From: Roseivirga misakiensis
GTDB taxonomy: Bacteria > Bacteroidota > Bacteroidia > Cytophagales > Cyclobacteriaceae
Length of the DNA: 64,000 nt
Direction: 5' to 3'
Assembly (NCBI RefSeq): GCF_001747105.1
Contig: NZ_MDGQ01000005.1
Span: 930,001 to 994,000 of the forward strand
Position 1 is the stretch's first letter. The number at the start of each line of letters is the position of its first letter. Position numbers and translations under genes: made by a program. The notes beneath the pieces are model-generated. The model was given only the letters and a program-made list of their open reading frames with translations. It did not search any database and was not told the origin of the DNA. This document shows, one piece after another, positions 1-64,000 of the stretch.

Positions 1-1553
1 TTAGCCTCTTCAATCACATCCTCAGGAAACCCATTGACTTGGAGGATTTTAATGGCGTTTGTTTTTTGAAGACTACCAGTTTTGAGTTTATAGTCAAATA
101 CGATTTCATTTTCGACGATTTGCTCAGAAAAGTGGTAAGTGCTGTATTCCTCTTTCAATAACTCCGATAATTCTAGGTCGTGGGTAGCGACAAAGACAAG
201 GTTTCCATTCTGTGTTAGTTTGCTTAATACAGCTTTGCCGGAGGCGATTCGTTCGAGGGTGTTGGTCCCTTTAAATAGCTCATCTAATAAAAATAGATGG
301 GGGGTTGGCTGATCGCTCGCTGCTAAAAGCTTTTTGATAGCCGAAACTTCTTGAAAGTAATAGCTGGTATCATTCATGAGGTCATCAGCGATCCTAATAG
401 CCGAGGAAACATGCAAATGAGGTATACTAAAAGCTTCGGCAAAACAAATGTTGAGCGTTTGACCTATGATGGCATTTATACCCAGGGTACGAATAAAAGT
501 AGATTTACCAGACATATTGGAGCCAGTAAGCAAAATAGATTGGCCATCTACTTTCAGGTTATTGTCGACAGGTTCAGTAATCAAAGGATGGTAGCCCTTC
601 GTCATATGAAGCGTACAGAGTTTGTCAGTCAGTTGCAACTGACTATGAATATCTAATGAGTTTCGAATACTCTGAATATTAATGGAAAGGTCAATTTCAC
701 CTACATGTTTGAATAATTGGTGGATATGGTCTTTCTGGTTTTCGAGTCTATCCAGAATCTTAAAAAGTAGTATGGGCTCTATCACAAATAAGGCTTTAAT
801 AAGCTCTATGATATAGTCTACAAGCTCTCCAATTTCAGATTTAGGGGCAGGGTTGAATTTGAATACTGAAATTAGAGATTTGAGCGTCTCTAGTTTGCTA
901 ATAGCTTCCTTTGTAGATGGATCTTCGTTATCGAGATGCTTGGCGGTGCTTTTTGCCACATCCACTAGTATGATGAGCTCAGATAAAGATGCAGCGTATT
1001 GATAGAGATTTTTTTTATTCCAATAGTGAATGATAAAGTTGCCGATCAGTATAAAAACTAGAGCGATCCAAAGGACAGGATATATAAAAGCTCCTAGAAA
1101 GGTAATACAACTGATTATGGCTGATAATTTGATTGCCCAAAACCAAGGTGGCGGTTGTATTTGCTCTTCCAGAAATATCGTAGGTAGATAGTTGGCCTCA
1201 AAACTAGATAGTTTAGAAAGTGCTACAATACACTCCTCCTTTGCTTTTGGATTCTCTTCCAATTGCGTGATAAGTGCCTCTCTTTTTTCGGTAGGCGTCC
1301 TATCATTTGGAATGCTCTGAAATTCACGATAAAGGTACTGTTGGCCAACTTTGGAAATACTCCTGTCTAGGAACATAAAGAGCTCATCGAAGTCTAGGTC
1401 ATTATAGGTAGCGGTGGAGATTCTAAAACTGTCTTTTGAATCTTTTGTGCCTTCGGCGTATTTCTTGATAACGTCGAAATGGAAAACTTCCTTTTTCAGT
1501 TGGGAGTATTTCTCGAGTAGCGCTATTCTTCTTTTTTTCGATCGGCTGAACAT
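1..1553 (-). CDS. MutS-family ATPase with membrane segments (partial, 3' end beyond left edge)
   Basis: This reading frame starts at the ATG at 1553 and is still open at base 1, so only about 517 residues are visible. The C-terminal half is the MutS ATPase: a Walker A motif (TGSNMSGKST) near residue 340, a Walker B (LFLLDE) near 423 followed by FKGTN, and the H-loop (VFVATHD) near 455. The N-terminal half is not that of housekeeping MutS. It has no mismatch-recognition domain but carries a hydrophobic stretch at about residues 139-178 that reads as two closely spaced membrane helices. Bacteroidota genomes commonly carry such MutS-related proteins of about 600 residues. The ATPase and clamp resemble MutS, but a role in mismatch repair is not shown by the sequence. 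The gene is followed upstream by a separate minus-strand operon 106 bases away. Confidence 0.85.
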   Translation of the reverse strand, partial: MFSRSKKRRIALLEKYSQLKKEVFHFDVIKKYAEGTKDSKDSFRISTATYNDLDFDELFMFLDRSISKVGQQYLYREFQSIPNDRTPTEKREALITQLEENPKAKEECIVALSKLSSFEANYLPTIFLEEQIQPPPWFWAIKLSAIISCITFLGAFIYPVLWIALVFILIGNFIIHYWNKKNLYQYAASLSELIILVDVAKSTAKHLDNEDPSTKEAISKLETLKSLISVFKFNPAPKSEIGELVDYIIELIKALFVIEPILLFKILDRLENQKDHIHQLFKHVGEIDLSINIQSIRNSLDIHSQLQLTDKLCTLHMTKGYHPLITEPVDNNLKVDGQSILLTGSNMSGKSTFIRTLGINAIIGQTLNICFAEAFSIPHLHVSSAIRIADDLMNDTSYYFQEVSAIKKLLAASDQPTPHLFLLDELFKGTNTLERIASGKAVLSKLTQNGNLVFVATHDLELSELLKEEYSTYHFSEQIVENEIVFDYKLKTGSLQKTNAIKILQVNGFPEDVIEEA

Positions 1554-1659
1554 CACCTTACTTTCTTACTAGTTAATCAATCTGTTTTAGATAATGATCA
1601 AAGGAAACATAGAAGGTAATTGAAATACCTGAACGTGTCAAAACAGCTACGATTGAAGA

Positions 1660-2514
1660 CTAACGTCGTCTTTGCGGTATCACTTTACGATTGGCCATAT
1701 CATATTTTCTGTTGGCACGTAGCATATGAAATCTTTCCTGATTAGGTCCGTTTTTGACGAATTGATTTTTAGTTTGATCCCAATGCGTACCGTCGTAAAT
1801 CAAAACATAACTTTGTCCTATGACTTCAAACTCATTACCGCTAACCAATACAGCCGTATTCTCATCGATGGATAAGCCAAGTAGGGAAGGGTATACATTT
1901 AGTACTTCGAACATATCAAACTGTCGATTTCGTGCCAACGTATGCTGATCGATCGCGATATTCTGGACAAAGCCGAATCCTTCTTCATGATCTCCCACCA
2001 TAATTGTGTTCGTTTTACTATCTCCTCGGGCAAGGTAGGAACCTTGAATTGTGGCTCCAGCAGAACTGCCACCTATGACTCCATCTCTGTCTAAAACCTT
2101 GAATAAGTTTTCTTGAACTCTTGTGTTCAAATAAGAATCCGCAAAACGCCATTGTCTTCCGCCCGGTAGCCATACTCCTGTAGCGTCATTCAAAACATCG
2201 GCAAATTCAGGTTTATCAGCTTCTTTTGGGTCAGTTGTATGGAGTACGGTGACTTTTTTAGCACCCCGAGCTTTCCATGAACTGATTATGCTTTCTTCGA
2301 TGGCCTTGGTGATTTCTCTGCCACTGGCTGTTGGGATAACGACGATATGGGACTCTGTGCCTCCAGCCAATTCAATAAACTTGGCAAATACTGCTGGGTC
2401 TCTTAATGCACCTCCGGCAATGATTAAATGCCCGTTTTTTGGCCCTGTGGTTGTTGTTTGGGCAGATAGGTTTAAGGCTAAGATTAGGGCAAGAATAGAA
2501 TAGAAGGTTCTCAT
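1660..2514 (-). CDS. Secreted cyanophycinase-like S51 peptidase
   Basis: The 284-residue product has an N-terminal signal peptide (about residues 1-19, ending LSAQ) and then an S51 peptidase/cyanophycinase fold. Family hallmarks are the GHLIIAGGA start of the domain, PTASG near residue 61, a WLPGGRQ segment at 115-121 and the nucleophile elbow GGSSAGA at 148-154 with Ser151 as the likely catalytic serine. Known cyanophycinases hydrolyse beta-Asp-Arg dipeptide bonds of cyanophycin; secreted homologues act on external polymer or peptides. I see no cyanophycin synthetase in the window, so a scavenging or peptide-processing role is more likely than storage turnover. Its ATG overlaps the stop of the preceding SGNH hydrolase gene by four bases (ATGA), which suggests translational coupling in one operon. 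Confidence 0.85.
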   Translation of the reverse strand: MRTFYSILALILALNLSAQTTTTGPKNGHLIIAGGALRDPAVFAKFIELAGGTESHIVVIPTASGREITKAIEESIISSWKARGAKKVTVLHTTDPKEADKPEFADVLNDATGVWLPGGRQWRFADSYLNTRVQENLFKVLDRDGVIGGSSAGATIQGSYLARGDSKTNTIMVGDHEEGFGFVQNIAIDQHTLARNRQFDMFEVLNVYPSLLGLSIDENTAVLVSGNEFEVIGQSYVLIYDGTHWDQTKNQFVKNGPNQERFHMLRANRKYDMANRKVIPQRRR

Positions 2515-3194
2515 TTTACGATCAGTTTAGCTACATCTTCGATGATTGAATCAACCCATTCGGTATACATAATACCAGAAGGGTGTAATTCGTCTTTAGC
2601 CACAAGTTCTGGACGTTTTTTTGCTTTTCTGGAAATAGGGGTGATGTTAAAATATTTGACCTTGTACCTTTTGCTAATGCGTCTACCAATTTTATTATAG
2701 AGGTCTATTTCTTTTCTAATCTCATCTTCTTTCTGTTTTCCGAATGGAGTTTTTCCATAATCGGGAATAGATACCACAAAAACATGCTCTCTGTTACCAT
2801 TAGCGAGCTCTATGGCGGTCTTGATCAGTTTCTCAAAGTCAGTTTCAAAGTCGACTATAGGTCTGTCTTGGTATTGATTATTCACCCCGATGAGTAGCGA
2901 GACCATGTCATAAGAATTGGATAGGCTGAAGTCATCAACTATGGCCTTTTTAAGGTCATCGGTACGCCAACCAGTTTTAGCAATGATTTTTGGAGATTCC
3001 ACCGCTATACCATGATCATCTGTAAGCCTTTTAGCCAATTGGACTGGCCATCTTTCATCTTCTGAAACACTCTCGCCAATGGTATAGGAATCACCGAGGG
3101 CCAGAAAGGTCTTAGGTTTTTGGTTTTGTGCCATAATTGAAAATGTTGTGAGACAAAGCATTAATCCTATGAAAAGCTTTTTGAAGTAAGGCAT
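2511..3194 (-). CDS. Secreted SGNH/GDSL-family hydrolase
   Basis: The product (227 residues) begins with a signal peptide (about residues 1-22, ending IMAQ). The SGNH blocks are all present: block I GDSYT with nucleophile Ser36, Gly80-region backbone segment, block III GVNNQ with Asn106, and block V DELHP with Asp201 and His204. The family comprises esterases, thioesterases and lysophospholipases, and the substrate cannot be told from sequence. It lies 23 bases downstream of smc and overlaps the cyanophycinase-like gene by four bases, so the three probably form one transcript. The functional link between SMC and two secreted hydrolases is not obvious. Confidence 0.88.
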   Translation of the reverse strand: MPYFKKLFIGLMLCLTTFSIMAQNQKPKTFLALGDSYTIGESVSEDERWPVQLAKRLTDDHGIAVESPKIIAKTGWRTDDLKKAIVDDFSLSNSYDMVSLLIGVNNQYQDRPIVDFETDFEKLIKTAIELANGNREHVFVVSIPDYGKTPFGKQKEDEIRKEIDLYNKIGRRISKRYKVKYFNITPISRKAKKRPELVAKDELHPSGIMYTEWVDSIIEDVAKLIVK

Positions 3195-3217
3195 AGCTAA
3201 TGATAAGTCGCTTTAAA

Positions 3218-6200
3218 TTAATCGGTTAACTCTCTTAAGTCAACTGGTACCACTCTAGAAACTCCCTGTTCAATCATGGTAATTCCATAGATGATATCTG
3301 TGGCGGCCATTGTGCGTTTATTGTGTGTAACGATAATAAACTGCGATTCGGTCGAAAATTTCTGAATAATGTTGTTGAATTTATCAATGTTAGCATCGTC
3401 CAGAGGGGCATCTACCTCATCGAAAATACAGAATGGTGCTGGCTTCAGTAAATAAATCGCGAATAGTAGAGAAGTAGCGGTCAAAGTTTTCTCTCCACCC
3501 GATAATTGATTGATTGTTAACGGCCTTTTACCTTTTGGTTTGGCCATTATTTCTATAGGTGACTCTAAAGGTCGCTCTGGATCAATGAGTTTTAAATCAC
3601 AGTCATCTTCCTCGGTAAATAGCGACCTAAAGACTTGGATAAAGTTTGTTTTGATATTGTCAAAAGCCTCCAAAAAGGTTTCTTTCGCTACCGTATCAAT
3701 CTCTTCGATGGTGTCAAGTAAAGACCCCTTGGCGGCTATGAGGTCATCGCGCTGCTCAGAGATGAAAGTATGGCGTTGTTTTATTTCGTCATAAGCTTCC
3801 ATGGCCATCGGGTTAACTGGTCCCATTTTTTCTAGCTTATCTCGAAGTTTCAAAACTATGGCCTCTAACTCTTCAATAGATTTGTCACTTTCTAATGGCT
3901 CCTCTGTTTTGAGTAATTCATCAAGGTTTACATTGAACTCAACCGAAAGCCTTTCTTTTACTGAACTTAGCTCAAGCTTCGTTTCGTTCAATTTATTCTG
4001 TAACTCCATCATGAGGGCATCAGAATGCTCACGCTTTTTCTGTAGCTCTCTTAAAGTTTTGTCAGAGACATCGATTTCTCCACGTTGTGCGTAATAGTCT
4101 TTTTCAGCTTCGTTAACACCTTTTTCGATAGACTCTTTTTCATCATACATGCCAATGAGTTCGTCTTCATTGGATTCAGAATTAGTAATGAGTCTCTTTA
4201 TTTCTGCTTCGTTATTCTCGAGTTCTACCTGATTCTTTTCAATCCTAACTTTGCTGCCTTCAAAAGCAGTCTGCTTATAACTGATTTCTTGAGTTACTGA
4301 ATTGACTCTGCTTTGTTTTTGATGGAAAAGAATGTTCTTCTCGTTATAAGCTTGAGATTTTTGAGATAACTGCTCGTTCTCTAGTTTCGCCTTAGATTCA
4401 AGCTCACCAATAGTAGCTTCTATCTTTGCAAAGGCCACTTGCTCTTCCCCAACCTCTGGCACCAAATGATCCAAAGAGTTACTCAATTTCTCGATGTTCT
4501 TGAGGATGTCCTCTTTTCTGTTAGCACGACTAGTGAGCATCTGCGCTAGTTGCTCCTTCTTAGTTTTTAGGGAAATGTACTCTTCGTTTACTTTACCAAA
4601 ATCACTTTGTAGCTGTTCTATCTCAGATTTGAAAGTGTCTGATTTCAGTCTGGCTAACTCTTGCTGTTTTTGGTCTAAGCGATCTTTGATATCAACAGAC
4701 TTGGTTTCGAGCGATTTGATATCTTTTTCGAGCTTTTCTAAGTTTTTGGCTCTACCAATTCTCTTTCCCTCAAACAGACCAACAGAACCACCTGCAATAC
4801 TGAATTTGCGCTTAGTGTACTTTCCCGTTTCAGTGATAAATACGGCTTCATCATCCATCGGGATTTCTCCTGGCCCGCCATTTATGATGAATACGTTTTC
4901 TAGAATATGCCCGATCAGTTTCCTGTATTTAGGCTCAAATTCTACAATCTCCGTTGCTGGAACGGCATTTTCGAATAAACGCGGTTCTTTGGGTTCATAC
5001 CGCTCTAATGCGTCCAAGACAAAGAAATTTGCCTTTCCCTTAGAAGCATCACTTAATATATTCACCGCTTCAAAAGCCTGTCGCTCAGTATCCACGATGT
5101 AGTAATTCATGTAGTTTTCGAGATAATTCTCAATCGTTACACGGTACTTTTCATCACAGGCAATAATGTCTGAAAGGAGAGGGGCCGTCTTGTTCCAATT
5201 GGCTTTCTTTTTTAGAAACTTGATGGCTTCTGGGAAACCCTCTAGGTTTTCTACTAACGACTTTGTGAGGTTAAATTCATTCCTTTTGGCATCCAGTTTC
5301 CTGCTCACTGTTGTGAGTTCATCTCGAATGATGTCAATGGTTTCGGTCGTTTTTTGAAGGGCGTTGTTATGTTGCTCTTCTTGGACCTTTCGCTTGTCTA
5401 AAGCCTTTTTCTTTTGATCTAGCTCCGTTTCTACTGACGCCAGTTTGTTATCGAATTGGGCTAGCGTTTCCGATTGTTCGGAAGTATCAGACTCCGTTTT
5501 GGAAAATTCACCTTTTAAAGTGTCGAGTTGGATTTGTTTAACCTCAATCTCTTTTTTTAACGTATAGAGTCTCTCTCTTTTTACTGTGAAATTCTGTCTA
5601 TTATTTTCGAAGGCCTCTTGCGCTTCTTGCGCTATCGCCTTTTGCTCGTTATAGATTTTTTCTAAAGAATTCACTTCAGCAGTTACCGTAGCCAGTTCTT
5701 TTTCGGCCTTCTCCAACTCATTTCTTAAACTGTCTAAACTAAAGGCGGCGCGTTCGTTACTCTTCTTATCTGCCTCCAGTTGCTGTCTAAGGTTGTCGCT
5801 TTTGTCTTCTAGAAAAGTAAGTCGTTCGTTTTTTATTTTTCGATCACTTTCGAACTGTCGAATCTTATTGACGTGTTCATTCAGTGCTTTTTGTCGAGAA
5901 GCCAACAGCTTTTCTTTAGAAATCAAATCTGTTTTGCCCTTCTCTATATTGGCCTCCTGATTAGCTATCATTTGTCCAATCTCAACTTTCAGATCGGCTT
6001 CTTTCTGAATGTCTGCTTCAATACTCTTGTAGTTGGCAGATTTTTCGGCTACTGCTAGTCTAGAAAGCGATATGCTCTCTACCTTATACTCTTCCTTAAG
6101 TTTGTAATACCTTTCGGCTTGTCGTGCCTGTTTTTCGAGCGATTTGAGGTTTTTCTCAATTTCAAAGAGCAAGTCTTCTACACGATCAAGATCGTCATCG

Positions 6201-6751
6201 GTATCTTTTAGTTTTTTAAGCGTTTCTCTTTTTCGAGTTTTGAATTTTGAGATTCCTGCCGCTTCTTCAAATAATGACCTTCTTGAGTTGTCTTTGTCAT
6301 TCAGTAAGTCATCAACCATTCGCAGCTCGATAATGGCGTAGCTATTCGAAGCTATCCCAGTATCCATAAAGAGGTTGTTGATGTCCTTTAGCCTACAGCT
6401 TACTCCATTGAGCAGGTATTCACTCTCACCCGATCTATAATACCTTCTGGTAATAGTTACCTCGGTATATTCGGTAGGTAAAAGGTTTTTAGTGTTATTA
6501 AAAGTAAGTGAAACTTCAGCGAGCTGTGTGGGCTTCCTTTTTTTTGTGCCGTTGAAAATGATATTCTCCATTTTCTCCGACCGAAGCATTCTAGTTTTTT
6601 GTTCTCCAAGCACCCATCGAATGGCGTCTACCACATTGGATTTACCACAACCATTAGGTCCAACAATACCCGTTATTCCCTCATCAAAATTGATAACGAC
6701 CTTGTCTCCGAAGCTTTTAAATCCCTTTATTTCAAGTTTGGTAAGCTGCAT
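3218..6751 (-). CDS. smc: Chromosome segregation ATPase SMC
   Basis: This is a full-length SMC of 1177 residues. The N-terminal ATPase lobe begins MQLTKLEIKGFKSFGDK and carries Walker A GPNGCGKSN. Long coiled coils flank a hinge at roughly residues 500-670, and the C-terminal lobe has the signature LSGGEKTLTATSL and Walker B CIFDEVDAPLDD. It forms the core dimer of condensin and compacts and separates chromosomes with ScpA and ScpB, which are not in this window. I chose the ATG at 6751 because the family starts with this short leader; the frame stays open twelve codons further upstream (to 6787), but those residues are not SMC-like. A -7-like element (TAATTTTG) lies about 34 bases upstream on the same strand. 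Confidence 0.97.
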   Translation of the reverse strand: MQLTKLEIKGFKSFGDKVVINFDEGITGIVGPNGCGKSNVVDAIRWVLGEQKTRMLRSEKMENIIFNGTKKRKPTQLAEVSLTFNNTKNLLPTEYTEVTITRRYYRSGESEYLLNGVSCRLKDINNLFMDTGIASNSYAIIELRMVDDLLNDKDNSRRSLFEEAAGISKFKTRKRETLKKLKDTDDDLDRVEDLLFEIEKNLKSLEKQARQAERYYKLKEEYKVESISLSRLAVAEKSANYKSIEADIQKEADLKVEIGQMIANQEANIEKGKTDLISKEKLLASRQKALNEHVNKIRQFESDRKIKNERLTFLEDKSDNLRQQLEADKKSNERAAFSLDSLRNELEKAEKELATVTAEVNSLEKIYNEQKAIAQEAQEAFENNRQNFTVKRERLYTLKKEIEVKQIQLDTLKGEFSKTESDTSEQSETLAQFDNKLASVETELDQKKKALDKRKVQEEQHNNALQKTTETIDIIRDELTTVSRKLDAKRNEFNLTKSLVENLEGFPEAIKFLKKKANWNKTAPLLSDIIACDEKYRVTIENYLENYMNYYIVDTERQAFEAVNILSDASKGKANFFVLDALERYEPKEPRLFENAVPATEIVEFEPKYRKLIGHILENVFIINGGPGEIPMDDEAVFITETGKYTKRKFSIAGGSVGLFEGKRIGRAKNLEKLEKDIKSLETKSVDIKDRLDQKQQELARLKSDTFKSEIEQLQSDFGKVNEEYISLKTKKEQLAQMLTSRANRKEDILKNIEKLSNSLDHLVPEVGEEQVAFAKIEATIGELESKAKLENEQLSQKSQAYNEKNILFHQKQSRVNSVTQEISYKQTAFEGSKVRIEKNQVELENNEAEIKRLITNSESNEDELIGMYDEKESIEKGVNEAEKDYYAQRGEIDVSDKTLRELQKKREHSDALMMELQNKLNETKLELSSVKERLSVEFNVNLDELLKTEEPLESDKSIEELEAIVLKLRDKLEKMGPVNPMAMEAYDEIKQRHTFISEQRDDLIAAKGSLLDTIEEIDTVAKETFLEAFDNIKTNFIQVFRSLFTEEDDCDLKLIDPERPLESPIEIMAKPKGKRPLTINQLSGGEKTLTATSLLFAIYLLKPAPFCIFDEVDAPLDDANIDKFNNIIQKFSTESQFIIVTHNKRTMAATDIIYGITMIEQGVSRVVPVDLRELTD

Positions 6752-6784
6752 GAATAGCGCTAAGTAAAAAATGGGTGTAGCTAG

Positions 6785-6792
6785 CAAAATTA
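6785..6792 (-). promoter_or_regulatory. Probable -7 promoter element for smc
   Basis: On the minus strand the sequence reads TAATTTTG, matching the Bacteroidota -7 consensus TAnnTTTG, 34 bases before the smc ATG. No clear TTG -33 element is visible at the usual distance. The opposite strand has another match twelve bases away for the divergent gene. Confidence 0.4.
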
Positions 6793-6803
6793 GAATTAAT
6801 TCT

Positions 6804-6811
6804 TAGATTTG
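6804..6811 (+). promoter_or_regulatory. Probable -7 promoter element for the small membrane protein gene
   Basis: TAGATTTG matches TAnnTTTG and ends eight bases before the ATG at 6820, which would give a very short or leaderless transcript. No -33 element is obvious. Together with the smc element it makes a compact divergent promoter. Confidence 0.35.
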
Positions 6812-6819
6812 CTAGTGTC

Positions 6820-7284
6820 ATGGAGTTCGATTTGAGTACCATTGTTTACCTTGTTCTAGGGGTGATTTATTTCATCTTCACCTCAGCGAATAAGAATAAG
6901 AAAAAGGTGGGGCGAAGACCTTCGAATCCGGATAATACAGATAATCCAGAAACTGTCGGGCCACCTCCTTTGGATAGGAGACCCACTTTTGAAGAGCTGT
7001 TAGAAGAGTTTACTGGTCAAAAATCTCAACCAGAGCCTGAGCCAGTTAGAATCCCCCAGTTAGAGGAAATCAAAGAGTCGCACAAGAAGCCTGATTATCT
7101 ATTTGAGTCAAAACCCAAACCGGAAGTTATTAAAGTGAAAAAGGAAGAGCGAAAGCCTATGGTTACTTTCGAAGAGTACGAACAAGAGGAGGAATCACAA
7201 AGTGAATACTTGCAGATGTTTTCGGATTTAGATAGTGCTAAAAAAGCTTTTATAGCATCAGAAATATTTCAGAGAAAGTATTAA
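6820..7284 (+). CDS. Small membrane-anchored protein, unknown function
   Basis: The 154-residue product has one N-terminal membrane helix (about residues 7-22, TIVYLVLGVIYFIF) followed directly by a basic stretch (NKNKKKVGRR), so the charged tail should be cytoplasmic. The tail is low-complexity, rich in Pro, Glu and Lys, with a conserved-looking PTFEELLEEFTG segment near residues 54-65 and a shorter helix at the C-terminus. I do not recognise a named family, although anchored Pro/Glu-rich proteins of this layout are common next to housekeeping genes in Bacteroidota. It is divergent from smc, and its stop codon overlaps the stop of the convergent M56 gene (both use TTAA at 7281-7284). Confidence 0.7.
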   Translation: MEFDLSTIVYLVLGVIYFIFTSANKNKKKVGRRPSNPDNTDNPETVGPPPLDRRPTFEELLEEFTGQKSQPEPEPVRIPQLEEIKESHKKPDYLFESKPKPEVIKVKKEERKPMVTFEEYEQEEESQSEYLQMFSDLDSAKKAFIASEIFQRKY

Positions 7285-8570
7285 GATCGTTTGAACTCGA
7301 TCGGCAACTTAACTCTTGTCTCGGTAGGCTCACCGTCAATTACAGCTGGCTTCCATTTACCTGATCTAGCCAATGCATTAAAAACCTCCTTTTCACAGTC
7401 ATAGCCTAATTTGCTATCGAACTGTAAGTTTTCAAGGGTACCTTTTGTATTAACAGTAAATGACACAACCACTTCTCCTTCTATATTGGCGGTAATGGCT
7501 TTCTCAGGATACTGAATACTTTCTTCGAGCGATTTAATGCCGTCTAATGGTAATGGCGATTCATCATTATTGGCCATCAAGTGATTCTCGATGGTAACGT
7601 TTTTAATCTTAATGTTACTCGGAATTCTAGCCTCAAAAGAGAAGATGAAGAATAGTATTGCAATTAATGGTATTGGTATTAAAAGCTTTAAAAAGTTGAC
7701 TCTTTTGGTGCTGGTCAACATGTTAACTCTTTTGACAGTTTGATTCTTGCCGAAATAGCTACCGTAGCTTAATCCCATTTTTCTAAAAACGGTTTTTACA
7801 AGTAGTTGTGTGTACAGGGCACTTCCTGTTTCAGCCGCTACTTTTCTATCCGCTAAGTACTCATGGCATTCTTCAAGTAAAGTCTTAAAAAGATAAAGGA
7901 AAGGGTTAAACCAAAACACGATCTTCAGAACTTCTACGAACATGATGTCGTAAGAGTGCTTTTCTTTTATGTGCACCTTTTCATGGTCTAATACTTGATT
8001 TTTCTCTCTTTCTGTTAAGTCTAGTGTGTTGTCCCAGAACAGATAGTTGAAAAAAGAAAAGGTAGGCATTGAACCGTCGGTGTTGACGTGAAAGTAAGCC
8101 CCTTTTGTTTTGTATCGGGTGTTATGGCGTTTGAACCAGACGATTTCTTTGAATGATCTTATTCTTAAAAGTAGCTTTAATAAGCCTAGTGCAACACCAA
8201 TTATATATATCGTTAAAATTGCCTCCCACCACAGTAGGAAAGGTCTTTCAGATTGTGCAGTAATTGTATAAGAGTAAGCTTTGTCAGCTTCAATGATCGG
8301 CTCATTTCCTACTTCATTTCCCACTTGGTGAATCGAGTTCAGAACGGCTGGTGTCGTCGCTGGATTATAATCGATTTCGATCAATGGGAACGAGACGGCA
8401 AATAGGAGGGCAGCCAATAAATAGAATCTATTATATCTGAAGCTTTTTTCTTTCCTAAGTAGGAAATAGTAAGCCAGATAAAGAATCGCTAAACAAGTCG
8501 CTGATTCTAACACGTAGATCAATGACCCATTTAGTTTTTCTAATAATTCTATGGTTGGATGCTTTCCCAT
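7281..8570 (-). CDS. BlaR1-like M56 metallopeptidase with TonB C-terminal domain
   Basis: This 429-residue integral membrane protein has membrane segments near residues 20-38, 48-64, 113-135 and 285-308. The M56 zinc motif HEKVH is at 196-200 and is followed by the EXXA/D-type helix (EECHEYLADRK). In BlaR1/MecR1 this cytoplasmic peptidase relays a surface signal that ends with loss of BlaI repression. There is no penicillin-binding sensor domain. Instead the last ~85 residues (about 345-428) form a TonB C-terminal domain (YPEKA, GEVVVSFTVNTKG, GKWKPA), expected outside the inner membrane. This fusion is widespread in Bacteroidota. It starts nine bases after the stop of the BlaI gene, so the two form one operon, BlaI first. 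The signal is unknown. Confidence 0.93.
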   Translation of the reverse strand: MGKHPTIELLEKLNGSLIYVLESATCLAILYLAYYFLLRKEKSFRYNRFYLLAALLFAVSFPLIEIDYNPATTPAVLNSIHQVGNEVGNEPIIEADKAYSYTITAQSERPFLLWWEAILTIYIIGVALGLLKLLLRIRSFKEIVWFKRHNTRYKTKGAYFHVNTDGSMPTFSFFNYLFWDNTLDLTEREKNQVLDHEKVHIKEKHSYDIMFVEVLKIVFWFNPFLYLFKTLLEECHEYLADRKVAAETGSALYTQLLVKTVFRKMGLSYGSYFGKNQTVKRVNMLTSTKRVNFLKLLIPIPLIAILFFIFSFEARIPSNIKIKNVTIENHLMANNDESPLPLDGIKSLEESIQYPEKAITANIEGEVVVSFTVNTKGTLENLQFDSKLGYDCEKEVFNALARSGKWKPAVIDGEPTETRVKLPIEFKRS

Positions 8571-8579
8571 GATGCGCTA

Positions 8580-8954
8580 CTATTTATCCTCTTCCTTCAA
8601 GTCGTCACCAACATGTTGCATTAAGGATTGGAAATCCGTCATGTCCATATCGTTTTCTTTTGCAAAAAATGAAACGAGTTTCTGGAAAGATCCTCCAAAG
8701 TAGCCACCTATAAAGTTCTTTAAGTAGAAGTTACTGTATGATGTCTTATCTACGATTGGGAAATATTCGTGAGTTTTTCCGTACGCCTTGTATCCTACAA
8801 AACCTTTTTTCTCCAAAATTCGGATTATCGTGGATACAGTATTGTAAGCGGGTTTCGGTTCTGGAATTTTAGCTAATACATCTTTAACAAACCCTTTTTC
8901 GATTTGCCATAAAATCTGCATTACCTGTTCTTCCGCTTTAGTCAATTCCTTCAT
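8580..8954 (-). CDS. BlaI/MecI/CopY-family transcriptional repressor
   Basis: The product is a 124-residue winged-helix repressor: MKELTKAEEQVMQILW opens the DNA-binding domain, NTVSTIIRILEKKGFVGY is the recognition helix and wing, and the C-terminal helices serve for dimerisation. BlaI-type proteins bind dyads at their own promoter and are inactivated through the partner M56 protease, encoded directly downstream. The start at 8954 fits the family; the frame extends upstream only to a TTG at 8978 with residues not typical of the family. An AGGA-like site lies a few bases before the ATG. Two AACTA-N6-TAGTT dyads lie 35-71 bases upstream and are probably its operators. Confidence 0.93.
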   Translation of the reverse strand: MKELTKAEEQVMQILWQIEKGFVKDVLAKIPEPKPAYNTVSTIIRILEKKGFVGYKAYGKTHEYFPIVDKTSYSNFYLKNFIGGYFGGSFQKLVSFFAKENDMDMTDFQSLMQHVGDDLKEEDK

Positions 8955-8988
8955 ATTCCTAATTTTAATTCTTATCAATCAATGATAC

Positions 8989-9025
8989 AACTATCTGGCT
9001 AGTTTTCAAACTAACCTGTTAGTTT
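8989..9025. promoter_or_regulatory. Two tandem operator-like dyads, probable BlaI sites
   Basis: Two copies of AACTA-N6-TAGTT lie at 8989-9004 and 9009-9024. The second sits inside a perfect 8-bp inverted repeat, AAACTAAC-CT-GTTAGTTT, at 9008-9025. Their starts are exactly 20 bp apart, about two helical turns, so two dimers could bind the same face of the DNA. They lie directly upstream of the BlaI gene and also close to the end of the DUF4159 gene. Assignment to BlaI rests on position and the known autoregulation of this family. Confidence 0.7.
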
Positions 9026-9040
9026 ATTTTAAATCTTATG

Positions 9041-9703
9041 CTAATATTGTGTAAGGGCAAAGGCGATAATATTTGCGCCCATTCTGAGTGCATTTTGCCT
9101 AACTGCCTCGGTATCATTATGAATTCTTTTGTCTTCCCAGCCGTTGCCCAAATCTGATTCATACGAATAATAGCACAACAATCTCCCTTCATAAATCAAG
9201 CCAAAACCCTGTGGCGGTTTGTTGTCGTGTTCATGAATTTTCGGTAATCCTTTTTCGAACTTGAATTTCTGGTCATAGATTGGGTGATCTAGCGGCAGTT
9301 CAATGAATTCTAACTCTGGAAATACCTTCTTCATTTCCAACCGAATGTACGGATCTAAACCATAGTTATCATCAATGTGTAAGAAGCCACCAGAGACTAA
9401 ATAATTTCTTAAATTTTCTGCTTCAGAACTGCTGAAAACGACATTTCCATGACCAGTCATGTAGATGTAGGAGTAGTCGAAAAGCTCTGGACTACCAACT
9501 TCTACTACTGCGTCTTCTTCATCGAAAGACGTGCGTAGGTATTGGTTGCAAAATCTCGCTAGGTTAGGTAGTGCTGTTTTGTTAGCATACCAATCGCCGC
9601 CGCCATTATACTTGAGTTTGGCCATTTTTAACTTTTCACTCTGACCAACGGCAGAAAGTGATGCAAATAGCAAGAAGATCGCCAGTAAATTCTTATAACT
9701 CAT
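9041..9703 (-). CDS. Secreted DUF4159 protein
   Basis: The 220-residue product has a signal peptide (about residues 1-20, ending AVGQ) and is otherwise one DUF4159 domain: KLKYNGGGDWYANKTALPNL near the N-terminus, the YIYMTGHG segment near residue 80, and GGFLHIDDNYG near 105. The fold of this family resembles glutamine-amidotransferase-like proteins, but its biochemical role is not known. In many Bacteroidota, DUF4159 genes neighbour MoxR/von Willebrand gliding or aerotolerance clusters; no such genes are here. The gene stands alone, ending 16 bases before the BlaI operator region. Confidence 0.85.
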   Translation of the reverse strand: MSYKNLLAIFLLFASLSAVGQSEKLKMAKLKYNGGGDWYANKTALPNLARFCNQYLRTSFDEEDAVVEVGSPELFDYSYIYMTGHGNVVFSSSEAENLRNYLVSGGFLHIDDNYGLDPYIRLEMKKVFPELEFIELPLDHPIYDQKFKFEKGLPKIHEHDNKPPQGFGLIYEGRLLCYYSYESDLGNGWEDKRIHNDTEAVRQNALRMGANIIAFALTQY

Positions 9704-9796
9704 GATTTAAGATGATATTCAACATATAGAAGGGAACGACTGTTAGTCCTTTGAAGTTTATAATTTTAACAATGTTAACAAATTATCTTTTACCCT

Positions 9797-10438
9797 GTGA
9801 ATTCTGATTCCTTTCAGTCTTTTGTTGATCGTTTGAGCCATCGCTTGACTGAACCATTACCCGGTCGAAAAGCGCAAGAGATAATGGCACCAAGGCCTAT
9901 TGACGAAAAGAGGTTCAGAGAGGATCCACTACGACCTGCAAGGCCAGGGGGAGTCATGGTGCTTTTGTATCCCCAAAATGGTGAGATTTTCCTCCCTCTA
10001 ATGAAAAGGCCTGTTTACCAAGGAGCGCATAGCGGTCAGGTTAGTTTACCTGGGGGAAAAGTTGAAAAGTCCGACATTGACCTGACAGCAACAGCATTGA
10101 GAGAAACCCATGAAGAAATTGGTGTATTACCGCAAAATATTGATGTGTTGGGTCAACTTTCTGAGCTATTTATAATTGCCAGTAATTTCAAAGTTTACCC
10201 AACCGTTGGCGTACTGAAAAGTGAGCCTTTATTCATTCCAGATGAACGTGAAGTTGATCGCGTACTTTTGCCAAGCTTGGCCGAATTAAAGGATGTGGAT
10301 AATAGAGGGATTAAAACAATGCATTTTCCACCCTATAAGATTGATTCGCCATATTTTAATGTAGAAGGAGAGGTGGTTTGGGGTGCAACAGCCATGATTT
10401 TATCTGAGCTGATTCACGTGCTTGATGAAATTGGTTAG
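9797..10438 (+). CDS. Nudix hydrolase, probable CoA pyrophosphatase
   Basis: The product (213 residues) shows the Nudix box from Gly87 to Val110 with REThEEIGV at its end, preceded by SGQVSLPGG at 79-87. That upstream element is the signature of the NudL/PCD1 group, which hydrolyses coenzyme A and its derivatives to 3'-phospho-AMP and phosphopantetheine. In this subgroup the Nudix box carries an acidic residue one step out of the canonical spacing, as seen here. The start codon at 9797 is GTG; the next in-frame ATG, about 30 codons on, would cut off the N-terminal helix usual for the family. The gene is convergent with the hybrid kinase gene, leaving two bases between stops. Confidence 0.9.
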   Translation: MNSDSFQSFVDRLSHRLTEPLPGRKAQEIMAPRPIDEKRFREDPLRPARPGGVMVLLYPQNGEIFLPLMKRPVYQGAHSGQVSLPGGKVEKSDIDLTATALRETHEEIGVLPQNIDVLGQLSELFIIASNFKVYPTVGVLKSEPLFIPDEREVDRVLLPSLAELKDVDNRGIKTMHFPPYKIDSPYFNVEGEVVWGATAMILSELIHVLDEIG

Positions 10439-10440
10439 GC

Positions 10441-12933
10441 TTATTCAATGGGTTTCTGTGCACCGGTAACCGCAGTTATTTTTTGAAATAACTCTTCTGG
10501 ATCGAACGGCTTATGGACAAAGTCAACAAACCCCGCCTCTTTATATTCGATTTCAAAGTCCAATGGGTTATGCGCACTCATAGCAATGATCGGAATTTGC
10601 CTGTTTTTTGATGTTTTGGAGATCTTAATTGCAGTGTCAAAACCGTTCATCGGTTTCATTTCTAAATCTGTCAGAATTAGGTCATAAGAAGTTTCTTTAC
10701 ACATTTCGACTGCATCTACACCATTGTCGACTTCTGTAAAACCTCCATTCCAAATCTGTAGTAGTCTTTTGAGTACCAAACGATTCATATCGTTGTCATC
10801 GATAACCAAAATACTGAGTGCTTTCAGGTCTTTATCACGATCCTGCTGCTGCAAATCGATCATTTGGAAGTTAGGGTCCAACCCAAAGTCAATATCAAAT
10901 GCAAAGCAAGAACCAACTTCCTTTTGACTCTTCAATTCAATAGTGCTACCCATCATTTTCAAGAGGTTTTTAACAATTGATAGGCCTAGGCCAGTACCAC
11001 CATATTCTCTGGTAATCTCGTTACTCGCTTGTTCAAAATCCTCGAAAATGGACTTTAACTTATCTTCCGGGATTCCAATGCCTGTATCTGATATAGCAAA
11101 GGAAACTGTGGCGGTGTCATCTTTTACGCCTGCAAGAGATGCTTTGATGTGGACATAACCTTCAGCCGTGAATTTAATGGCATTAGAAATCAAGTTGGTT
11201 AAAATCTGCGCCAACCTTGTTGGGTCTCCCAGCAATCGGTCTGGAAGATGTTCTCCTATTTCTATCCTTAGTTCAAGGCCTTGGTTATTCGCTTTATACT
11301 TGAAAAGTTCTCCTAAGTTTTTGAGAAGGTCTATCAGAGAGAATTCAATGTTTTCTAGTCGAAGCTTGCCGGCTTCCATTTTATTATGGTCAAGAATGTC
11401 GTTGACTAGGGAATGGAGTCCTTCGGCAGAAAATTTCAAGGCATCGATGTACTCCTTCATTTCTCTGTCTTTGTTATCCATTTCCATGATATGCGATAAA
11501 CTAATGATCGCATTGAGAGGAGTTCGGATTTCATGACTCATCACCGATAAAAAGTCCGACTTTTCTTTGGTGGCCTTTTCTGCAAGTTTCTGTGCCTTTT
11601 CGAGCGCAATGTTTTGTTTCTTAATCTGCTGAGTTCTGTCCGCGACGATTTCCTCCAGTTCTTGATTGGTATTTAATTGTAGTTCTTCGTTTTTCTTTAG
11701 CTGTAGGATCAATGATCGCTGTGTGATGTTATGGTCTTCAAATTGCCGCTTCAACTTGTGACTTACGCCTAAACTGAAAATTACAGTCTCTAGTAATATG
11801 CCTATCTGAACGATAATCGGTAGGTCATGAGAAGGCGAAGTCAGTTGGTTGGCCAAGAAAAGGAGCAAAGAGGTTACAAATAATAATGTGCCATAAGCAT
11901 AGTACTTAGCAATAATATTTTTGCTAAGCCATGCCCGTACCATAAAGGTCATTGCGAATAGCAAGAGTAGAATTAAGCTTATTCTTGTGCCCATCAGACT
12001 ATGATAAAAATCTCCTGTTATTAGTAAGTAAGAGCACCCAACCACGAATAGAAATACATTAATTGGGGGTAAAACTTTTACAAATTTCTCCCATTTGGGA
12101 AACTCACTTTCGGTAGCTAGAAAGTGCCTGGTAAAGTTCACATATGCTGCGGCGCTTAGTAATGGCAGCAGCCATAAAATAGATAAGTAGTTTGTCGATT
12201 GCGGCAAAAAGTAAAATTCGACTAGCCCGTGTAAGTACAGGAAATAAACGAGGTTGACAGCGGTATAGAGTCCAAAGAAAAGGAACACGCGTTCTTTCGT
12301 AAAACCGTAAATAAAGAGCGTAACGATCGAAAAGATCAATAAAACTCCTGAAAAGAGACCTTGGAAGAGTTTGTCTTTTTCAAACTTACTTTGCCATTGA
12401 TCAGCAGGAATCAGCCGAGCTTGCACGTCAATCGGTGAGTTGTCTGTCGATTCGATTTTTACGTAAAGGTGAAGCGTTTTATCAGTGGGAATAGAGATGT
12501 TAATTCGAGTTTGGTGGCCCCGTTTTATATCCCTAGTATCAACTGGGAAATGATACCCCGTTTTTTTGACATCAGTCACTTGATTGTCAACAACCAAATA
12601 GTAAGTTTCTTTCGCATTAATTCCACCTTTTAAGATGAAAGATAGCTCACTGCGAGACTGGTTCTTCAACTGAAAATATGTCCAGTAATTAGATAATTTA
12701 TTAAGCTCCTTAGTATTATTAAAAGATGTGAAATCTTGTGGTTTTAGGCGCTGAATGGAATCAATATCCATAACCTTACTCTTATCCTCAAACAAGAGAA
12801 TTCGATTACCGATCGTAACCTCTTCCTCATCAGATGATAAATACTGAATATTTTCGTAGAAACCTTGCTGAGCAGCGATCGGCAAGGTGCTTAACAAAAA
12901 TAATGTGAGTAGTAAGAGTTTGTTTCTGTGCAT
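10441..12933 (-). CDS. 7TMR-DISM hybrid sensor histidine kinase
   Basis: The 830-residue protein has a signal peptide, a periplasmic 7TMR-DISMED2 beta-rich domain (about residues 30-165), seven membrane helices (about 180-395), a coiled-coil linker, HisKA with the phospho-acceptor in MSHEIRTPLNA (near 465), HATPase (about 570-685) with GIGIPEDKL and GGTGLGLSI, and a C-terminal receiver (about 705-825) with IDDND, phospho-accepting Asp in LILTDLEM, and the KPF lysine. DISM receptors are thought to sense carbohydrate-like or membrane-derived ligands. There is no separate response regulator beside it, so the phosphate probably goes to an unlinked HPt or regulator. The ATG at 12933 starts a good signal peptide; the frame opens five codons earlier at a TTG. 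Confidence 0.93.
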   Translation of the reverse strand: MHRNKLLLLTLFLLSTLPIAAQQGFYENIQYLSSDEEEVTIGNRILLFEDKSKVMDIDSIQRLKPQDFTSFNNTKELNKLSNYWTYFQLKNQSRSELSFILKGGINAKETYYLVVDNQVTDVKKTGYHFPVDTRDIKRGHQTRINISIPTDKTLHLYVKIESTDNSPIDVQARLIPADQWQSKFEKDKLFQGLFSGVLLIFSIVTLFIYGFTKERVFLFFGLYTAVNLVYFLYLHGLVEFYFLPQSTNYLSILWLLPLLSAAAYVNFTRHFLATESEFPKWEKFVKVLPPINVFLFVVGCSYLLITGDFYHSLMGTRISLILLLLFAMTFMVRAWLSKNIIAKYYAYGTLLFVTSLLLFLANQLTSPSHDLPIIVQIGILLETVIFSLGVSHKLKRQFEDHNITQRSLILQLKKNEELQLNTNQELEEIVADRTQQIKKQNIALEKAQKLAEKATKEKSDFLSVMSHEIRTPLNAIISLSHIMEMDNKDREMKEYIDALKFSAEGLHSLVNDILDHNKMEAGKLRLENIEFSLIDLLKNLGELFKYKANNQGLELRIEIGEHLPDRLLGDPTRLAQILTNLISNAIKFTAEGYVHIKASLAGVKDDTATVSFAISDTGIGIPEDKLKSIFEDFEQASNEITREYGGTGLGLSIVKNLLKMMGSTIELKSQKEVGSCFAFDIDFGLDPNFQMIDLQQQDRDKDLKALSILVIDDNDMNRLVLKRLLQIWNGGFTEVDNGVDAVEMCKETSYDLILTDLEMKPMNGFDTAIKISKTSKNRQIPIIAMSAHNPLDFEIEYKEAGFVDFVHKPFDPEELFQKITAVTGAQKPIE

Positions 12934-13042
12934 TATGGCACTTTTCAAATCGAAATTTCAGCAATTTTATGCTTTCAGCCAATTTTCAGTAGGATTTTAC
13001 CAGTCAGAATATCGGCCATGTGGCTCGTAATGCTACTTGGTC

Positions 13043-13630
13043 TTAAACTTGTGCAAAGTTAATCGCATCACTGGACCACGGGGTGCTGCCCATGATAGCC
13101 TCAATTACCTTCGCTGGATCTGTAAATACAGTCCAAATTGGACGGTGTTTTTCGCTCAGAAATCCTTCCTCAATCGCCTTATCTAACATTCTTAACAAGT
13201 CATCATAATAGCCATCAAGGTTGAGGATAAGAATAGGTTTAGTAAAAATCCCGAGACGTTTTAATGTTATAGCCTCCATTAATTCCTCGAAAGTGCCGCA
13301 CCCACCAGGAAGAGTAATAAGCGCATCTACACCTACCATAAACTGTTTCTTTCTTTCATGCATATCAGCAGTAAAAATGAATTCATTCACGTCTTTATGA
13401 TGAAATTCCACCTCTTTCATGAAATGAGGCATGATACCGATAATTCTCCCTTTTTCTTCCAAGACAGTATCGGCTAGGGCACCCATTAGGCCGTTGGCAC
13501 CCCCTCCATAAACAACAGTTGTATTATTCTTTACCAGTGCGCGCGCTACCGTTTCAGTTGCTTCGAAATATTTAGACTCGATCTTATTACTTGAAGCGCA
13601 GTAAACGCACACCTTTTTTATTCTTTGCAT
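13043..13630 (-). CDS. LOG-family protein (TIGR00730), nucleoside 5'-monophosphate phosphoribohydrolase
   Basis: The product of about 195 residues is a Rossmann-fold LOG protein, with CVYCASS at the N-terminus, VYGGGANGLMG and the family signature LPGGCGTFEEL. Proteins of this family cleave the N-glycosidic bond of nucleoside monophosphates; the plant and Corynebacterium members release free cytokinin bases, while bacterial roles are often nucleotide housekeeping. The ATG at 13630 gives the usual start just before KKVCVYCASS; upstream in frame only a TTG at 13660 is available. It stands alone and is divergent from the tricorn gene. Confidence 0.9.
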   Translation of the reverse strand: MQRIKKVCVYCASSNKIESKYFEATETVARALVKNNTTVVYGGGANGLMGALADTVLEEKGRIIGIMPHFMKEVEFHHKDVNEFIFTADMHERKKQFMVGVDALITLPGGCGTFEELMEAITLKRLGIFTKPILILNLDGYYDDLLRMLDKAIEEGFLSEKHRPIWTVFTDPAKVIEAIMGSTPWSSDAINFAQV

Positions 13631-13758
13631 ATCGCTAAGGCTTAGTTGAGTAGAGATCAAGCTAACTAAAATGTTTTAAAAAATATGATACCGCTCAAAT
13701 GAATCTCTGTCCCCCGCAGATAGTTTTTTTATAAATTCAAGCAGATAATCCCTTAACC

Positions 13759-16700
13759 ATGAAAAAACATACCTCAATCTATCTGTTTCTCATTGCACTA
13801 TTTACAATTCCATTTGAAAGCTACTCACAGGGTACCATGTTGTTGCGGCAACCAACGGTTTCTGAAAGTCACATCGCTTTTGTTTATGCAAATGATTTGT
13901 GGATTGTAGATAGGCAAGGTGGCAACGCCAAAAGACTTACCTCGAATAACGGTGCTGAAACTAACCCACACTTCTCTAAAGACGGAACTATGATTGCTTT
14001 TTCAGGGCAATATGATGGGAATACCGATGTTTTTGTGGTGCCCGCTACTGGCGGAGAACCCAAGCGACTCACTTGGCACCCTTCTGCCGATAACGTGACT
14101 GGATGGACTCCAAAAGGAGAAGTTCTATTCAGTTCTGGGAGGAAAAGCCATCCTACAAAAGAGTCTCAATTTTATAGTGTATCTCCGAATGGAGGACACC
14201 CGTCGGCTTTAGCCATTCCCAGAGGAGTAGACGGCCAGATTTCGGCAGATGGAAAGCATATCGCTTACCAACAGATTTCATTTTGGGATCCGGAATGGAG
14301 AAATCACAGAGGTGGACAAGCCAAGCCGATTTGGATTGTGGATTTGAAAAACTACAACCTTATAGAAACTCCGCAAACAGATGGAGAACGACATACGAGC
14401 CCGTTATGGCTTGGCAATAAAGTTTACTACCTCTCGGAAAAAGATTATGCGAATAATATCTGGAGTTTTGACCCAAAGACTAAAACAGAAACACAAATTA
14501 CCTTCCATTCAGACTTTGATGTCAAAAATATAGATGCTGGAGGTGGTAGAATTGTTTATGAGCAAGGCGGCTATTTGCATCTGCTCGACCCGAATTCTGG
14601 TAATGCGCAGCAGTTGAATATAACTGTAGCGGGCGATATGAATTGGGGTAGGCCAAGGTGGGTCAATGCGACTGGCAGACAATTAACCAATGCTCAGATT
14701 TCACCAACAGGCAAAAGAGCGATTTTTGAGTTTAGAGGCGATATATTCACAGTGCCTAAGAAAGATGGCAACTGGAGAAACTTAACCAATACTAGTCATA
14801 GTGCGGATAGAAGCCCGCTTTGGTCGCCAAAGGGAGATAAAGTAGCTTGGTTTTCGGACGAGTCAGGAGAGTATGAATTAATGATTGCCGACCAAATGGC
14901 ACTTGAAACACCTAGATCAATCTCACTACCGAGTAAGAATTTCTATTTCAGACCCCAATGGTCGCCCGATGGTCAATTTATTGCCTACACCGATACCGAT
15001 TATGCGCTTTGGTATGTAAATGTTGAATCGGGAGAGGCTAAGAAGGTAGATACTGATCGTTTTGCGCATCCAAACCGATCGCTTAACCCAGAGTGGTCGC
15101 CAGATAGTAAGTGGATTGCTTATGTGCAACAACAAGAAAATCAGTTCAAGGCCGTAAAAGTCCATCAAATTGAATCTGGAAAAACCTATCAGCTAACAGA
15201 TCATATGGCCGATGCCATTTCTCCAGTGTGGGATGAGAGCGGCGATTATTTATACTTCTTGGCGAGCACTGATTACGGCATGGCTAGTGGCTGGTTGGAT
15301 ATGAGCTCTTTTAATATGCCTGTCACTAGAGTGCCCTATTTGATCGTATTAGATCAGGACGGGAAGTCTCCATTTTTAGCAAAAAGCGATGAAGAGCCAG
15401 TTGGAAAAGAGGAAGAAAAGAAATCTGGCGATGTGGTCGTTAATATTGACATAGAAGGTATTCAGGATCGAATTGTTCCAATCAGAATGCAGGCGAGAAA
15501 TTTTACACAGATGATGCCAGGCAGAAAAGGGCAGTTCTTTTATACCGAGTCTGTGCCTAATGCGGGCACTAAGCTTTGGAGATATGACGTAAATGAAGCA
15601 AAAGCCATTACTTTTTTGCCGAGTATTAGCTCAGGGGTTGTTTCGGCCGATCGTAAAAACTTACTGTATAACAGCGGAGGAAACTGGGGTATAATATCAA
15701 CAAGTGGCGGCCCTAAAAAACCAGGCGATGGTAGGTTAAACGTTAGTGGAGTTCGAGTTAAAGTCGATCCGAAAGAGGAAGCAAAGCAGATTTTAAAGGA
15801 AGGATGGCGATACATGCGCGACTTTCTCTATGTAGATAATACGCATGGAGCCCCTTGGGATGATGTTTGGAAATGGTATTCGCCATGGGTTGAACATGTG
15901 AGACATCGTTCGGACTTGAATTACATTGTGGATATTATCAGTGGTGAAATCGCGGTTGGGCATTCATATGTTTCTGGCGGCGATTACCCAAGACTTACTA
16001 GTGATAGAGTAGGGCTTTTAGGTGCCGACATTCAGAAAGACAAGAATGGGTTTAAAATTGAGAAGATTTTTACTGCAGAACGTTGGAATCCTAATCTAAC
16101 TGCACCTTTGGCTATACCCGGTATAGATGTTAGGGAAGGAGATTACATTCTAGAAGTAGATGGTCAACCATTGTCCACTGCTGAAAACTTCTATAGCTAT
16201 TTTGAAGGGACATCGAATAGGCAAGTAAGGCTATTGATTAATGATAAACTAAAAAGAGACGGAGCTAGAGAAATAGTAGTAACCGCTATCGGGAGTGAAA
16301 ATGGATTAAGACAACGCGATTGGATTGAAGGCAACCGTAGACTAGTCGACAAACTTTCAAATGGTAAACTAGCCTATGTTTATGTTCCGAATACGGGAAA
16401 TGGAGGCTATACCTATTTCAACAGATACTACTTCTCTCAACAGCATAAAAAAGGAGCTGTAATCGATGAGCGAAATAATGGAGGAGGTTCCGCGGCGGAT
16501 CATATGGTTGACGTTATGTCTCGTGAGTTGCACGGCTATTTTAATAGTAGAATAGCAGGAAATACGCCTTTCCCTTCGCCTAGTGCCGGAATTTGGGGGC
16601 CAAAGGTTATGCTCATTAATGAAAGGGCAGGTTCAGGTGGAGACTTGTTGCCATTTATGTTTAAGCAAATGGAAATAGGTCCACTTATCGGCACTCGAAC

Positions 16701-16995
16701 ATGGGGAGGCCTTGTAGGAACTTGGGATACGCCACCTTTTATTGATAATGGAAGAATGGTGGCACCGAGAGGTGGCTTTTTCAATGTAGATGGCGAATGG
16801 GATGTAGAAGGAATTGGCGTAGCGCCAGACATTGAAGTAGAACAGCTTCCTAAATTGGTCATCTCAGGTAAAGACCCTCAGTTAGAAGCCGCCATTAAGG
16901 AAGCAATGAGGCTACTAGAAACTCAGGAAGTTATCTTGAAGCCCGAACCTAAAGCACCGATTAGATGGAAACGACCTGAAAAAAAGGGGAATTAG
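13759..16995 (+). CDS. Tricorn-type protease (S41 family) with WD40-like propellers
   Basis: This 1078-residue protein has a signal peptide (residues 1-23) and therefore acts in the periplasm or outside, unlike archaeal tricorn. Two TolB/WD40-like propellers follow (about residues 30-540, with repeats such as DGTMIAFSGQYDGNTDVF and SPDGQFIAYTD). Then come the C1 helical domain, a PDZ domain (about 760-850) and the S41 core with GHSYV near residue 733, whose His is the expected catalytic base, and NERAGSGGD near 957, whose Ser is the expected nucleophile. Tricorn degrades peptides released by other proteases. It is a monocistronic gene ended by a strong terminator about 40 bases on. Confidence 0.95.
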   Translation: MKKHTSIYLFLIALFTIPFESYSQGTMLLRQPTVSESHIAFVYANDLWIVDRQGGNAKRLTSNNGAETNPHFSKDGTMIAFSGQYDGNTDVFVVPATGGEPKRLTWHPSADNVTGWTPKGEVLFSSGRKSHPTKESQFYSVSPNGGHPSALAIPRGVDGQISADGKHIAYQQISFWDPEWRNHRGGQAKPIWIVDLKNYNLIETPQTDGERHTSPLWLGNKVYYLSEKDYANNIWSFDPKTKTETQITFHSDFDVKNIDAGGGRIVYEQGGYLHLLDPNSGNAQQLNITVAGDMNWGRPRWVNATGRQLTNAQISPTGKRAIFEFRGDIFTVPKKDGNWRNLTNTSHSADRSPLWSPKGDKVAWFSDESGEYELMIADQMALETPRSISLPSKNFYFRPQWSPDGQFIAYTDTDYALWYVNVESGEAKKVDTDRFAHPNRSLNPEWSPDSKWIAYVQQQENQFKAVKVHQIESGKTYQLTDHMADAISPVWDESGDYLYFLASTDYGMASGWLDMSSFNMPVTRVPYLIVLDQDGKSPFLAKSDEEPVGKEEEKKSGDVVVNIDIEGIQDRIVPIRMQARNFTQMMPGRKGQFFYTESVPNAGTKLWRYDVNEAKAITFLPSISSGVVSADRKNLLYNSGGNWGIISTSGGPKKPGDGRLNVSGVRVKVDPKEEAKQILKEGWRYMRDFLYVDNTHGAPWDDVWKWYSPWVEHVRHRSDLNYIVDIISGEIAVGHSYVSGGDYPRLTSDRVGLLGADIQKDKNGFKIEKIFTAERWNPNLTAPLAIPGIDVREGDYILEVDGQPLSTAENFYSYFEGTSNRQVRLLINDKLKRDGAREIVVTAIGSENGLRQRDWIEGNRRLVDKLSNGKLAYVYVPNTGNGGYTYFNRYYFSQQHKKGAVIDERNNGGGSAADHMVDVMSRELHGYFNSRIAGNTPFPSPSAGIWGPKVMLINERAGSGGDLLPFMFKQMEIGPLIGTRTWGGLVGTWDTPPFIDNGRMVAPRGGFFNVDGEWDVEGIGVAPDIEVEQLPKLVISGKDPQLEAAIKEAMRLLETQEVILKPEPKAPIRWKRPEKKGN

Positions 16996-17036
16996 AAATC
17001 CATTAAAAGGTAAAAAAACACACTGTTTTATAGGAC

Positions 17037-17073
17037 AAAAGGTCGTTATCGTTTGATTTAACGACCTTTTTTT
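17037..17073. terminator. Intrinsic terminator after the tricorn gene
   Basis: AAAAGGTCGTTA pairs with TAACGACCTTTT around a short loop and is followed by a run of T. The A-tract on the left makes it usable in both directions. Confidence 0.8.
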
Positions 17074-17077
17074 AAAA

Positions 17078-17094
17078 CTACCCAAAAGGGGTAG
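17078..17094. promoter_or_regulatory. Dyad CTACCC-N5-GGGTAG upstream of the hybrid sensor gene
   Basis: A perfect 6-bp inverted repeat with five-base spacer lies about 245 bases before the sensor start. It shares the TACC...GGTA ends with the dyad found just after the same gene at 21308-21327, so both may be sites for the LuxR-type output domain. That assignment is inference. Confidence 0.4.
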
Positions 17095-17127
17095 GCTGTA
17101 CCCCATATATTTTTTGAATTATTGTAA

Positions 17128-17143
17128 TACTTAAGCTTAAGTA
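17128..17143. promoter_or_regulatory. 16-bp perfect palindrome, possible operator
   Basis: TACTTAAGCTTAAGTA is its own reverse complement with no spacer. It lies in the 343-base gap between the tricorn and hybrid sensor genes, just after an AT-rich stretch that could hold a promoter. I cannot name the protein that would bind it. Confidence 0.4.
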
Positions 17144-17149
17144 CTCAAC

Positions 17150-17245
17150 CAATAGAAATCATAGCAGGGGAGTTATTAGTCAGTAGTGTCAGTCAGTAAA
17201 ATACTTCCCTCAAACAAAGGCCTCCAATAAGTGGAGGTCTTTTTT
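17150..17245 (+). ncRNA. Possible small structured RNA ending at a terminator
   Basis: No reading frame of note lies here. An imperfect stem joins AGGGGAGT (near 17165) with ACTTCCCT (near 17202), and a second hairpin with a T-run closes the segment. A stand-alone stem-loop plus terminator between two same-strand genes, after the tricorn terminator, suggests a short transcript of its own. No promoter is certain; this could instead be a leader or attenuator of the downstream sensor. Confidence 0.3.
17217..17245 (+). terminator. Intrinsic terminator in the tricorn-sensor gap
   Basis: AAGGCCTCCA pairs with TGGAGGTCTT (one G-T pair) around ATAAG and runs into six T residues. It lies about 95 bases before the hybrid sensor start, so transcription of the sensor must start after it or read through it. 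Confidence 0.7.
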
Positions 17246-17338
17246 ATATCATTCAAAATATATGTCAGTACTTACATTTTGTGTCCCCACACTAAGTAGC
17301 TATATTGAGGTGTAATCAAAACTTTACTAAATACGTCG

Positions 17339-20300
17339 TTGAATAGTCCATTATTTACGTCTAAACCGTACTTGAACTATTTGGCAAAGAGTGTAACATG
17401 CCTTTTGTTAATTCTCTTTGTGGGTAACACCTCGTATCCATTTCAAGAAGAGCGCTCAGTTGAAATCAAGCAGATTGGCTCACCTTTTATCAAGAATTAT
17501 CTACATACCGATTATGGTGCCCACGAACAGTCATATCGGATTGCTCAAAGTGAAAGTGGTCTACTCTATTTCACGAATGTTTCGGGAGTGGTTGAATTTG
17601 ACGGCATCCGTTGGGGCGTAGATGGGAGTATTTCAGATGATGCTTTTAGGGGAATCTCCATTTCCGAAGACGGGCGTATTTATACAGCAAGCAAAAGTCT
17701 ATTGGGCTATTTTGAGCCAGACACTGTCGGACAATTAAAATTTCAATCCTTAAACCACTTATTACCTGCCAACAAAGAGAGGTCTACCGACATTTGGGAT
17801 GTTCAAAAAGTGGGTGAAAAGGTTATTTATCGTAATTCAGCGGAGTTGTTGATCTATGATATTGTAAAAGAGGTGTTTCAATCCGTTACTAGCGAAAAGC
17901 GATTTGGGCAATCTGACTTAATCGATGGTAAATACTATGTCCAAGGGTCTGAATCAGGGATTTTAGTTTTCGATGGAAATAGTTTTCAAGTGCTTCCTAA
18001 CTCTAGTGAGCTGAAAGGATTTACTTTTAGGAAAATCCTTAAATTCTCTGATAATGAGCTACTTTTTGTTAGCCAGCACAATGGACTTTTGAGATATGAT
18101 TTCGAAAAGGTGACGCCTTGGCAAACGGAGGTGTCGGACTTCTTAAAGGAACAGAAAGCCTTTTCTGGAGAATGCATCGGTAAGGATTATTTCGCCTTTG
18201 GAACGATCACTGGAGGTGTAGTGATTATCAATCGGTCCGGTGAATTAGTTCAGAAATTTGACAAAAGCACTGGACTTCCAAGTAACGGCCTAGTTCAAGA
18301 TATTTTCCATGATAAAGATGGCAACCTTTGGATCGCTCAGCACGGGTCTATTTCACACGTTGTTATCAATACTCCATTTACGATTATAGATGATCGACAT
18401 GGCGTGGAAGGTTACGTACTCTATGCTCAGAAATGGAAAAACAAGACCTATGTTTCTACTGCTACAGGGCTGGTAGCTAAAGATGATAATAGCCCTTGGC
18501 AAAGTCTAAACAGTGATTACAAGCCATTTACACCCGTTTGGAATTCCAATGAACGGGTTTGGATGACGGTCAAACATGGTGATGACTTTTTCTCGGCTGG
18601 GAATGCAGGGTTTGTACAAATATTGAATAATGGGGTAAAAACCTTGTATCGAGGTGAACGATTGTGGGCTGCTGTCGCGCTAAAAAACAGCGACTTTATA
18701 ATCATGGGCAGTATCGCAGGTAATCTATTTACATTCCAAAAGAAGAATGGCAGATGGCAATACAACGGTAAGATAAAGGGCTTTAACAAACAGATGGACT
18801 TTCTGGAACAGACAGAGGATGGAGACCTTTGGATGACAGATTCGGGCACAGGCGTTTTTAAAATCCACCTGAATTCAGAAAAGGACAGCGTATTGTCTAT
18901 TAAAACTTATGGAGTTGAAGATGGTCTGCCCTTGCAAGAGAGAAATCGAGTATTTAGGCACAGCGATGGGTTATATTTTGCTACTGCTAAAGGAGTCTTC
19001 ACTTATAATGCTGAGCATGATAAATTTGAGCCAGCCAGTCAATTTAAGGACTTACTAAAAGACAAGTATGTTTTCCGATTTATAGAGATGGAAAACGGAA
19101 ATATCTTCGCTTCATTGAGCCCAGGTGGGAAATCAGTACTCAAAAAAGCAAATGATCAATATACGATCCAGTATTCTCCGTTCGAACGAATTTCAGGTCA
19201 TAATTCAGAGTATGTAACAGGGTTGGGTGGAAATAATATATGGATTGCTGGCACGGGATTAAGACACTATGATTGGGATTTTAATCAGGCACCACCATCA
19301 GGTTTTAAGGCATTAATTCGATCAGTGAGGGTAAGTAACAAAGGCGATTCCTTGATCTATGCAGGCTTAGCTCAACAACCAGCAATGAATTTAGCTTCTA
19401 AAGAAAACGCACTTCACTTCGAATTTACATCCAATTATTACGATCAATTGGAAAGGGTGAGCTTTGAAAGCTATCTGGAGGGTACAGAAAAGACTTGGAC
19501 TCCTTGGACCGATAAAGCAGATAGAAACTATACTAACCTTCCGTCAGGTACCTACACTTTTAAAGTAAGGGCGAAGAACCTTTATGGGGAAGTCAGCGAA
19601 GAAGCGCAATTTACTTTTACGATTGCTACCCCATGGTACTTTACCTATTGGGCTTATGGCGTCTACTTGATCCTATTAGTCTTGATTGTTTGGTTGATCG
19701 TAAGGCTAAATGTGCAACGCTTAGAAAATGAGAAGATAAGGCTTGAAGAAATAATCAGTGAGCGCACAGTAGAAATACGAGAGCAAAAGGACCAGGCAGA
19801 AAGGGATAAAGAGCTGATCCAAAAGCAGGCCGACAGATTGAAGGCCTTAGATAAAGTGAAATCTCGCTTCTTTGCCAATATTTCTCATGAATTACGGACA
19901 CCACTTACGCTAATCAATGCGCCATTGGAATCATTGGTTGATAGCGGTAAAATCAAGGATGAGGAAGTGCGAGAAACCTTACGAGTAGCCAAAAGAAATG
20001 GTATAAACCTGTTGTCTTTGGTGGAAGAGATATTGGACTTGGCGAAACTCGATGCCGGTAAACTTTCTTTGGTTGAAAATCCGGTATTACTCCATGAGTT
20101 TATTAAGGATATTCTGAACGAGTATGGTGCAGCGTCAAAAACGCGCAATATCGATTTCGAATTCGTATTTGGTCTTCCTAAGGATTTAACCCTCCTGATG
20201 GATGAGAAAAAAGCGGGCAAGATTATCCGAAACCTGCTTTCAAATGCACTAAAGTTTACTGAATCAAAGATTAAAATCGAAGTATTGGAGACTACGGCAG

Positions 20301-21271
20301 GAGAGGTTAGCCTGACCGTGAGTGACAATGGAATTGGAATTGACGAAAACGATCTTCCGTATATTTTTGATCGCTATTATCAATCAGAGTCGCCAGAAAA
20401 GAAAGCAGAGGGTGGAACTGGAATTGGTCTTGCCTTAGCAAAGGAATTAGCCGAATTGCAGCAAGGGCAACTTAATGTGATCAAGAATGTAGCTCCAGGT
20501 GCCAAATTCGAATATAAGTTTCCAAGAAAAGAGGCGAAAAGTGAGCTAATATTACCGCTAATCAATACTGATAATCAAGTGCTAGATATTGCGCTGAAGG
20601 AGGTCTTGACGAATTATGCTGAAACGTTTTCTGTAGAAAAGCCAGTGCTGCTTATTACAGAGGATCACCCAGATATGCGGAATTTTATAGCCAAAACGCT
20701 AGAGCCATATTTTAAAGTACTGACTGCCGAAAACGGAAGAATAGCCCTTAATGTACTCGAATCACAGGATGTGGATATTGTAATATCTGACGTGATGATG
20801 CCAGAAATGGATGGGTTTGAGTTGCTGGCGTCAATTAAACAGAATTCTAATTTGCATCAAGTCTCTGTTGTTATGCTTACCGCCAGAACTGAGACTGAAG
20901 ATAGGCTACATGCCCTGACCATGGGTATCGATGATTATTTGACCAAACCATTCAGTGCAGCAGTATTTCTTGCTCGAATTAAGAATATTCTAGAGAACAG
21001 GATCAAAGTAATCAAAGCAGTCAAAGAACTGAATAAAGTTAATGCCAATGGAGTCGAGGATAATACGAGTGTATTAGCAAGCGAATACAATCTTTCGGCG
21101 CGTGAAATCGAAGTTCTAAAACTGATCTCCAAAAGGTATTCAAATGCCGAAATGGCGGAAGAGATGTATGTCTCTACCAATACTATAAAGTTTCACATCA
21201 AGAATCTATACACTAAAATAGGGGTTAAGAATAGAGCGCAAGCTTTAGAACTTCTGGAATTAGAACAGTAA
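17339..21271 (+). CDS. Hybrid two-component sensor-regulator: Reg_prop/Y_Y_Y, kinase, receiver, LuxR-type HTH
   Basis: The 1310-residue protein joins a whole signalling chain. After an N-terminal hydrophobic segment come a periplasmic Reg_prop beta-propeller (about residues 50-680), a Y_Y_Y domain (about 700-765), a membrane helix (about 772-793), a coiled coil, HisKA with HELRTPLT near 849, HATPase with GIGIDENDL and GGTGIGLAL, a receiver with DVMMPEMDG near 1150 and KPF near 1200, and a C-terminal LuxR-type HTH (LSAREIEVLKLISK...). Bacteroidota one-protein systems of this type usually end in AraC; a LuxR output is less common. They typically sense glycans, though no polysaccharide genes are adjacent. 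No in-frame ATG or GTG precedes the hydrophobic segment; the TTG at 17339 is the best start, and a stop lies in frame at 17306. Confidence 0.92.
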   Translation: MNSPLFTSKPYLNYLAKSVTCLLLILFVGNTSYPFQEERSVEIKQIGSPFIKNYLHTDYGAHEQSYRIAQSESGLLYFTNVSGVVEFDGIRWGVDGSISDDAFRGISISEDGRIYTASKSLLGYFEPDTVGQLKFQSLNHLLPANKERSTDIWDVQKVGEKVIYRNSAELLIYDIVKEVFQSVTSEKRFGQSDLIDGKYYVQGSESGILVFDGNSFQVLPNSSELKGFTFRKILKFSDNELLFVSQHNGLLRYDFEKVTPWQTEVSDFLKEQKAFSGECIGKDYFAFGTITGGVVIINRSGELVQKFDKSTGLPSNGLVQDIFHDKDGNLWIAQHGSISHVVINTPFTIIDDRHGVEGYVLYAQKWKNKTYVSTATGLVAKDDNSPWQSLNSDYKPFTPVWNSNERVWMTVKHGDDFFSAGNAGFVQILNNGVKTLYRGERLWAAVALKNSDFIIMGSIAGNLFTFQKKNGRWQYNGKIKGFNKQMDFLEQTEDGDLWMTDSGTGVFKIHLNSEKDSVLSIKTYGVEDGLPLQERNRVFRHSDGLYFATAKGVFTYNAEHDKFEPASQFKDLLKDKYVFRFIEMENGNIFASLSPGGKSVLKKANDQYTIQYSPFERISGHNSEYVTGLGGNNIWIAGTGLRHYDWDFNQAPPSGFKALIRSVRVSNKGDSLIYAGLAQQPAMNLASKENALHFEFTSNYYDQLERVSFESYLEGTEKTWTPWTDKADRNYTNLPSGTYTFKVRAKNLYGEVSEEAQFTFTIATPWYFTYWAYGVYLILLVLIVWLIVRLNVQRLENEKIRLEEIISERTVEIREQKDQAERDKELIQKQADRLKALDKVKSRFFANISHELRTPLTLINAPLESLVDSGKIKDEEVRETLRVAKRNGINLLSLVEEILDLAKLDAGKLSLVENPVLLHEFIKDILNEYGAASKTRNIDFEFVFGLPKDLTLLMDEKKAGKIIRNLLSNALKFTESKIKIEVLETTAGEVSLTVSDNGIGIDENDLPYIFDRYYQSESPEKKAEGGTGIGLALAKELAELQQGQLNVIKNVAPGAKFEYKFPRKEAKSELILPLINTDNQVLDIALKEVLTNYAETFSVEKPVLLITEDHPDMRNFIAKTLEPYFKVLTAENGRIALNVLESQDVDIVISDVMMPEMDGFELLASIKQNSNLHQVSVVMLTARTETEDRLHALTMGIDDYLTKPFSAAVFLARIKNILENRIKVIKAVKELNKVNANGVEDNTSVLASEYNLSAREIEVLKLISKRYSNAEMAEEMYVSTNTIKFHIKNLYTKIGVKNRAQALELLELEQ

Positions 21272-21307
21272 ACTTTCAAAACATATACATCAGTCTCACG
21301 TCAGACA

Positions 21308-21327
21308 AATACCTAATTTTAGGTATT
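21308..21327. promoter_or_regulatory. Perfect 9-bp inverted repeat after the hybrid sensor gene
   Basis: AATACCTAA-TT-TTAGGTATT is a flawless dyad 36 bases after the sensor stop codon. It has no T-run and so is not an ordinary terminator. Its TACC...GGTA ends recall the dyad upstream of the same gene. It may be an operator. Confidence 0.45.
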
Positions 21328-21427
21328 GTAGGCCATTCTCCTTTCTCCGAATTTTACGACTAGAAGATTTTTTAGCAAGTCTTCATAAATCGAACTAACA
21401 TATTAATCAATACAAGAAATCTGACTG

Positions 21428-21450
21428 AGTGTTTTGCGAAACACTTTTTC
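21428..21450 (+). terminator. Intrinsic terminator, first of two
   Basis: AGTGTTT and AAACACT pair around the loop TGCG and are followed by TTTT. It lies about 160 bases after the sensor gene. Confidence 0.65.
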
Positions 21451-21466
21451 GGTGTTTAGGTGAATC

Positions 21467-21500
21467 AAAACCCTCTGCAATGCGGAGGGTTTTCTTTTTT
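21467..21500 (+). terminator. Intrinsic terminator, second of two
   Basis: AAAACCCTC and GAGGGTTTT form a perfect 9-bp stem followed by a T-rich run. It starts 17 bases after the first terminator, so the pair would give very tight termination before the next gene. The 100 bases between the dyad and the terminators hold no gene I can see. Confidence 0.75.
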
Positions 21501-21561
21501 GATCATTATTCGATCATCGAAGAAATTTAGTTGACTCCTTTTTGGTAAATTGATGGTGTAA

Positions 21562-22008
21562 ATGAGTTTACTTATTACACTATTGGCAGCGCTAATTGCG
21601 CTGATTTGGGCTGGCAAAATTAAGAAACGGACTACTAAATTAGCCACCGTTTTACTTGCGCTCAGTAGTTTAATCGACTATACACCTTATTTGAAGGGTT
21701 ATGGTATTGGCCAGTATACCTTTATCTTTTTTTCCTTTTTTGCGGCAATTGAAAGCTACAATTCACTACGGTTGAGTAAAGGCCAAAGAGCGCTGTTTTT
21801 TTCTATGCCCATCCTAATCGGCTTCTTCGAACTGATGGATTTTGTTTCGTTGCCATTCCATATACCAAGGTATCCTTTTGGCCTACTATACTTATTGGCA
21901 TTTGCCTTCTACTTGTTGTTGGCAAAAAAGAAGATTTTTAGTCGGGCAGGAGTGCTTATCGTATGGTCAGCCGTGGCCCTAAAGTGGCTGTTGCCACTTA
22001 TTCGTTAA
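21562..22008 (+). CDS. Small integral membrane protein, unknown function
   Basis: This 148-residue protein is almost entirely hydrophobic with about five membrane helices (near residues 2-18, 28-45, 51-66, 80-95, 105-120 and a final helix at 128-145) broken by short basic loops such as KIKKRTTK. I do not recognise a family. It is a single gene, isolated from the sensor by two terminators, and convergent with the antiporter gene ten bases away. A housekeeping membrane role is possible, but nothing in the context points to one. Confidence 0.65.
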   Translation: MSLLITLLAALIALIWAGKIKKRTTKLATVLLALSSLIDYTPYLKGYGIGQYTFIFFSFFAAIESYNSLRLSKGQRALFFSMPILIGFFELMDFVSLPFHIPRYPFGLLYLLAFAFYLLLAKKKIFSRAGVLIVWSAVALKWLLPLIR

Positions 22009-22018
22009 TCAGGAATTT

Positions 22019-23263
22019 TTATGCTGCCTTCTTAAGAATACGCCTGACCAATGGCCCTAACGTTAAACCCTGTCCGATGATTGAGAATACCACGATCACG
22101 TAGGTAACTGTAAGGAATAATTCTCTTTCCATTTCGGGCTGTAGGGATAATGCTAAAGCGATTGAAATACCACCTCTTATCCCGCCCCAAGTCATGATTA
22201 GGTTAGTCTTTGGAATAAAGTCAAGTTTCTTTTTAAAGAGATAAATAGGACCTGCAAGTGCAATGAATCTGGCCGCTAAGCCGATCGGTATGGCTAAAAG
22301 GCCTAACAACACGAATTCACTGCTGTTATCCACGATTAATAACTCTAGCCCAATCAGTACGAAAAGTATGGCATTGAGTAACACATCGATCAGCTCCCAA
22401 AATTTGTTGACGTAATTATGCGTGGTTTCAGACCAAGCGATTTCGGGTGATTTATTTCCAATGAAAATTCCAGCTACAACGACGGCCAAAGGCCCTGAAA
22501 AATGAAAATAGCTAGCTACAGAGTAGATACCCATGACTAAGGCCAGCGTAATCATAACCTCGGTTTCATAATGGTCGATCGATTTCATGAGCTTGAAACC
22601 TACCCAACCTAAAAGATAGCCGAGGGCAATACCACCAAACACTTCTTCGAAGAAAAGAAACCCTACTTCCTCAGCATTTACGGAGTCAATACCCTTTTGA
22701 GCGACAGAAAGAATCACCAAAAAGATTACAACGCCAACGCCATCATTAAATAAGGATTCTCCAACAATCTTAATTTCTAGCTTTTTAGGGGCCTTAGCAT
22801 CCTTTAAAATTCCTAATACCGCAATGGGATCTGTCGGGGAAATGAGTGCTCCAAACAGCAAACAATAGATGAATTCTATTTCGTGACCTATCAGTTGCGC
22901 AACGTAATAGAACATTCCACCGACCAAAAAGGTCGAAATCAATACGCCGAGCGTTGAAAACATTAAAATGGGCGCTTTATGCTTAGCCAACCCATCTAAC
23001 TTGGTGTGCATAGCACCAGCAAAAAGCAAGAAACTTAGCATTACCTCTAGCAATACCGTTTTAAAATCGATGGACTCGATTAATAGCATGGCTTCATCTA
23101 AAATCCTATGCTCGAACTGGCCAAAGCCGATAATTGCCAGTGTAAAGCAGATAGCAATGATCATTAGGCCGATTGTAAAAGGGAGTTTTAAGAATTTGGT
23201 GTTGACGAAGGCAAAAAATGCCGACAGCACAATTAGAATGGTAATGATGGTGAAAATATCCAT
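22019..23263 (-). CDS. CPA1-family Na+/H+ antiporter
   Basis: The 414-residue protein has about eleven to twelve membrane helices. The CPA1/NhaP ion-binding region is present: [15 protein letters not shown] near residues 141-155 and [14 protein letters not shown] near 165-178, followed by the [15 protein letters not shown] segment near 358-372. Such antiporters exchange cytoplasmic Na+ (or K+) for H+ at the inner membrane, for pH and salt homeostasis. It would use or limit a sodium gradient, which fits the Na+-NQR operon elsewhere in the window. It lacks the long C-terminal TrkA-type regulatory domain of some relatives. A TATTTTTG -7 element lies 26 bases before the ATG. Confidence 0.93.
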
Positions 23264-23288
23264 GGATGGGTTTTCAAATTTTGCAAGT

Positions 23289-23296
23289 CAAAAATA
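23289..23296 (-). promoter_or_regulatory. Probable -7 promoter element for the antiporter
   Basis: The minus strand reads TATTTTTG, matching TAnnTTTG, 26 bases before the start codon. No clear -33 element is seen. Confidence 0.4.
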
Positions 23297-23357
23297 AGCC
23301 GAATAAGTAATTTAACGATGATTTGGCCATTAATTTCTAAATGATACACAGTGGAAA

Positions 23358-24704
23358 TTAGAAATGTAATCTAAACCGAGAGCCAACGCCTATTTCCGAT
23401 TTCACTGTTAAGTCACCCTTATGTTTTTTCATGATCTGCTTGGATAGGCTCAGTCCAATTCCAGAGCCTTCGGTTTTTGTGGAGTAAAACGGTACAAAGA
23501 TTTCTTCTTGTTTATCTATCTCTATACCTGTACCATTATCTTTCACTTCGATGATCTGGCCAGCGCCGTCTTCATAGGCAGTTAACGTGATAGTACCGTT
23601 TTCCGAACCTTCAAGCGCATGTCGGGCATTGGTAATCAAGTTAATCAAGACTTGCTCGATTAGCTTTCTATCCATTTTAATACGCAAATAGTGAGGGGCA
23701 GAAATGCGAATTTCTACATTAGACTTTTCGGCTTCGCTGCTTAGTAAAACGGCCATTTCTTCTAACAACTCGCTCACTTGGATTTCTTCAAGCTCCAAGG
23801 CTTTTATCTTAGTCAATCTGCGGTAGTCATCTACGAAGTGTAATAGACCTTCGCTTCTTTTTTGAATCGTTTTCATTGAAAAGCGGAGGTCCTCCAAAGT
23901 TTCTTCAGTCAACTCGTTGAGCGGTAACGGCACACCATCCTTCTCGGTAAGCATAAGCATGGTTTCTGTAAGCGAGGTGACCGGCGTCACAGAATTCATG
24001 ATTTCATGCGTCAGCACACGAATCAACTTATGCCAAGCTTCAATTTCTTTCTGTTCAATTTCACTCTTGATATCTTGAAAAGTAACGATCGTATATCTAT
24101 AGCCCAGAATTTTTAATCGATTTACTTGAGCCGATATTTGTAGTCTCTCCTCTTTGATATTCAATTCAATTAACCGCTTCTCATTATCTTCCATGTCTTC
24201 AATTTCTTGAGCCAAATGGGGGAGAAGCTGATGAAACTGCTTCCAGTAATTGGGGGTAGAAATCTTGAGCATTTCCTGCGCTCCTTCATTCATTAACTCA
24301 ATGGAGTACTCTTCTTTGATGGCAACTACTCCGACTTTAATATTGTCTATAATGACCTTTAAAAATCGAAATTGGGCCTCTTTTTCAACACTGACTTTTT
24401 TAAAGGCCTCAATAATTTCCACGAAAGCTTCCTGTAATTCTCTGAACGATTTGCCTCTTTTTCCACCTTTAAAAGAGATTGAAAAATCAGAATAACGAAT
24501 CGCTAAAAGCAGTTTAGCCAATTCCCTGTTCGTATAGGTGACAAAACGAATGAGTTCCGATACTTGTAGGATGATAACACCAAGCAGGATGATCTGATTG
24601 AAGAAAAGCTCGGTTCTAGCGAAAATAAAAGCTAACGCCACCAAGGTTAGCATTAGTAAAATGATTCTAATTATGACAAGAAGTGCAAACCGTTTAGATA
24701 CCAT
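23358..24704 (-). CDS. Sensor histidine kinase with membrane hairpin (NtrY/AtoS-like), partner of the adjacent sigma-54 activator
   Basis: The 448-residue kinase starts with two membrane helices (about 7-29 and 37-57) joined by only about seven residues, so it has essentially no periplasmic sensor domain. A PAS-like domain (about 105-215) follows, then a dimerisation helix with phospho-acceptor His233 in LTHEIMNSVTP, and HATPase motifs DNGTGIEI and GSGIGLSL near the C-terminus. This layout is that of intramembrane-sensing kinases, which in Firmicutes take their signal from a partner ABC permease. It is encoded 12 bases downstream of the NtrC-type regulator gene and shares its transcript. The divergent FtsX-like permease array is the obvious candidate for sensing or output, though that is inference. 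Confidence 0.92.
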   Translation of the reverse strand: MVSKRFALLVIIRIILLMLTLVALAFIFARTELFFNQIILLGVIILQVSELIRFVTYTNRELAKLLLAIRYSDFSISFKGGKRGKSFRELQEAFVEIIEAFKKVSVEKEAQFRFLKVIIDNIKVGVVAIKEEYSIELMNEGAQEMLKISTPNYWKQFHQLLPHLAQEIEDMEDNEKRLIELNIKEERLQISAQVNRLKILGYRYTIVTFQDIKSEIEQKEIEAWHKLIRVLTHEIMNSVTPVTSLTETMLMLTEKDGVPLPLNELTEETLEDLRFSMKTIQKRSEGLLHFVDDYRRLTKIKALELEEIQVSELLEEMAVLLSSEAEKSNVEIRISAPHYLRIKMDRKLIEQVLINLITNARHALEGSENGTITLTAYEDGAGQIIEVKDNGTGIEIDKQEEIFVPFYSTKTEGSGIGLSLSKQIMKKHKGDLTVKSEIGVGSRFRLHF

Positions 24705-24716
24705 AATTCTAATTCC

Positions 24717-26090
24717 TTACAGTCCGTATTTTTGAAGTCTTCTATATAGGGCAAGTCTATCGAGCCCTAGCTCTTTAGCGGCCCTAGTGACATTACCATT
24801 GTTTTTGTCCAATGCTTTCAGAATTAACCTTTTCTCCATTTCTGTTAAGTTCAGCGTCTCATCCGCACTACTTTCTGATTGACTAGAGGTCTGTAATAAG
24901 AAGTCATTGGTTGTCAATTTATTCTCTTCAGATAAGATGATCGCACGCTCAATAGCATGTTGTAATTCTCGGATATTACCAGGCCAATTGTAGCGTTTGA
25001 GTTTGTTTAGGGTAGCAGCATCTATGCGCATGTTAGGCTTTTTGTATTTTTTGCCATACATATTCATGAAGTGCTTCACCAATAGCTCCATGTCGTCTTT
25101 ACGCTCTGCTAATGATGGCACTCTCAATTCTACGGTGTTAATTCTATAAAGTAAATCCTGACGGAAAGTGCCTTCTTTCACCATATCGTATAAAGGCATA
25201 TTCGTAGCACATACAAGTCGAATATCAATTGATACCTCTTTATTTGAACCCACCCGACTTACTTTCCGCTTTTGCAAAACAGATAGAAGTTTTGCCTGTA
25301 GGGGCATAGAAAGATTACCGATTTCGTCTAGGAAAAGTGTACCGCCTGATGCTACTTCAAAACGTCCCGGTTTGTCTTCTTTGGCATCTGTAAAGGCTCC
25401 TTTTGCATGTCCGAAGAGTTCGCTTTCGAATAGGGTTTCACTGATGGCGCCCAAATCTACGCTGATAAAAACTTCATTGGATCTAGAGGACTGACGATGC
25501 AGCGCTCTAGCCGCCAATTCTTTTCCTGTTCCGTTTTCTCCAAGAATAAGCACATTGGCGTCTGTTGGGCCAACTTTCTTTAACAGAGAGAAAACCCTGA
25601 GCATAGGCTCCGATTCTCCCAAAAAGTTTTCGAATTTCTGGTCGATATCATCCGAAATAGTCTTTTGAGTAGTTTTGAGTTTATCGACCTCTAATTTGCT
25701 CTGTCTTAGTTTGAGCGCAGATGTTATAGTGCCAAATAGCTTTTCATTCTTCCATGGCTTAGTGATGAAATCAGTCGCCCCGGCTTTAATGGCTTTTACG
25801 GCTAAGTCAAACTCACCATAAGCCGTAATTAAAATGACTATTGCGTTGGGGTCAAGATTGAGAATCACATTGAGCCATTTAAGGCCATCAGATCCATCAT
25901 TTTCACCTTTTCTGAAATTCATATCGAGCAAGACGATATCGAATGATTCTCTGTCGAAATGAAGTGGGATGTTTTCAGGGGTATTTTCAATTTGTACTAG
26001 CGTGAACTGTTGTTTTAAATACATTCGGGCTGTATTTAAAATATCAACATCATCATCTACTACGAGTATTTTAGCTTCCGTTTTAGCCAT
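24717..26090 (-). CDS. NtrC-family sigma-54-dependent response regulator
   Basis: The 457-residue protein has a receiver (1-125) with phospho-acceptor Asp56 and the KPW lysine near 111, an AAA+ domain (about 155-390) with Walker A GENGTGKE at 184-191 and the sigma-54-contacting loop GAFTDA at 231-236, and a C-terminal Fis-type HTH (NVTRAAKELGLDRLALYRR). It should open promoters held by RNA polymerase with sigma-54 when phosphorylated by the kinase encoded next to it. Just eight bases upstream of its ATG begins a pair of dyad-like units that recurs upstream of the second permease operon. That points to these operons as its targets and to possible autorepression. Confidence 0.95.
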   Translation of the reverse strand: MAKTEAKILVVDDDVDILNTARMYLKQQFTLVQIENTPENIPLHFDRESFDIVLLDMNFRKGENDGSDGLKWLNVILNLDPNAIVILITAYGEFDLAVKAIKAGATDFITKPWKNEKLFGTITSALKLRQSKLEVDKLKTTQKTISDDIDQKFENFLGESEPMLRVFSLLKKVGPTDANVLILGENGTGKELAARALHRQSSRSNEVFISVDLGAISETLFESELFGHAKGAFTDAKEDKPGRFEVASGGTLFLDEIGNLSMPLQAKLLSVLQKRKVSRVGSNKEVSIDIRLVCATNMPLYDMVKEGTFRQDLLYRINTVELRVPSLAERKDDMELLVKHFMNMYGKKYKKPNMRIDAATLNKLKRYNWPGNIRELQHAIERAIILSEENKLTTNDFLLQTSSQSESSADETLNLTEMEKRLILKALDKNNGNVTRAAKELGLDRLALYRRLQKYGL

Positions 26091-26097
26091 ATTTGAA

Positions 26098-26138
26098 CTG
26101 TATCAAAAACAAACACTTAAATGTATTGAAAACAAACG
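26098..26138. promoter_or_regulatory. Enhancer-like paired repeat (UAS 1) between regulator and permease operon A
   Basis: Two near-identical 16-base units, TGTATCAAAAACAAAC at 26099-26114 and TGTATTGAAAACAAAC at 26122-26137, lie 23 bp apart start to start. The 41-base block matches the block at 33463-33503 at 38 positions. Each unit contains an imperfect TGTxT...AAAACA dyad. It starts exactly 104 bases before the -24 element TGGCA of operon A, the usual place for an NtrC-type activator, and only eight bases before the regulator's own ATG on the other strand. Confidence 0.8.
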
Positions 26139-26200
26139 AATTATTTTATATCTAGTCGATTATTGGATTGTATATATCTGATATTCAGTGCTTTAAATTT

Positions 26201-26217
26201 TTGGCATCAGATTGGTT
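26201..26217 (+). promoter_or_regulatory. Sigma-54-type promoter of permease operon A
   Basis: TTGGCATCAGATTGGTT resembles the -24/-12 consensus TGGCAC-N5-TTGC. The -24 part is good. The -12 part is weak: TTGG is one base closer than canonical, or TGGT at canonical spacing. Its distance of 104 bases from the start of the enhancer-like block equals that at operon B, which supports the call. The ATG follows 24 bases later. Confidence 0.6.
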
Positions 26218-26240
26218 AAGGTGTTTTCAAATAATAGGAT

Positions 26241-28667
26241 ATGCTTAAGAACTATTTTATCACAGCGATTAGAAACTTACTACGAAACAGAAGTTTCACC
26301 ATCATCAATATTTTTGGTCTTGCACTTGGGATAAGTGCGGCTTTAGTATTGTTTAAAATTGTACTGTTTGAAAAGAGCTTTGATTCGTTTTTCATAAAGT
26401 CTGACAGAATTTATCGTTTTGTTAAACGTGTCGAAAACCCAAATTTGGTCGAGTTAGAAGCTGGAATTCCTAACCCTTTTGCTAAGGCATTCAAAACAGA
26501 CTATCCCGATTTAGGCATACCAGTAAGAACTTTCTACATCGGTGAGAATCAAATCAGTGTAAAGAAAAGAAACGGTGATTGGACTCATTTTGAGCAGAGT
26601 GAGGGAATTAGTTTTACTGATCCAGATTATTTCAAAGTCTTCGATTACGAATGGATCATTGGTGATCCTAATACTGCGTTAGACAAGCCAAAGTCTATTG
26701 TCATTACGGCTTCCATCGCTAAAAAATATTTTGGTCTAGCAGATGAAAAAAGCTTTGACCTGATCTTAGGTGAGGAGATTAAACTCAACAACGAGCTTAC
26801 CACTTTTGTGACTGGTGTAATCGCAGACCCTCCAAAGAATTTATCACTTCCATTTGAGTTATTCATAGAATATGAAGCCATAGAAACCATTTTTGATTTC
26901 TATCAACCAGATTCATGGACATCTACCTCTTCAAATGCCAATGTTTACTTTTTGGCGAACGAAAACGTATCGAGTAAAGAGATAGAGACGGTTTTACCAG
27001 CTATGTCAGAGAAGTATATTCCAGCTACTGAAAATAGCACCGCTTTCAACATTCAAGCTTTAAAGGATATTCACTTCCAGCCAGAATATAATACTTATGG
27101 TAGTTCTGCTGAGTCACCCCAAACCAACATTTTTAGAGTAGCAATAGCACTCTTTTTGGTGCTCACGGCTTGTATCAACTTTGTGAATCTTTCAACTGCA
27201 TTGGCGATCAAAAGATCAAAAGAGGTAGGTATTAGAAAAGTCCTAGGTGGATACAAAGGACAATTGATCCTTCAGTTTTTGGGAGAAACCTTTATCATCA
27301 CAGTAGTGGCAGTCACACTTTCCATGGGAATCGCAGAGTTAGTGATGACGAACTTTGAATCCGTTATCGGTAATCGTCTCTCATTAAACTTATTTGGTGA
27401 CCCACAACTGCTATTATTGACTTGTTTGATCATAGTAGGTGTGACCTTATTCGCGGGTTTATATCCATCGCTAGTCTTGTCACGACTCAAGCCTGTAGCA
27501 GTATTAAGAAGTAAGGGGCAATCATCTCTATCTGGAAATATTAATACAAGAAGAGGACTCGTTGTTTTCCAATTCTTTATTTCTCAAGTTTTGGTGATTT
27601 GCACCTTAGTTGTAATCGCCCAAATGAGATATTTCTCTCAACAAGATTTGGGTTTTCGACAATCTTCCATCATGACATTCCAATTGCCATCGAATGAAGA
27701 ATCTAAGTTGAATCCATTAAGAGATGAATTGCTACGCTTTCCAGGAGTAGAAATGGTCAGTTACAATTATGCTAGCCCTTTAAGTGAATCCAACATTGGA
27801 TCGACCTTTAACTATGCTCCATTAGGTTTGAGCGAGAATTTCGATGTAGCCTTTAAAGTCATAGATGACAACTATTTAGACTTATTTGAAATAGAGCTTT
27901 TGGCCGGAAGAGACATCAAAAAGAACGATACGCTTACAGAAGCATTGGTTTCAACGGACATCTTGAAATTGATGGAGATTGATGATCCTCAGGACGCAAT
28001 CGGCTTGGATATAGAAACTGGATTTGCGAATGATAAAAAGATAGTCGGTGTATTCAAGGCATTTCATAATAAAGACTTAAGAGAGAAAATCGACCCAATG
28101 ATTATGGTGAGGTTTCCAGGCTACTTTTACGAAGGAGCTGTAAAATATGAAGTATCTGATGCACAGTTCACTAACCTTATGAAAACTGTGGAAAATGCTT
28201 GGAGCGCTCAGTATCCAGAAATTCTATTCGATTACAATTTAGTGACGGAAGACATCATGACAAACTATGAAGAAGAGGCCGATACTATGGTGATTTTCCA
28301 AGTCTTCTCAGGTATTGCTATCATGATCGGCTGTTTAGGGCTTTATGGTTTGGTTTCTTTTATGGCTAGCCAGAAGAAAAAAGAGATTGGAATCAGAAAA
28401 GTTCTTGGTGCATCTGTTCAACAGATACTAGGAATCTTCTCTAAAGAGCTAATTGTTCTAATACTCATTGCATTTGCCATTGCCGCTCCAGTTGGCTACT
28501 ACTTTATGAACGATTGGTTGACGGGTTTTGAGTACAGAATTGAAATGAATATCGGCGTGTTTGCTCTAGCCATCGGTTTTACCTTAATAATAGGAATTGT
28601 GACCACAGGTATTAGGTCTATCCAAGCTGCTCAGTCCAACCCAGTAGACTCACTTAGAAGCGAATAA
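26241..28667 (+). CDS. FtsX/MacB-like ABC permease, first gene of operon A
   Basis: The 808-residue protein is a double-length FtsX-type permease: a helix near 20-42, a large extracytoplasmic MacB_PCD-like domain (about 43-290), three helices (about 296-318, 346-368, 388-412), a helix at 440-462, a second extracytoplasmic domain, and three C-terminal helices (about 681-710, 735-757, 773-797). Each half carries the FtsX motif after a helix: KEVGIRKVLGG near 325 and KEIGIRKVLGA near 715. It ends NPVDSLRSE, the C-terminal signature of this family. Such permeases need a separate ATPase and transduce ATP hydrolysis into periplasmic movement rather than classical transport. It is most like the first gene of operon B. 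Substrate unknown. Confidence 0.92.
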   Translation: MLKNYFITAIRNLLRNRSFTIINIFGLALGISAALVLFKIVLFEKSFDSFFIKSDRIYRFVKRVENPNLVELEAGIPNPFAKAFKTDYPDLGIPVRTFYIGENQISVKKRNGDWTHFEQSEGISFTDPDYFKVFDYEWIIGDPNTALDKPKSIVITASIAKKYFGLADEKSFDLILGEEIKLNNELTTFVTGVIADPPKNLSLPFELFIEYEAIETIFDFYQPDSWTSTSSNANVYFLANENVSSKEIETVLPAMSEKYIPATENSTAFNIQALKDIHFQPEYNTYGSSAESPQTNIFRVAIALFLVLTACINFVNLSTALAIKRSKEVGIRKVLGGYKGQLILQFLGETFIITVVAVTLSMGIAELVMTNFESVIGNRLSLNLFGDPQLLLLTCLIIVGVTLFAGLYPSLVLSRLKPVAVLRSKGQSSLSGNINTRRGLVVFQFFISQVLVICTLVVIAQMRYFSQQDLGFRQSSIMTFQLPSNEESKLNPLRDELLRFPGVEMVSYNYASPLSESNIGSTFNYAPLGLSENFDVAFKVIDDNYLDLFEIELLAGRDIKKNDTLTEALVSTDILKLMEIDDPQDAIGLDIETGFANDKKIVGVFKAFHNKDLREKIDPMIMVRFPGYFYEGAVKYEVSDAQFTNLMKTVENAWSAQYPEILFDYNLVTEDIMTNYEEEADTMVIFQVFSGIAIMIGCLGLYGLVSFMASQKKKEIGIRKVLGASVQQILGIFSKELIVLILIAFAIAAPVGYYFMNDWLTGFEYRIEMNIGVFALAIGFTLIIGIVTTGIRSIQAAQSNPVDSLRSE

Positions 28668-28668
28668 T

Positions 28669-31044
28669 ATGTTCAAGAACCATTTGATATCAATTTTAAG
28701 GAATCTTAAGAGGAGTAAGGGGTATACCGTCATTAATATTAGTGGTTTAGCTATTGGCTTCGCGACAGCAATTCTGATCGGTATTTACGTAAGCCAAGAA
28801 TTTTCATATGATAAACATATCAAAGATTATGAGCGCGTTTACCGTTTGAGCAATAGGAATTTTGCCTTTGCTTCCATCACTCACATGAATATGTTGCAAG
28901 AAAATGTGGCTGGAGTAGAAGCAACGGTGAATATTATGCCGCATACCAGCGGCACTATTAAGTATGGACAGTCTGGGAGTATAATCGAACCTTCGGTTTT
29001 CTACAGTACACAAGAGTATTTAAAGGTTTTTGATATTCCTTTTGTCTACGGTAACCCTGAAACTGCGTTTGACAAACCTAGCTCAATCTTGATTACAAAG
29101 TCGATGTCTAAGAAGATGTTTGGCGATAAAAACCCATTAGGAGAAAGCGTTTCTTTATCCACCTTAGTATCAAATGATGTTTATGAAGTTTCAGGTGTAG
29201 TTCAAGATTTGCCCTCAAATACACATTTAAGGTTTGAGGTGCTTGCCCGATATCCTGTTTCTTATGAAAAGATGTTGAAAGAACAAGGCTTCAATAGTAC
29301 AGTAGGTTATACCTATTTCAAACTTGAGAAGCCAATGGACAATATTCAAAATCTGTCTGATCGAGTATTTGCAAAACCGCAATATGATATGACAGATAAA
29401 TCTCAAGATTTCGAGACTTATTTGGCCTCTTATAAGCTTCGATTACCGATGATTATGAATATTGCAGACGTTCATTTAAAGTCTAATATTCAATTTGAAG
29501 CCTCTCCGCCAGGTAATAGACAATATCTAATTGTATTTATTGGGATAGCAGTTTTTATCATTATTCTAGCCGGAATCAACTATGTAAACCTGTCTACAGC
29601 TCAAGCATCAAAAAGGGCTAAAGAAGTAGGAGTTCGGAAAGTTCTGGGCTCTCAGAAAAAAGACTTGATTACACGATTTATTTTAGAATCATTTTTACTC
29701 ACATTTGGTGCTGCACTTTTAGCAATGGGTCTTGCCGAAGTAGCATTGAAAGTCATGGGTGGTTTTGGTTTTGAAAACTTCAATGTTAATGTTTTGGACT
29801 ACCCATTTCTCTTGTCCTTAGTAATGCTAACCGCTATAATGACAGGGGTTTTGTCCGGGGTATACCCAGCATTTATTCTTACTTCCTTCAAGGCATCAGT
29901 TGTTTTAAAAGGCAATCATAAAGTGGGAAGTAGCAGTAAAACTTTCAGAAACGGTTTGGTGGTTTTTCAGTTTGTCGTTTCGTTGTCGTTAGCAACGTTT
30001 TCGATTTTTGTTTATCAACAATTGAATTATGGTTTGACCAAAGACTTGGGTTTCGACAAGGAGGGAGTAATTGTGCTCGACAACAGTAAAGGCCAGTTAG
30101 GTGAAAATGTAGACCCTTTCAAAAACGAACTTTTACAACTGCCTGAAATCACCAATGTTTCCTCCAGTGCTTTTAGCATGATAGGTAATTTAGTGCTTAC
30201 CGGTTTGACTGAGGTAGGTGGAAATGGCGACTATCACCGGGCGCAATACAAGTACGCAGATTCGGATTTTGTGCCAACCATGGGGTTAAATGTTATCGAT
30301 GGTAGAAATTTCAACGATGCTATTGACGGATATGAAGCCATTCTGATCAATGAGTCTTTTGCTGAAGTACTTGGTGATGGCTTCTATGAAAAACGATTTA
30401 CCACTGGCAATGGCGACGAGAAATACAAAATAGTAGGTGTTGTTGAAGACTTTCATTATGCAGATTTTAGTGTTCCAATTGCGCCAACGTTGTTCTTTAA
30501 AGGAGATGAGCATAGACAGTTTAATATTAAGATTCGCCTTGATGAGATTGATGAAACCATCTCTAAAATCGATGCGCTCTACGCAGGTTTCTCAGATGAG
30601 CCATTAGACTATTACTTTTTTGATCAAAAGTTTCATCAGCTCTTTCAAGCTGAAAAGCGTATGAGCAGAATCATATCGATTTTCACAGGTTTAAGTCTTT
30701 TCGTTGCCTTTTTAGGTTTGATTGGACTTATAAGTTATAAGCTCGATCAGCGTACTAAAGAAATTGGGATTAGAAAAGTGCTCGGCGCATCAATTGGTCA
30801 AATCCTATCGATGCTGAGCAAAGAAATGGTCTGGTTGATTGGACTGTCTTTCCTTATATCAATACCATTAGCCTATTATGGAGTTCAAACTTGGATGAAC
30901 GATTTTGCTTACCATGTTTCCCTTTCTGCAAAGCCATTCATTACGATCGGTTTGCTTACCATACTGCTTGTAATTCTAGTGGTCTTCGCCAGATCAATGA
31001 AAACAGCAACGTCAAATCCAACTCAAGTACTCAGAAACGAATAA
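28669..31044 (+). CDS. FtsX/MacB-like ABC permease, second gene of operon A
   Basis: The ATG follows the previous stop after one base, which implies coupled translation. The 791-residue protein has the same eight-helix, two-ectodomain plan; the repeated FtsX motif reads KEVGVRKVLGS near 318 and KEIGIRKVLGA near 697, and the end is NPTQVLRNE. The N-terminus (SKGYTVINISGLAIGF) and the helix before the second motif (GLISYKLDQRTKE) differ from the other seven, making it a subtype of its own in this array. No ATP-binding domain is present. It presumably forms part of an envelope complex, perhaps as hetero-dimer with a neighbour, which the sequence cannot decide. Confidence 0.92.
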   Translation: MFKNHLISILRNLKRSKGYTVINISGLAIGFATAILIGIYVSQEFSYDKHIKDYERVYRLSNRNFAFASITHMNMLQENVAGVEATVNIMPHTSGTIKYGQSGSIIEPSVFYSTQEYLKVFDIPFVYGNPETAFDKPSSILITKSMSKKMFGDKNPLGESVSLSTLVSNDVYEVSGVVQDLPSNTHLRFEVLARYPVSYEKMLKEQGFNSTVGYTYFKLEKPMDNIQNLSDRVFAKPQYDMTDKSQDFETYLASYKLRLPMIMNIADVHLKSNIQFEASPPGNRQYLIVFIGIAVFIIILAGINYVNLSTAQASKRAKEVGVRKVLGSQKKDLITRFILESFLLTFGAALLAMGLAEVALKVMGGFGFENFNVNVLDYPFLLSLVMLTAIMTGVLSGVYPAFILTSFKASVVLKGNHKVGSSSKTFRNGLVVFQFVVSLSLATFSIFVYQQLNYGLTKDLGFDKEGVIVLDNSKGQLGENVDPFKNELLQLPEITNVSSSAFSMIGNLVLTGLTEVGGNGDYHRAQYKYADSDFVPTMGLNVIDGRNFNDAIDGYEAILINESFAEVLGDGFYEKRFTTGNGDEKYKIVGVVEDFHYADFSVPIAPTLFFKGDEHRQFNIKIRLDEIDETISKIDALYAGFSDEPLDYYFFDQKFHQLFQAEKRMSRIISIFTGLSLFVAFLGLIGLISYKLDQRTKEIGIRKVLGASIGQILSMLSKEMVWLIGLSFLISIPLAYYGVQTWMNDFAYHVSLSAKPFITIGLLTILLVILVVFARSMKTATSNPTQVLRNE

Positions 31045-31054
31045 ATTCAAAGCC

Positions 31055-33457
31055 ATGCTCAAAAATTATCTTCTAGTTGCTTATAGATCTCTAGTCAGAG
31101 ATAAGTTTTTCACGATACTAAACCTATTTGGTTTAACAGTCGGAATCACAGCGTTTCTTTTGATTGGGCTCTACGTAAAGTATGAGTTGACCTTTGATAA
31201 ATTTCACTCCAAGAAGGATAGAATTTATGCCTATAAGACCCTTTATTATACACCTGAAGGTACTTCAGGCAGTGATAAGTTTTCTTTGCCAGCAGGAAGT
31301 ATTCTAAAAGAAAATGTACCCGAAATTGAAGAGTTAGTTCAATTAACAGGAGGCTATAAGGCTCTAATCAATGTGGGTGATGAGACTTTCTACGATGAGG
31401 AATGGTATTACTCTAACAACAGCCTGTTCAAAACTTTTGACTTTGAAATAATTACAGGCACGCCAAATTTAGAAGCTGCGAGTTCTGTAGTGATTACTGA
31501 AACGATTGCTGAGAAGCTCTTTGGCGATACGGATCCTATCGGTCAGTTAATTCAAATGGATAAAAAGGACCAATATTATGTAACGGCTGTGGCTGCCGAT
31601 CCACCGAAGAATTCATACATCCAGTTCTCTATGATATTCTCAAATATCAACTTGTTAAATAGTTTGAGTCAGTATGATAATGAAGATCAACGCAGATGGG
31701 GCACCTCGGCTAATACTTACTTTTTAAAGGCAGAGGGTACATCTGAAGAACAGATGTTAAATAAAATGAGATCAGTCGGTCGAGAGTTTTTTGGTAGTCG
31801 ATTTTTCAAGGATGAAGACGGGAATCCAAACTTTGAACCGAGCATAATACCTTATGAAGATATCTATCTTAAATCGAGGTTTACCAGTGGTATTAGTCCA
31901 ACAGGTGATATTCGCTATGTCTATTTATTCTCATCTATCGCTGTTTTAATCTTATTGATCGCCTGTGTGAACTATGTCAATTTAGCGACTGCCAAATCAC
32001 TCAAAAGGGCGAAAGAAACTGGGTTAAGGAAAGTGATAGGTGCTGACAAAAGTCAATTGTTGAGACTATACCTCACTGAATCTGTTTTGCTCACTACGAT
32101 CTCTGTTTTTATCGCTTTTGCCATTGCTGAGCGGATATTGCCAGCATATAATAATCTCATCGATCGCAGTTTAGAATTGAGTTATGGTAGCTTGGAATTC
32201 TTATTCACTATAGTTGTCATTAACCTATCGATTGGAATTCTTGCTGGGTTATATCCTGCTATAAAATTGAGTGGATTTAAACCAATTGATGCTATTAGAG
32301 GGTCAAAGTCAGCTGGCGGTAAAAAATCGGTAAGAAGAGGGTTGGTTTTCCTACAGTTTTTGATAGCCCAAATGCTAATTGTCGTGACTATAGTCATCCA
32401 AAGTCAATTGAGTTACCTTCAAAACAAGGACTTAGGTTATAATCGAGAACAGGCGCTTTATATCAATACCTACGAAGAGTTTGATGAAAATGGTGATGTC
32501 TTTAAGTCCGCGGTAGATAAGATACCCTCAGTAGAATTATCCTCTTATTCTAATGGTGTTTTTACTTGGGCCGCAATAACATTTTTTCAAATGCGAGAGA
32601 TTGAAGGAAATGAAGATGATAAATCAGAAGATTATGTAATCGCCGATTTATTTGAAGGAGATGCAGATTTTATCGATCTCATGCAAATCGAAATGATCTC
32701 AGGAAGAGGTTTTGATAAGAATAATACTAGCGATGAATCAGAGGCAATTATCATTAATGAGGCTGGGGTAAAAAAGTTTGGATGGGAGGAGCCATTAGGT
32801 AAGAAGCTTAAAGTCTGGGGAAGTAAGGATCGCTATGTAATTGGGGTTATGCGCGATTTCCACAATGAATCTCTGAAGGCAGAAATTACCCCAAGTTTTG
32901 TGGTGCTTGACAACAAAGCGACAGAATACTTAAACCTTAGAATAGGTGCCGAAGATATGTCAGGTACTATTGCTAAAGTTGAAAGTATCTGGAATGAACT
33001 AGTGCCAGATCGGCCATTAGAATATACATTTTATGACGATAAGTTTGATCAACATTATAAAGCAGAACAACGCTTAGGTCAAGTATTTTTCACGTTTGCC
33101 TCCTTGGCAATTGGCATTTCGCTTTTAGGTCTAATTGGCCTTACAACCTTTACAGCAGAACAACGCCTGAAGGAAATTGGCATTCGCAAGGTACTCGGTG
33201 CTTCCATTAAGCAGTTAATCCTATTGCTGTCAAAAGAATTTGTAATACTCAGTTTAATCGCTTTTCTGGTTGCCGTTCCTATTTCATACTATGTAATGGA
33301 TGATTGGTTGACTGAATTTAAATATCGAATCGATATTAATGTTGGCATCTATGCCATAGCTATTGTCGCCTCGATAGGAGTGGCGTGGTTAGTTGTTTGT
33401 TTTCAGTCAATTAAAGTGGCCAAAAGTAACCCAACCAATATCCTAAGAACAGATTAG
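31055..33457 (+). CDS. FtsX/MacB-like ABC permease, last gene of operon A
   Basis: The 800-residue permease begins ten bases after the previous gene. Its first FtsX motif is KETGLRKVIGA near 321 and its second KEIGIRKVLGA near 706; it ends NPTNILRTD. The middle membrane block (FAIAERILP, then a tyrosine/asparagine-rich loop) and the region TTFTAEQRLKEIG closely resemble the last gene of operon B (43314-45683), not its direct neighbours. After the stop, the enhancer-like block of operon B starts within six bases, and a hairpin with a T-run follows. Confidence 0.92.
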   Translation: MLKNYLLVAYRSLVRDKFFTILNLFGLTVGITAFLLIGLYVKYELTFDKFHSKKDRIYAYKTLYYTPEGTSGSDKFSLPAGSILKENVPEIEELVQLTGGYKALINVGDETFYDEEWYYSNNSLFKTFDFEIITGTPNLEAASSVVITETIAEKLFGDTDPIGQLIQMDKKDQYYVTAVAADPPKNSYIQFSMIFSNINLLNSLSQYDNEDQRRWGTSANTYFLKAEGTSEEQMLNKMRSVGREFFGSRFFKDEDGNPNFEPSIIPYEDIYLKSRFTSGISPTGDIRYVYLFSSIAVLILLIACVNYVNLATAKSLKRAKETGLRKVIGADKSQLLRLYLTESVLLTTISVFIAFAIAERILPAYNNLIDRSLELSYGSLEFLFTIVVINLSIGILAGLYPAIKLSGFKPIDAIRGSKSAGGKKSVRRGLVFLQFLIAQMLIVVTIVIQSQLSYLQNKDLGYNREQALYINTYEEFDENGDVFKSAVDKIPSVELSSYSNGVFTWAAITFFQMREIEGNEDDKSEDYVIADLFEGDADFIDLMQIEMISGRGFDKNNTSDESEAIIINEAGVKKFGWEEPLGKKLKVWGSKDRYVIGVMRDFHNESLKAEITPSFVVLDNKATEYLNLRIGAEDMSGTIAKVESIWNELVPDRPLEYTFYDDKFDQHYKAEQRLGQVFFTFASLAIGISLLGLIGLTTFTAEQRLKEIGIRKVLGASIKQLILLLSKEFVILSLIAFLVAVPISYYVMDDWLTEFKYRIDINVGIYAIAIVASIGVAWLVVCFQSIKVAKSNPTNILRTD

Positions 33458-33462
33458 AATTA

Positions 33463-33503
33463 CTGTATCAAAAACAAACACTTAGGTGTTTTGAAAACAA
33501 ACG
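33463..33503. promoter_or_regulatory. Enhancer-like paired repeat (UAS 2) upstream of permease operon B
   Basis: The units TGTATCAAAAACAAAC (33464-33479) and TGTTTTGAAAACAAAC (33487-33502) have the same 23-bp period as at 26098-26138. TGTTTTGAAAACA in the second unit is a perfect palindrome about its central G, which suggests that each unit binds a dimer. The block starts 104 bases before the -24 element of operon B. Conservation ends abruptly at both edges, as expected for a binding site rather than a chance leftover of duplication. Confidence 0.85.
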
Positions 33504-33530
33504 TTTCTTATATTGTAGGAAACGTTTTTT
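33499..33530 (+). terminator. Intrinsic terminator of operon A, overlapping UAS 2
   Basis: AAACGTTTC (33499-33507) and GAAACGTTT (33519-33527) form a 9-bp stem with an 11-base loop, followed by T residues to 33530. The left arm overlaps the last five bases of the enhancer-like block. The stem is AT-rich with three G-C pairs, so termination may be partial. Confidence 0.6.
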
Positions 33531-33565
33531 TATTGTAAGTATCTGTAATTAAGCGGGTTAAAGAG

Positions 33566-33582
33566 TTGGCACTCTAATTGGA
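33566..33582 (+). promoter_or_regulatory. Sigma-54-type promoter of permease operon B
   Basis: TTGGCAC-TCTAA-TTGGA matches TGGCAC-N5-TTGC(A/T) at canonical spacing with one change in the -12 part. Transcription would start near 33592. That places the ATG at 33582 upstream of the transcript and makes the ATG at 33615 the start of the first gene. Confidence 0.8.
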
Positions 33583-33614
33583 TGGAAAATGCCAAGCATT
33601 CAAAATACAACAAC

Positions 33615-36008
33615 ATGTTTAAGAACTACTTCAAAATACTTTGGCGCAATTTCAGAAGAAATAGAGCCTTTACGATCATCAATATTTCTGGGCTTACACT
33701 AGGGATCACGTGTAGCTTAATTATGTTCCTAATTGTGAAAGAGGAACTGAGCTATAACCGCTACCATAAGAACATTGATTCTTTATACAGGGTAGGGCAC
33801 ATCGACTATGTAGATGGAAACGAATACCCAGGAGGAGGCTCTCCATTGCCAATGTTAGAAGCAGTAAGAGAACAGATCGTTGGTTTGGCTAATGCGACAC
33901 TGATCTCTCACGAAGGTTATGGTCTCATTTCTGTCACCGATAAAAGTGGTGAGGTAAAGTATTATGAAGAATCTCCAGATGTGGTCTATGTGGAGCCGAA
34001 CTTCTTTGAAATGTTTGATTGGGAATTGCTTGAAGGGGCAGTCGAAGAATCGTTTAAAAGCCCAAATACAGTAGCCATCAGTAAAGAGTTGGCTGATAAG
34101 TATTTCCCTGAAGAGTCTGCTGTAGGTAAAACAGTTAGGTTGAATAAGAGCAAGGATTTACTAGTTACTGCAGTTTTAGAAAATGCACGGAACAACTCCG
34201 ACTTTCCTTTCGGATTTTTCATTTCTATGGAAACCAAAAAGGCCGACGAACCATTTACAGAGTGGGGTAGCATCAGCAGTAACAATGTGATTTTCCTTCA
34301 GCTTGAGGAGGCAACCACCGCAGAAGATGTAGAAGCACAATTCCCAGACTTTGTTGAGAAAAACTGGAACAACATGACAAAGGATGAACGAAAGTTCGTC
34401 TTGTCTGATTTCAGTAACTATCACTTCGATGATCGATTCAATACCTTCGGCGGAGGCTCATCAAAGCAGTTTTTATGGACTTACTCGGCAATTGGTCTTT
34501 TCTTAATCATCACCGCATGCTTCAATTTTATAAATATGTCTACCGCCATGGCTGTCAAAAGAGCCAAAGAAGTGGGCATGCGCAAAGTGCTCGGTAGTAG
34601 CAGAAAACAACTTGTTTTAAGGTTTTTAGGGGAGACCTTTATGATCACCTTTATTTCCTTACTTTTATCCATTGGGCTAACTGAAAGGCTGTTACCACTT
34701 GTTGTAAACGACTTTTTCGAACTTGAAATAAAGCTTTCCTTGCTTACCGATGGCCTGTTGGTTGGTTATCTGCTCGGTGTATTAGTATTAGTTTCGCTTC
34801 TAGCCGGACTCTATCCTGCCTTTGTACTCTCTAGTGCCAAACCGATATCTGCCTTGAAAGGAGCGCTTGACGCTAAAGGCGGTAATATGTTCATGCGACG
34901 TTTCTTAGTCGTTTTTCAATTCTTTCTATGTCAAGTATTGATCTTCGGGACCATTGTAGCGGTTCGACAAATGAACTTCTTCACTACAGTAGATATGGGT
35001 TATGAAAAAGAGCATGTAATGTTCTTTAATATGGCCGAAAGTGAATTGGACAAGCAAAAGTTATGGAAAGCACGTGTTCAAGATATTCCTGGTGTTAAAT
35101 CAGTTTCCGTAGCGTCACACCCGCCATTTTCTGGTGCCATTATGGGTACAAATGGTTATTACTACACAAGTGATACAAGCCGTACGGAGATAAATGTGCA
35201 TTTCAAGCGTGTGGATGAGGCCTATGCTGATACTTATGGTCTAAGGTTAATTGCTGGTGATTGGGTTTCAAAGAGCGATACGATCAACCAATTCGTAGTT
35301 AATGAAACTTTCTTGGCAAAAGCAGGTGTCAAAAACCCTCAAGATGCAATTGGACAAACAGCCAATGTTTGGGGTAATAAGTATCCGATCGTTGGGGTTG
35401 TAGAAAATTTTCATTCTACTACATTATCTGAAGCTATCGAGCCGATGATGCTCTTCTCTGATGCCGTCCGTAATCAAACGATCGGTCTTAAAATAAATGG
35501 TGCCAGAACAAAGGAAATCGTATCCGAGCTAGAAGAAATCTGGTACGATATGCATGAAGAGTATGAGTTCGATTATGATTTCATAGATGCTCAAATAAAA
35601 GAGTTTTATCAGACTGAAGAGAAAATGTCTCAGTCTCTGACCGTTTTTGCGGGAATTTCCATATTTATTGGATGTCTTGGGCTTTATGGTTTGGTGGCCT
35701 TTATGGCGAATCAAAAAGCGAAAGAGATCGGTATTAGAAAAGTCTTGGGTGCGTCAGTAACAAGTTTGGTTTCGAACTTCTCTTTAGAATTTCTGAAACT
35801 CGTACTGGTCGCTTTCATCTTCGCGGCACCGCTAGCCTATTTTGGTATGAATTCTTGGCTCCAAGAGTACAAATACAGCATTAGCATTGGTCCGCTAATT
35901 TTCGTCTCCAGTATTGTGATGTCTATCATCATCGCCATTCTAACTACTGGACTTAGGTCTCTGAAAGCAGCAACGGCAAACCCTATCACCTCTCTTAGAG
36001 ACGAGTAG
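33615..36008 (+). CDS. FtsX/MacB-like ABC permease, first gene of operon B
   Basis: From the ATG at 33615 the protein has 797 residues and starts MFKNYFKILWRNFRRNRAF, in line with the N-termini of its paralogues (MLKNYFITAIRNLLRNRSF in the first gene of operon A). An in-frame ATG at 33582 lies inside the sigma-54 -12 element and cannot be on the transcript. The FtsX motifs are KEVGMRKVLGS near 318 and KEIGIRKVLGA near 704; the end is NPITSLRDE. The segment GCLGLYGLVAFMANQK near the C-terminus is nearly the same as in the first gene of operon A (GCLGLYGLVSFMASQK). The two operon leaders are therefore the same subtype. Confidence 0.92.
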   Translation: MFKNYFKILWRNFRRNRAFTIINISGLTLGITCSLIMFLIVKEELSYNRYHKNIDSLYRVGHIDYVDGNEYPGGGSPLPMLEAVREQIVGLANATLISHEGYGLISVTDKSGEVKYYEESPDVVYVEPNFFEMFDWELLEGAVEESFKSPNTVAISKELADKYFPEESAVGKTVRLNKSKDLLVTAVLENARNNSDFPFGFFISMETKKADEPFTEWGSISSNNVIFLQLEEATTAEDVEAQFPDFVEKNWNNMTKDERKFVLSDFSNYHFDDRFNTFGGGSSKQFLWTYSAIGLFLIITACFNFINMSTAMAVKRAKEVGMRKVLGSSRKQLVLRFLGETFMITFISLLLSIGLTERLLPLVVNDFFELEIKLSLLTDGLLVGYLLGVLVLVSLLAGLYPAFVLSSAKPISALKGALDAKGGNMFMRRFLVVFQFFLCQVLIFGTIVAVRQMNFFTTVDMGYEKEHVMFFNMAESELDKQKLWKARVQDIPGVKSVSVASHPPFSGAIMGTNGYYYTSDTSRTEINVHFKRVDEAYADTYGLRLIAGDWVSKSDTINQFVVNETFLAKAGVKNPQDAIGQTANVWGNKYPIVGVVENFHSTTLSEAIEPMMLFSDAVRNQTIGLKINGARTKEIVSELEEIWYDMHEEYEFDYDFIDAQIKEFYQTEEKMSQSLTVFAGISIFIGCLGLYGLVAFMANQKAKEIGIRKVLGASVTSLVSNFSLEFLKLVLVAFIFAAPLAYFGMNSWLQEYKYSISIGPLIFVSSIVMSIIIAILTTGLRSLKAATANPITSLRDE

Positions 36009-36043
36009 CATACAGCAATTATGTTCATTAAAAAACCATTACG

Positions 36044-38419
36044 ATGAATCTAAGAATGTTAAAAGGAATATATCGGTCATTTCAGCGAAGCCCACTCTTA
36101 ACAAGCCTGAATGTTTTAGGCTTAAGTATAGGTTTAGGTAGCTTTTTAGTCATCACGCTTTTTCTCTTTCAAGAGAATAGCTATGAAAAGAATGTCCAAG
36201 ATTATGAACGAATCTATAGGGTAGAGGAGACGTTTATGAATATGGGGAGAGTTGCCTCAACATCTCCCAATTTACCACATAGTCTTGCTGACTTTGCACA
36301 AATAGAGTTGCAAACAAGGGTCGGTCGGCTGGGTGCCGAAACAAAAGTGATTATTGGAGAACAGACTTTTGCCGTCAAAAAGGCAATGCTTGCCGATAGT
36401 GCCTTTTTTAAATTATTTGGTCATCAGTTTATCGCTAAGTCGAGTGAGACTGTATTAGCGCAACCTCGAGAGATGGTGCTTTCAGAGAAGACTGCTATGA
36501 AATTCTTTGGCAGAACTGATGTTTTGGGTGAAGTCGTAAGGTTTTTAGACTTTCCGCCTCATAAGGTTGTAGGCGTAATCAAAGATGACAAACTCAAATC
36601 TCATCTTGATTTCGATCTAGTAATATCTTCTCGAAAAACTGTATATGAACCGAATAGGTGGTGGGGGCTATCGGGTTATTCTTATGTGAAACTGACCCAG
36701 GGCACTTCACCTGAAGCCCTTACGGATGAGTTGGACAGACTAGTGGAAAAAGAAGTTTTTCCTGTGTTAAATGCGGGGTATCAAATGCCTTTTGAGGAAT
36801 GGATCGAAAGTATCAATAAAATGGAGTTCCATGTTAAGCCGATACGTGATATTTACCTGAACTCTAACCTCGATTTTGAAATCAGTCAGAACGGAGATCG
36901 TCAAACTCGCATTACGCTCACTATCATTGCCGTTTTCATTCTACTAGTTGCATCTATCAATTTTATGAACCTCACCACTGCTAATTCCTCTAAGCGGACT
37001 AAAGAGATTGGGGTTCGTAAGGTATTGGGTGCTACCAAACAGGCATTGGTTAAATACTTCCTGATCGAAGCTGTGATTATCACCTTCATAGCTACTCTAC
37101 TTGGTGCTGGCATGTCAGAATTGTTTATCGGGCTAATCAACCAGTCGCTTGGAGAAGTAATCGGTGTTTCTTTGGTCAACTACCCGGTATTGTTGATCTA
37201 TCTAGCCCTGTTTGTCTTAGTCCTCGGAATTATGTCTGGTATTTATCCTGCGTTTTTCCTGGCCTCTGCTAAAATGATCCCGCTACTCAAGGGAATGAAA
37301 ATTAATCGTGTGCTTAATTTAAATGGAGCTAAGCTATTGCGAAACGGTTTGGTTGTAACGCAATTCGCCATTTCATCCACCTTGATCATTGCCAGTGTTC
37401 TGATCTATAATCAATTAAGACATCTACAAAATGTGAATCTAGGATTTGCACAAGATCAAGTAGTCATAATCAAACAGACTTACCCGTTAAAAGACGCCAA
37501 AAGTGCCTTACGAAATGAGCTATTAAGGCTACCAAGCGTTGTAGACGCGAGCTTTACCCATAAGTTACCAGGCGATGGTACTGATGCTACTACATCCGTA
37601 AATTTAGATGAAGACAGGGCGCTTACGCTGACGCATTTCTATACGGATGAATATTTAGATGACGCCCTTGGACTAAATGTAACAGATGGTACTTGGTTCG
37701 ATCCAGAGAAGAACCAATATGATTCCTTGATCGTGATCAATAACGCGGCTGCTCAGGCCTTAGGATATGAGGATCCCATTGGTCAAATATTTGGAGATTA
37801 TTGGACAATTATTGGTGTGGTCGATGACTTCTACTTTGATGGCCTCAGAGATGAAATTGGGCCAGCCATGTTTATTTATTCACAGGCAAACCAAACTAAT
37901 TTGGCGGTGAGATTTAGACCAGACGCCTTCTCAATCGGTGATGTAGAAGAAGTATGGACAGAGTTCACCAAGATTCCTTTTGAGTATTACTATTTAGATC
38001 AGAATTTTGAAAGGCAACTGGTCAAAGAGGGCCAAAATGCGAATGCAGTACTAATATTTACGGCTTTGGCAATTTTAATCTCTTGTCTTGGTTTGTTTGG
38101 CTTGGCCGCTTTTACAGCAGATCAGCGATTGCATGAGTTTGGGATTCGTAAAGTACTTGGGGCCAATGTTCAGGACATCATTAAGGTATTTAGTTTCGAT
38201 TTTGTGAAACTGATCATTCTAGCCTTTTTTATATCCATTCCGCTGGCGTTTTATGGAGTAGACCTTTGGTTAAATGGGTTTGCGAATAGAATTTCTATCA
38301 GCATCTCGCCATTTATACTTTCTGGGGTGCTTTCCATTGGCATCGCCATGATCACTATACTGTTTCAGTGTATTAAAACTGGAAGAATCAACCCTACAGA
38401 TACCCTTAGAAACGAGTAA
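36044..38419 (+). CDS. FtsX/MacB-like ABC permease, second gene of operon B
   Basis: The 791-residue permease starts 35 bases after the previous gene; the alternative ATG four codons on (36056, MLKGIYRSF) resembles the starts of the next two genes and may be the true one. The FtsX motifs read KEIGVRKVLGA near 320 and HEFGIRKVLGA near 696, and the protein ends NPTDTLRNE. With the next two genes it shares SLNVLGL in the first helix, YQEN/FQEN-SYE after it, and (H/K)EFG in the second motif, forming a subtype present only in operon B. Confidence 0.9.
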   Translation: MNLRMLKGIYRSFQRSPLLTSLNVLGLSIGLGSFLVITLFLFQENSYEKNVQDYERIYRVEETFMNMGRVASTSPNLPHSLADFAQIELQTRVGRLGAETKVIIGEQTFAVKKAMLADSAFFKLFGHQFIAKSSETVLAQPREMVLSEKTAMKFFGRTDVLGEVVRFLDFPPHKVVGVIKDDKLKSHLDFDLVISSRKTVYEPNRWWGLSGYSYVKLTQGTSPEALTDELDRLVEKEVFPVLNAGYQMPFEEWIESINKMEFHVKPIRDIYLNSNLDFEISQNGDRQTRITLTIIAVFILLVASINFMNLTTANSSKRTKEIGVRKVLGATKQALVKYFLIEAVIITFIATLLGAGMSELFIGLINQSLGEVIGVSLVNYPVLLIYLALFVLVLGIMSGIYPAFFLASAKMIPLLKGMKINRVLNLNGAKLLRNGLVVTQFAISSTLIIASVLIYNQLRHLQNVNLGFAQDQVVIIKQTYPLKDAKSALRNELLRLPSVVDASFTHKLPGDGTDATTSVNLDEDRALTLTHFYTDEYLDDALGLNVTDGTWFDPEKNQYDSLIVINNAAAQALGYEDPIGQIFGDYWTIIGVVDDFYFDGLRDEIGPAMFIYSQANQTNLAVRFRPDAFSIGDVEEVWTEFTKIPFEYYYLDQNFERQLVKEGQNANAVLIFTALAILISCLGLFGLAAFTADQRLHEFGIRKVLGANVQDIIKVFSFDFVKLIILAFFISIPLAFYGVDLWLNGFANRISISISPFILSGVLSIGIAMITILFQCIKTGRINPTDTLRNE

Positions 38420-38420
38420 T

Positions 38421-40877
38421 ATGCTTAGACAAACGGTCAAATTTGCCATTAGAAACTTTAAGAAATCTAAGCTAATTCATAGTCTTAATGTTCTAGGTCT
38501 GACACTGGGATTGAGTGTGTTCTTTTTGGCCTCGCTTTACATTTACCAAGAAAATAGTTACGAGCGCGATTTTTCCGATCGCAATAGAATTTATCAAATC
38601 AGTAGTGTAATACCCGGCATCGGTGATTTTGCCTATTCAACACCAAATTTGGCTAGTATTAGTAACGAAATACCTGATTTAGAGGGTTTAACGGTATTTA
38701 CTCCGCCTACTAAGTTTACTTGGAATACAGAAACAGACGAGTCTTTTGAACTCACATCCATAAGTGCGGATGAAAACTTTTTGAGCATTTTCGATTTCTC
38801 AGTTCGCTTGGGGAATAAAGAACAGCCGATCTCTGCCCCAAACCATGCCGCTATTTTTGAATCTGCAGCACTGAGAGTATTTGGGACCACAGATGTAATT
38901 GGTAGACGGTTAGATAGTCAGAAGGAGTCAGTTCAGATCGTATCACTTTTGGCAGATCCACAATATAAAACGCAGCTGAAAAGTGACTTAATTAAGTTCG
39001 AGAACCCACTCAATGACTATCAGGAAGCCAACTGGAACGGTAACTATAAATTCGTATTCGCCAAAACGAAGGCTAGTGTTGGTTTAGCTCAATTAAATGA
39101 AACATTAGAAAGAATAAGCTTTGATCGTATTAAACCGATTGTTTTAGAGTCGGCACCGTCTGATTTTTCTCTTGCGGATTGGAAGAATTCTCCACGCTAT
39201 AAAGGGTTTAAAGCCGAGGGGATAGACGATTTAAGGAAGTCGTCTAATACTCAAATGTCGATAATGCCTAAAACCAATGCCAAGCAATCAAATGCAATGA
39301 TTATTGTTGGGTTGGCTGCCCTGCTCATATCAGTTATCAATTTTGTGAATCTATCTACAGCAAAGGCCTCCGTAAGGCATAAAGAAGTAGGCGTGAAAAG
39401 GATTTTAGGGTCAAGAAAATGGTTGTTGATTTTACAATTCTTATTCGAATCCTTTATGCTGATCGGATTATCGGCAGTTTTGGCTCTGGCAGCTGTGGAA
39501 TTCTATTTAAATGTAGATGGATCATTTTCTTTTAATCTGGTCGATTATTCTGTCCTTCAATCTTCAGAATGGATAATTAGTGTAGTCATCTTCATTTTAC
39601 TTTTATCGCTAATAGGAGGGGTATATCCTGCTTTGTACCTGTCAAGTGGTTCTTTGATTAACCTGACTAAGAAGCAAAGTCATAGCAGTGGTTTCTCAAT
39701 GGCCAATGCGCAAGGTTTTAGAAAAGGAGCAACAGTAGTTCAGTTTGTATGTTCAATAGGCCTGATTTTTTCGATCGTCGTTATTTTTAGTCAGGTCAAC
39801 TTTTTGAAGAATAGAGACCTTGGCTATTCTGACGAAGGAATAGTGTCTATCAGGAATTTAAGCCTGTTTCAGAATTTACGAGATAACACATCTACACTCA
39901 ACACATTTATCAATGAGGTAGAAAGAGTACCTAGTGTCAAATCAATTGGGTTTTCTTCAAGAACACCGATAGATGGGGTTCAGTATTTTCCAGTGCCCAT
40001 GAAGAACGCCGAAGGAGAAGAAATCAAAGTCACTTATATGACTGCCGATCATAATTTCTTTGATCTTATGCGATTAGAGTTTTTGTTAGGTAAGCCATAT
40101 GAATCCAAAAGCAATACGCAAGAAAATGTGAATGCTAAAGGTGTTTATATACCAGCAGTCATTAATGAAATGACAGTGAAAACGTTGGGTTTGGATAACC
40201 CGATCGGTGAAATAATAGATGAACCAGTACGAGGTATTAAATATGAAGTGGTTGGAGTAGTTAAAGATTTCTTCTTTGAAAGCCTAAGAGAGGCGATTGA
40301 TCCGATCATTATTAGCCGAACTGGCCCGAATGTACAGGGTGAATTACTTATTAAAACCGATGACATTAATGAAACAATTGCAGCAATAGAACCACTTTTT
40401 CAAAAGCATATATGGACTGCTTATGCCGGAAGCCCCATGGTCTGGAATGATTTAGCATGGCGATACGAATCACTTCTATCTGAAGAAACCAGTGCCTATA
40501 AGTTGCTGGTCGCATTTAGCGTAATTGCGGTGATTATATCTTGCATCGGATTGCTTGGATTATCTCTTTTTATGATAGACCAAAGAATCCATGAGTTTGG
40601 GGTTAGAAAAGTATTAGGAGCATCAGTTGGCAATATTATGGCACTCTTTAGTTATGATGTTTTTAAATTGATACTGTTGTCAATTTTTGTTGCCTTACCT
40701 CTAGGTAGTCTAATAATGCGAGAATGGTTGAATGATTTTGATGCTAGAATTAACCTTTCATTCTTCACTTTTGGAACCACAACATTACTTACCCTACTAA
40801 TTGTATTTATTACTATTTCTTTCCAATCATGGAAAGCTGGTAGACTAAACCCAGTTGAAACCCTAAGAAACGAATAA
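38421..40877 (+). CDS. FtsX/MacB-like ABC permease, third gene of operon B
   Basis: The ATG follows the previous stop after one base. At 818 residues it is the longest of the eight. It starts MLRQTVKFAIRNFKKSK, almost the same as the next gene (MLRQTIKFSFRSFRKTK). The first FtsX motif is altered to KEVGVKRILGS near 321, again as in the next gene, while the second keeps HEFGVRKVLGA near 724. It ends NPVETLRNE. Strong similarity to its right-hand neighbour indicates a recent tandem duplication within the array. Confidence 0.92.
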   Translation: MLRQTVKFAIRNFKKSKLIHSLNVLGLTLGLSVFFLASLYIYQENSYERDFSDRNRIYQISSVIPGIGDFAYSTPNLASISNEIPDLEGLTVFTPPTKFTWNTETDESFELTSISADENFLSIFDFSVRLGNKEQPISAPNHAAIFESAALRVFGTTDVIGRRLDSQKESVQIVSLLADPQYKTQLKSDLIKFENPLNDYQEANWNGNYKFVFAKTKASVGLAQLNETLERISFDRIKPIVLESAPSDFSLADWKNSPRYKGFKAEGIDDLRKSSNTQMSIMPKTNAKQSNAMIIVGLAALLISVINFVNLSTAKASVRHKEVGVKRILGSRKWLLILQFLFESFMLIGLSAVLALAAVEFYLNVDGSFSFNLVDYSVLQSSEWIISVVIFILLLSLIGGVYPALYLSSGSLINLTKKQSHSSGFSMANAQGFRKGATVVQFVCSIGLIFSIVVIFSQVNFLKNRDLGYSDEGIVSIRNLSLFQNLRDNTSTLNTFINEVERVPSVKSIGFSSRTPIDGVQYFPVPMKNAEGEEIKVTYMTADHNFFDLMRLEFLLGKPYESKSNTQENVNAKGVYIPAVINEMTVKTLGLDNPIGEIIDEPVRGIKYEVVGVVKDFFFESLREAIDPIIISRTGPNVQGELLIKTDDINETIAAIEPLFQKHIWTAYAGSPMVWNDLAWRYESLLSEETSAYKLLVAFSVIAVIISCIGLLGLSLFMIDQRIHEFGVRKVLGASVGNIMALFSYDVFKLILLSIFVALPLGSLIMREWLNDFDARINLSFFTFGTTTLLTLLIVFITISFQSWKAGRLNPVETLRNE

Positions 40878-40878
40878 A

Positions 40879-43302
40879 ATGCTCAGACAAACGATCAAAT
40901 TTTCATTCCGAAGCTTTCGAAAGACCAAATGGTTACATGGACTTAATGTGCTAGGCCTTACGTTGGGGCTAAGTGTTTTTTTGTTGAGTGCTTTGTATGT
41001 CTATCAAGAGGGTACTTATGAGATGGATTTCACAAATCGGGATAGGGTTTATGAAGTTGCTAAGTACTGGGGACAGGACAGCAAATTTGCCAAACTACCG
41101 TCGAACTTGGTTCATGTTTTAGAGGATCAGCCTGAGATTGAAGCGATGACTTCGTTTCGAAAAATACCAAACACAGATATTTATGTGGATAAGGATGTTT
41201 ATGAAAATCAGCGGGTTATATGGGCGGACTCTACCTTTTTTGATGTATTTGATTTTGAGCTTCTAGTTGGCAATCCCGAAACAGTACTCAATAATCCAGA
41301 TGTGGTTGTAATTGACGAGAAAACGGCCAAGCGAATTTACGGTACCCTAGATGTTTTGGGTAAAGAATTTCGATATGTTCAGTTTCAGGATAAGTTCAAA
41401 ACAGTCACAATCGGTGGAGTTAGTAGAACTCCGCACTATAAAACTCAATTAGCTTTTGATTTTCTAATAGCGAAAAAGAGAAGCCCGTTTAGGGCTGACG
41501 GTTGGTTTTCTGCAGGTGATATGAGCTATGTTGTACTAAAAGAAAATGTGAGTTTAGATCAGCTAAATGATCGTCTTTTATCCATCTCAGAAGAATACGT
41601 GTTTCCTGGGAGACAAGATACCGATGTTTTGACTTTTGGAGAATGGAAAGAAAGGGGTAGTTACCATGGTTTTTTCGCACAACCTTTAAACTCGCTTCGG
41701 GATAGCGAAGGTTTAATAGGAGAAATAATGCCGAAAGCTGACGTAAAAAGAACTAGAACAACGCTTTTTATTGGTATTGCAGCGCTACTGATTGCCATCA
41801 TAAATTTTGTGAATTTGTCCACCGCACGCGCTTCACAACGAATGAAGGAAGTCGGCCTAAAAAGGATACTTGGGTCTACCCGAAAACAGTTAACGGGGCA
41901 GTTTCTATTAGAGTCATTTGTCGTTATTCTCATTTCCGTCACACTTTCACTTGGTGTAGTGGAGGCCTTTATTAAATGGCAGCCACTTTCTTTTGGTGGG
42001 TTTGTAGAGTATTCGGTTTTACACTCACCAGAATGGGTGCTAGGTCTGGTGGCCTTCGTTGTTCTACTGACGCTTTTTTCAGGTATTTACCCAGCGCTCT
42101 ATTTGTCTAGTGGAAAAGTTATTGCCCTATTGAACAATGGAAAAGGCCAGTCTGGCTTTGGTATTTATAACGCAGAGTTATTGAGAAAGGGAGCCACAGT
42201 ACTACAGTTTACTTTTTCCATTGGTTTGATTGCAGCAGTTCTAACCATGTTTGCCCAAATAAGTCACCTCAGAGATATCGACCTGGGGTATGACCAAGAT
42301 CAGGTTATTGTGATTAATAACCCTCAGAAATTAAAGGATAAAGAGGTATTTAAGTCAGAGTTAGCAAGAGTTCCAGGTGTGGCCTCTGCTGCTTATACCT
42401 TTATGACACCGAATAACCCTGAAGGACAGACTGGTAGAGGCGTTTGGGATTTACCAGATGGGACTAAATTTGACGTTGCGTTTCTACAGGTAGATGCCAC
42501 CTATTTTGAAACCTTAGGCATAGAATTCATTGTAGGTGAAAATTTCAACCCTTCGTTAAGTGAGAGCAGAAAAGCACAAAATGAAAATCTAATTATCAAT
42601 CAGGCCGCAGTCAAAGCTTTTGAGCTGGGTGACGATCCGGTGGGTAAGGCCTTAGGAAATGGTATAGTTAGAGGTGTAGTTCAGGATTTCGTTTTTAATG
42701 GTCTCAAAGACGAAGTTGAGCCGCTAATAATCCAACAAAAGATCCCGGTCGGATTCGATCCATGGTGGCACCATCCTTTAACAGTACGGATATCGGGTAG
42801 AAAAATAGATGATGTAATTCCTAGTATCAAGGCCCTTTGGTCTGAAATGTCCAGTTTAGATATGAAATGGTATCCGCTAAGTACCAGTTATGAGTCACTT
42901 GTTCAAGCCGAAGAACGCTCTTTCAATACAATATTAATGTTTTCAGTATTTGCTGTCCTCGTTTCATGTATTGGCTTATTTGGGTTGGCCATCTTCACTA
43001 TTGACGATCGTGTCAAAGAGTTTGGAATCAGGAAAGTGTTGGGAGCAAGTGTTCCTCAAATTATGAGGCATTTTGGCTGGGGTTTTACAAAGCTCATTGC
43101 CGTGGCCTTTGTCATTGCCATACCGCTCTCAATTTATCTGCTGAATGGATGGTTGTCGGACTTTTCGCGCCGAATAGAAATCTCCTATGAGATTCCATTA
43201 TTAACGGCTCTATTGACGTTATTAATCACAGCGGTTACCCTTATAAGCCAATCTTTAAAAGCTGGTCGTTTAAACCCAGTGGATACCTTAAGAAATGAGT
43301 AA
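40879..43302 (+). CDS. FtsX/MacB-like ABC permease, fourth gene of operon B
   Basis: The 807-residue permease again begins one base after the previous stop. Its first motif KEVGLKRILGS (near 323) has the same Lys-Arg swap as the preceding gene, and the second is KEFGIRKVLGA (near 713); the end is NPVDTLRNE. The ectodomains differ from those of its twin more than the membrane parts do, which fits divergence in what is bound outside while the coupling to an ATPase is kept. Confidence 0.92.
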   Translation: MLRQTIKFSFRSFRKTKWLHGLNVLGLTLGLSVFLLSALYVYQEGTYEMDFTNRDRVYEVAKYWGQDSKFAKLPSNLVHVLEDQPEIEAMTSFRKIPNTDIYVDKDVYENQRVIWADSTFFDVFDFELLVGNPETVLNNPDVVVIDEKTAKRIYGTLDVLGKEFRYVQFQDKFKTVTIGGVSRTPHYKTQLAFDFLIAKKRSPFRADGWFSAGDMSYVVLKENVSLDQLNDRLLSISEEYVFPGRQDTDVLTFGEWKERGSYHGFFAQPLNSLRDSEGLIGEIMPKADVKRTRTTLFIGIAALLIAIINFVNLSTARASQRMKEVGLKRILGSTRKQLTGQFLLESFVVILISVTLSLGVVEAFIKWQPLSFGGFVEYSVLHSPEWVLGLVAFVVLLTLFSGIYPALYLSSGKVIALLNNGKGQSGFGIYNAELLRKGATVLQFTFSIGLIAAVLTMFAQISHLRDIDLGYDQDQVIVINNPQKLKDKEVFKSELARVPGVASAAYTFMTPNNPEGQTGRGVWDLPDGTKFDVAFLQVDATYFETLGIEFIVGENFNPSLSESRKAQNENLIINQAAVKAFELGDDPVGKALGNGIVRGVVQDFVFNGLKDEVEPLIIQQKIPVGFDPWWHHPLTVRISGRKIDDVIPSIKALWSEMSSLDMKWYPLSTSYESLVQAEERSFNTILMFSVFAVLVSCIGLFGLAIFTIDDRVKEFGIRKVLGASVPQIMRHFGWGFTKLIAVAFVIAIPLSIYLLNGWLSDFSRRIEISYEIPLLTALLTLLITAVTLISQSLKAGRLNPVDTLRNE

Positions 43303-43313
43303 AAGAGAATTCC

Positions 43314-45683
43314 ATGGTTAAGAATCACTTGAATATTGTATTAAGAAAACTGAAAAAGGAGAAGCTTTATTCATTAGTCAACATATTTGGCCTTACCATT
43401 GGATTAACCGCTTTTCTGTTGATTTCTTTGTACGTCAGAGATGAACTGAGTTTTGATAAGTTTCATGACAACGAACAGAGCATATACAGACTAATAAGGA
43501 CGAACGAAAGATCAGGAGCTTCCGGTAAAACGATTTCAGATCTGGTAGATTACTTTGCTTATGATATGCCCGAAATCGAAGGTTTCAACCGGTTGATGAA
43601 CTTGGGGGCTCAGGCGCTTGTGAGTATTGAAGATCGACAGTTTAACACTCCTCAGGTATTTTATGCCCAGGATAATTTCTTTGAATTCTTTTCTTTTGAT
43701 CTCCTAGCTGGTTCCAGCGCATCCGTTTTTGTTGGAGGAAATAAAGCCGTATTGTCTGAGTCCTATAGTAAAAAGCTTTTCGGTGATGAGGATCCAATTG
43801 GTAAGCTTATCAAAATTGAAAAAAAGGAGCAGTACCTTATTACTGGAATAGCAAAAGATAGTCCGGCAAATAGTACGATTCAATTTCAAGTCTTGTTGAA
43901 TAAACCAGGCGCGTTTACAAATGATTTTGAAAACACTGGAGGTGTACAAACTGCAATAACTTATCTAAAAGTTTCTCCAAACCTTGATTTGAATAAGCTG
44001 GTCACTCACATCAATGATGCTAAAGAAAGGCCAACCTATAACATGTTCACAAAAGATACTGAATATAGTCTTCTGCCATTGACGGATCAGAGGCTTTACG
44101 CCTCATACGAATCTGATGCATTTGATAAGAATGACATTCGGTATGTCAAGTTATTTTCTGGAATAGGAATTCTGGTGCTTCTATTAGCCGTAATCAATTA
44201 TATCAATTTAGTGACAGCGCAGTCATTAGAGAGAATGAAAGAAGTGGGATTAAGAAAGGTAATTGGTGCTTCAAGGGGAGATTTAATCGCTTACCAATTG
44301 GTTGAATCAATTGTCATCACGACGCTTTCCTTTCTGTTGGCCTTCGCTATCGCTGAGCGACTATTGCCATTCTATAATGATATACTAGACAAGGATATCC
44401 AAATCGCTTATTTTGGTTTAGAATTCTTTGTATGGGTCGTATTAGCCGGACTAGGTCTAGGTTTGCTTTCAGGTATTTACCCTGCCCTAAATATCTCCAG
44501 AGGTAGACCATTGGCCCTACTACAAAAACAGACGGGTGGATTTATAGGAGCGAAGTGGCTCAAAAAAGGATTAGCACTCGCCCAGTTTACGGCTACAGCA
44601 GTTCTTATCACCATTCTCGCTTTGATGAATAAACAGATGACCTTTTTGAAAGAAAAGGATCTGGGTTTTGAAACGGATTTTACCGTTGAAATAAACCTGG
44701 ATGAAGATTCAACCCATTTATACCAATCTCTTAAAAATCAGATCATGACAATTTCAGGAGTTGAAAACGTCAGCTTAAATGGGTTCGATATGGGGGGCGG
44801 TTGGATTTCTACTATTTATTCAGAACCAAGAGTAGAAGGTAAGTCCCGAGGAAATAGTGTTGCTGAAAAGATTATTAGGGCAGATGGGAATATGATCGGT
44901 ACATTGGATATGGGATTCTACTGGCAAGCGGAGAATTATGACCCAAATAGTTTTGATGACAATCAAGTAATTATCAATTATTCGCTAGCTGATAAATTAG
45001 GCTGGCTCGAAGACCCGATCGGGCACAAATTATATGAGTATAATGATCGGTCGGGAAAGGAATTGGTTGCCATTGTGAATGATTTTCATATCAACTCCTT
45101 AAAAGAAGAAGTAGAACCAATGTTTATTTTACCACTGAGTGACTGGGGGGCAAATAGATTAATAGTAAAACTCAACGGAGTCGAGGGGTATAAAAAGCTT
45201 AGTGAGATCGAAGTATTATATCAATCTTTTTTTGATCGCCCTTTTGAATATGCTTTTCTCGATGATAAGCTTGAGAGTTTTTATAAAAAGGAGGCAGGGC
45301 AGTTTAGAATGTTCCAATTATTCTCACTCATTGCCGTAATTATTTCATTGCTAGGATTGATTGCTTTAACCACTTATATGATTGCTCAAAGACGAAAAGA
45401 GGTGAGTATTCGTAAAGTTTTAGGCGCTTCAGTAAAAGGGCTCTTACTTTTGTTAAATAAAGAATATTCAATTCTTGTATTGATTGCTTTTATAGTAGCC
45501 GCTCCAATAGCCTATTTCTTCATGGAGAATTGGTTGAGTAAGTTTGTGTATAGAATAGCGATTGGGCCGATCCCTTTCGTAGTAGGTTTCCTGAGTTTTA
45601 TAAGTCTGAGTTGGCTTGTTGCGGCATATCAATCATTTAAGACTTCATCCGAAAACCCGGCCAAAGTTTTACGAGAAGAGTAG
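43314..45683 (+). CDS. FtsX/MacB-like ABC permease, last gene of operon B
   Basis: The 789-residue permease starts 11 bases after the previous gene. Motifs are KEVGLRKVIGA near 309 and a degenerate KEVSIRKVLGA near 696 (Ser for the usual Gly); it ends NPAKVLREE. FAIAERLLPFYND in the middle and TTYMIAQRRKE near the end pair it with the last gene of operon A. The gene is convergent with the TPR/DUF1579-like gene 25 bases away, and I see no good terminator between them. Confidence 0.92.
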   Translation: MVKNHLNIVLRKLKKEKLYSLVNIFGLTIGLTAFLLISLYVRDELSFDKFHDNEQSIYRLIRTNERSGASGKTISDLVDYFAYDMPEIEGFNRLMNLGAQALVSIEDRQFNTPQVFYAQDNFFEFFSFDLLAGSSASVFVGGNKAVLSESYSKKLFGDEDPIGKLIKIEKKEQYLITGIAKDSPANSTIQFQVLLNKPGAFTNDFENTGGVQTAITYLKVSPNLDLNKLVTHINDAKERPTYNMFTKDTEYSLLPLTDQRLYASYESDAFDKNDIRYVKLFSGIGILVLLLAVINYINLVTAQSLERMKEVGLRKVIGASRGDLIAYQLVESIVITTLSFLLAFAIAERLLPFYNDILDKDIQIAYFGLEFFVWVVLAGLGLGLLSGIYPALNISRGRPLALLQKQTGGFIGAKWLKKGLALAQFTATAVLITILALMNKQMTFLKEKDLGFETDFTVEINLDEDSTHLYQSLKNQIMTISGVENVSLNGFDMGGGWISTIYSEPRVEGKSRGNSVAEKIIRADGNMIGTLDMGFYWQAENYDPNSFDDNQVIINYSLADKLGWLEDPIGHKLYEYNDRSGKELVAIVNDFHINSLKEEVEPMFILPLSDWGANRLIVKLNGVEGYKKLSEIEVLYQSFFDRPFEYAFLDDKLESFYKKEAGQFRMFQLFSLIAVIISLLGLIALTTYMIAQRRKEVSIRKVLGASVKGLLLLLNKEYSILVLIAFIVAAPIAYFFMENWLSKFVYRIAIGPIPFVVGFLSFISLSWLVAAYQSFKTSSENPAKVLREE

Positions 45684-45707
45684 GAGGGCTGAGCGCTTTC
45701 TTTTATG

Positions 45708-46595
45708 TCACTGTTTCTTTTTGTAAAGACCATCAAAACTTGGGGTCCATGTTTTGCCCTCGTCTGTAGAGTTTTCAAAGAGTTGTCTTACGGTACCATC
45801 CTCTTTCAAGGTAAATGTTAACCTAGAAAGGCTAATATTGCCATTCGGCCCCATGAACTTACTTTCAAACTGAAGTAGACCTTCTTCTCTTCTTGTTTCT
45901 AGGTAATTGTAAACATCGCCACCACTACCTACCCAGTGCTGATGCCATTTTTTATCGATTGGGTCGTAAAAGTTAATACTCTGGCCTGCGTAATTGCCAG
46001 CTGTTTTATAATTCTCATGAATAGCGCAGCCCCCTTGAGCCATAGTTATCGAGTTTTCGCCAACCTTGCGGTTATTAACAAATACATCCCATTCACCGAT
46101 CCAAAAATCGAAATGACGGTAATTTGATTGCCCTAAACATGGATAAGCATTGAGCGCTACCTTGTCTAAGATTGCCTTAAAATCAGGGTAGTTTTGGTAT
46201 TTGGTAAAAGAGGCATCCTTTGTTAAGAGGCTGTAGGTGGCTAATCCGTTATCGGCACCATGTGAAAGGGTTTTCATTAAGTTTTCCTTATCGCCTTGTT
46301 CGGCATAGGTTTTACTGAGACCTATCACAATGTTTGGAGCAGGAAAGTTGTTTTCTCTTGCTTTGGTAAAGTGCTTAATTGCCGATTTGTAATCATGTGT
46401 TTTGAAATTGCTGATGGCTAAATTATACCAGGCTAAAGAATCCTTTGGGGCATTTTTTAAATACTGTTTGTAAGTTTTTTCAGCGGCTTTCCATTCTTGC
46501 TTATTGAAGTAATCTAATGCTGATTCTTTCAAATCCTGACAGAATACCATAGAACTGAAGCTTAAGAGTATGGCTATAAATAGTATCTGTTTCAT
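45708..46595 (-). CDS. Secreted TPR protein with DUF1579-like C-terminal domain
   Basis: From the ATG at 46595 the product has 295 residues, beginning with a signal peptide (MKQILFIAILLSFSSMVF CQ). TPR helices follow (about residues 25-110, e.g. DYFNKQEWKAAEKTYKQYL and AWYNLAISNFKTHDYKSAI). The C-terminal half, from HFDFWIGEWDVF (near 160), resembles DUF1579/lipocalin-like domains found in proteins annotated as hypothetical. Together they suggest a periplasmic or surface protein that binds partners through its TPR part and a small hydrophobic ligand through the barrel; that role is inference. The frame extends to 46640, but only the ATG at 46595 starts a signal peptide. Confidence 0.8.
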   Translation of the reverse strand: MKQILFIAILLSFSSMVFCQDLKESALDYFNKQEWKAAEKTYKQYLKNAPKDSLAWYNLAISNFKTHDYKSAIKHFTKARENNFPAPNIVIGLSKTYAEQGDKENLMKTLSHGADNGLATYSLLTKDASFTKYQNYPDFKAILDKVALNAYPCLGQSNYRHFDFWIGEWDVFVNNRKVGENSITMAQGGCAIHENYKTAGNYAGQSINFYDPIDKKWHQHWVGSGGDVYNYLETRREEGLLQFESKFMGPNGNISLSRLTFTLKEDGTVRQLFENSTDEGKTWTPSFDGLYKKKQ

Positions 46596-46680
46596 TGTAA
46601 TCGTCGTTTGACATGAAACTAGATAAGTATGACCTTCCAACGGGAAAATCCGATGATATTTGCCCTTAAAAGGGTGTTTA

Positions 46681-47157
46681 CTAGAAACTGATACTTACAG
46701 AATCAAGCTCATTATAGATTGATTCATAGGTCATGACTATTGCTATCCCTTTATTAGTCTGCGGTGTTTTTAATCTTAGAATCACCCGGTCAACTCCGGG
46801 AGCCACCACGGAATTAGGATCGTAATTATAAATCTGGCGTATATTATTGCCTTCATTTGCAGCGGCCAGTAGAGGGTTCCAAGCGTCATAAATTTTCCCC
46901 TCATGCGATAGTTTGACATTCTTGATTACAGCGGGGCCATACCCTTGGTTTGATAACATGATTTCCAGCGTGCCTTCACTTCCGTCAATACTTTTGATAA
47001 GTTCTAGGTATGGCTTTACGGTTAGCTTATTATGCTCTACAGCAATCTCTAGTTGCCTTTGAGAGATTCTACCTTGCCATAAGGAAACTACTACCGCGCA
47101 TAGCGCAATGGTAACGACAGCAAACTGTGTGACTTTTTCACCTTTCGACATAGACAT
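46681..47157 (-). CDS. Membrane-anchored small protein, unknown (copy B of a tandem pair)
   Basis: This 158-residue protein has one N-terminal membrane helix (about 10-26, FAVVTIALCAVVVSLWQ) and a beta-rich remainder expected outside. It is a clear paralogue of the next gene upstream: both share EKVTQFA, the helix ending CAVVVS(L/V)WQ, an (N)xL(T/S)V(K/R)PYL segment and GxGPA(V/I)IK. I know no named family for it. The start at 47157 lines up with the start of its paralogue. About 80 bases separate the two genes. Confidence 0.7.
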   Translation of the reverse strand: MSMSKGEKVTQFAVVTIALCAVVVSLWQGRISQRQLEIAVEHNKLTVKPYLELIKSIDGSEGTLEIMLSNQGYGPAVIKNVKLSHEGKIYDAWNPLLAAANEGNNIRQIYNYDPNSVVAPGVDRVILRLKTPQTNKGIAIVMTYESIYNELDSVSISF

Positions 47158-47236
47158 AACCTAAATTAAATTTATTGAAACTTTAAAAAATGGATGTTTT
47201 GTCAACGAATTCATCTATTTAACCCATGATAATAGA

Positions 47237-47698
47237 CTAAAACCTCATACCAATTTCAAATGGCTCATCATAAATGGATGTATACTTTATTAACACCTCA
47301 ATACCATAAAGCACCCTGTTTTTAGGGTCTCCCTTGAGTTGTAGATAAATGATTTCTTTATCTGCTTTAAACGGGGCATCAATACCGAGGTTTATAGAAT
47401 TCACACGTTTGTCACGAATTTCAGCAGCATCTAAGACAGCATCCCAATGCGTGTATGTCTCTCCTTTATAGGTTAATGATACCGATTTTATAATGGCAGG
47501 ACCAATACCCTCATTTTGTAATTTCAATGCCCATGTATCTTCAGTTGCCCAACCAGAAAAGAAATTTAAATAAGGCCTAACACTTAACCGATTGTGTCTT
47601 TGGGCGATGCTGACTTGCCATACCGATACCACTACTGCACAGACAGCAATAACGACAATGGCAAATTGTGTAACTTTTTCACTCCTCGATGTGGCCAT
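47237..47698 (-). CDS. Membrane-anchored small protein, unknown (copy A of a tandem pair)
   Basis: The 153-residue product has an N-terminal helix (about 10-26) followed by a short basic/polar stretch and a soluble domain with LSVRPYLNFF and NEGIGPAIIKSVSLTY, shared with the following paralogue. The two copies have diverged in the second half. Function is unknown; the layout of anchor plus domain is that of many small Bacteroidota envelope proteins. A terminator lies just upstream, ending the preceding operon, so this pair has its own promoter. Confidence 0.7.
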   Translation of the reverse strand: MATSRSEKVTQFAIVVIAVCAVVVSVWQVSIAQRHNRLSVRPYLNFFSGWATEDTWALKLQNEGIGPAIIKSVSLTYKGETYTHWDAVLDAAEIRDKRVNSINLGIDAPFKADKEIIYLQLKGDPKNRVLYGIEVLIKYTSIYDEPFEIGMRF

Positions 47699-47725
47699 AT
47701 CCTAAGATAAAGCTATTCAAAACAT

Positions 47726-47757
47726 AAAAAAAGCCTAGATCATAGATCTGGGCTTTC
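47726..47757 (-). terminator. Intrinsic terminator of the coiled-coil/TPR gene group
   Basis: AAAGCCTAGATC pairs with GATCTGGGCTTT around ATA with one G-T pair. On the minus strand it is followed by a run of T. It sits 22 bases after the stop of the coiled-coil gene. Confidence 0.75.
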
Positions 47758-47778
47758 AAATATTTTATTAATGAAGTT

Positions 47779-48060
47779 CTATTTTTCTTCGTGTGCGCTG
47801 GGTCCTTTTCTAAAAAGCTTTTCGAAGGCTTTGCCTATTTCTTCTCCAGCCACTTTTAAATGGTGCTTTGCTTCTTCAATTTTAGGTTCATTTTTAGTCT
47901 TGAAGTCCACCATTTTTTCTTCAAGTTTCTCCCTTTGCTTCTTTAGAGCTTCAATGGTTTCTTCCATTTCTTCTCGGACCTCTTCACTGGCATCTTTTGC
48001 TTGACCAACCAACTCATCGATCTTTTCTTTTAGCTCCTTTAGGATTTTATCAGTATCCAT
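47779..48060 (-). CDS. Small coiled-coil protein
   Basis: The 93-residue product is almost all charged helix, with heptad-like spacing (ILKELKEKIDELVGQAKDA) and many Glu/Lys pairs. It has no signal peptide or membrane helix. Such proteins resemble YtxH/apolipoprotein-like stress proteins in composition only. Its ATG overlaps the stop of the upstream TPR gene by one base (TAATG), so it is translated from the same message and may be controlled by the same sigma-54-like promoter. Confidence 0.75.
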   Translation of the reverse strand: MDTDKILKELKEKIDELVGQAKDASEEVREEMEETIEALKKQREKLEEKMVDFKTKNEPKIEEAKHHLKVAGEEIGKAFEKLFRKGPSAHEEK

Positions 48061-49373
48061 TAGTTCTCTCTAACTTTAATGGTAGTTCCTACATTGATCC
48101 AGCATCCTACTCTAATAGCATCTCCTTTTTTCTTAGCTGCCGTAAAAACATCTGAAACGGTAGGGAACTGTGCTTTGGCCTCCGCCATTCCCTTAGAATT
48201 ACCTGCTTTCTGATAAAGGTCATAAGCAGCCATGAATATTGAACGATCGTCGATCATGCTATTTTCTTTCGAACAATCATCGAAACTATTCATATACATG
48301 TTTGCCACATAGGTGTAAGCTTCACTCGCTTTTTGTGCATCTAATTCGGCTGCTTGGAAAGCAGATTTTCTTGCTTCAACTTTTTTCCCCTGCGCCAGGT
48401 TTAATTGGGCAATATTCATAAGTAAATCAGCCTTCTTCTCATTGTCCGTGGAAAGTTCCATGGCTTCAGTATAATACTTTGCAGCACTTTCGTAGTCCTT
48501 ATTACCGAATGCTCGCTGTGCTAAAACTTTAGCTATGCCTTCGGTAGGCTCTTTCTTTTGGATGATTTTTGCAGCCGTTTCTATGTATGGGCTATCTCCA
48601 CAACCTCTTTCTAAAAGTAGACCAAAAACCTTTTTTGCTAGCGTTAAGTCTTCACCTTGATCTAATGGCGGTGCTAAGTTCTCATTGATAAAATCACAGT
48701 TTAGATCGTCACCCATCACCTGAGTCAATAAACCATTAATAACCGTCTTATATCTATCTAATTTTGCCTGATCTTCACCTGCGGCAGATTTCATTTCAAC
48801 CACGCTCATTACCTTGGTATAGATTTCGATAACTTCCTCATTTGGTAAGTCATTTCCATAAGCCTTATATCTTCTCGCCATATCCATGTAGGATACCAAG
48901 TTATTATTGATAACACTTTCAGGCTCCTCATAGGCAGCTTTGTAAGCGACCATACCATCCTTGATTCTAACCTTATCTGATTTCCAATACTTATAATATC
49001 GGTATGCTTTGTTGTTCTTTTCACGATCAGTTAACCCGTAGATTTCCTCCTTTTTATTAAAAGAAGTCATCATAGAGTCTAGAAACATGTTTTTCTGTGT
49101 ATCATCCGAAGCTTTTTTAGCCAATTCTTCATAAGCTTTATATGAGTTTATATAAAGTCCATCATAAAGGTCTGGAACGTTTTTCATTAGCCAATTCAAC
49201 GCATTTGCCGCCTCTCTATAATTGTCTACAGAAATTGCGTCAACAGAAAGCGCGAACCTTCTAGAAGCTTCTGAAGCTAATTCTGGATTTTCAGGAAGCT
49301 TCAATGATTGTCCGTTTGCCTGGAAGGAAAGTAGTAGGATAGACCCTAATGCTATGGATATTACTTTTTTCAT
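48060..49373 (-). CDS. Secreted TPR protein (copy 2 of a paralogous pair)
   Basis: The 437-residue product has a signal peptide (about 1-21, ending QANGQ) and an all-helical body. Recognisable TPR-type repeats lie in the second half (AQRAFGNKDYESAAKYYTEAMELS and following, near 285-360), and it ends in CWINVGTTIKVREN. The preceding gene encodes a paralogue of the same length with the same features. No enzymatic motif is visible; a periplasmic scaffold or protein-binding role is likely. A sigma-54-type -24/-12 element lies 46 bases before the ATG, at the same distance as in the paralogue. Confidence 0.85.
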   Translation of the reverse strand: MKKVISIALGSILLLSFQANGQSLKLPENPELASEASRRFALSVDAISVDNYREAANALNWLMKNVPDLYDGLYINSYKAYEELAKKASDDTQKNMFLDSMMTSFNKKEEIYGLTDREKNNKAYRYYKYWKSDKVRIKDGMVAYKAAYEEPESVINNNLVSYMDMARRYKAYGNDLPNEEVIEIYTKVMSVVEMKSAAGEDQAKLDRYKTVINGLLTQVMGDDLNCDFINENLAPPLDQGEDLTLAKKVFGLLLERGCGDSPYIETAAKIIQKKEPTEGIAKVLAQRAFGNKDYESAAKYYTEAMELSTDNEKKADLLMNIAQLNLAQGKKVEARKSAFQAAELDAQKASEAYTYVANMYMNSFDDCSKENSMIDDRSIFMAAYDLYQKAGNSKGMAEAKAQFPTVSDVFTAAKKKGDAIRVGCWINVGTTIKVREN

Positions 49374-49403
49374 TTTTTTGTTTTTAAACCTTGTTCGGCT
49401 AGT

Positions 49404-49420
49404 CGCAAAATGTTAGCCAA
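49404..49420 (-). promoter_or_regulatory. Sigma-54-type promoter of TPR gene copy 2
   Basis: The minus strand reads TTGGCTA-ACATT-TTGCG, which keeps TGGC and TTGC at canonical spacing. The -24 T of TGGC lies 46 bases from the ATG. A TAAATTTG at 49418-49425 overlaps it and could instead be a -7 element of an ordinary promoter. I find no copy of the permease enhancer block nearby. Confidence 0.55.
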
Positions 49421-49565
49421 ATTTAATCGGATGCAAAAGTACTGTTTATTCAGTAATTCGCTAGTCGTCAACTTATTATCAAATTGTTGCGATCCCATCT
49501 TCAAACGATGCAGAGCGATATGTTGTTTCAACGACTGGTCATTACAGGCTGTAGCCTCTTGATTC

Positions 49566-50855
49566 CTAGTTGTTTGACCTTGTTCTTACTTTTGTCTCAA
49601 TATTAATCCAGCAGCCCACTTCTATTGTATCATTTTCATAGTGACCTTCGGAAAACGCGCTACCCGTAGTAGGGAATTGTAAGCTTATCTCTTTCATCAT
49701 ACTCTGATTTTTAGCTTTTTCAAACATATCATAAGCGGCAAAGTAAACCGCCCTGTTTTCCACGTCATCATCAGATTCAGAGCACTCGTTATAGCTATTC
49801 GCATACAAGTGACCGATCAATGTGTAGGCAGCTGGCCCTTTTGCATCATCAAGTGAAATAGCTGATAGTGCATACTCTCTAGCCGCTGGTTTATTCATGT
49901 TCAATTGGTACAGTTGCGCGATGTTCAATTGGATACTTGACTTTTTGACATTATCGGTTTCTAAATCAAATGCCTTTTTGTAAAGTGAGATCGCATCTTC
50001 ATAGTTTTTAGCAGCTGCTTCCGATTGAGCCAAGACTTTGAAGATACCAGGTGTCGGCTCGTTTCTCGACAGGATATCTAAAGCCTCTTCGAATGAGGCC
50101 GTTCTTCCACATTTAACATCCAATGATAACCCCATTACACGTTTCGAAACCTTAACACTATCAGCTCGATTTAAACCGTTGGCTAGCTTTTCTATGATTT
50201 CGCAGTTCATACTTTCCGCTGTCATTCTGACTAAAACATCATCAACTTGGCTCAAATATTTATCGAATTTAGCCGTTGATTCGTCCATGACTTTTTTCCG
50301 CCCAATAACATTGGCTATGCCATTATACACATGAAGAATTTCTTCCTGAGATAAATTGGCTACATGTTTATCGTAACGCTGTGCCATATATATGTAAGTA
50401 ACTAGGTTATTGTTAATAACGCTTGTTGGGCTTTCATAAACTTCTTTGTACATGGCAAAAGCGTCGGCTAATTTTGATTTATCATCTCTGAAATACTTGA
50501 AGTATCGGAATGCAAGCTTATTCTTATCTAAATCACTTAAGCCGAAATGTTCTTCTTTGCTCTCATAAGCGATAAGCATTGAATCGAGTAATACTCGTTT
50601 CTTACTTTCATTCTCAGTTTTCAAAGCCAAATTTTCGAAGGCTTCGACGGCATATTTTTGAACATTGCGATTAAACGAAGGAGCATTTTTCAGCAACCAA
50701 TGAAGGGCAGGTGTGGCTTTCTCATAATAGTCAAACCGCATATTATCATCGGCCTTTACATATTCTCGTTCTATATCTTTTTGAGTGATCTCTTGTGCTG
50801 AAATATGCGCTGACGCTATTACGAGACACAAAAGCGCTGTTACAAATACTTTCAT
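49566..50855 (-). CDS. Secreted TPR protein (copy 1 of a paralogous pair)
   Basis: The 429-residue product starts with a signal peptide (about 1-20, ending SAQ) and shares length, cysteine-containing C-terminus (CWINIETKVRTRSNN) and blocks such as ATPALHWLLKNAPSF with the next gene (AANALNWLMKNVPDL). TPR repeats are visible near residues 280-350 (NYEDAISLYKKAFDLETD). It has no catalytic motif. A 192-base gap separates it from copy 2, so each copy is likely transcribed from its own promoter; both promoters are of sigma-54 type. Confidence 0.85.
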   Translation of the reverse strand: MKVFVTALLCLVIASAHISAQEITQKDIEREYVKADDNMRFDYYEKATPALHWLLKNAPSFNRNVQKYAVEAFENLALKTENESKKRVLLDSMLIAYESKEEHFGLSDLDKNKLAFRYFKYFRDDKSKLADAFAMYKEVYESPTSVINNNLVTYIYMAQRYDKHVANLSQEEILHVYNGIANVIGRKKVMDESTAKFDKYLSQVDDVLVRMTAESMNCEIIEKLANGLNRADSVKVSKRVMGLSLDVKCGRTASFEEALDILSRNEPTPGIFKVLAQSEAAAKNYEDAISLYKKAFDLETDNVKKSSIQLNIAQLYQLNMNKPAAREYALSAISLDDAKGPAAYTLIGHLYANSYNECSESDDDVENRAVYFAAYDMFEKAKNQSMMKEISLQFPTTGSAFSEGHYENDTIEVGCWINIETKVRTRSNN

Positions 50856-50885
50856 ATCGTTTAGTTTAAGGTACGTAATAAGTTA

Positions 50886-50902
50886 GCCAAAAAATGTGCC
50901 AA
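50886..50902 (-). promoter_or_regulatory. Sigma-54-type promoter of TPR gene copy 1
   Basis: The minus strand reads TTGGCAC-ATTTT-TTGGC, the same -24 (TTGGCAC) and -12 (TTGG) as permease operon B at canonical spacing. It lies between the adenine deaminase stop and the TPR start, 46 bases from -24 to ATG. An activator site would fall inside the 3' part of the deaminase gene; none resembling the permease enhancer is seen there. Confidence 0.7.
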
Positions 50903-50922
50903 GATGAAACTAAATCCTTAGT

Positions 50923-52551
50923 TTATCGGGAAAAGAGTGGTGTGAATTTAAAGGATTGACCATCGAATAAACCTAAATCGCTTAGCTTCAGATTAGGAAT
51001 AACAAGTAGCCCCATAAAGGACAAAGTCATGAAAGGCGAGTTTAAAGTACTACCCATGCTTTTGGCCATTCTATCTATCTGAGTGTAGTTTTTTGCAATC
51101 TCATAGCCGTCGCCATTGGACATGATTCCTGCGACGGGGAGTGGGAGGATGGCTTCTTCTTTTGAACTTACTGCACTGACGCCACCTTTTTCATTGATGA
51201 TCAAGTTTATCGCTTTACAAATACTAGCGTCATCCACGCCAACTGCAATGATATTGTGAGAATCATGTCCCACAGAAGATGCGATGGCCCCATCTTTCAG
51301 GTTGAAATTTTTTATAAACGCTACGGCAGGCTGGGCATTTTGATATCTGTTCACCACTACCATTTTTAATAAATCACGTGAAACATCTGACTGAACAAAT
51401 CCTGCAGGATCCACCTTTGCTGAATAATGTAGACAGTTCGTGATCAGCTGCCCATCTAATGCCTCTATTACTTTTATATTTTCTGAAGTTGCCTTTACGC
51501 TGATTGCATCTTCTTTTATGGGGTCACAATGAAATTGATTTACAATTTCACTTCGCGAACTTTCTATAAGAGATTTTCCTTTATCGGCCACTTGAATGCC
51601 ATTGATGTAAGTAGCCAGTACATCAAGATTGCTGGTGTCTTTTGTGACAATGAAATCAGCATAATCTCCTTCTTTTAAAGTTCCAACATCCAAGTTATAA
51701 TGATCGACTGGAGTGATGCAGGCAGCCTGTAAAACATCAAAAAGGTCATATCCCTTATTTAAAGCACGTTTAACTAAGTCGTTGATATGCCCTTCAACCA
51801 AATTGTCAGGGTGTTTGTCATCCGAACAAAACATGAGCTGTTCTGGAGCTTCAGCGAAAAGGTCGACGAGGGCTTCAAAGTTTTTAGCCGCAGAACCCTC
51901 TCTAATCGCGATTTTCATTCCGTGTTTTAACTTGTCTCTTGCCTCATCTGCCGTAAAACATTCATGATCGGTAGAAATTCCAGCTTTTACGTAGGCTTCA
52001 GCCTGTTCACCTCTGAGTCCAGGTGCATGACCATCGATAGGTTTACCTAATGCCTTAGCAATGTTTAATTTCTCGTAAACAGTTTTATCGTTGAAAAGTA
52101 CACCTGGCCAATTCATCATTTCGGCTAAGTATTTTACCTCTGGTTTAGCCAATAAGTACTCGACTTCCTTGGGTGTGATTTCTGCCCCGGCGGTTTCAAA
52201 AGTGGTAGCTGGAACACAAGAAGGTGCCCCGAAGGCAAACTTAAAATTCACTTTTTTACCATCCTTTATCATGTATTCTACACCCTGAACCCCCAATACA
52301 TTGCCAATTTCATGAGGGTCCGAAACTGTGGCAACAGTACCATGGACCACGGCCAAACGAGCAAATTCAGATGGAACAAGCATAGAGCTTTCTATATGAA
52401 TGTGAGCATCAACAAAACCTGGCAGTATATATTGATCTTGGACTTCTGCTGTCTCAATGATTTTTTTTATCCGATCATTTTCGATGTGAATCTCGCCAGT
52501 ATAGATTCTTCTATTTCTAACATCGACGATTTTGCCTGATACTATTTTCAT
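50923..52551 (-). CDS. ade: Adenine deaminase
   Basis: The 542-residue protein is an amidohydrolase-superfamily adenine deaminase, which converts adenine to hypoxanthine and ammonia in purine salvage. Visible metal-binding and family motifs are VDAHIHIESSM, TVSDPHEIGNV, DGHAPGL, STDHECFTADEA and CSDDKHPDNL; the C-terminal domain has SVGHDSHNI. I chose the ATG at 52551 because MKIVSGKIVDVRNRRIY is the normal start; the frame opens 16 codons upstream. It lies before the TPR genes on the same strand, but the sigma-54-like promoter in between suggests separate control. Confidence 0.95.
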   Translation of the reverse strand: MKIVSGKIVDVRNRRIYTGEIHIENDRIKKIIETAEVQDQYILPGFVDAHIHIESSMLVPSEFARLAVVHGTVATVSDPHEIGNVLGVQGVEYMIKDGKKVNFKFAFGAPSCVPATTFETAGAEITPKEVEYLLAKPEVKYLAEMMNWPGVLFNDKTVYEKLNIAKALGKPIDGHAPGLRGEQAEAYVKAGISTDHECFTADEARDKLKHGMKIAIREGSAAKNFEALVDLFAEAPEQLMFCSDDKHPDNLVEGHINDLVKRALNKGYDLFDVLQAACITPVDHYNLDVGTLKEGDYADFIVTKDTSNLDVLATYINGIQVADKGKSLIESSRSEIVNQFHCDPIKEDAISVKATSENIKVIEALDGQLITNCLHYSAKVDPAGFVQSDVSRDLLKMVVVNRYQNAQPAVAFIKNFNLKDGAIASSVGHDSHNIIAVGVDDASICKAINLIINEKGGVSAVSSKEEAILPLPVAGIMSNGDGYEIAKNYTQIDRMAKSMGSTLNSPFMTLSFMGLLVIPNLKLSDLGLFDGQSFKFTPLFSR

Positions 52552-52657
52552 ATGCGCAATTTGAAAGATTCTAGATTCTTCACAAAAGACTATAGACAAG
52601 TTTCAATGCTCTGGAAGAATTTTCGTCCGCAGTCTAGCTCCTCAAATGATCATACCG

Positions 52658-52665
52658 TACCTTTG
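52658..52665 (+). promoter_or_regulatory. Probable -7 promoter element for cmk-ispH
   Basis: TACCTTTG matches TAnnTTTG and lies 15 bases before the cmk ATG, giving a very short leader. No -33 TTG is evident. Confidence 0.4.
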
Positions 52666-52679
52666 CCCAAAATTTATTG

Positions 52680-53363
52680 ATGAGGAAAATCAATATTGCT
52701 ATAGATGGTCTTTCTGGTTGTGGTAAAAGCAGCACCGCTAAAGTTGTTGCCAAAGCCCTGCACTATAAATTTATCGACACAGGAGCCATGTATAGAGCAG
52801 TTACGCTATACTTCTTGCAAAACAAAGTCGATTTAATGGATGAGGATGCCGTAGAAGCGGCCCTAAATCAAATTTATATTGACTTTCTGTTCAATAAAGA
52901 ATCTCAGAAAAACGAAACCATTTTGAATAAACAAAATGTTGAAAATGAAATCCGTAAAATGTACATATCTGAAAATGTGAGTGCAGTTTCAGCGGTAAAA
53001 GCGGTTCGTATAGCTATGGTTGCACAACAGCAAGCCATGGGTGAAGAGAAGGGTGTGGTAATGGACGGCAGAGATATAGGTTCTGTAGTTTTCCCTGATG
53101 CCGAATTGAAAGTATTCATGACTGCATCGACAGAAGTTCGTGCGAAGAGAAGACAGAAGGAATTAGCCGAAAAGGGAGAGCAGGTTGATTTAAATGAGAT
53201 TATGAAGAATTTGGAATCGAGAGATTTCCAAGATTCTACTAGAGAGGAAAGTCCTTTAGTGAAAGTAGCTGATGCTGTGGAAATAGATACATCGAATTTG
53301 AAGTTTGAAGACCAAGTTCAAAAAATATTAGATTTGGCAAATGATCGGATAACTGAGGAATAA
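52680..53363 (+). CDS. cmk: Cytidylate kinase
   Basis: The 227-residue enzyme phosphorylates CMP and dCMP to the diphosphates. Motifs are the P-loop GLSGCGKSS near the N-terminus, FIDTGAMYRAVT and MDGRDIGS, and a C-terminal helix with ESPL. Start: an in-frame TTG lies directly before the ATG at 52680, which I take as the start. The gene is 11 bases ahead of ispH, so both are probably co-transcribed; the cmk-ispH (or cmk-rpsA-ispH) linkage is common in bacteria. Confidence 0.96.
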   Translation: MRKINIAIDGLSGCGKSSTAKVVAKALHYKFIDTGAMYRAVTLYFLQNKVDLMDEDAVEAALNQIYIDFLFNKESQKNETILNKQNVENEIRKMYISENVSAVSAVKAVRIAMVAQQQAMGEEKGVVMDGRDIGSVVFPDAELKVFMTASTEVRAKRRQKELAEKGEQVDLNEIMKNLESRDFQDSTREESPLVKVADAVEIDTSNLKFEDQVQKILDLANDRITEE

Positions 53364-53374
53364 ATTCTACGAGA

Positions 53375-54271
53375 ATGGAAGTGAAGATTGATGAAAATTC
53401 TGGGTATTGTTTTGGAGTGGAGTTTGCCATACAAATGGCTGAGGATGAAATGGTTGATGGCGATCTGTTTTGCTTAGGCGACATTGTGCACAACAGCATG
53501 GAAGTAAAACGCCTAAACAAAAAGGGGCTTCAAGTTATTGATAGAGAAGAATTAAAGAATATTAAAAATGCCAAGGTGCTGATAAGGGCCCATGGCGAGC
53601 CACCTGAAACATATCAATTAGCGCTCGAGAATAATATAGAGTTGATTGATGCTTCTTGTCCGGTAGTGTTGAAACTACAGAATAGAGTGAAGCTTGCTCA
53701 TGACAAGATGAATAGGGTAGACGGACAAATTGTTATTTACGGTAAACCTGGTCATGCCGAAGTTATTGGACTGACAGGACAGACAAATAACAAGGCCATC
53801 GTGGTTATGGAAGATGAAGACCTGGATAAGATTGATTTCTCAAAACCAGTGACACTTTTTTCACAGACTACAAAGAGTACAAAAGGGTTCTATAGAATCC
53901 GTGAAATTATGGAGGCCAGAGCTAAGGCAGCCAATAATTCAATTGAGGAACTTGATTTCACGGCTAATGATAGTATTTGCCGTCAGGTTTCGAACAGAGA
54001 GCCACAACTAACAGTGTTTTCTAATTCTGTTGACGTGATCATTTTTGTCAGCGGTAAGAAAAGCTCAAACGGCAAGGCTCTTTATGGTGTTTGTAAACAG
54101 CAGAACGACAGGAGTTATTTTGTTGAAAACGAGGATGAAGTGAATTTAGAATGGTTTTCACCCGATGATAAAGTCGGTATTTGTGGAGCAACATCAACAC
54201 CAATGTGGTTGATGGAAAATGTTGCTAAACATATAGAGAATTCCTTTTCTGAAACAGTGCCAGTACAATAA
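53375..54271 (+). CDS. ispH: 4-hydroxy-3-methylbut-2-enyl diphosphate reductase
   Basis: The 298-residue iron-sulphur enzyme catalyses the last step of the MEP isoprenoid pathway, forming IPP and DMAPP. The three cluster cysteines are present: Cys12 (GYCFGVE), Cys95 (ASCPVV) and Cys202 (DSICRQVSNRE). Substrate-binding His39 (GDIVHN), His73 (RAHGEPP) and His127 (GHAEV) are also visible, with SQTTKST. Length is normal for the family. Confidence 0.97.
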   Translation: MEVKIDENSGYCFGVEFAIQMAEDEMVDGDLFCLGDIVHNSMEVKRLNKKGLQVIDREELKNIKNAKVLIRAHGEPPETYQLALENNIELIDASCPVVLKLQNRVKLAHDKMNRVDGQIVIYGKPGHAEVIGLTGQTNNKAIVVMEDEDLDKIDFSKPVTLFSQTTKSTKGFYRIREIMEARAKAANNSIEELDFTANDSICRQVSNREPQLTVFSNSVDVIIFVSGKKSSNGKALYGVCKQQNDRSYFVENEDEVNLEWFSPDDKVGICGATSTPMWLMENVAKHIENSFSETVPVQ

Positions 54272-54360
54272 AGCTAGGCACCTTTCATCTGCATAAAATT
54301 TTGACTTAAATTTGCTTCGATAAAGGAAGCATTAAGTCTTTTATTTGAGAGCAAATGTAT

Positions 54361-54368
54361 TATTTTTG
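54361..54368 (+). promoter_or_regulatory. Probable -7 promoter element of the nqr operon
   Basis: TATTTTTG matches TAnnTTTG 42 bases before the nqrA ATG. A second match, TAAATTTG, lies at 54307-54314. Neither has a clear -33 element at the usual distance, so which one is used is open. Confidence 0.4.
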
Positions 54369-54410
54369 CCTCGATTTTGATCAATCTTAGTGATTCGCAA
54401 CTAAAAGAGT

Positions 54411-55778
54411 ATGTCTAAAACTGTAAAGCTTAAAAAAGGCTTTGACATTAACCTTGCCGGAAAGGCAGAACAGACAATCGCCAGTACCTCCCCTTCGGAA
54501 ACGTTTGCTATAAAACCGACCAATTTTATCGGTATGAAAAGACCTAAGCTATTTGTGGCTGAAGGTGACAACGTAAAGGCTGGTACACCTGTGCTTTATG
54601 ATAAAATGCAGGAAGACGTTATGATTTGTTCGCCTGTAAGTGGTGAGATTGTTGAAGTGAAAAGGGGAGCCAAGAGAAAATTATTAGAAATAAAGATCTT
54701 GGCCGACAAAGAAATTGAATACGAGACATTCAATACCTACAACATTTCTGATCTGCAAAGCCTTTCTCGAGAGGACGCGCAAGCGCAAATGTTGAAAGGT
54801 GGAGTTTGGCCAAATGTTATTCAAAGACCTTTTGGGGTAACTGCTAATGAGGCAGATACACCAACTGCTATTTTTATCTCCACTTTTGATTCTCATCCTT
54901 TAGCTGCAGATGCGGCATTCACACTAAAAGGAGATGAAGAGGCATTCAAGGCAGGTATAGACATCTTAAAGAAGTTTACTTCAGGTAAAATTCATTTAAA
55001 TCATGATGCTGATGGCGAAGTAGCCTCTGTCTTCGCTAATATTGAAGGCGTAGAGAATAACAAATTCAGCGGACCACACCCAGCGGGGAATGTAGGTATT
55101 CAAATCAGTAATATCGCCCCAATTGCTAAAGGCGGTTTGGTTTGGACGATTACTCCTTATGGAGTGGCACAAATTGGTAAGTTGTTTTTGAAAGGTATTT
55201 ACGATGCTTCTAGAGTTGTGGCGGTCGCTGGTTCTGAGATTAGTAAACCACAATATCACAAGACTTACACTGGAGCATCTATCAACAAATTCATCGATAA
55301 TAACCTTAAGAACGACCACGTGAGATTCATCTCGGGTAACGTACTTACGGGTGAGAAAATCGAGCAAGACGGCTACCTAGGTTTTTATGATAATCTTCTT
55401 TCTGTAATTCCAGAAGGAGATCACTCTGATTTCTTAGGATGGATTATGCCTAAAAAAGAAGTATTGAGTTTCCATAGAGCATGGGGCTTATTCTCCTTTT
55501 TAAATGGAAAGAATAAGGAATATGTATTGGATACTAACACCAATGGAGAACCTAGAGCATTTGTGCAGACTGGAACTTTTGAAAAGGTAGTACCAATGGA
55601 TATTTATCCTACGTATCTGATCAAGGCAATTATGGCTGAAGATTTTGATAACATGGAAGCCTTGGGAATATATGAAGTAATTGAGGAAGATTTAGCGCTT
55701 TGTGAATATGTGGATGTTTCGAAACACGACATACAACAAATTGTTAGAGAAGGGCTAGAATTGATTCAAAACGGATAA
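54411..55778 (+). CDS. nqrA: Na+-translocating NADH:quinone reductase subunit A
   Basis: The 455-residue peripheral subunit begins KTVKLKKGFDINLAGKAE, the usual NqrA start with the lipoyl-like domain, and contains the SLBB-like and C-terminal regions of the family (HPAGNVGIQI, TGASIN, MDIYPTYLIKAIMAED). NqrA contributes the quinone site of the complex on the cytoplasmic side. It is the first gene of nqrABCDE, six bases or less from nqrB. Confidence 0.96.
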   Translation: MSKTVKLKKGFDINLAGKAEQTIASTSPSETFAIKPTNFIGMKRPKLFVAEGDNVKAGTPVLYDKMQEDVMICSPVSGEIVEVKRGAKRKLLEIKILADKEIEYETFNTYNISDLQSLSREDAQAQMLKGGVWPNVIQRPFGVTANEADTPTAIFISTFDSHPLAADAAFTLKGDEEAFKAGIDILKKFTSGKIHLNHDADGEVASVFANIEGVENNKFSGPHPAGNVGIQISNIAPIAKGGLVWTITPYGVAQIGKLFLKGIYDASRVVAVAGSEISKPQYHKTYTGASINKFIDNNLKNDHVRFISGNVLTGEKIEQDGYLGFYDNLLSVIPEGDHSDFLGWIMPKKEVLSFHRAWGLFSFLNGKNKEYVLDTNTNGEPRAFVQTGTFEKVVPMDIYPTYLIKAIMAEDFDNMEALGIYEVIEEDLALCEYVDVSKHDIQQIVREGLELIQNG

Positions 55779-55783
55779 TTGGG

Positions 55784-57007
55784 ATGAAGTTTTTACATAA
55801 AATTTTAGAGAAACAGAGACCTATGTTTGAAAAGGGAGGTAAGCTTGAAAAGCTATACTACCTTTTTGAAGCAGGTGAAACGTTTATGTTCTCTCCATCT
55901 AGTACAGCTGCTAAGAAGGGAGTTCAAATCAGAGATGCAATAGACTTGAAGAGAATGATGATGACGGTGGTCATTGCCATGATCCCTTGTCTAATTTGGG
56001 GTATTTTCAATGTTGGTTACCAGCACAACATAGCAACGGGTCAAGAGACGACGTTTTTTAGTCTCGATAACCTGCTATTTGGTGCTAGGTGGGTATTACC
56101 AATCGTGTTGGTATCTTATGCTGCAGGTGGATTGCTAGAGGCATTGTTCGCTGTTATTCGTAAGCACCCAATCAATGAGGGCTTCCTCGTAACAGGAATG
56201 TTGATTCCGTTGATCGTACCGCCTACTATTCCATTATGGCAAGTAGCACTAGCAACAATATTTGGTGTTGTTGTTGGTAAGGAGATTTTCGGAGGAACAG
56301 GTATGAACGTATTAAACGTGGCCATGACTGCCCGAGCGTTTTTATACTTCGCCTATCCGTTAGAAATTTCAGGACAGGTTTGGACACAAATGGCAGGAGA
56401 TACTGCCGTAAATGGTTACTCAGGTGCAACTGCACTAGCCGTGGCTAACAATGTTTCTATTGCCGGTACTCAAACTGTGGTGGAAGGACTTAATCAGGCA
56501 AACACAATGTTGGCAGCTCCTTTCTCAAGTGGAAGCTTCTTCAGTTTTGAGAATATGCTTATTGGAGGAATTCCAGGATCTATCGGAGAAACTTCTGCAT
56601 TGATGGCCTTAATAGGCGGATTGATACTAATTGCTACCGGTGTAGGTAGTTGGAAGATAATTGTAAGTGTTTTTGCTGGTGCCTTTGCTATGGGGACCAT
56701 ATTTAACCTTGCAGGTGCAAATGAATTTATGGCATTACCAGCCCACTATCACTTAGTATTGGGTGGTTTAGCTTTTGGTGCTGTGTTTATGGCCACAGAT
56801 CCTGTGTCTGCGGCACAAACAGAGATAGGTAAATGGATTTATGGAGCTTTAATAGGAATGTTAACGGTAATCATTCGAGTGCTGAATCCGGCATATCCGG
56901 AAGGAATAATGTTAGCAGTTCTATTTATGAATGTATTTGCTCCACTAATTGACTTTTATGTAGTTCAAGCAAACAAGAAAAGGAGGATGGCCCGTGCAAC
57001 AGTCTAA
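55784..57007 (+). CDS. nqrB: Na+-NQR subunit B
   Basis: The 407-residue membrane subunit has about ten helices. The covalent FMN attachment site is the SGAT motif at residues 213-216 (Thr216). The conserved KEIFGGTGMNVLNVAMTARAF and FMATDPVSAAQ segments are present. It forms part of the Na+ pathway and receives electrons from NqrC. Its 3' end overlaps the start of nqrC by 14 bases. Confidence 0.97.
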   Translation: MKFLHKILEKQRPMFEKGGKLEKLYYLFEAGETFMFSPSSTAAKKGVQIRDAIDLKRMMMTVVIAMIPCLIWGIFNVGYQHNIATGQETTFFSLDNLLFGARWVLPIVLVSYAAGGLLEALFAVIRKHPINEGFLVTGMLIPLIVPPTIPLWQVALATIFGVVVGKEIFGGTGMNVLNVAMTARAFLYFAYPLEISGQVWTQMAGDTAVNGYSGATALAVANNVSIAGTQTVVEGLNQANTMLAAPFSSGSFFSFENMLIGGIPGSIGETSALMALIGGLILIATGVGSWKIIVSVFAGAFAMGTIFNLAGANEFMALPAHYHLVLGGLAFGAVFMATDPVSAAQTEIGKWIYGALIGMLTVIIRVLNPAYPEGIMLAVLFMNVFAPLIDFYVVQANKKRRMARATV

Positions 57008-57761
57008 TAAATACATAATCATATTCTCACTTGTACTGACAGCAGTACTTGGAGGGATGTTATCAGGTGTTTCTCAAGTTTTGGGTCCTGCGCAGAAAAA
57101 AGCTCAGGATTTAGATACTAAGAAACAGATTTTAGGTGCTATACCTTCAGAAAAAGAAGCACTTGCAGGTATGGAAGCTGAGCAGATCTTAGCCAGATAT
57201 AAAGAAGTAATCAGTAGTGAAGTTGCTGACTTTCAAGGAAACTTGGTAGACACCAACGAAAAGGGTGGTGCAATGGTGGCTGAAGAAGTGAACATTGAAA
57301 AGAACTACAAAAAATCTGCTGAAGACAGAATGTTCCCAGTATTCAAATACACCAACAACGGAGAAGAAGCTTACATTCTACCCGTTTATGGCGCTGGTCT
57401 TTGGGATGCAATTTGGGGCTTTGTGGCTGTTAACCCTGACTTGAAAAGTGTTAGAGGAATTAGCTTCGATCACAAAGGTGAAACACCAGGTTTAGGAGCA
57501 AGAATCACTAGTGATGACATTCAAGCGAGATATCAAGGCAAAAGTCTTTACAATGATAACGGTGAATTTGTAGCCATTACTATGGTAAAAGGCGAGAAGA
57601 CGCCTGAAGACAAATTAGGCCCGAACAAAGTAGATGGTCTAGCTGGAGCAACACTTACAGCGAATGGTGTAAACGATATGTTGATGAATTACATCACCTA
57701 CTACCAAAAGTATTTTGACAAGCACGTCAGAGGCGGTGCTATGACCCTTAATAACCAATAG
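56994..57761 (+). CDS. nqrC: Na+-NQR subunit C
   Basis: The 255-residue subunit has one N-terminal membrane helix (about 7-26) and a periplasmic FMN domain with GETPGLGA (near 162-169) and the flavinylation motif AGATLT with Thr220. The start codon is GTG at 56994, inside the end of nqrB, eight bases after a strong AGGAGG ribosome site. That is one of the few clear Shine-Dalgarno sites in the window and decides this start. The flavin is attached by ApbE, which is not encoded here. Confidence 0.96.
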   Translation: MQQSNKYIIIFSLVLTAVLGGMLSGVSQVLGPAQKKAQDLDTKKQILGAIPSEKEALAGMEAEQILARYKEVISSEVADFQGNLVDTNEKGGAMVAEEVNIEKNYKKSAEDRMFPVFKYTNNGEEAYILPVYGAGLWDAIWGFVAVNPDLKSVRGISFDHKGETPGLGARITSDDIQARYQGKSLYNDNGEFVAITMVKGEKTPEDKLGPNKVDGLAGATLTANGVNDMLMNYITYYQKYFDKHVRGGAMTLNNQ

Positions 57762-57765
57762 AGAT

Positions 57766-58431
57766 ATGAGTACTGAAACTGTAGAAGCACCGGTAGCTAA
57801 AGAGTCAGAAGCTTTACTATCGAAAAGAAGGAAAAAGTTTATCACTGATCCTTTGAATGATGATAACCCTATTACCGTGCAGGTATTAGGTATCTGTTCA
57901 GCACTTGCTGTTACTACACAGATGAAGCCAACAATGGTTATGGCACTTTCTGTGATTTTCGTGATGATATTTTCAAACTTGATTATCTCACTATTAAGAA
58001 ACGCTATCCCAGGTCGTGTTCGAATCATTGTTCAGCTGGCTATTGTAGCAACCTTAGTAACGCTGGTAAACGAAGTATTAAAAGCATACGCTTTTGATGT
58101 TTATAAGCAACTATCTGTATTCATTGGACTAATCATTACCAATTGTATTGTAATGGGGCGTCTTGAAGCTTTTGCTTTGGGTAATAAACCTTACGACTCA
58201 GTACTCGATGGATTAGGTTCTGGCCTTGGTTATTCTTGGATTATCCTTGTTGTAGCTTTCTTTAGAGAGCTTTGGGGATCAGGAAAAGTATTTGGTTATG
58301 ATCTAATGGGAGCCATCGGCTTTGAGAACTTTGCGGCAAATGGTTTAATGGTGTCGCCAGTAGGAGCATTTATCGTACTTGGATTTATCATCTGGGTAAT
58401 GCGTGCTAGGTCAGGATATGTAGAACATTAA
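57766..58431 (+). CDS. nqrD: Na+-NQR subunit D
   Basis: The 221-residue membrane subunit has about six helices and the family segments [37 protein letters not shown] and [15 protein letters not shown]. The cysteine in [10 protein letters not shown] belongs to the membrane-embedded 2Fe-2S site shared with NqrE. It starts four bases after nqrC. Confidence 0.97.
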
Positions 58432-58442
58432 GAAGGACGATC

Positions 58443-59054
58443 ATGGATTTATTGAATTTAGGAATCAAATCAATTTTTATAGAGAACATGGTGTTTTCCT
58501 ACTTCTTAGGAATGTGTTCTTTTCTGGCAGTATCTAAAAAGGTGTCGACTGCCTTTGGTCTAGGTTTAGCCGTAGTGTTCGTATTGGGTATTACTGTACC
58601 GATGAACTGGTTATTAAATGAGTTCGTATTAAACGAAGGAGCCCTCTCTTGGCTAGGTGCGGATTTCGCTGAGATTGACTTATCATTCTTAAGGTTTATC
58701 ATGTTTATCGCGATTATTGCGGCCATGGTACAGCTTGTGGAAATGACTATCGAGAAATTTTCTCCATCACTATACGGATCGCTTGGTATTTTCTTGCCAC
58801 TAATTGCGGTAAACTGTGCTATTCTTGGTTCGTCATTATTTATGGCGCAAAGAGATTATACAATCGGCGAAGCAACTGTCTTCGGTTTTGGATCGGGAAC
58901 TGGTTTCTTCTTAGCGATAATTGCATTAGCAGCGATCAGAGAAAAGTTGAGATACTCTAATGTACCAGATGGTCTGAAAGGACTAGGTATAACAATGTTT
59001 ATCACTGGTTTGATGGGAATCGCATTTATGAGCTTTATGGGTATTTCTATCTAA
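58443..59054 (+). CDS. nqrE: Na+-NQR subunit E
   Basis: The 203-residue membrane subunit mirrors NqrD in fold, with [18 protein letters not shown] and [23 protein letters not shown], both containing the cysteines expected for the intramembrane 2Fe-2S cluster. It is the last gene of this operon; a strong terminator follows at 59076. The gene for the NADH-oxidising subunit NqrF, which normally comes next, is absent. Confidence 0.97.
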
Positions 59055-59075
59055 GAAATATTTTCCTTTATACAG

Positions 59076-59111
59076 AAGCCCTGTTTCACCAAGTGAGACA
59101 GGGCTTTTTTA
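59076..59111 (+). terminator. Intrinsic terminator of the nqr operon
   Basis: AAGCCCTGTTTCAC and GTGAGACAGGGCTT pair over 14 bases around CAA (one G-T pair), followed by T residues. It is one of the strongest hairpins in the window and closes the operon after nqrE. Confidence 0.9.
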
Positions 59112-59273
59112 TTATGGCCCAATGAGCCCAATGAGTTTGACTAAATAATAGTGGCAATAATAGAGGGGGAGTAGGGCAGTCTATCTAAAGGATAATGATT
59201 CGACTACGGATTGATCTTAACGCTGCATCGATTTGAGCACTGAAATCATATTGACTTAGAAGAGGGTTAAGCA

Positions 59274-59305
59274 TAAAAAAGCCGCAATGGATAATTCACT
59301 GCGGC
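59274..59305 (-). terminator. Intrinsic terminator of the MacB-like permease gene
   Basis: On the minus strand AGCCGCAGTG pairs with CATTGCGGCT and runs into six or more T residues, 30 bases after the permease stop. The roughly 160 bases between this and the nqr terminator contain no gene. Confidence 0.85.
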
Positions 59306-59334
59306 TCTTCGTTTAATGTTTTTATGAGCAGCTA

Positions 59335-60594
59335 TTAACCAGCTCTCATTGCTTCAACTGGATCAAGGCGAGCAGCCTTTGCTGAAGGAATTATTCCTGA
59401 TACAAGACCAATTGTACTTGAGACGACTACACCAAGGATAACATTCTTTGAAGATAGTGCGACCTCCAGAGGAATAGGGATAAAGGTGAGCAGGTAGACT
59501 ATTAGTATTCCAGCGACACCCCCAAATAAACAGAGGAAGATCGATTCAAATAAGAATTGAAACAATATGAAATAGTTTTTTGCTCCTAAAGATTTTTGGA
59601 TACCGATCAGCTTGGTTCTTTCCTGAACAGAAACGAACATGATATTCATAATTCCGAACCCACCTACCAGTATGGCAAATCCACCAATTACCCAGCCAGC
59701 GATTCCCAATACATCAAATATTCCACCGAGCGCATCAGCAATAGCTTCAGGTCTATTCAGAGCAAAGTTAGTCTCATCCTTGGGCCTTAATCCACGAACC
59801 TTGCGGATCATACCTTCCATTTCATTTTGGAGCTCTACAAGCCCTATATCGTCTTCAAAACCTTTTACAGCCACCGAAGGATTAATACCAAATACGCGAC
59901 CTATATAATAAAGCTTGGTGAACATCTTATAAGGAATAAAGACGCGGTCATCGCTGCTTGGTGTACCAATGAAGCTTTCTCCCTCACGCTCCATCACACC
60001 AATCACTCTAACTTTATATCCTTTAACCTTAATGTCTTGCCCAATGGCATCACCATTTGGAAAAAGCTGTTTGGCCACTTCATCGCCAATCACGGCGACG
60101 GTTCTTCCACCCTCAATTTCTTGTTGTGTAAAGTATCTGCCGCGCTCTACGGCTACTTCATAAACGTCTTTATACTGGTAGGTGATACCCCAGAGATCGG
60201 TGCCGCTTAAACTACTACTACCTTTTTTAATCGTAGTAGATGCTCTGCCAACAATTGTCACGGCTGACGCACTCTTCAAATTAGCGTTTAAGAATTCATA
60301 CTCGCCGTAGTTGTTATTTGGCCTCCTGAAATACTTCCACCAAGGGTAGTTTGGGTCTGGTCCTGTACCGAAAGGGAATTTATCGACTGTGACTACATTG
60401 GAACCCAAGAAATCGAGACTGTCTTTAACATTCTTTTCTAAGGAGTCAACCAGTGTAAACACCAAGGTGATCAGCATGATACCAATCGTGACACCTAAAA
60501 GGGAAAGTGTAGTTCTTAAAAGGTTGGTTGTCAGTACCTGAATGGCAAATCTGACACTTTCACCTATTAGTTTTAGAAAAATTCCTAATCGCAT
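59335..60594 (-). CDS. MacB-type single-unit ABC permease
   Basis: The 419-residue protein is the normal-length form of the fold: a helix near 25-48, an extracytoplasmic MacB_PCD domain (about 50-285) and three C-terminal helices (about 297-320, 345-370, 378-400), with the FtsX motif KLIGIQKSLGA near 328 and the C-terminus DPVEAMRAG. It works with a LolD/MacB-type ATPase and often a membrane-fusion protein; neither is adjacent. It is distinct from the double-length permeases of 26-46 kb and has no enhancer or sigma-54 motif upstream. Confidence 0.92.
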   Translation of the reverse strand: MRLGIFLKLIGESVRFAIQVLTTNLLRTTLSLLGVTIGIMLITLVFTLVDSLEKNVKDSLDFLGSNVVTVDKFPFGTGPDPNYPWWKYFRRPNNNYGEYEFLNANLKSASAVTIVGRASTTIKKGSSSLSGTDLWGITYQYKDVYEVAVERGRYFTQQEIEGGRTVAVIGDEVAKQLFPNGDAIGQDIKVKGYKVRVIGVMEREGESFIGTPSSDDRVFIPYKMFTKLYYIGRVFGINPSVAVKGFEDDIGLVELQNEMEGMIRKVRGLRPKDETNFALNRPEAIADALGGIFDVLGIAGWVIGGFAILVGGFGIMNIMFVSVQERTKLIGIQKSLGAKNYFILFQFLFESIFLCLFGGVAGILIVYLLTFIPIPLEVALSSKNVILGVVVSSTIGLVSGIIPSAKAARLDPVEAMRAG

Positions 60595-60804
60595 ACGGGG
60601 AGTACTTTATAGCAATGATATATATACAACGTAAAGGATGAAAAAATGTAAACACCTTCAAACACAAAATGGTTGAAAAAACTTATTCACATATTGAAAG
60701 GACGTTTATCCAGTTGAATGGACAACCTTTCATACTAAGCTGAGGTCAGGTCTGCTAGGTTGAGATTTACATCAGATAACCTGTGAACCTGAAGCAATTA
60801 TGTT

Positions 60805-60812
60805 TATCTTTG
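60805..60812 (+). promoter_or_regulatory. Probable -7 promoter element of queA
   Basis: TATCTTTG matches TAnnTTTG 41 bases before the queA ATG. The 258-base gap to the divergent permease otherwise shows no dyad or gene that I can support. Confidence 0.4.
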
Positions 60813-60852
60813 CGAGCTTATTTAGGCCAAAGGTTTAACAGAGAATCCAAAT

Positions 60853-61899
60853 ATGAAATTATCAGCATTCAAGCTTGAGCTTCCAGAAGACAGAATCGCC
60901 AAATATCCAGTAGAAAACCGAGATGAGTCTAGACTCATGGTTTTACATAGGGATACTGGTGAAATTGAACACAAGATATTCAAAGACATTGTAGGCTATT
61001 TCGACGAAGGTGATGTAATGGTCAATAATGATACTAAGGTATTTCCTGCCAGACTTTATGGTCAGAAGGAGAAAACTGGTGCACAAATTGAAGTTTTCTT
61101 ATTGAGGGAATTAAATGCTGAAATGCACCTTTGGGATGTACTCGTTGATCCTGCAAGAAAGATAAGAGTTGGTAATAAACTTTATTTTGGGGAAGGTGAA
61201 TTGGTAGCTGAGGTTATCGATAACACCACTTCAAGAGGTAGAACCATCCGTTTCTTATATGATGGTACAGATGAGGAATTCTACAAGACGATCGATACGC
61301 TAGGTGAAACACCACTGCCTAGAACAATCCCAAGAGAGACAGAACCTGAGGATAGAGAGCGATTTCAAACGATATATGCTAAAAATGTTGGGGCAGTAGC
61401 AGCACCTGTGGCTGGTCTTCACTTTACTCAGCAAGTATTGAAGCGTCTTGAAATTAAGGGTGTAGATGTTTCTCCTATTACGCTGCATATTGGATTGGGA
61501 ACCTTCAGACCAGTGGACGTTGAGGATTTGACGAAGCACAAGATGGATTCTGAGAATTACATAATCGAAGAATCGACTGCGCAAATTGTTAACAGAGCGT
61601 TAGACAATAAAAAAAGAGTATGTTCTATAGGAACTACTTCTATGAGAGCACTAGAATCATCTGTTTCGGCAAGTGATAGACTAAAAGCTAATTCGGCATG
61701 GACGGATAAATTCATCTTCCCTCCATATGAGTTTAAGATTTGTAATGCCTTATTGACTAATTTCCATTTACCTGAATCGACTCTACTTATGCAGGCAGCT
61801 GCTTTTGGTGGATACGATTTTATGATGGAAGCTTATCAAGTGGCGATCAAAGAGAATTACAGATTCTACAGCTATGGCGATGCTATGTTGATTCTCTAA
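60853..61899 (+). CDS. queA: S-adenosylmethionine:tRNA ribosyltransferase-isomerase
   Basis: The 348-residue enzyme transfers and isomerises the ribose of SAM to preQ1-34 of tRNA, giving epoxyqueuosine. Typical segments are [56 protein letters not shown] and [12 protein letters not shown]. Length is normal. It is a single gene with a bidirectional terminator 22 bases after its stop. Confidence 0.97.
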
Positions 61900-61913
61900 T
61901 CATTGAGAAGTAC

Positions 61914-61952
61914 AAAAAAAGCCTCTCCGAGAATATCGGAGAGGCTTTTTTA
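61914..61952. terminator. Bidirectional terminator between queA and the M16 peptidase gene
   Basis: GCCTCTCCGA and TCGGAGAGGC form a perfect 10-bp stem around GAATA, flanked by an A-run on the left and a T-run on the right, so it can serve both convergent genes. Confidence 0.92.
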
Positions 61953-61970
61953 TGCCTTCGGTTTAGTGAA

Positions 61971-64000
61971 TTATTGCTGTTCGGGAGAAACCATTTCATT
62001 GATTAATACTGGTTTTCCGTAACCGAGTTTCTCTAATCTTCGCATCTGTGTTTTAGCATCACCTACGACTAACCAGAACATTTTGTCTGGGTTTAGATAC
62101 TTTTCAGAAAGTGCCTTGATTTTATCGACAGTCATATTTTGAACAATCGCTTCACGGTCTTTCACATAGTCATCTTCCCAGCCATATCTACTAATATTTT
62201 GTAGCATATTTAATTTTGAACCTGCTGTTTCAAAAGCCCTAGCATTACTCTTGATTAAGAAGCTCTTGGTCGTAGCCAAATCTTGCTCGTCATATCCGTT
62301 ACCATAGTCAGCAAGGATATCTTTAACTAGCTGAGTTGATTCGTAGGTGACATTGGTTCTTACACCACTAGAGATCGTAAACGCACCGCTGTCGGTACTA
62401 CCAGAAAATCCTGATCTTATGCCATAAGTGTAGCCTTTACCCTCTCTGAGTTGTTGCGTGAGCTGTGAAGCAAAACCACCGCCTCCAAGAATGTAATTCA
62501 TTACTGTAGCTGGGTAGTAATCATCATCGGTTGCCGCAAGTGCTGGATAGCCAATCTGTAAAACAGATTGTTTAGCGTTAGGAACGTCGTAGAAGAATAC
62601 TTGTGATTTATCGGGTGCAGATGGTGTATTGTAAACAGGAATGTCAACGGCCTTCGCTGCCCAGTCTTCTTCAATGGTTTTAAGAGAGCTCATAACATCA
62701 TCTTGGCTAATGTCGCCTACAACATGCATGGTGGCCACAGAAGGAGAGATAAACTGGCTATAGTAGTTTTTCAAATCGTCAATTGTGATTGAATTCACGG
62801 ATGCTTCCGAGCCTAAGATGTTTTTCGATCTGATATTATCCTTGCCATAAATGAGAATACTGTAAGCGTTATTTGCAACGGCATTTGGGTTCGCCTCTTG
62901 CTGCTTTATGCTGCTGACGATACTTTGCTTTCTAAGGTTAAATTCTTTTTCATCCCATCTTGGCTGGAGTAAAATTTCTTCAACCAATTCCATAGTTTTC
63001 TCATAATTCCTTCTCAACGTATTACCAGTTACTGATATACTTTCGGTACCGGCAAATACATTAATTGAAGCACCGAGTTGCGCTATCGCTTCTTCCAATT
63101 CCTTTGGAGTCCTGTTTTGAGTTCCTTGTGTCATTAAGTTTGCAGTAAGGTTCGCTACGCCAACCTTATCAATGTCATCCAGAAGGAGCCCTCCTTTTAT
63201 AGTAAGGTTGAATTGAACAAGTGGCACTTCATCATTTTCTATACCCAAAACCTTCATTCCATTGATCAAAAAAGCTTTCCATACTTCAGGAATAGCCACA
63301 TTTGGTGCATTGCCATAAGGTGGTTCTACTGTTCTATCAAACGTAGAAGGAGTTCGCTCATATTCAGCTTGAATTGAGGCATCGAACCTTTCTTCGGCAC
63401 CTTGAACAATTTTTTCTTCCACTACATTGGCCATCACTGAACCGCTCAGCGCTTGTGACTTTCTGCCTTTAGGCACAAAACTAGTCGCAATGAAGTTCTT
63501 TCCTTTAATGTATTTGTTGTAGACCCTGTTCACGTCTTCGGCAGTGACATTCAAAATATTCTCAACATCCTGTTTTACAAATCCAGGGTCTTTAGCAAAA
63601 ATATTATACTGAGCTAGTTGGAAGCCCTTGCCCAGAACACTGCTTAGGCCATTATAAAAACCTGTTTCTTGGCCAGCTTTAATCCTATCCAAATCTTTTT
63701 GTGGAATGCCCTCTGTCTCGAACTTTGCGAAAGCAGTTTGTACTGCTGTAGCTACATCGTCTAAGTTCTTGTCGGGAAACGCTCTAACAGATAATTGAAA
63801 TTGTCCGGCTAACTCAGAGGCTCGGTTACCCATTCTGACACCAGAAGTGAGTTGCTCGTTTTCAACTAATACTTGATAGAAAGGCGCTTGTTTTCCTCTG
63901 GCTAAATACTGACCAAGTACATTTAAAGCATAAGAATCTGGGTGGTATAATTCAACAGTCGGCCAAACCATAGTTAGTTCAGGAAGTCTAGCAAAGTTAT
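61971..64000 (-). CDS. M16-family zinc peptidase, C-terminal part (partial, 5' end beyond right edge)
   Basis: The frame is open at base 64000, so the ATG at 63969-63971 is internal (the residues before it read NFARLPELT). About 676 residues are visible: the second half of the first M16 unit, then a complete second unit from roughly GNAPNVAIPEVWKAF onward. The zinc motif HXXEH belongs to the first unit and lies outside the window; the matching segment in the second unit (NLMTQGTQNRTPKELEEAI) lacks it, as usual for the inactive half of these two-unit peptidases. The end of the second unit (GDAKTQMRRLEKLGYGKPV) is typical of secreted Bacteroidota M16B proteins. Confidence 0.92.
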   Translation of the reverse strand, partial: NFARLPELTMVWPTVELYHPDSYALNVLGQYLARGKQAPFYQVLVENEQLTSGVRMGNRASELAGQFQLSVRAFPDKNLDDVATAVQTAFAKFETEGIPQKDLDRIKAGQETGFYNGLSSVLGKGFQLAQYNIFAKDPGFVKQDVENILNVTAEDVNRVYNKYIKGKNFIATSFVPKGRKSQALSGSVMANVVEEKIVQGAEERFDASIQAEYERTPSTFDRTVEPPYGNAPNVAIPEVWKAFLINGMKVLGIENDEVPLVQFNLTIKGGLLLDDIDKVGVANLTANLMTQGTQNRTPKELEEAIAQLGASINVFAGTESISVTGNTLRRNYEKTMELVEEILLQPRWDEKEFNLRKQSIVSSIKQQEANPNAVANNAYSILIYGKDNIRSKNILGSEASVNSITIDDLKNYYSQFISPSVATMHVVGDISQDDVMSSLKTIEEDWAAKAVDIPVYNTPSAPDKSQVFFYDVPNAKQSVLQIGYPALAATDDDYYPATVMNYILGGGGFASQLTQQLREGKGYTYGIRSGFSGSTDSGAFTISSGVRTNVTYESTQLVKDILADYGNGYDEQDLATTKSFLIKSNARAFETAGSKLNMLQNISRYGWEDDYVKDREAIVQNMTVDKIKALSEKYLNPDKMFWLVVGDAKTQMRRLEKLGYGKPVLINEMVSPEQQ

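Follow-up and report, generated by a model that had tools for sequence, protein, structure and literature searches.

The enhancers of NtrC-family activators (NtrC, ZraR, and LuxO) consist of paired dyads located at sigma-54 promoters, whose consensus is TGGCAC-N5-TTGC with GG-N10-GC as its core, and they are usually described as tolerant of distance. In the Bce-type modules of the Bacillota, FtsX-type permeases are found next to a kinase whose two membrane segments are separated by a very short stretch; an ATPase gene accompanies the permease gene, and the regulator is of the OmpR type. In the available passages on the Vibrio qrr enhancers, which depend on LuxO, a tandem of sites is combined with a sigma-54 promoter and the loop lengths cluster about 11 bp apart, a pattern read as helical tolerance; these clusters, at about 80 to 120 bp, come from one genus and one regulator (PMC4740811). 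A survey of sigma-54 regulons reports sigma-54 control of COG0577/FtsX-like permeases, enriched in Bacteroidia among others, and its available passages contain neither enhancer spacing nor an activator-specific operator (PMC12316311).

The locus described here lies in a stretch of 64,000 nucleotides from Roseivirga misakiensis (hereinafter, the window). From its sequence, it very probably holds a two-component sigma-54 circuit of the NtrC type, whose geometry is rigid and perhaps helically phased and in which two paired-site blocks act as enhancers and drive permeases 1-3 and 4-8 (Table 1). This kind of system is known; it is the strict geometry, together with kinases without an outer sensor domain, that sets the variant apart. 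Neither the operator nor the geometry was recognised in a searched literature made up chiefly of titles and abstract openings, with few subscription journals, which is weak evidence of absence.

Table 1. Features of the locus, in positions of the window.
Feature	Coordinates	Strand	Basis and remarks
Histidine kinase adjoining activator	23358..24704	-	Pfam HATPase_c; simple hydropathy scan
NtrC-family response regulator, predicted activator	24717..26090	-	Pfam Response_reg, Sigma54_activat, AAA_lid_14, HTH_8
Predicted paired enhancer block 1	26098..26138	+	Units 26099-26114 and 26122-26137; 8 bases from activator ATG
IHF-like box	26171..26183	+	YAANNNNYTGATW, 1 mismatch; starts 32 bp upstream of promoter 1 -24 GG
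Sigma-54-type promoter, operon 1	26201..26217	+	GG-N10-G
Duplicated FtsX/MacB_PCD permease 1 (operon 1)	26241..28667	+	Pfam
Duplicated permease 2 (operon 1)	28669..31044	+	Pfam
Duplicated permease 3 (operon 1)	31055..33457	+	Pfam
Predicted paired enhancer block 2	33463..33503	+	Units 33464-33479 and 33487-33502; directly 3' of permease 3
Intrinsic-terminator-like hairpin with T tail	33499..33527	+	Consensus scan; between block 2 and promoter 2
Weak IHF-like box	33536..33548	+	2 mismatches; corresponding slot before promoter 2
Sigma-54-type promoter, operon 2	33566..33582	+	TGGCACTCTAATTGG; GG-N10-G
Duplicated permease 4 (operon 2)	33615..36008	+	Pfam; likely start 33615
Duplicated permease 5	36044..38419	+	Pfam
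Duplicated permease 6	38421..40877	+	Pfam
Duplicated permease 7	40879..43302	+	Translation; one of eight proteins in profile
Duplicated permease 8	43314..45683	+	Translation; one of eight proteins in profile

The first-pass annotation had predicted a complete circuit at this locus, a reading which the present analysis supports, since all its parts visible in the sequence were found: (i) kinase; (ii) activator; (iii) rpoN, with one PF04552 match in the genome (E 4.9e-55); (iv) GG-N10-G promoters; (v) paired sites; and (vi) eight permeases. The activator contains a receiver, an AAA+ sigma-54 interaction domain and a Fis-type helix-turn-helix, each over its Pfam cut-off, and the GAFTDA motif attributed to it is present in the translation as a variant of the GAFTGA-type loop of the family. 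The solved structures matched by its sequence include NtrC-family proteins, ZraR, and LuxO; the best 25 of its 86 NCBIfam matches all fall below their cut-offs, so it is not an equivalog of AtoC, NtrC, ZraR or LuxO. With these regulators the locus shares the receiver-AAA+-Fis architecture and the paired dyads upstream of a -24/-12 promoter, but it differs from them in (i) the sequence of the operator; (ii) a near-invariant spacing over many related activators; (iii) kinases without an extracytoplasmic domain; and (iv) targets that are arrays of FtsX/MacB-type permeases.

In the kinase, the hydrophobic segments detected by hydropathy lie near the N-terminus only and are separated by a short loop, which leaves no room for an extracytoplasmic sensor domain. 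None of the seven kinases in the hydropathy scan has such a domain (in that of locus L034, only one segment passed). The eight permeases, six of which were scanned against Pfam, are arranged in two groups, one with three members and the other with five. For permease 4, the listed ATG at 33582 lies directly 3' of the -12 element, and the start at 33615 (MFKNYF) appears likelier. No ABC_tran match, and hence no ABC ATPase, was found inside the two operons. By hydropathy and gene order, a kinase without extracytoplasmic sensor domain adjoining an FtsX-type permease resembles the Bce-type modules; unlike them, the locus combines duplicated MacB_PCD permeases with operons without ATPase, and its regulator is an NtrC-type sigma-54 activator, not one of the OmpR type. 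Permease 1, the one compared with these two NCBIfam families, matches ADOP over nearly its full length (265.8) and DarB in part (114.8), both far below the curated cut-offs of 622.3 and 700, respectively.

Regarding the blocks, 38 of their 41 positions are identical, as annotated, and the starts of the paired 16-base units (TGTATCAAAAACAAAC/TGTATTGAAAACAAAC and TGTATCAAAAACAAAC/TGTTTTGAAAACAAAC) are 23 bp apart in each. Among the direct repeats of the window sharing a 12-base seed, this is the sole pair of 41-mers with at least 35 matches, and about 1e-9 pairs with at least 38 matches would be expected from base composition. Genome-wide, the exact unit TGTWTYRAAAACAAAC occurs four times, every copy inside the two blocks. 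With up to two mismatches, 49 matches were obtained, whereas the reversed control gave 47; in that genome-wide match list, no other pair with the 23-bp offset was seen. The units of this genome are imperfect dyads; cleaner palindromes appear in more distant relatives (TGTATCGAAAGTGATACA in locus L107 and TGTATCGTAAACGATACA in locus L077), and the exact unit was not found at the activator orthologues outside the genus (L103, L104, and L105). The hairpin that follows block 2 probably ends operon 1; similar hairpins were read by eye in loci L087, L088, and L092.

The first-pass annotation had placed the start of each block exactly 104 bases before a TTGGCA element. This distance holds in both blocks when unit 1 (its first T) and the -24 GG (its first G) are taken as the end points; counted between the beginning of the block and the initial T of TTGGCA, it is 103. 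Likewise, the -24/-12 promoters it proposed both show GG-N10-G, but their -12 elements (TGGCATCAGATTGGT in operon 1 and TGGCACTCTAATTGGA in operon 2) depart from the consensus, the C of GC being absent.

Of 19 genomes of the genus that were examined, 17 hold an orthologue of the activator. In all 17, block 1 is kept and the distance between unit 2 and the -24 GG is exactly 81 bp, even though the first 30 bases of the spacer are nearly unalignable (pairwise identity of 38% versus 33% when shuffled); identity reaches 56% over the remaining spacer and 94% within the block. Within these same genomes, six different lengths (38 to 44 bp) occur for the leader between the -24 GG and the permease ATG. 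The distance to the activator ATG is 28, 29, or 31 in them and varies widely outside the genus.

Similar distances recur over related activators. A dyad scan demanding 17-bp units recovered a pair plus promoter in just 4 of 111 upstreams, and units of 14-18 bp were then allowed. Out of 205 distinct upstreams, 94 have a promoter-like site at cut-off and 73 also a dyad pair (score cut-off of 11). The distance from pair midpoint to GG peaks near 72 and 85 bp: 17 lie at 70-75 bp and 26 at 82-88 bp, i.e., 43 of the 73, compared with a permuted mean of 4.7 and a maximum of 13 in 2000, figures which are not strict probabilities, as many loci are related; the two distance windows were chosen with the peaks already known. 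In a set fetched later (99 distinct upstreams, some from genomes that also gave earlier loci), 17 of the 31 scored fall in these windows (permuted mean of 2.9; 0/5000 as high). The remaining 30 of the 73 lie outside both; some are mis-picked dyads, such as the kin of L031 (92-93 bp) and L103 (61 bp, 87 in another scan), and others may be real exceptions. The pair of the window itself scores 9.5, and so it is not among the 73. The module of the window is one of several paralogous activator/kinase modules, which carry other dyads; among the paralogues of this genome, L034 was scored at 61 bp and operon 1 of L033 has no promoter match.

The fixed spacing might reflect shared descent combined with a slow turnover of insertions and deletions, that is, a geometry without selection. 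Consistent with this, both length classes are clustered when placed on the activator tree, where 4 changes are counted versus a shuffled mean of 14.7. We nevertheless consider this explanation improbable, given that in the same 17 genomes the spacer has kept one length while its sequence has largely changed and its flanks vary in length; moreover, the two lengths are common to unlike dyads, and one activator of this genome, that of L032, apparently works over a distance of about 82 bp at one promoter, a weak one, and of about 73 bp at two operons.

An IHF-like box provides a second element of the geometry. Counting boxes with at most one mismatch to the IHF consensus that start 30-35 bp before the GG, 16/31, 10/15, and 5/17 promoters have one, versus 0.6, 0.3, and 0.2, respectively, in mononucleotide shuffles (15 of the 17 operon-1 orthologues were used). 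This count, as well as the tree test, is based on hand-picked lists of short and long spacings, which comprise the loci inside the distance windows, the orthologues of operon 1 of the window, and L118, L120, L126, L155, L152, and L035. The idea that the box marks the long class only was rejected, for the short class is enriched too, less strongly. One HU/IHF-family gene (PF00216) was found, a family match that cannot tell IHF from HU. Two common lengths approximately one helical turn apart, plus a putative IHF/HU-type bend site that tends to occupy a fixed slot, suggest that the dyads, the bend and the promoter are probably joined in a single stereospecific loop. In contrast to the Vibrio qrr enhancers, two common lengths here extend over many paralogues whose operators differ, and an IHF-like box occupies a fixed slot. 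Three features go beyond the first-pass annotation: the conservation of the distance among relatives, for the most part at two discrete values; the IHF-like box of the spacer; and the existence of several paralogous modules.

As for which protein binds the blocks, they could be sites of another regulator, either a repressor or a global factor, with the NtrC-type gene nearby by coincidence: the dyads are imperfect, and block 1 is situated where the activator gene itself begins, like a repressor operator. This is highly improbable in view of two observations. Firstly, the constant distance is that to the -24 element, whereas that to the activator ATG varies. Secondly, the half-sites covary with the recognition helix of the neighbouring activator beyond overall relatedness (partial Mantel of 0.34 given the rest of the protein, a value reached in 0/2000 permutations; n = 39), and this links the dyads with that activator. 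The sample for this comparison had 42 rows, namely 40 of the 43 within the distance windows (without L233, L084, and L101), the window, and L274, whose spacing is outside the distance windows; 39 were usable, and three had no recognisable helix pattern.

Finally, it is hardly credible that block 2 is a mere recent duplicate of block 1 plus promoter, whose match would say little about function: the spacers do resemble each other more than by chance (31 of 58 positions), as do the nearly identical blocks, but only 4 of the 20 bases upstream coincide, and a second block is kept in seven genomes with altered inner spacers and unit 1 at 104 bp from the promoter in six of them (105 in one).

Returning to the enhancer circuit, we infer that, upon a signal, the kinase would phosphorylate the activator, whose dimers would occupy both dyads of a block and nucleate an AAA+ ring. 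This ring would then remodel the sigma-54 RNA polymerase at the promoter, 81 bp downstream from unit 2 to the -24 GG, with an IHF/HU-type protein presumably occupying the bend site that tends to lie in a fixed slot shortly before the -24 element. Block 1 would serve permeases 1-3 and block 2 permeases 4-8; in addition, block 1, which abuts the start of the activator, may autoregulate it.

A broader reading, possible but rather unlikely, would see here a Bacteroidota-wide class of sigma-54 modules in which (i) enhancer, IHF/HU bend and promoter are preassembled into a rigid unit for which two lengths are permitted; (ii) paralogues are insulated by their own operator and recognition helix; and (iii) the kinase lacks an outer sensor domain because sensing falls to the very FtsX-type permeases under its control, a Bce-like flux sensing rebuilt on sigma-54.

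In any case, a spacer that changes in sequence and is fixed in length, together with a bend box in a fixed slot, makes loop geometry testable on many promoters. The correspondence between helix and half-site offers a first step towards predicting the activator responsible for each of the many permease genes of these genomes, and the layout of the kinase raises the testable hypothesis that the permeases themselves act as sensors.

In the 4.45 Mb genome that contains the window (G000:C5:930001-994000), the genes for a histidine kinase and an NtrC-type response regulator run leftward, and those for eight duplicated FtsX/MacB_PCD permeases run rightward, in groups of three and then five. The first-pass annotation had proposed that these genes form one circuit, controlled through two near-identical 41-bp blocks of paired units and sigma-54 promoters, and those of its parts that a sequence can show are borne out: the blocks are real and match at 38 of 41 positions; kinase, activator and all eight permeases are encoded in the window, with regulator and kinase divergent from the permeases; and rpoN, on whose presence the circuit depended, occurs in one copy. 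A genome-wide search for the exact 16-base unit returns four copies, all inside the two blocks.

Coordinates of the features discussed (window positions unless a locus or contig is named)
Feature	Position	Strand	Remark
Hybrid two-component protein	17339-21271		1310 aa, near the module; sensor repeats, kinase, receiver and LuxR-type HTH (translation judged by eye)
Kinase	23358..24704	-	
Activator	24717..26090	-	predicted NtrC-type response regulator
Block 1	26098-26138		predicted paired enhancer
Inner 7-bp spacer, block 1	26115-26121		
Block 2	33463-33503		predicted paired enhancer
Inner spacer, block 2	33480-33486		
Terminator-like hairpin	33499-33527		between block 2 and promoter 2
Permease 4, start	33582 or 33615		33582, the mechanical start, lies immediately behind the -12 element; 33615 is the likelier start
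Exporter operon	L030:6174-9716		HlyD, DarD-like ABC ATPase and OEP, without permease; divergent from a paralogous activator
Array of 16 permeases	C5:1713407-1751647		in G000

Among 59 relatives searched, 42 have an activator match at the cut-off, and a close orthologue (79-90% identity) is found in 16 of the 18 relatives of the genus. The other two genomes are G008 (84% complete), with no match at the cut-off, and G017 (80% complete), whose sole match lies at 60%. All 17 orthologue-bearing genomes, the own one included, carry a paired site in the divergent region, with at least two exact units in 13 (12 of the 16 relatives plus the window). Unit 1 has one altered base in three orthologous loci (L097, L098 and L100), and in a fourth, L101, the palindrome GTGTTTGTTTTCAAACAC stands in its place upstream of the activator, with unit 2 and the promoter distance retained. 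The units are 23 bp apart in 16 of the 17 genomes and 22 bp apart in L101. In every one of the 17, unit 2 lies 81 bp from the -24 GG, with a spacer of 63 bases between them. Mean identity is 38% over the first 30 spacer bases (shuffled, 33%), 56% over the remaining spacer and 94% over the block; in these genomes the permease ATG follows the -24 GG at six different distances (38-44), and three lengths occur on the activator side. The length of the spacer is thus held, and its sequence is not. Outside the genus, the exact unit was not found in the fetched orthologues (L103, L104 and L105), though L103 has related dyads.

Seven genomes (the window, L087, L088, L089, L090, L092 and L102) have a second block with a GG-N10-G promoter behind it. 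The distance is 104 bp in six of them and 105 bp in the other, and the number of permeases ahead of the block differs between genomes. The exact-unit search, which a diverged block could escape, gave no second block in the ~20 kb fetched for L091, L093, L094, L096, L099 and L101; the stretches of L095, L097, L098 and L100 do not reach far enough to tell. Since a terminator-like hairpin separates block 2 from promoter 2, the second predicted enhancer lies in the tail of operon 1. Read off the sequences, the inner spacer has TAAA in 0 of 7 second blocks; in block 1 it is kept in 17 of 17, so that block 1 may have an extra duty, for instance by overlapping the activator's own promoter.

Over related activators, two distances are common. 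Of 205 distinct upstream regions, 94 have a promoter-like site at the cut-off and 73 also a dyad pair over the cut-off (the pair of the window falls under it and is not among them). The distance from pair midpoint to -24 GG falls in two narrow windows in 43 of the 73: (i) 70-75 bp (17); and (ii) 82-88 bp (26). With promoters permuted among loci, 4.7 are expected and the maximum in 2000 permutations is 13. Against this pattern stand the 30 outside, some of which are mis-picked dyads, as well as L034 and operon 1 of L033 in the genome itself (below). Among 99 distinct upstreams obtained after the peaks were first seen, 17 of 31 scored fall in the windows (expected 2.9; 0/5000 permutations as high). 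Members of the same length class also sit together on the activator tree, in which 55 of 59 rows carry a label: there are 4 changes against a shuffled mean of 14.7 (0/500 as low).

Many spacers hold an IHF-like box, matched to the reversed IHF consensus YAANNNNYTGATW with at most one mismatch and beginning 30-35 bp before the -24 GG. It occurs in 10/15 operon-1 orthologues (shuffled 0.3), 16/31 other long-class promoters (0.6) and 5/17 short-class promoters (0.2), and the genome has one PF00216 gene. By analogy with IHF at other sigma-54 promoters, the box might bend the spacer; enhancer classes both with and without IHF sites are described in PMC4740811.

That the neighbouring activator, rather than another factor, reads the dyads is best supported by covariation. 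Similarity of half-sites correlates with that of recognition helices (r 0.53, n=39), and still at 0.34 once similarity of the remaining protein is removed (0/2000 permutations as high). RGA helices pair with TCCA/CCCA half-sites, RSS with TCCG, TTCA and TTCG, RTS with TACG and TTCG, RST with TATC/TGTC, and RAT with TTTA/TATA.

The genome encodes six full-length paralogous activators (43-61% identity), each adjoined by a kinase. Permease arrays lie beside L031, L032 and L033; L035 adjoins a single permease; in L034 another reading frame separates activator and permease; and L030 adjoins HlyD, ABC ATPase and OEP genes. The dyads differ in these upstream regions: the L031 module has, for example, CGTCCGCCAGCGGACG, and that of L033 has TGCCCATTTTTGGGCG ahead of two operons. 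At operon 1 of L033 the scan gave no promoter match. The L032 module appears to have ~82 bp at its first operon (weak promoter) and ~73 at the second, and L034, with a score at 61 bp, falls outside both distance windows. The L030 ATPase scores best against DarD of the darobactin exporter, but under the DarD cut-off; permeases from other loci, for instance those of the window, might be its partners. In the whole genome, permeases far outnumber ATPases: 150 of 187 candidate MacB_PCD matches were scored, many permeases accounting for two each, and ABC_tran has 45.

The circuit is of a known kind: PMC12316311 ties sigma-54 to FtsX-like permeases, with COG0577 enrichment in Bacteroidia, and in PMC4740811 loop lengths of Vibrio qrr enhancers cluster ~11 bp apart. 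The literature searched gave no match for such strict geometry over many related activators, for the operator/helix correspondence or for the kinase layout of these modules. In the seven kinases, hydrophobic segments (at least two in six, one over threshold in that of L034) are confined to roughly the N-terminal 56 residues and the loop is short, which leaves no space for a sensor domain outside the membrane. In Bce modules, the permease is the sensor. The combination of kinases built in this way and FtsX-type permeases resembles such modules, and the permeases could, hypothetically, act as sensors here in a Bce-like manner.
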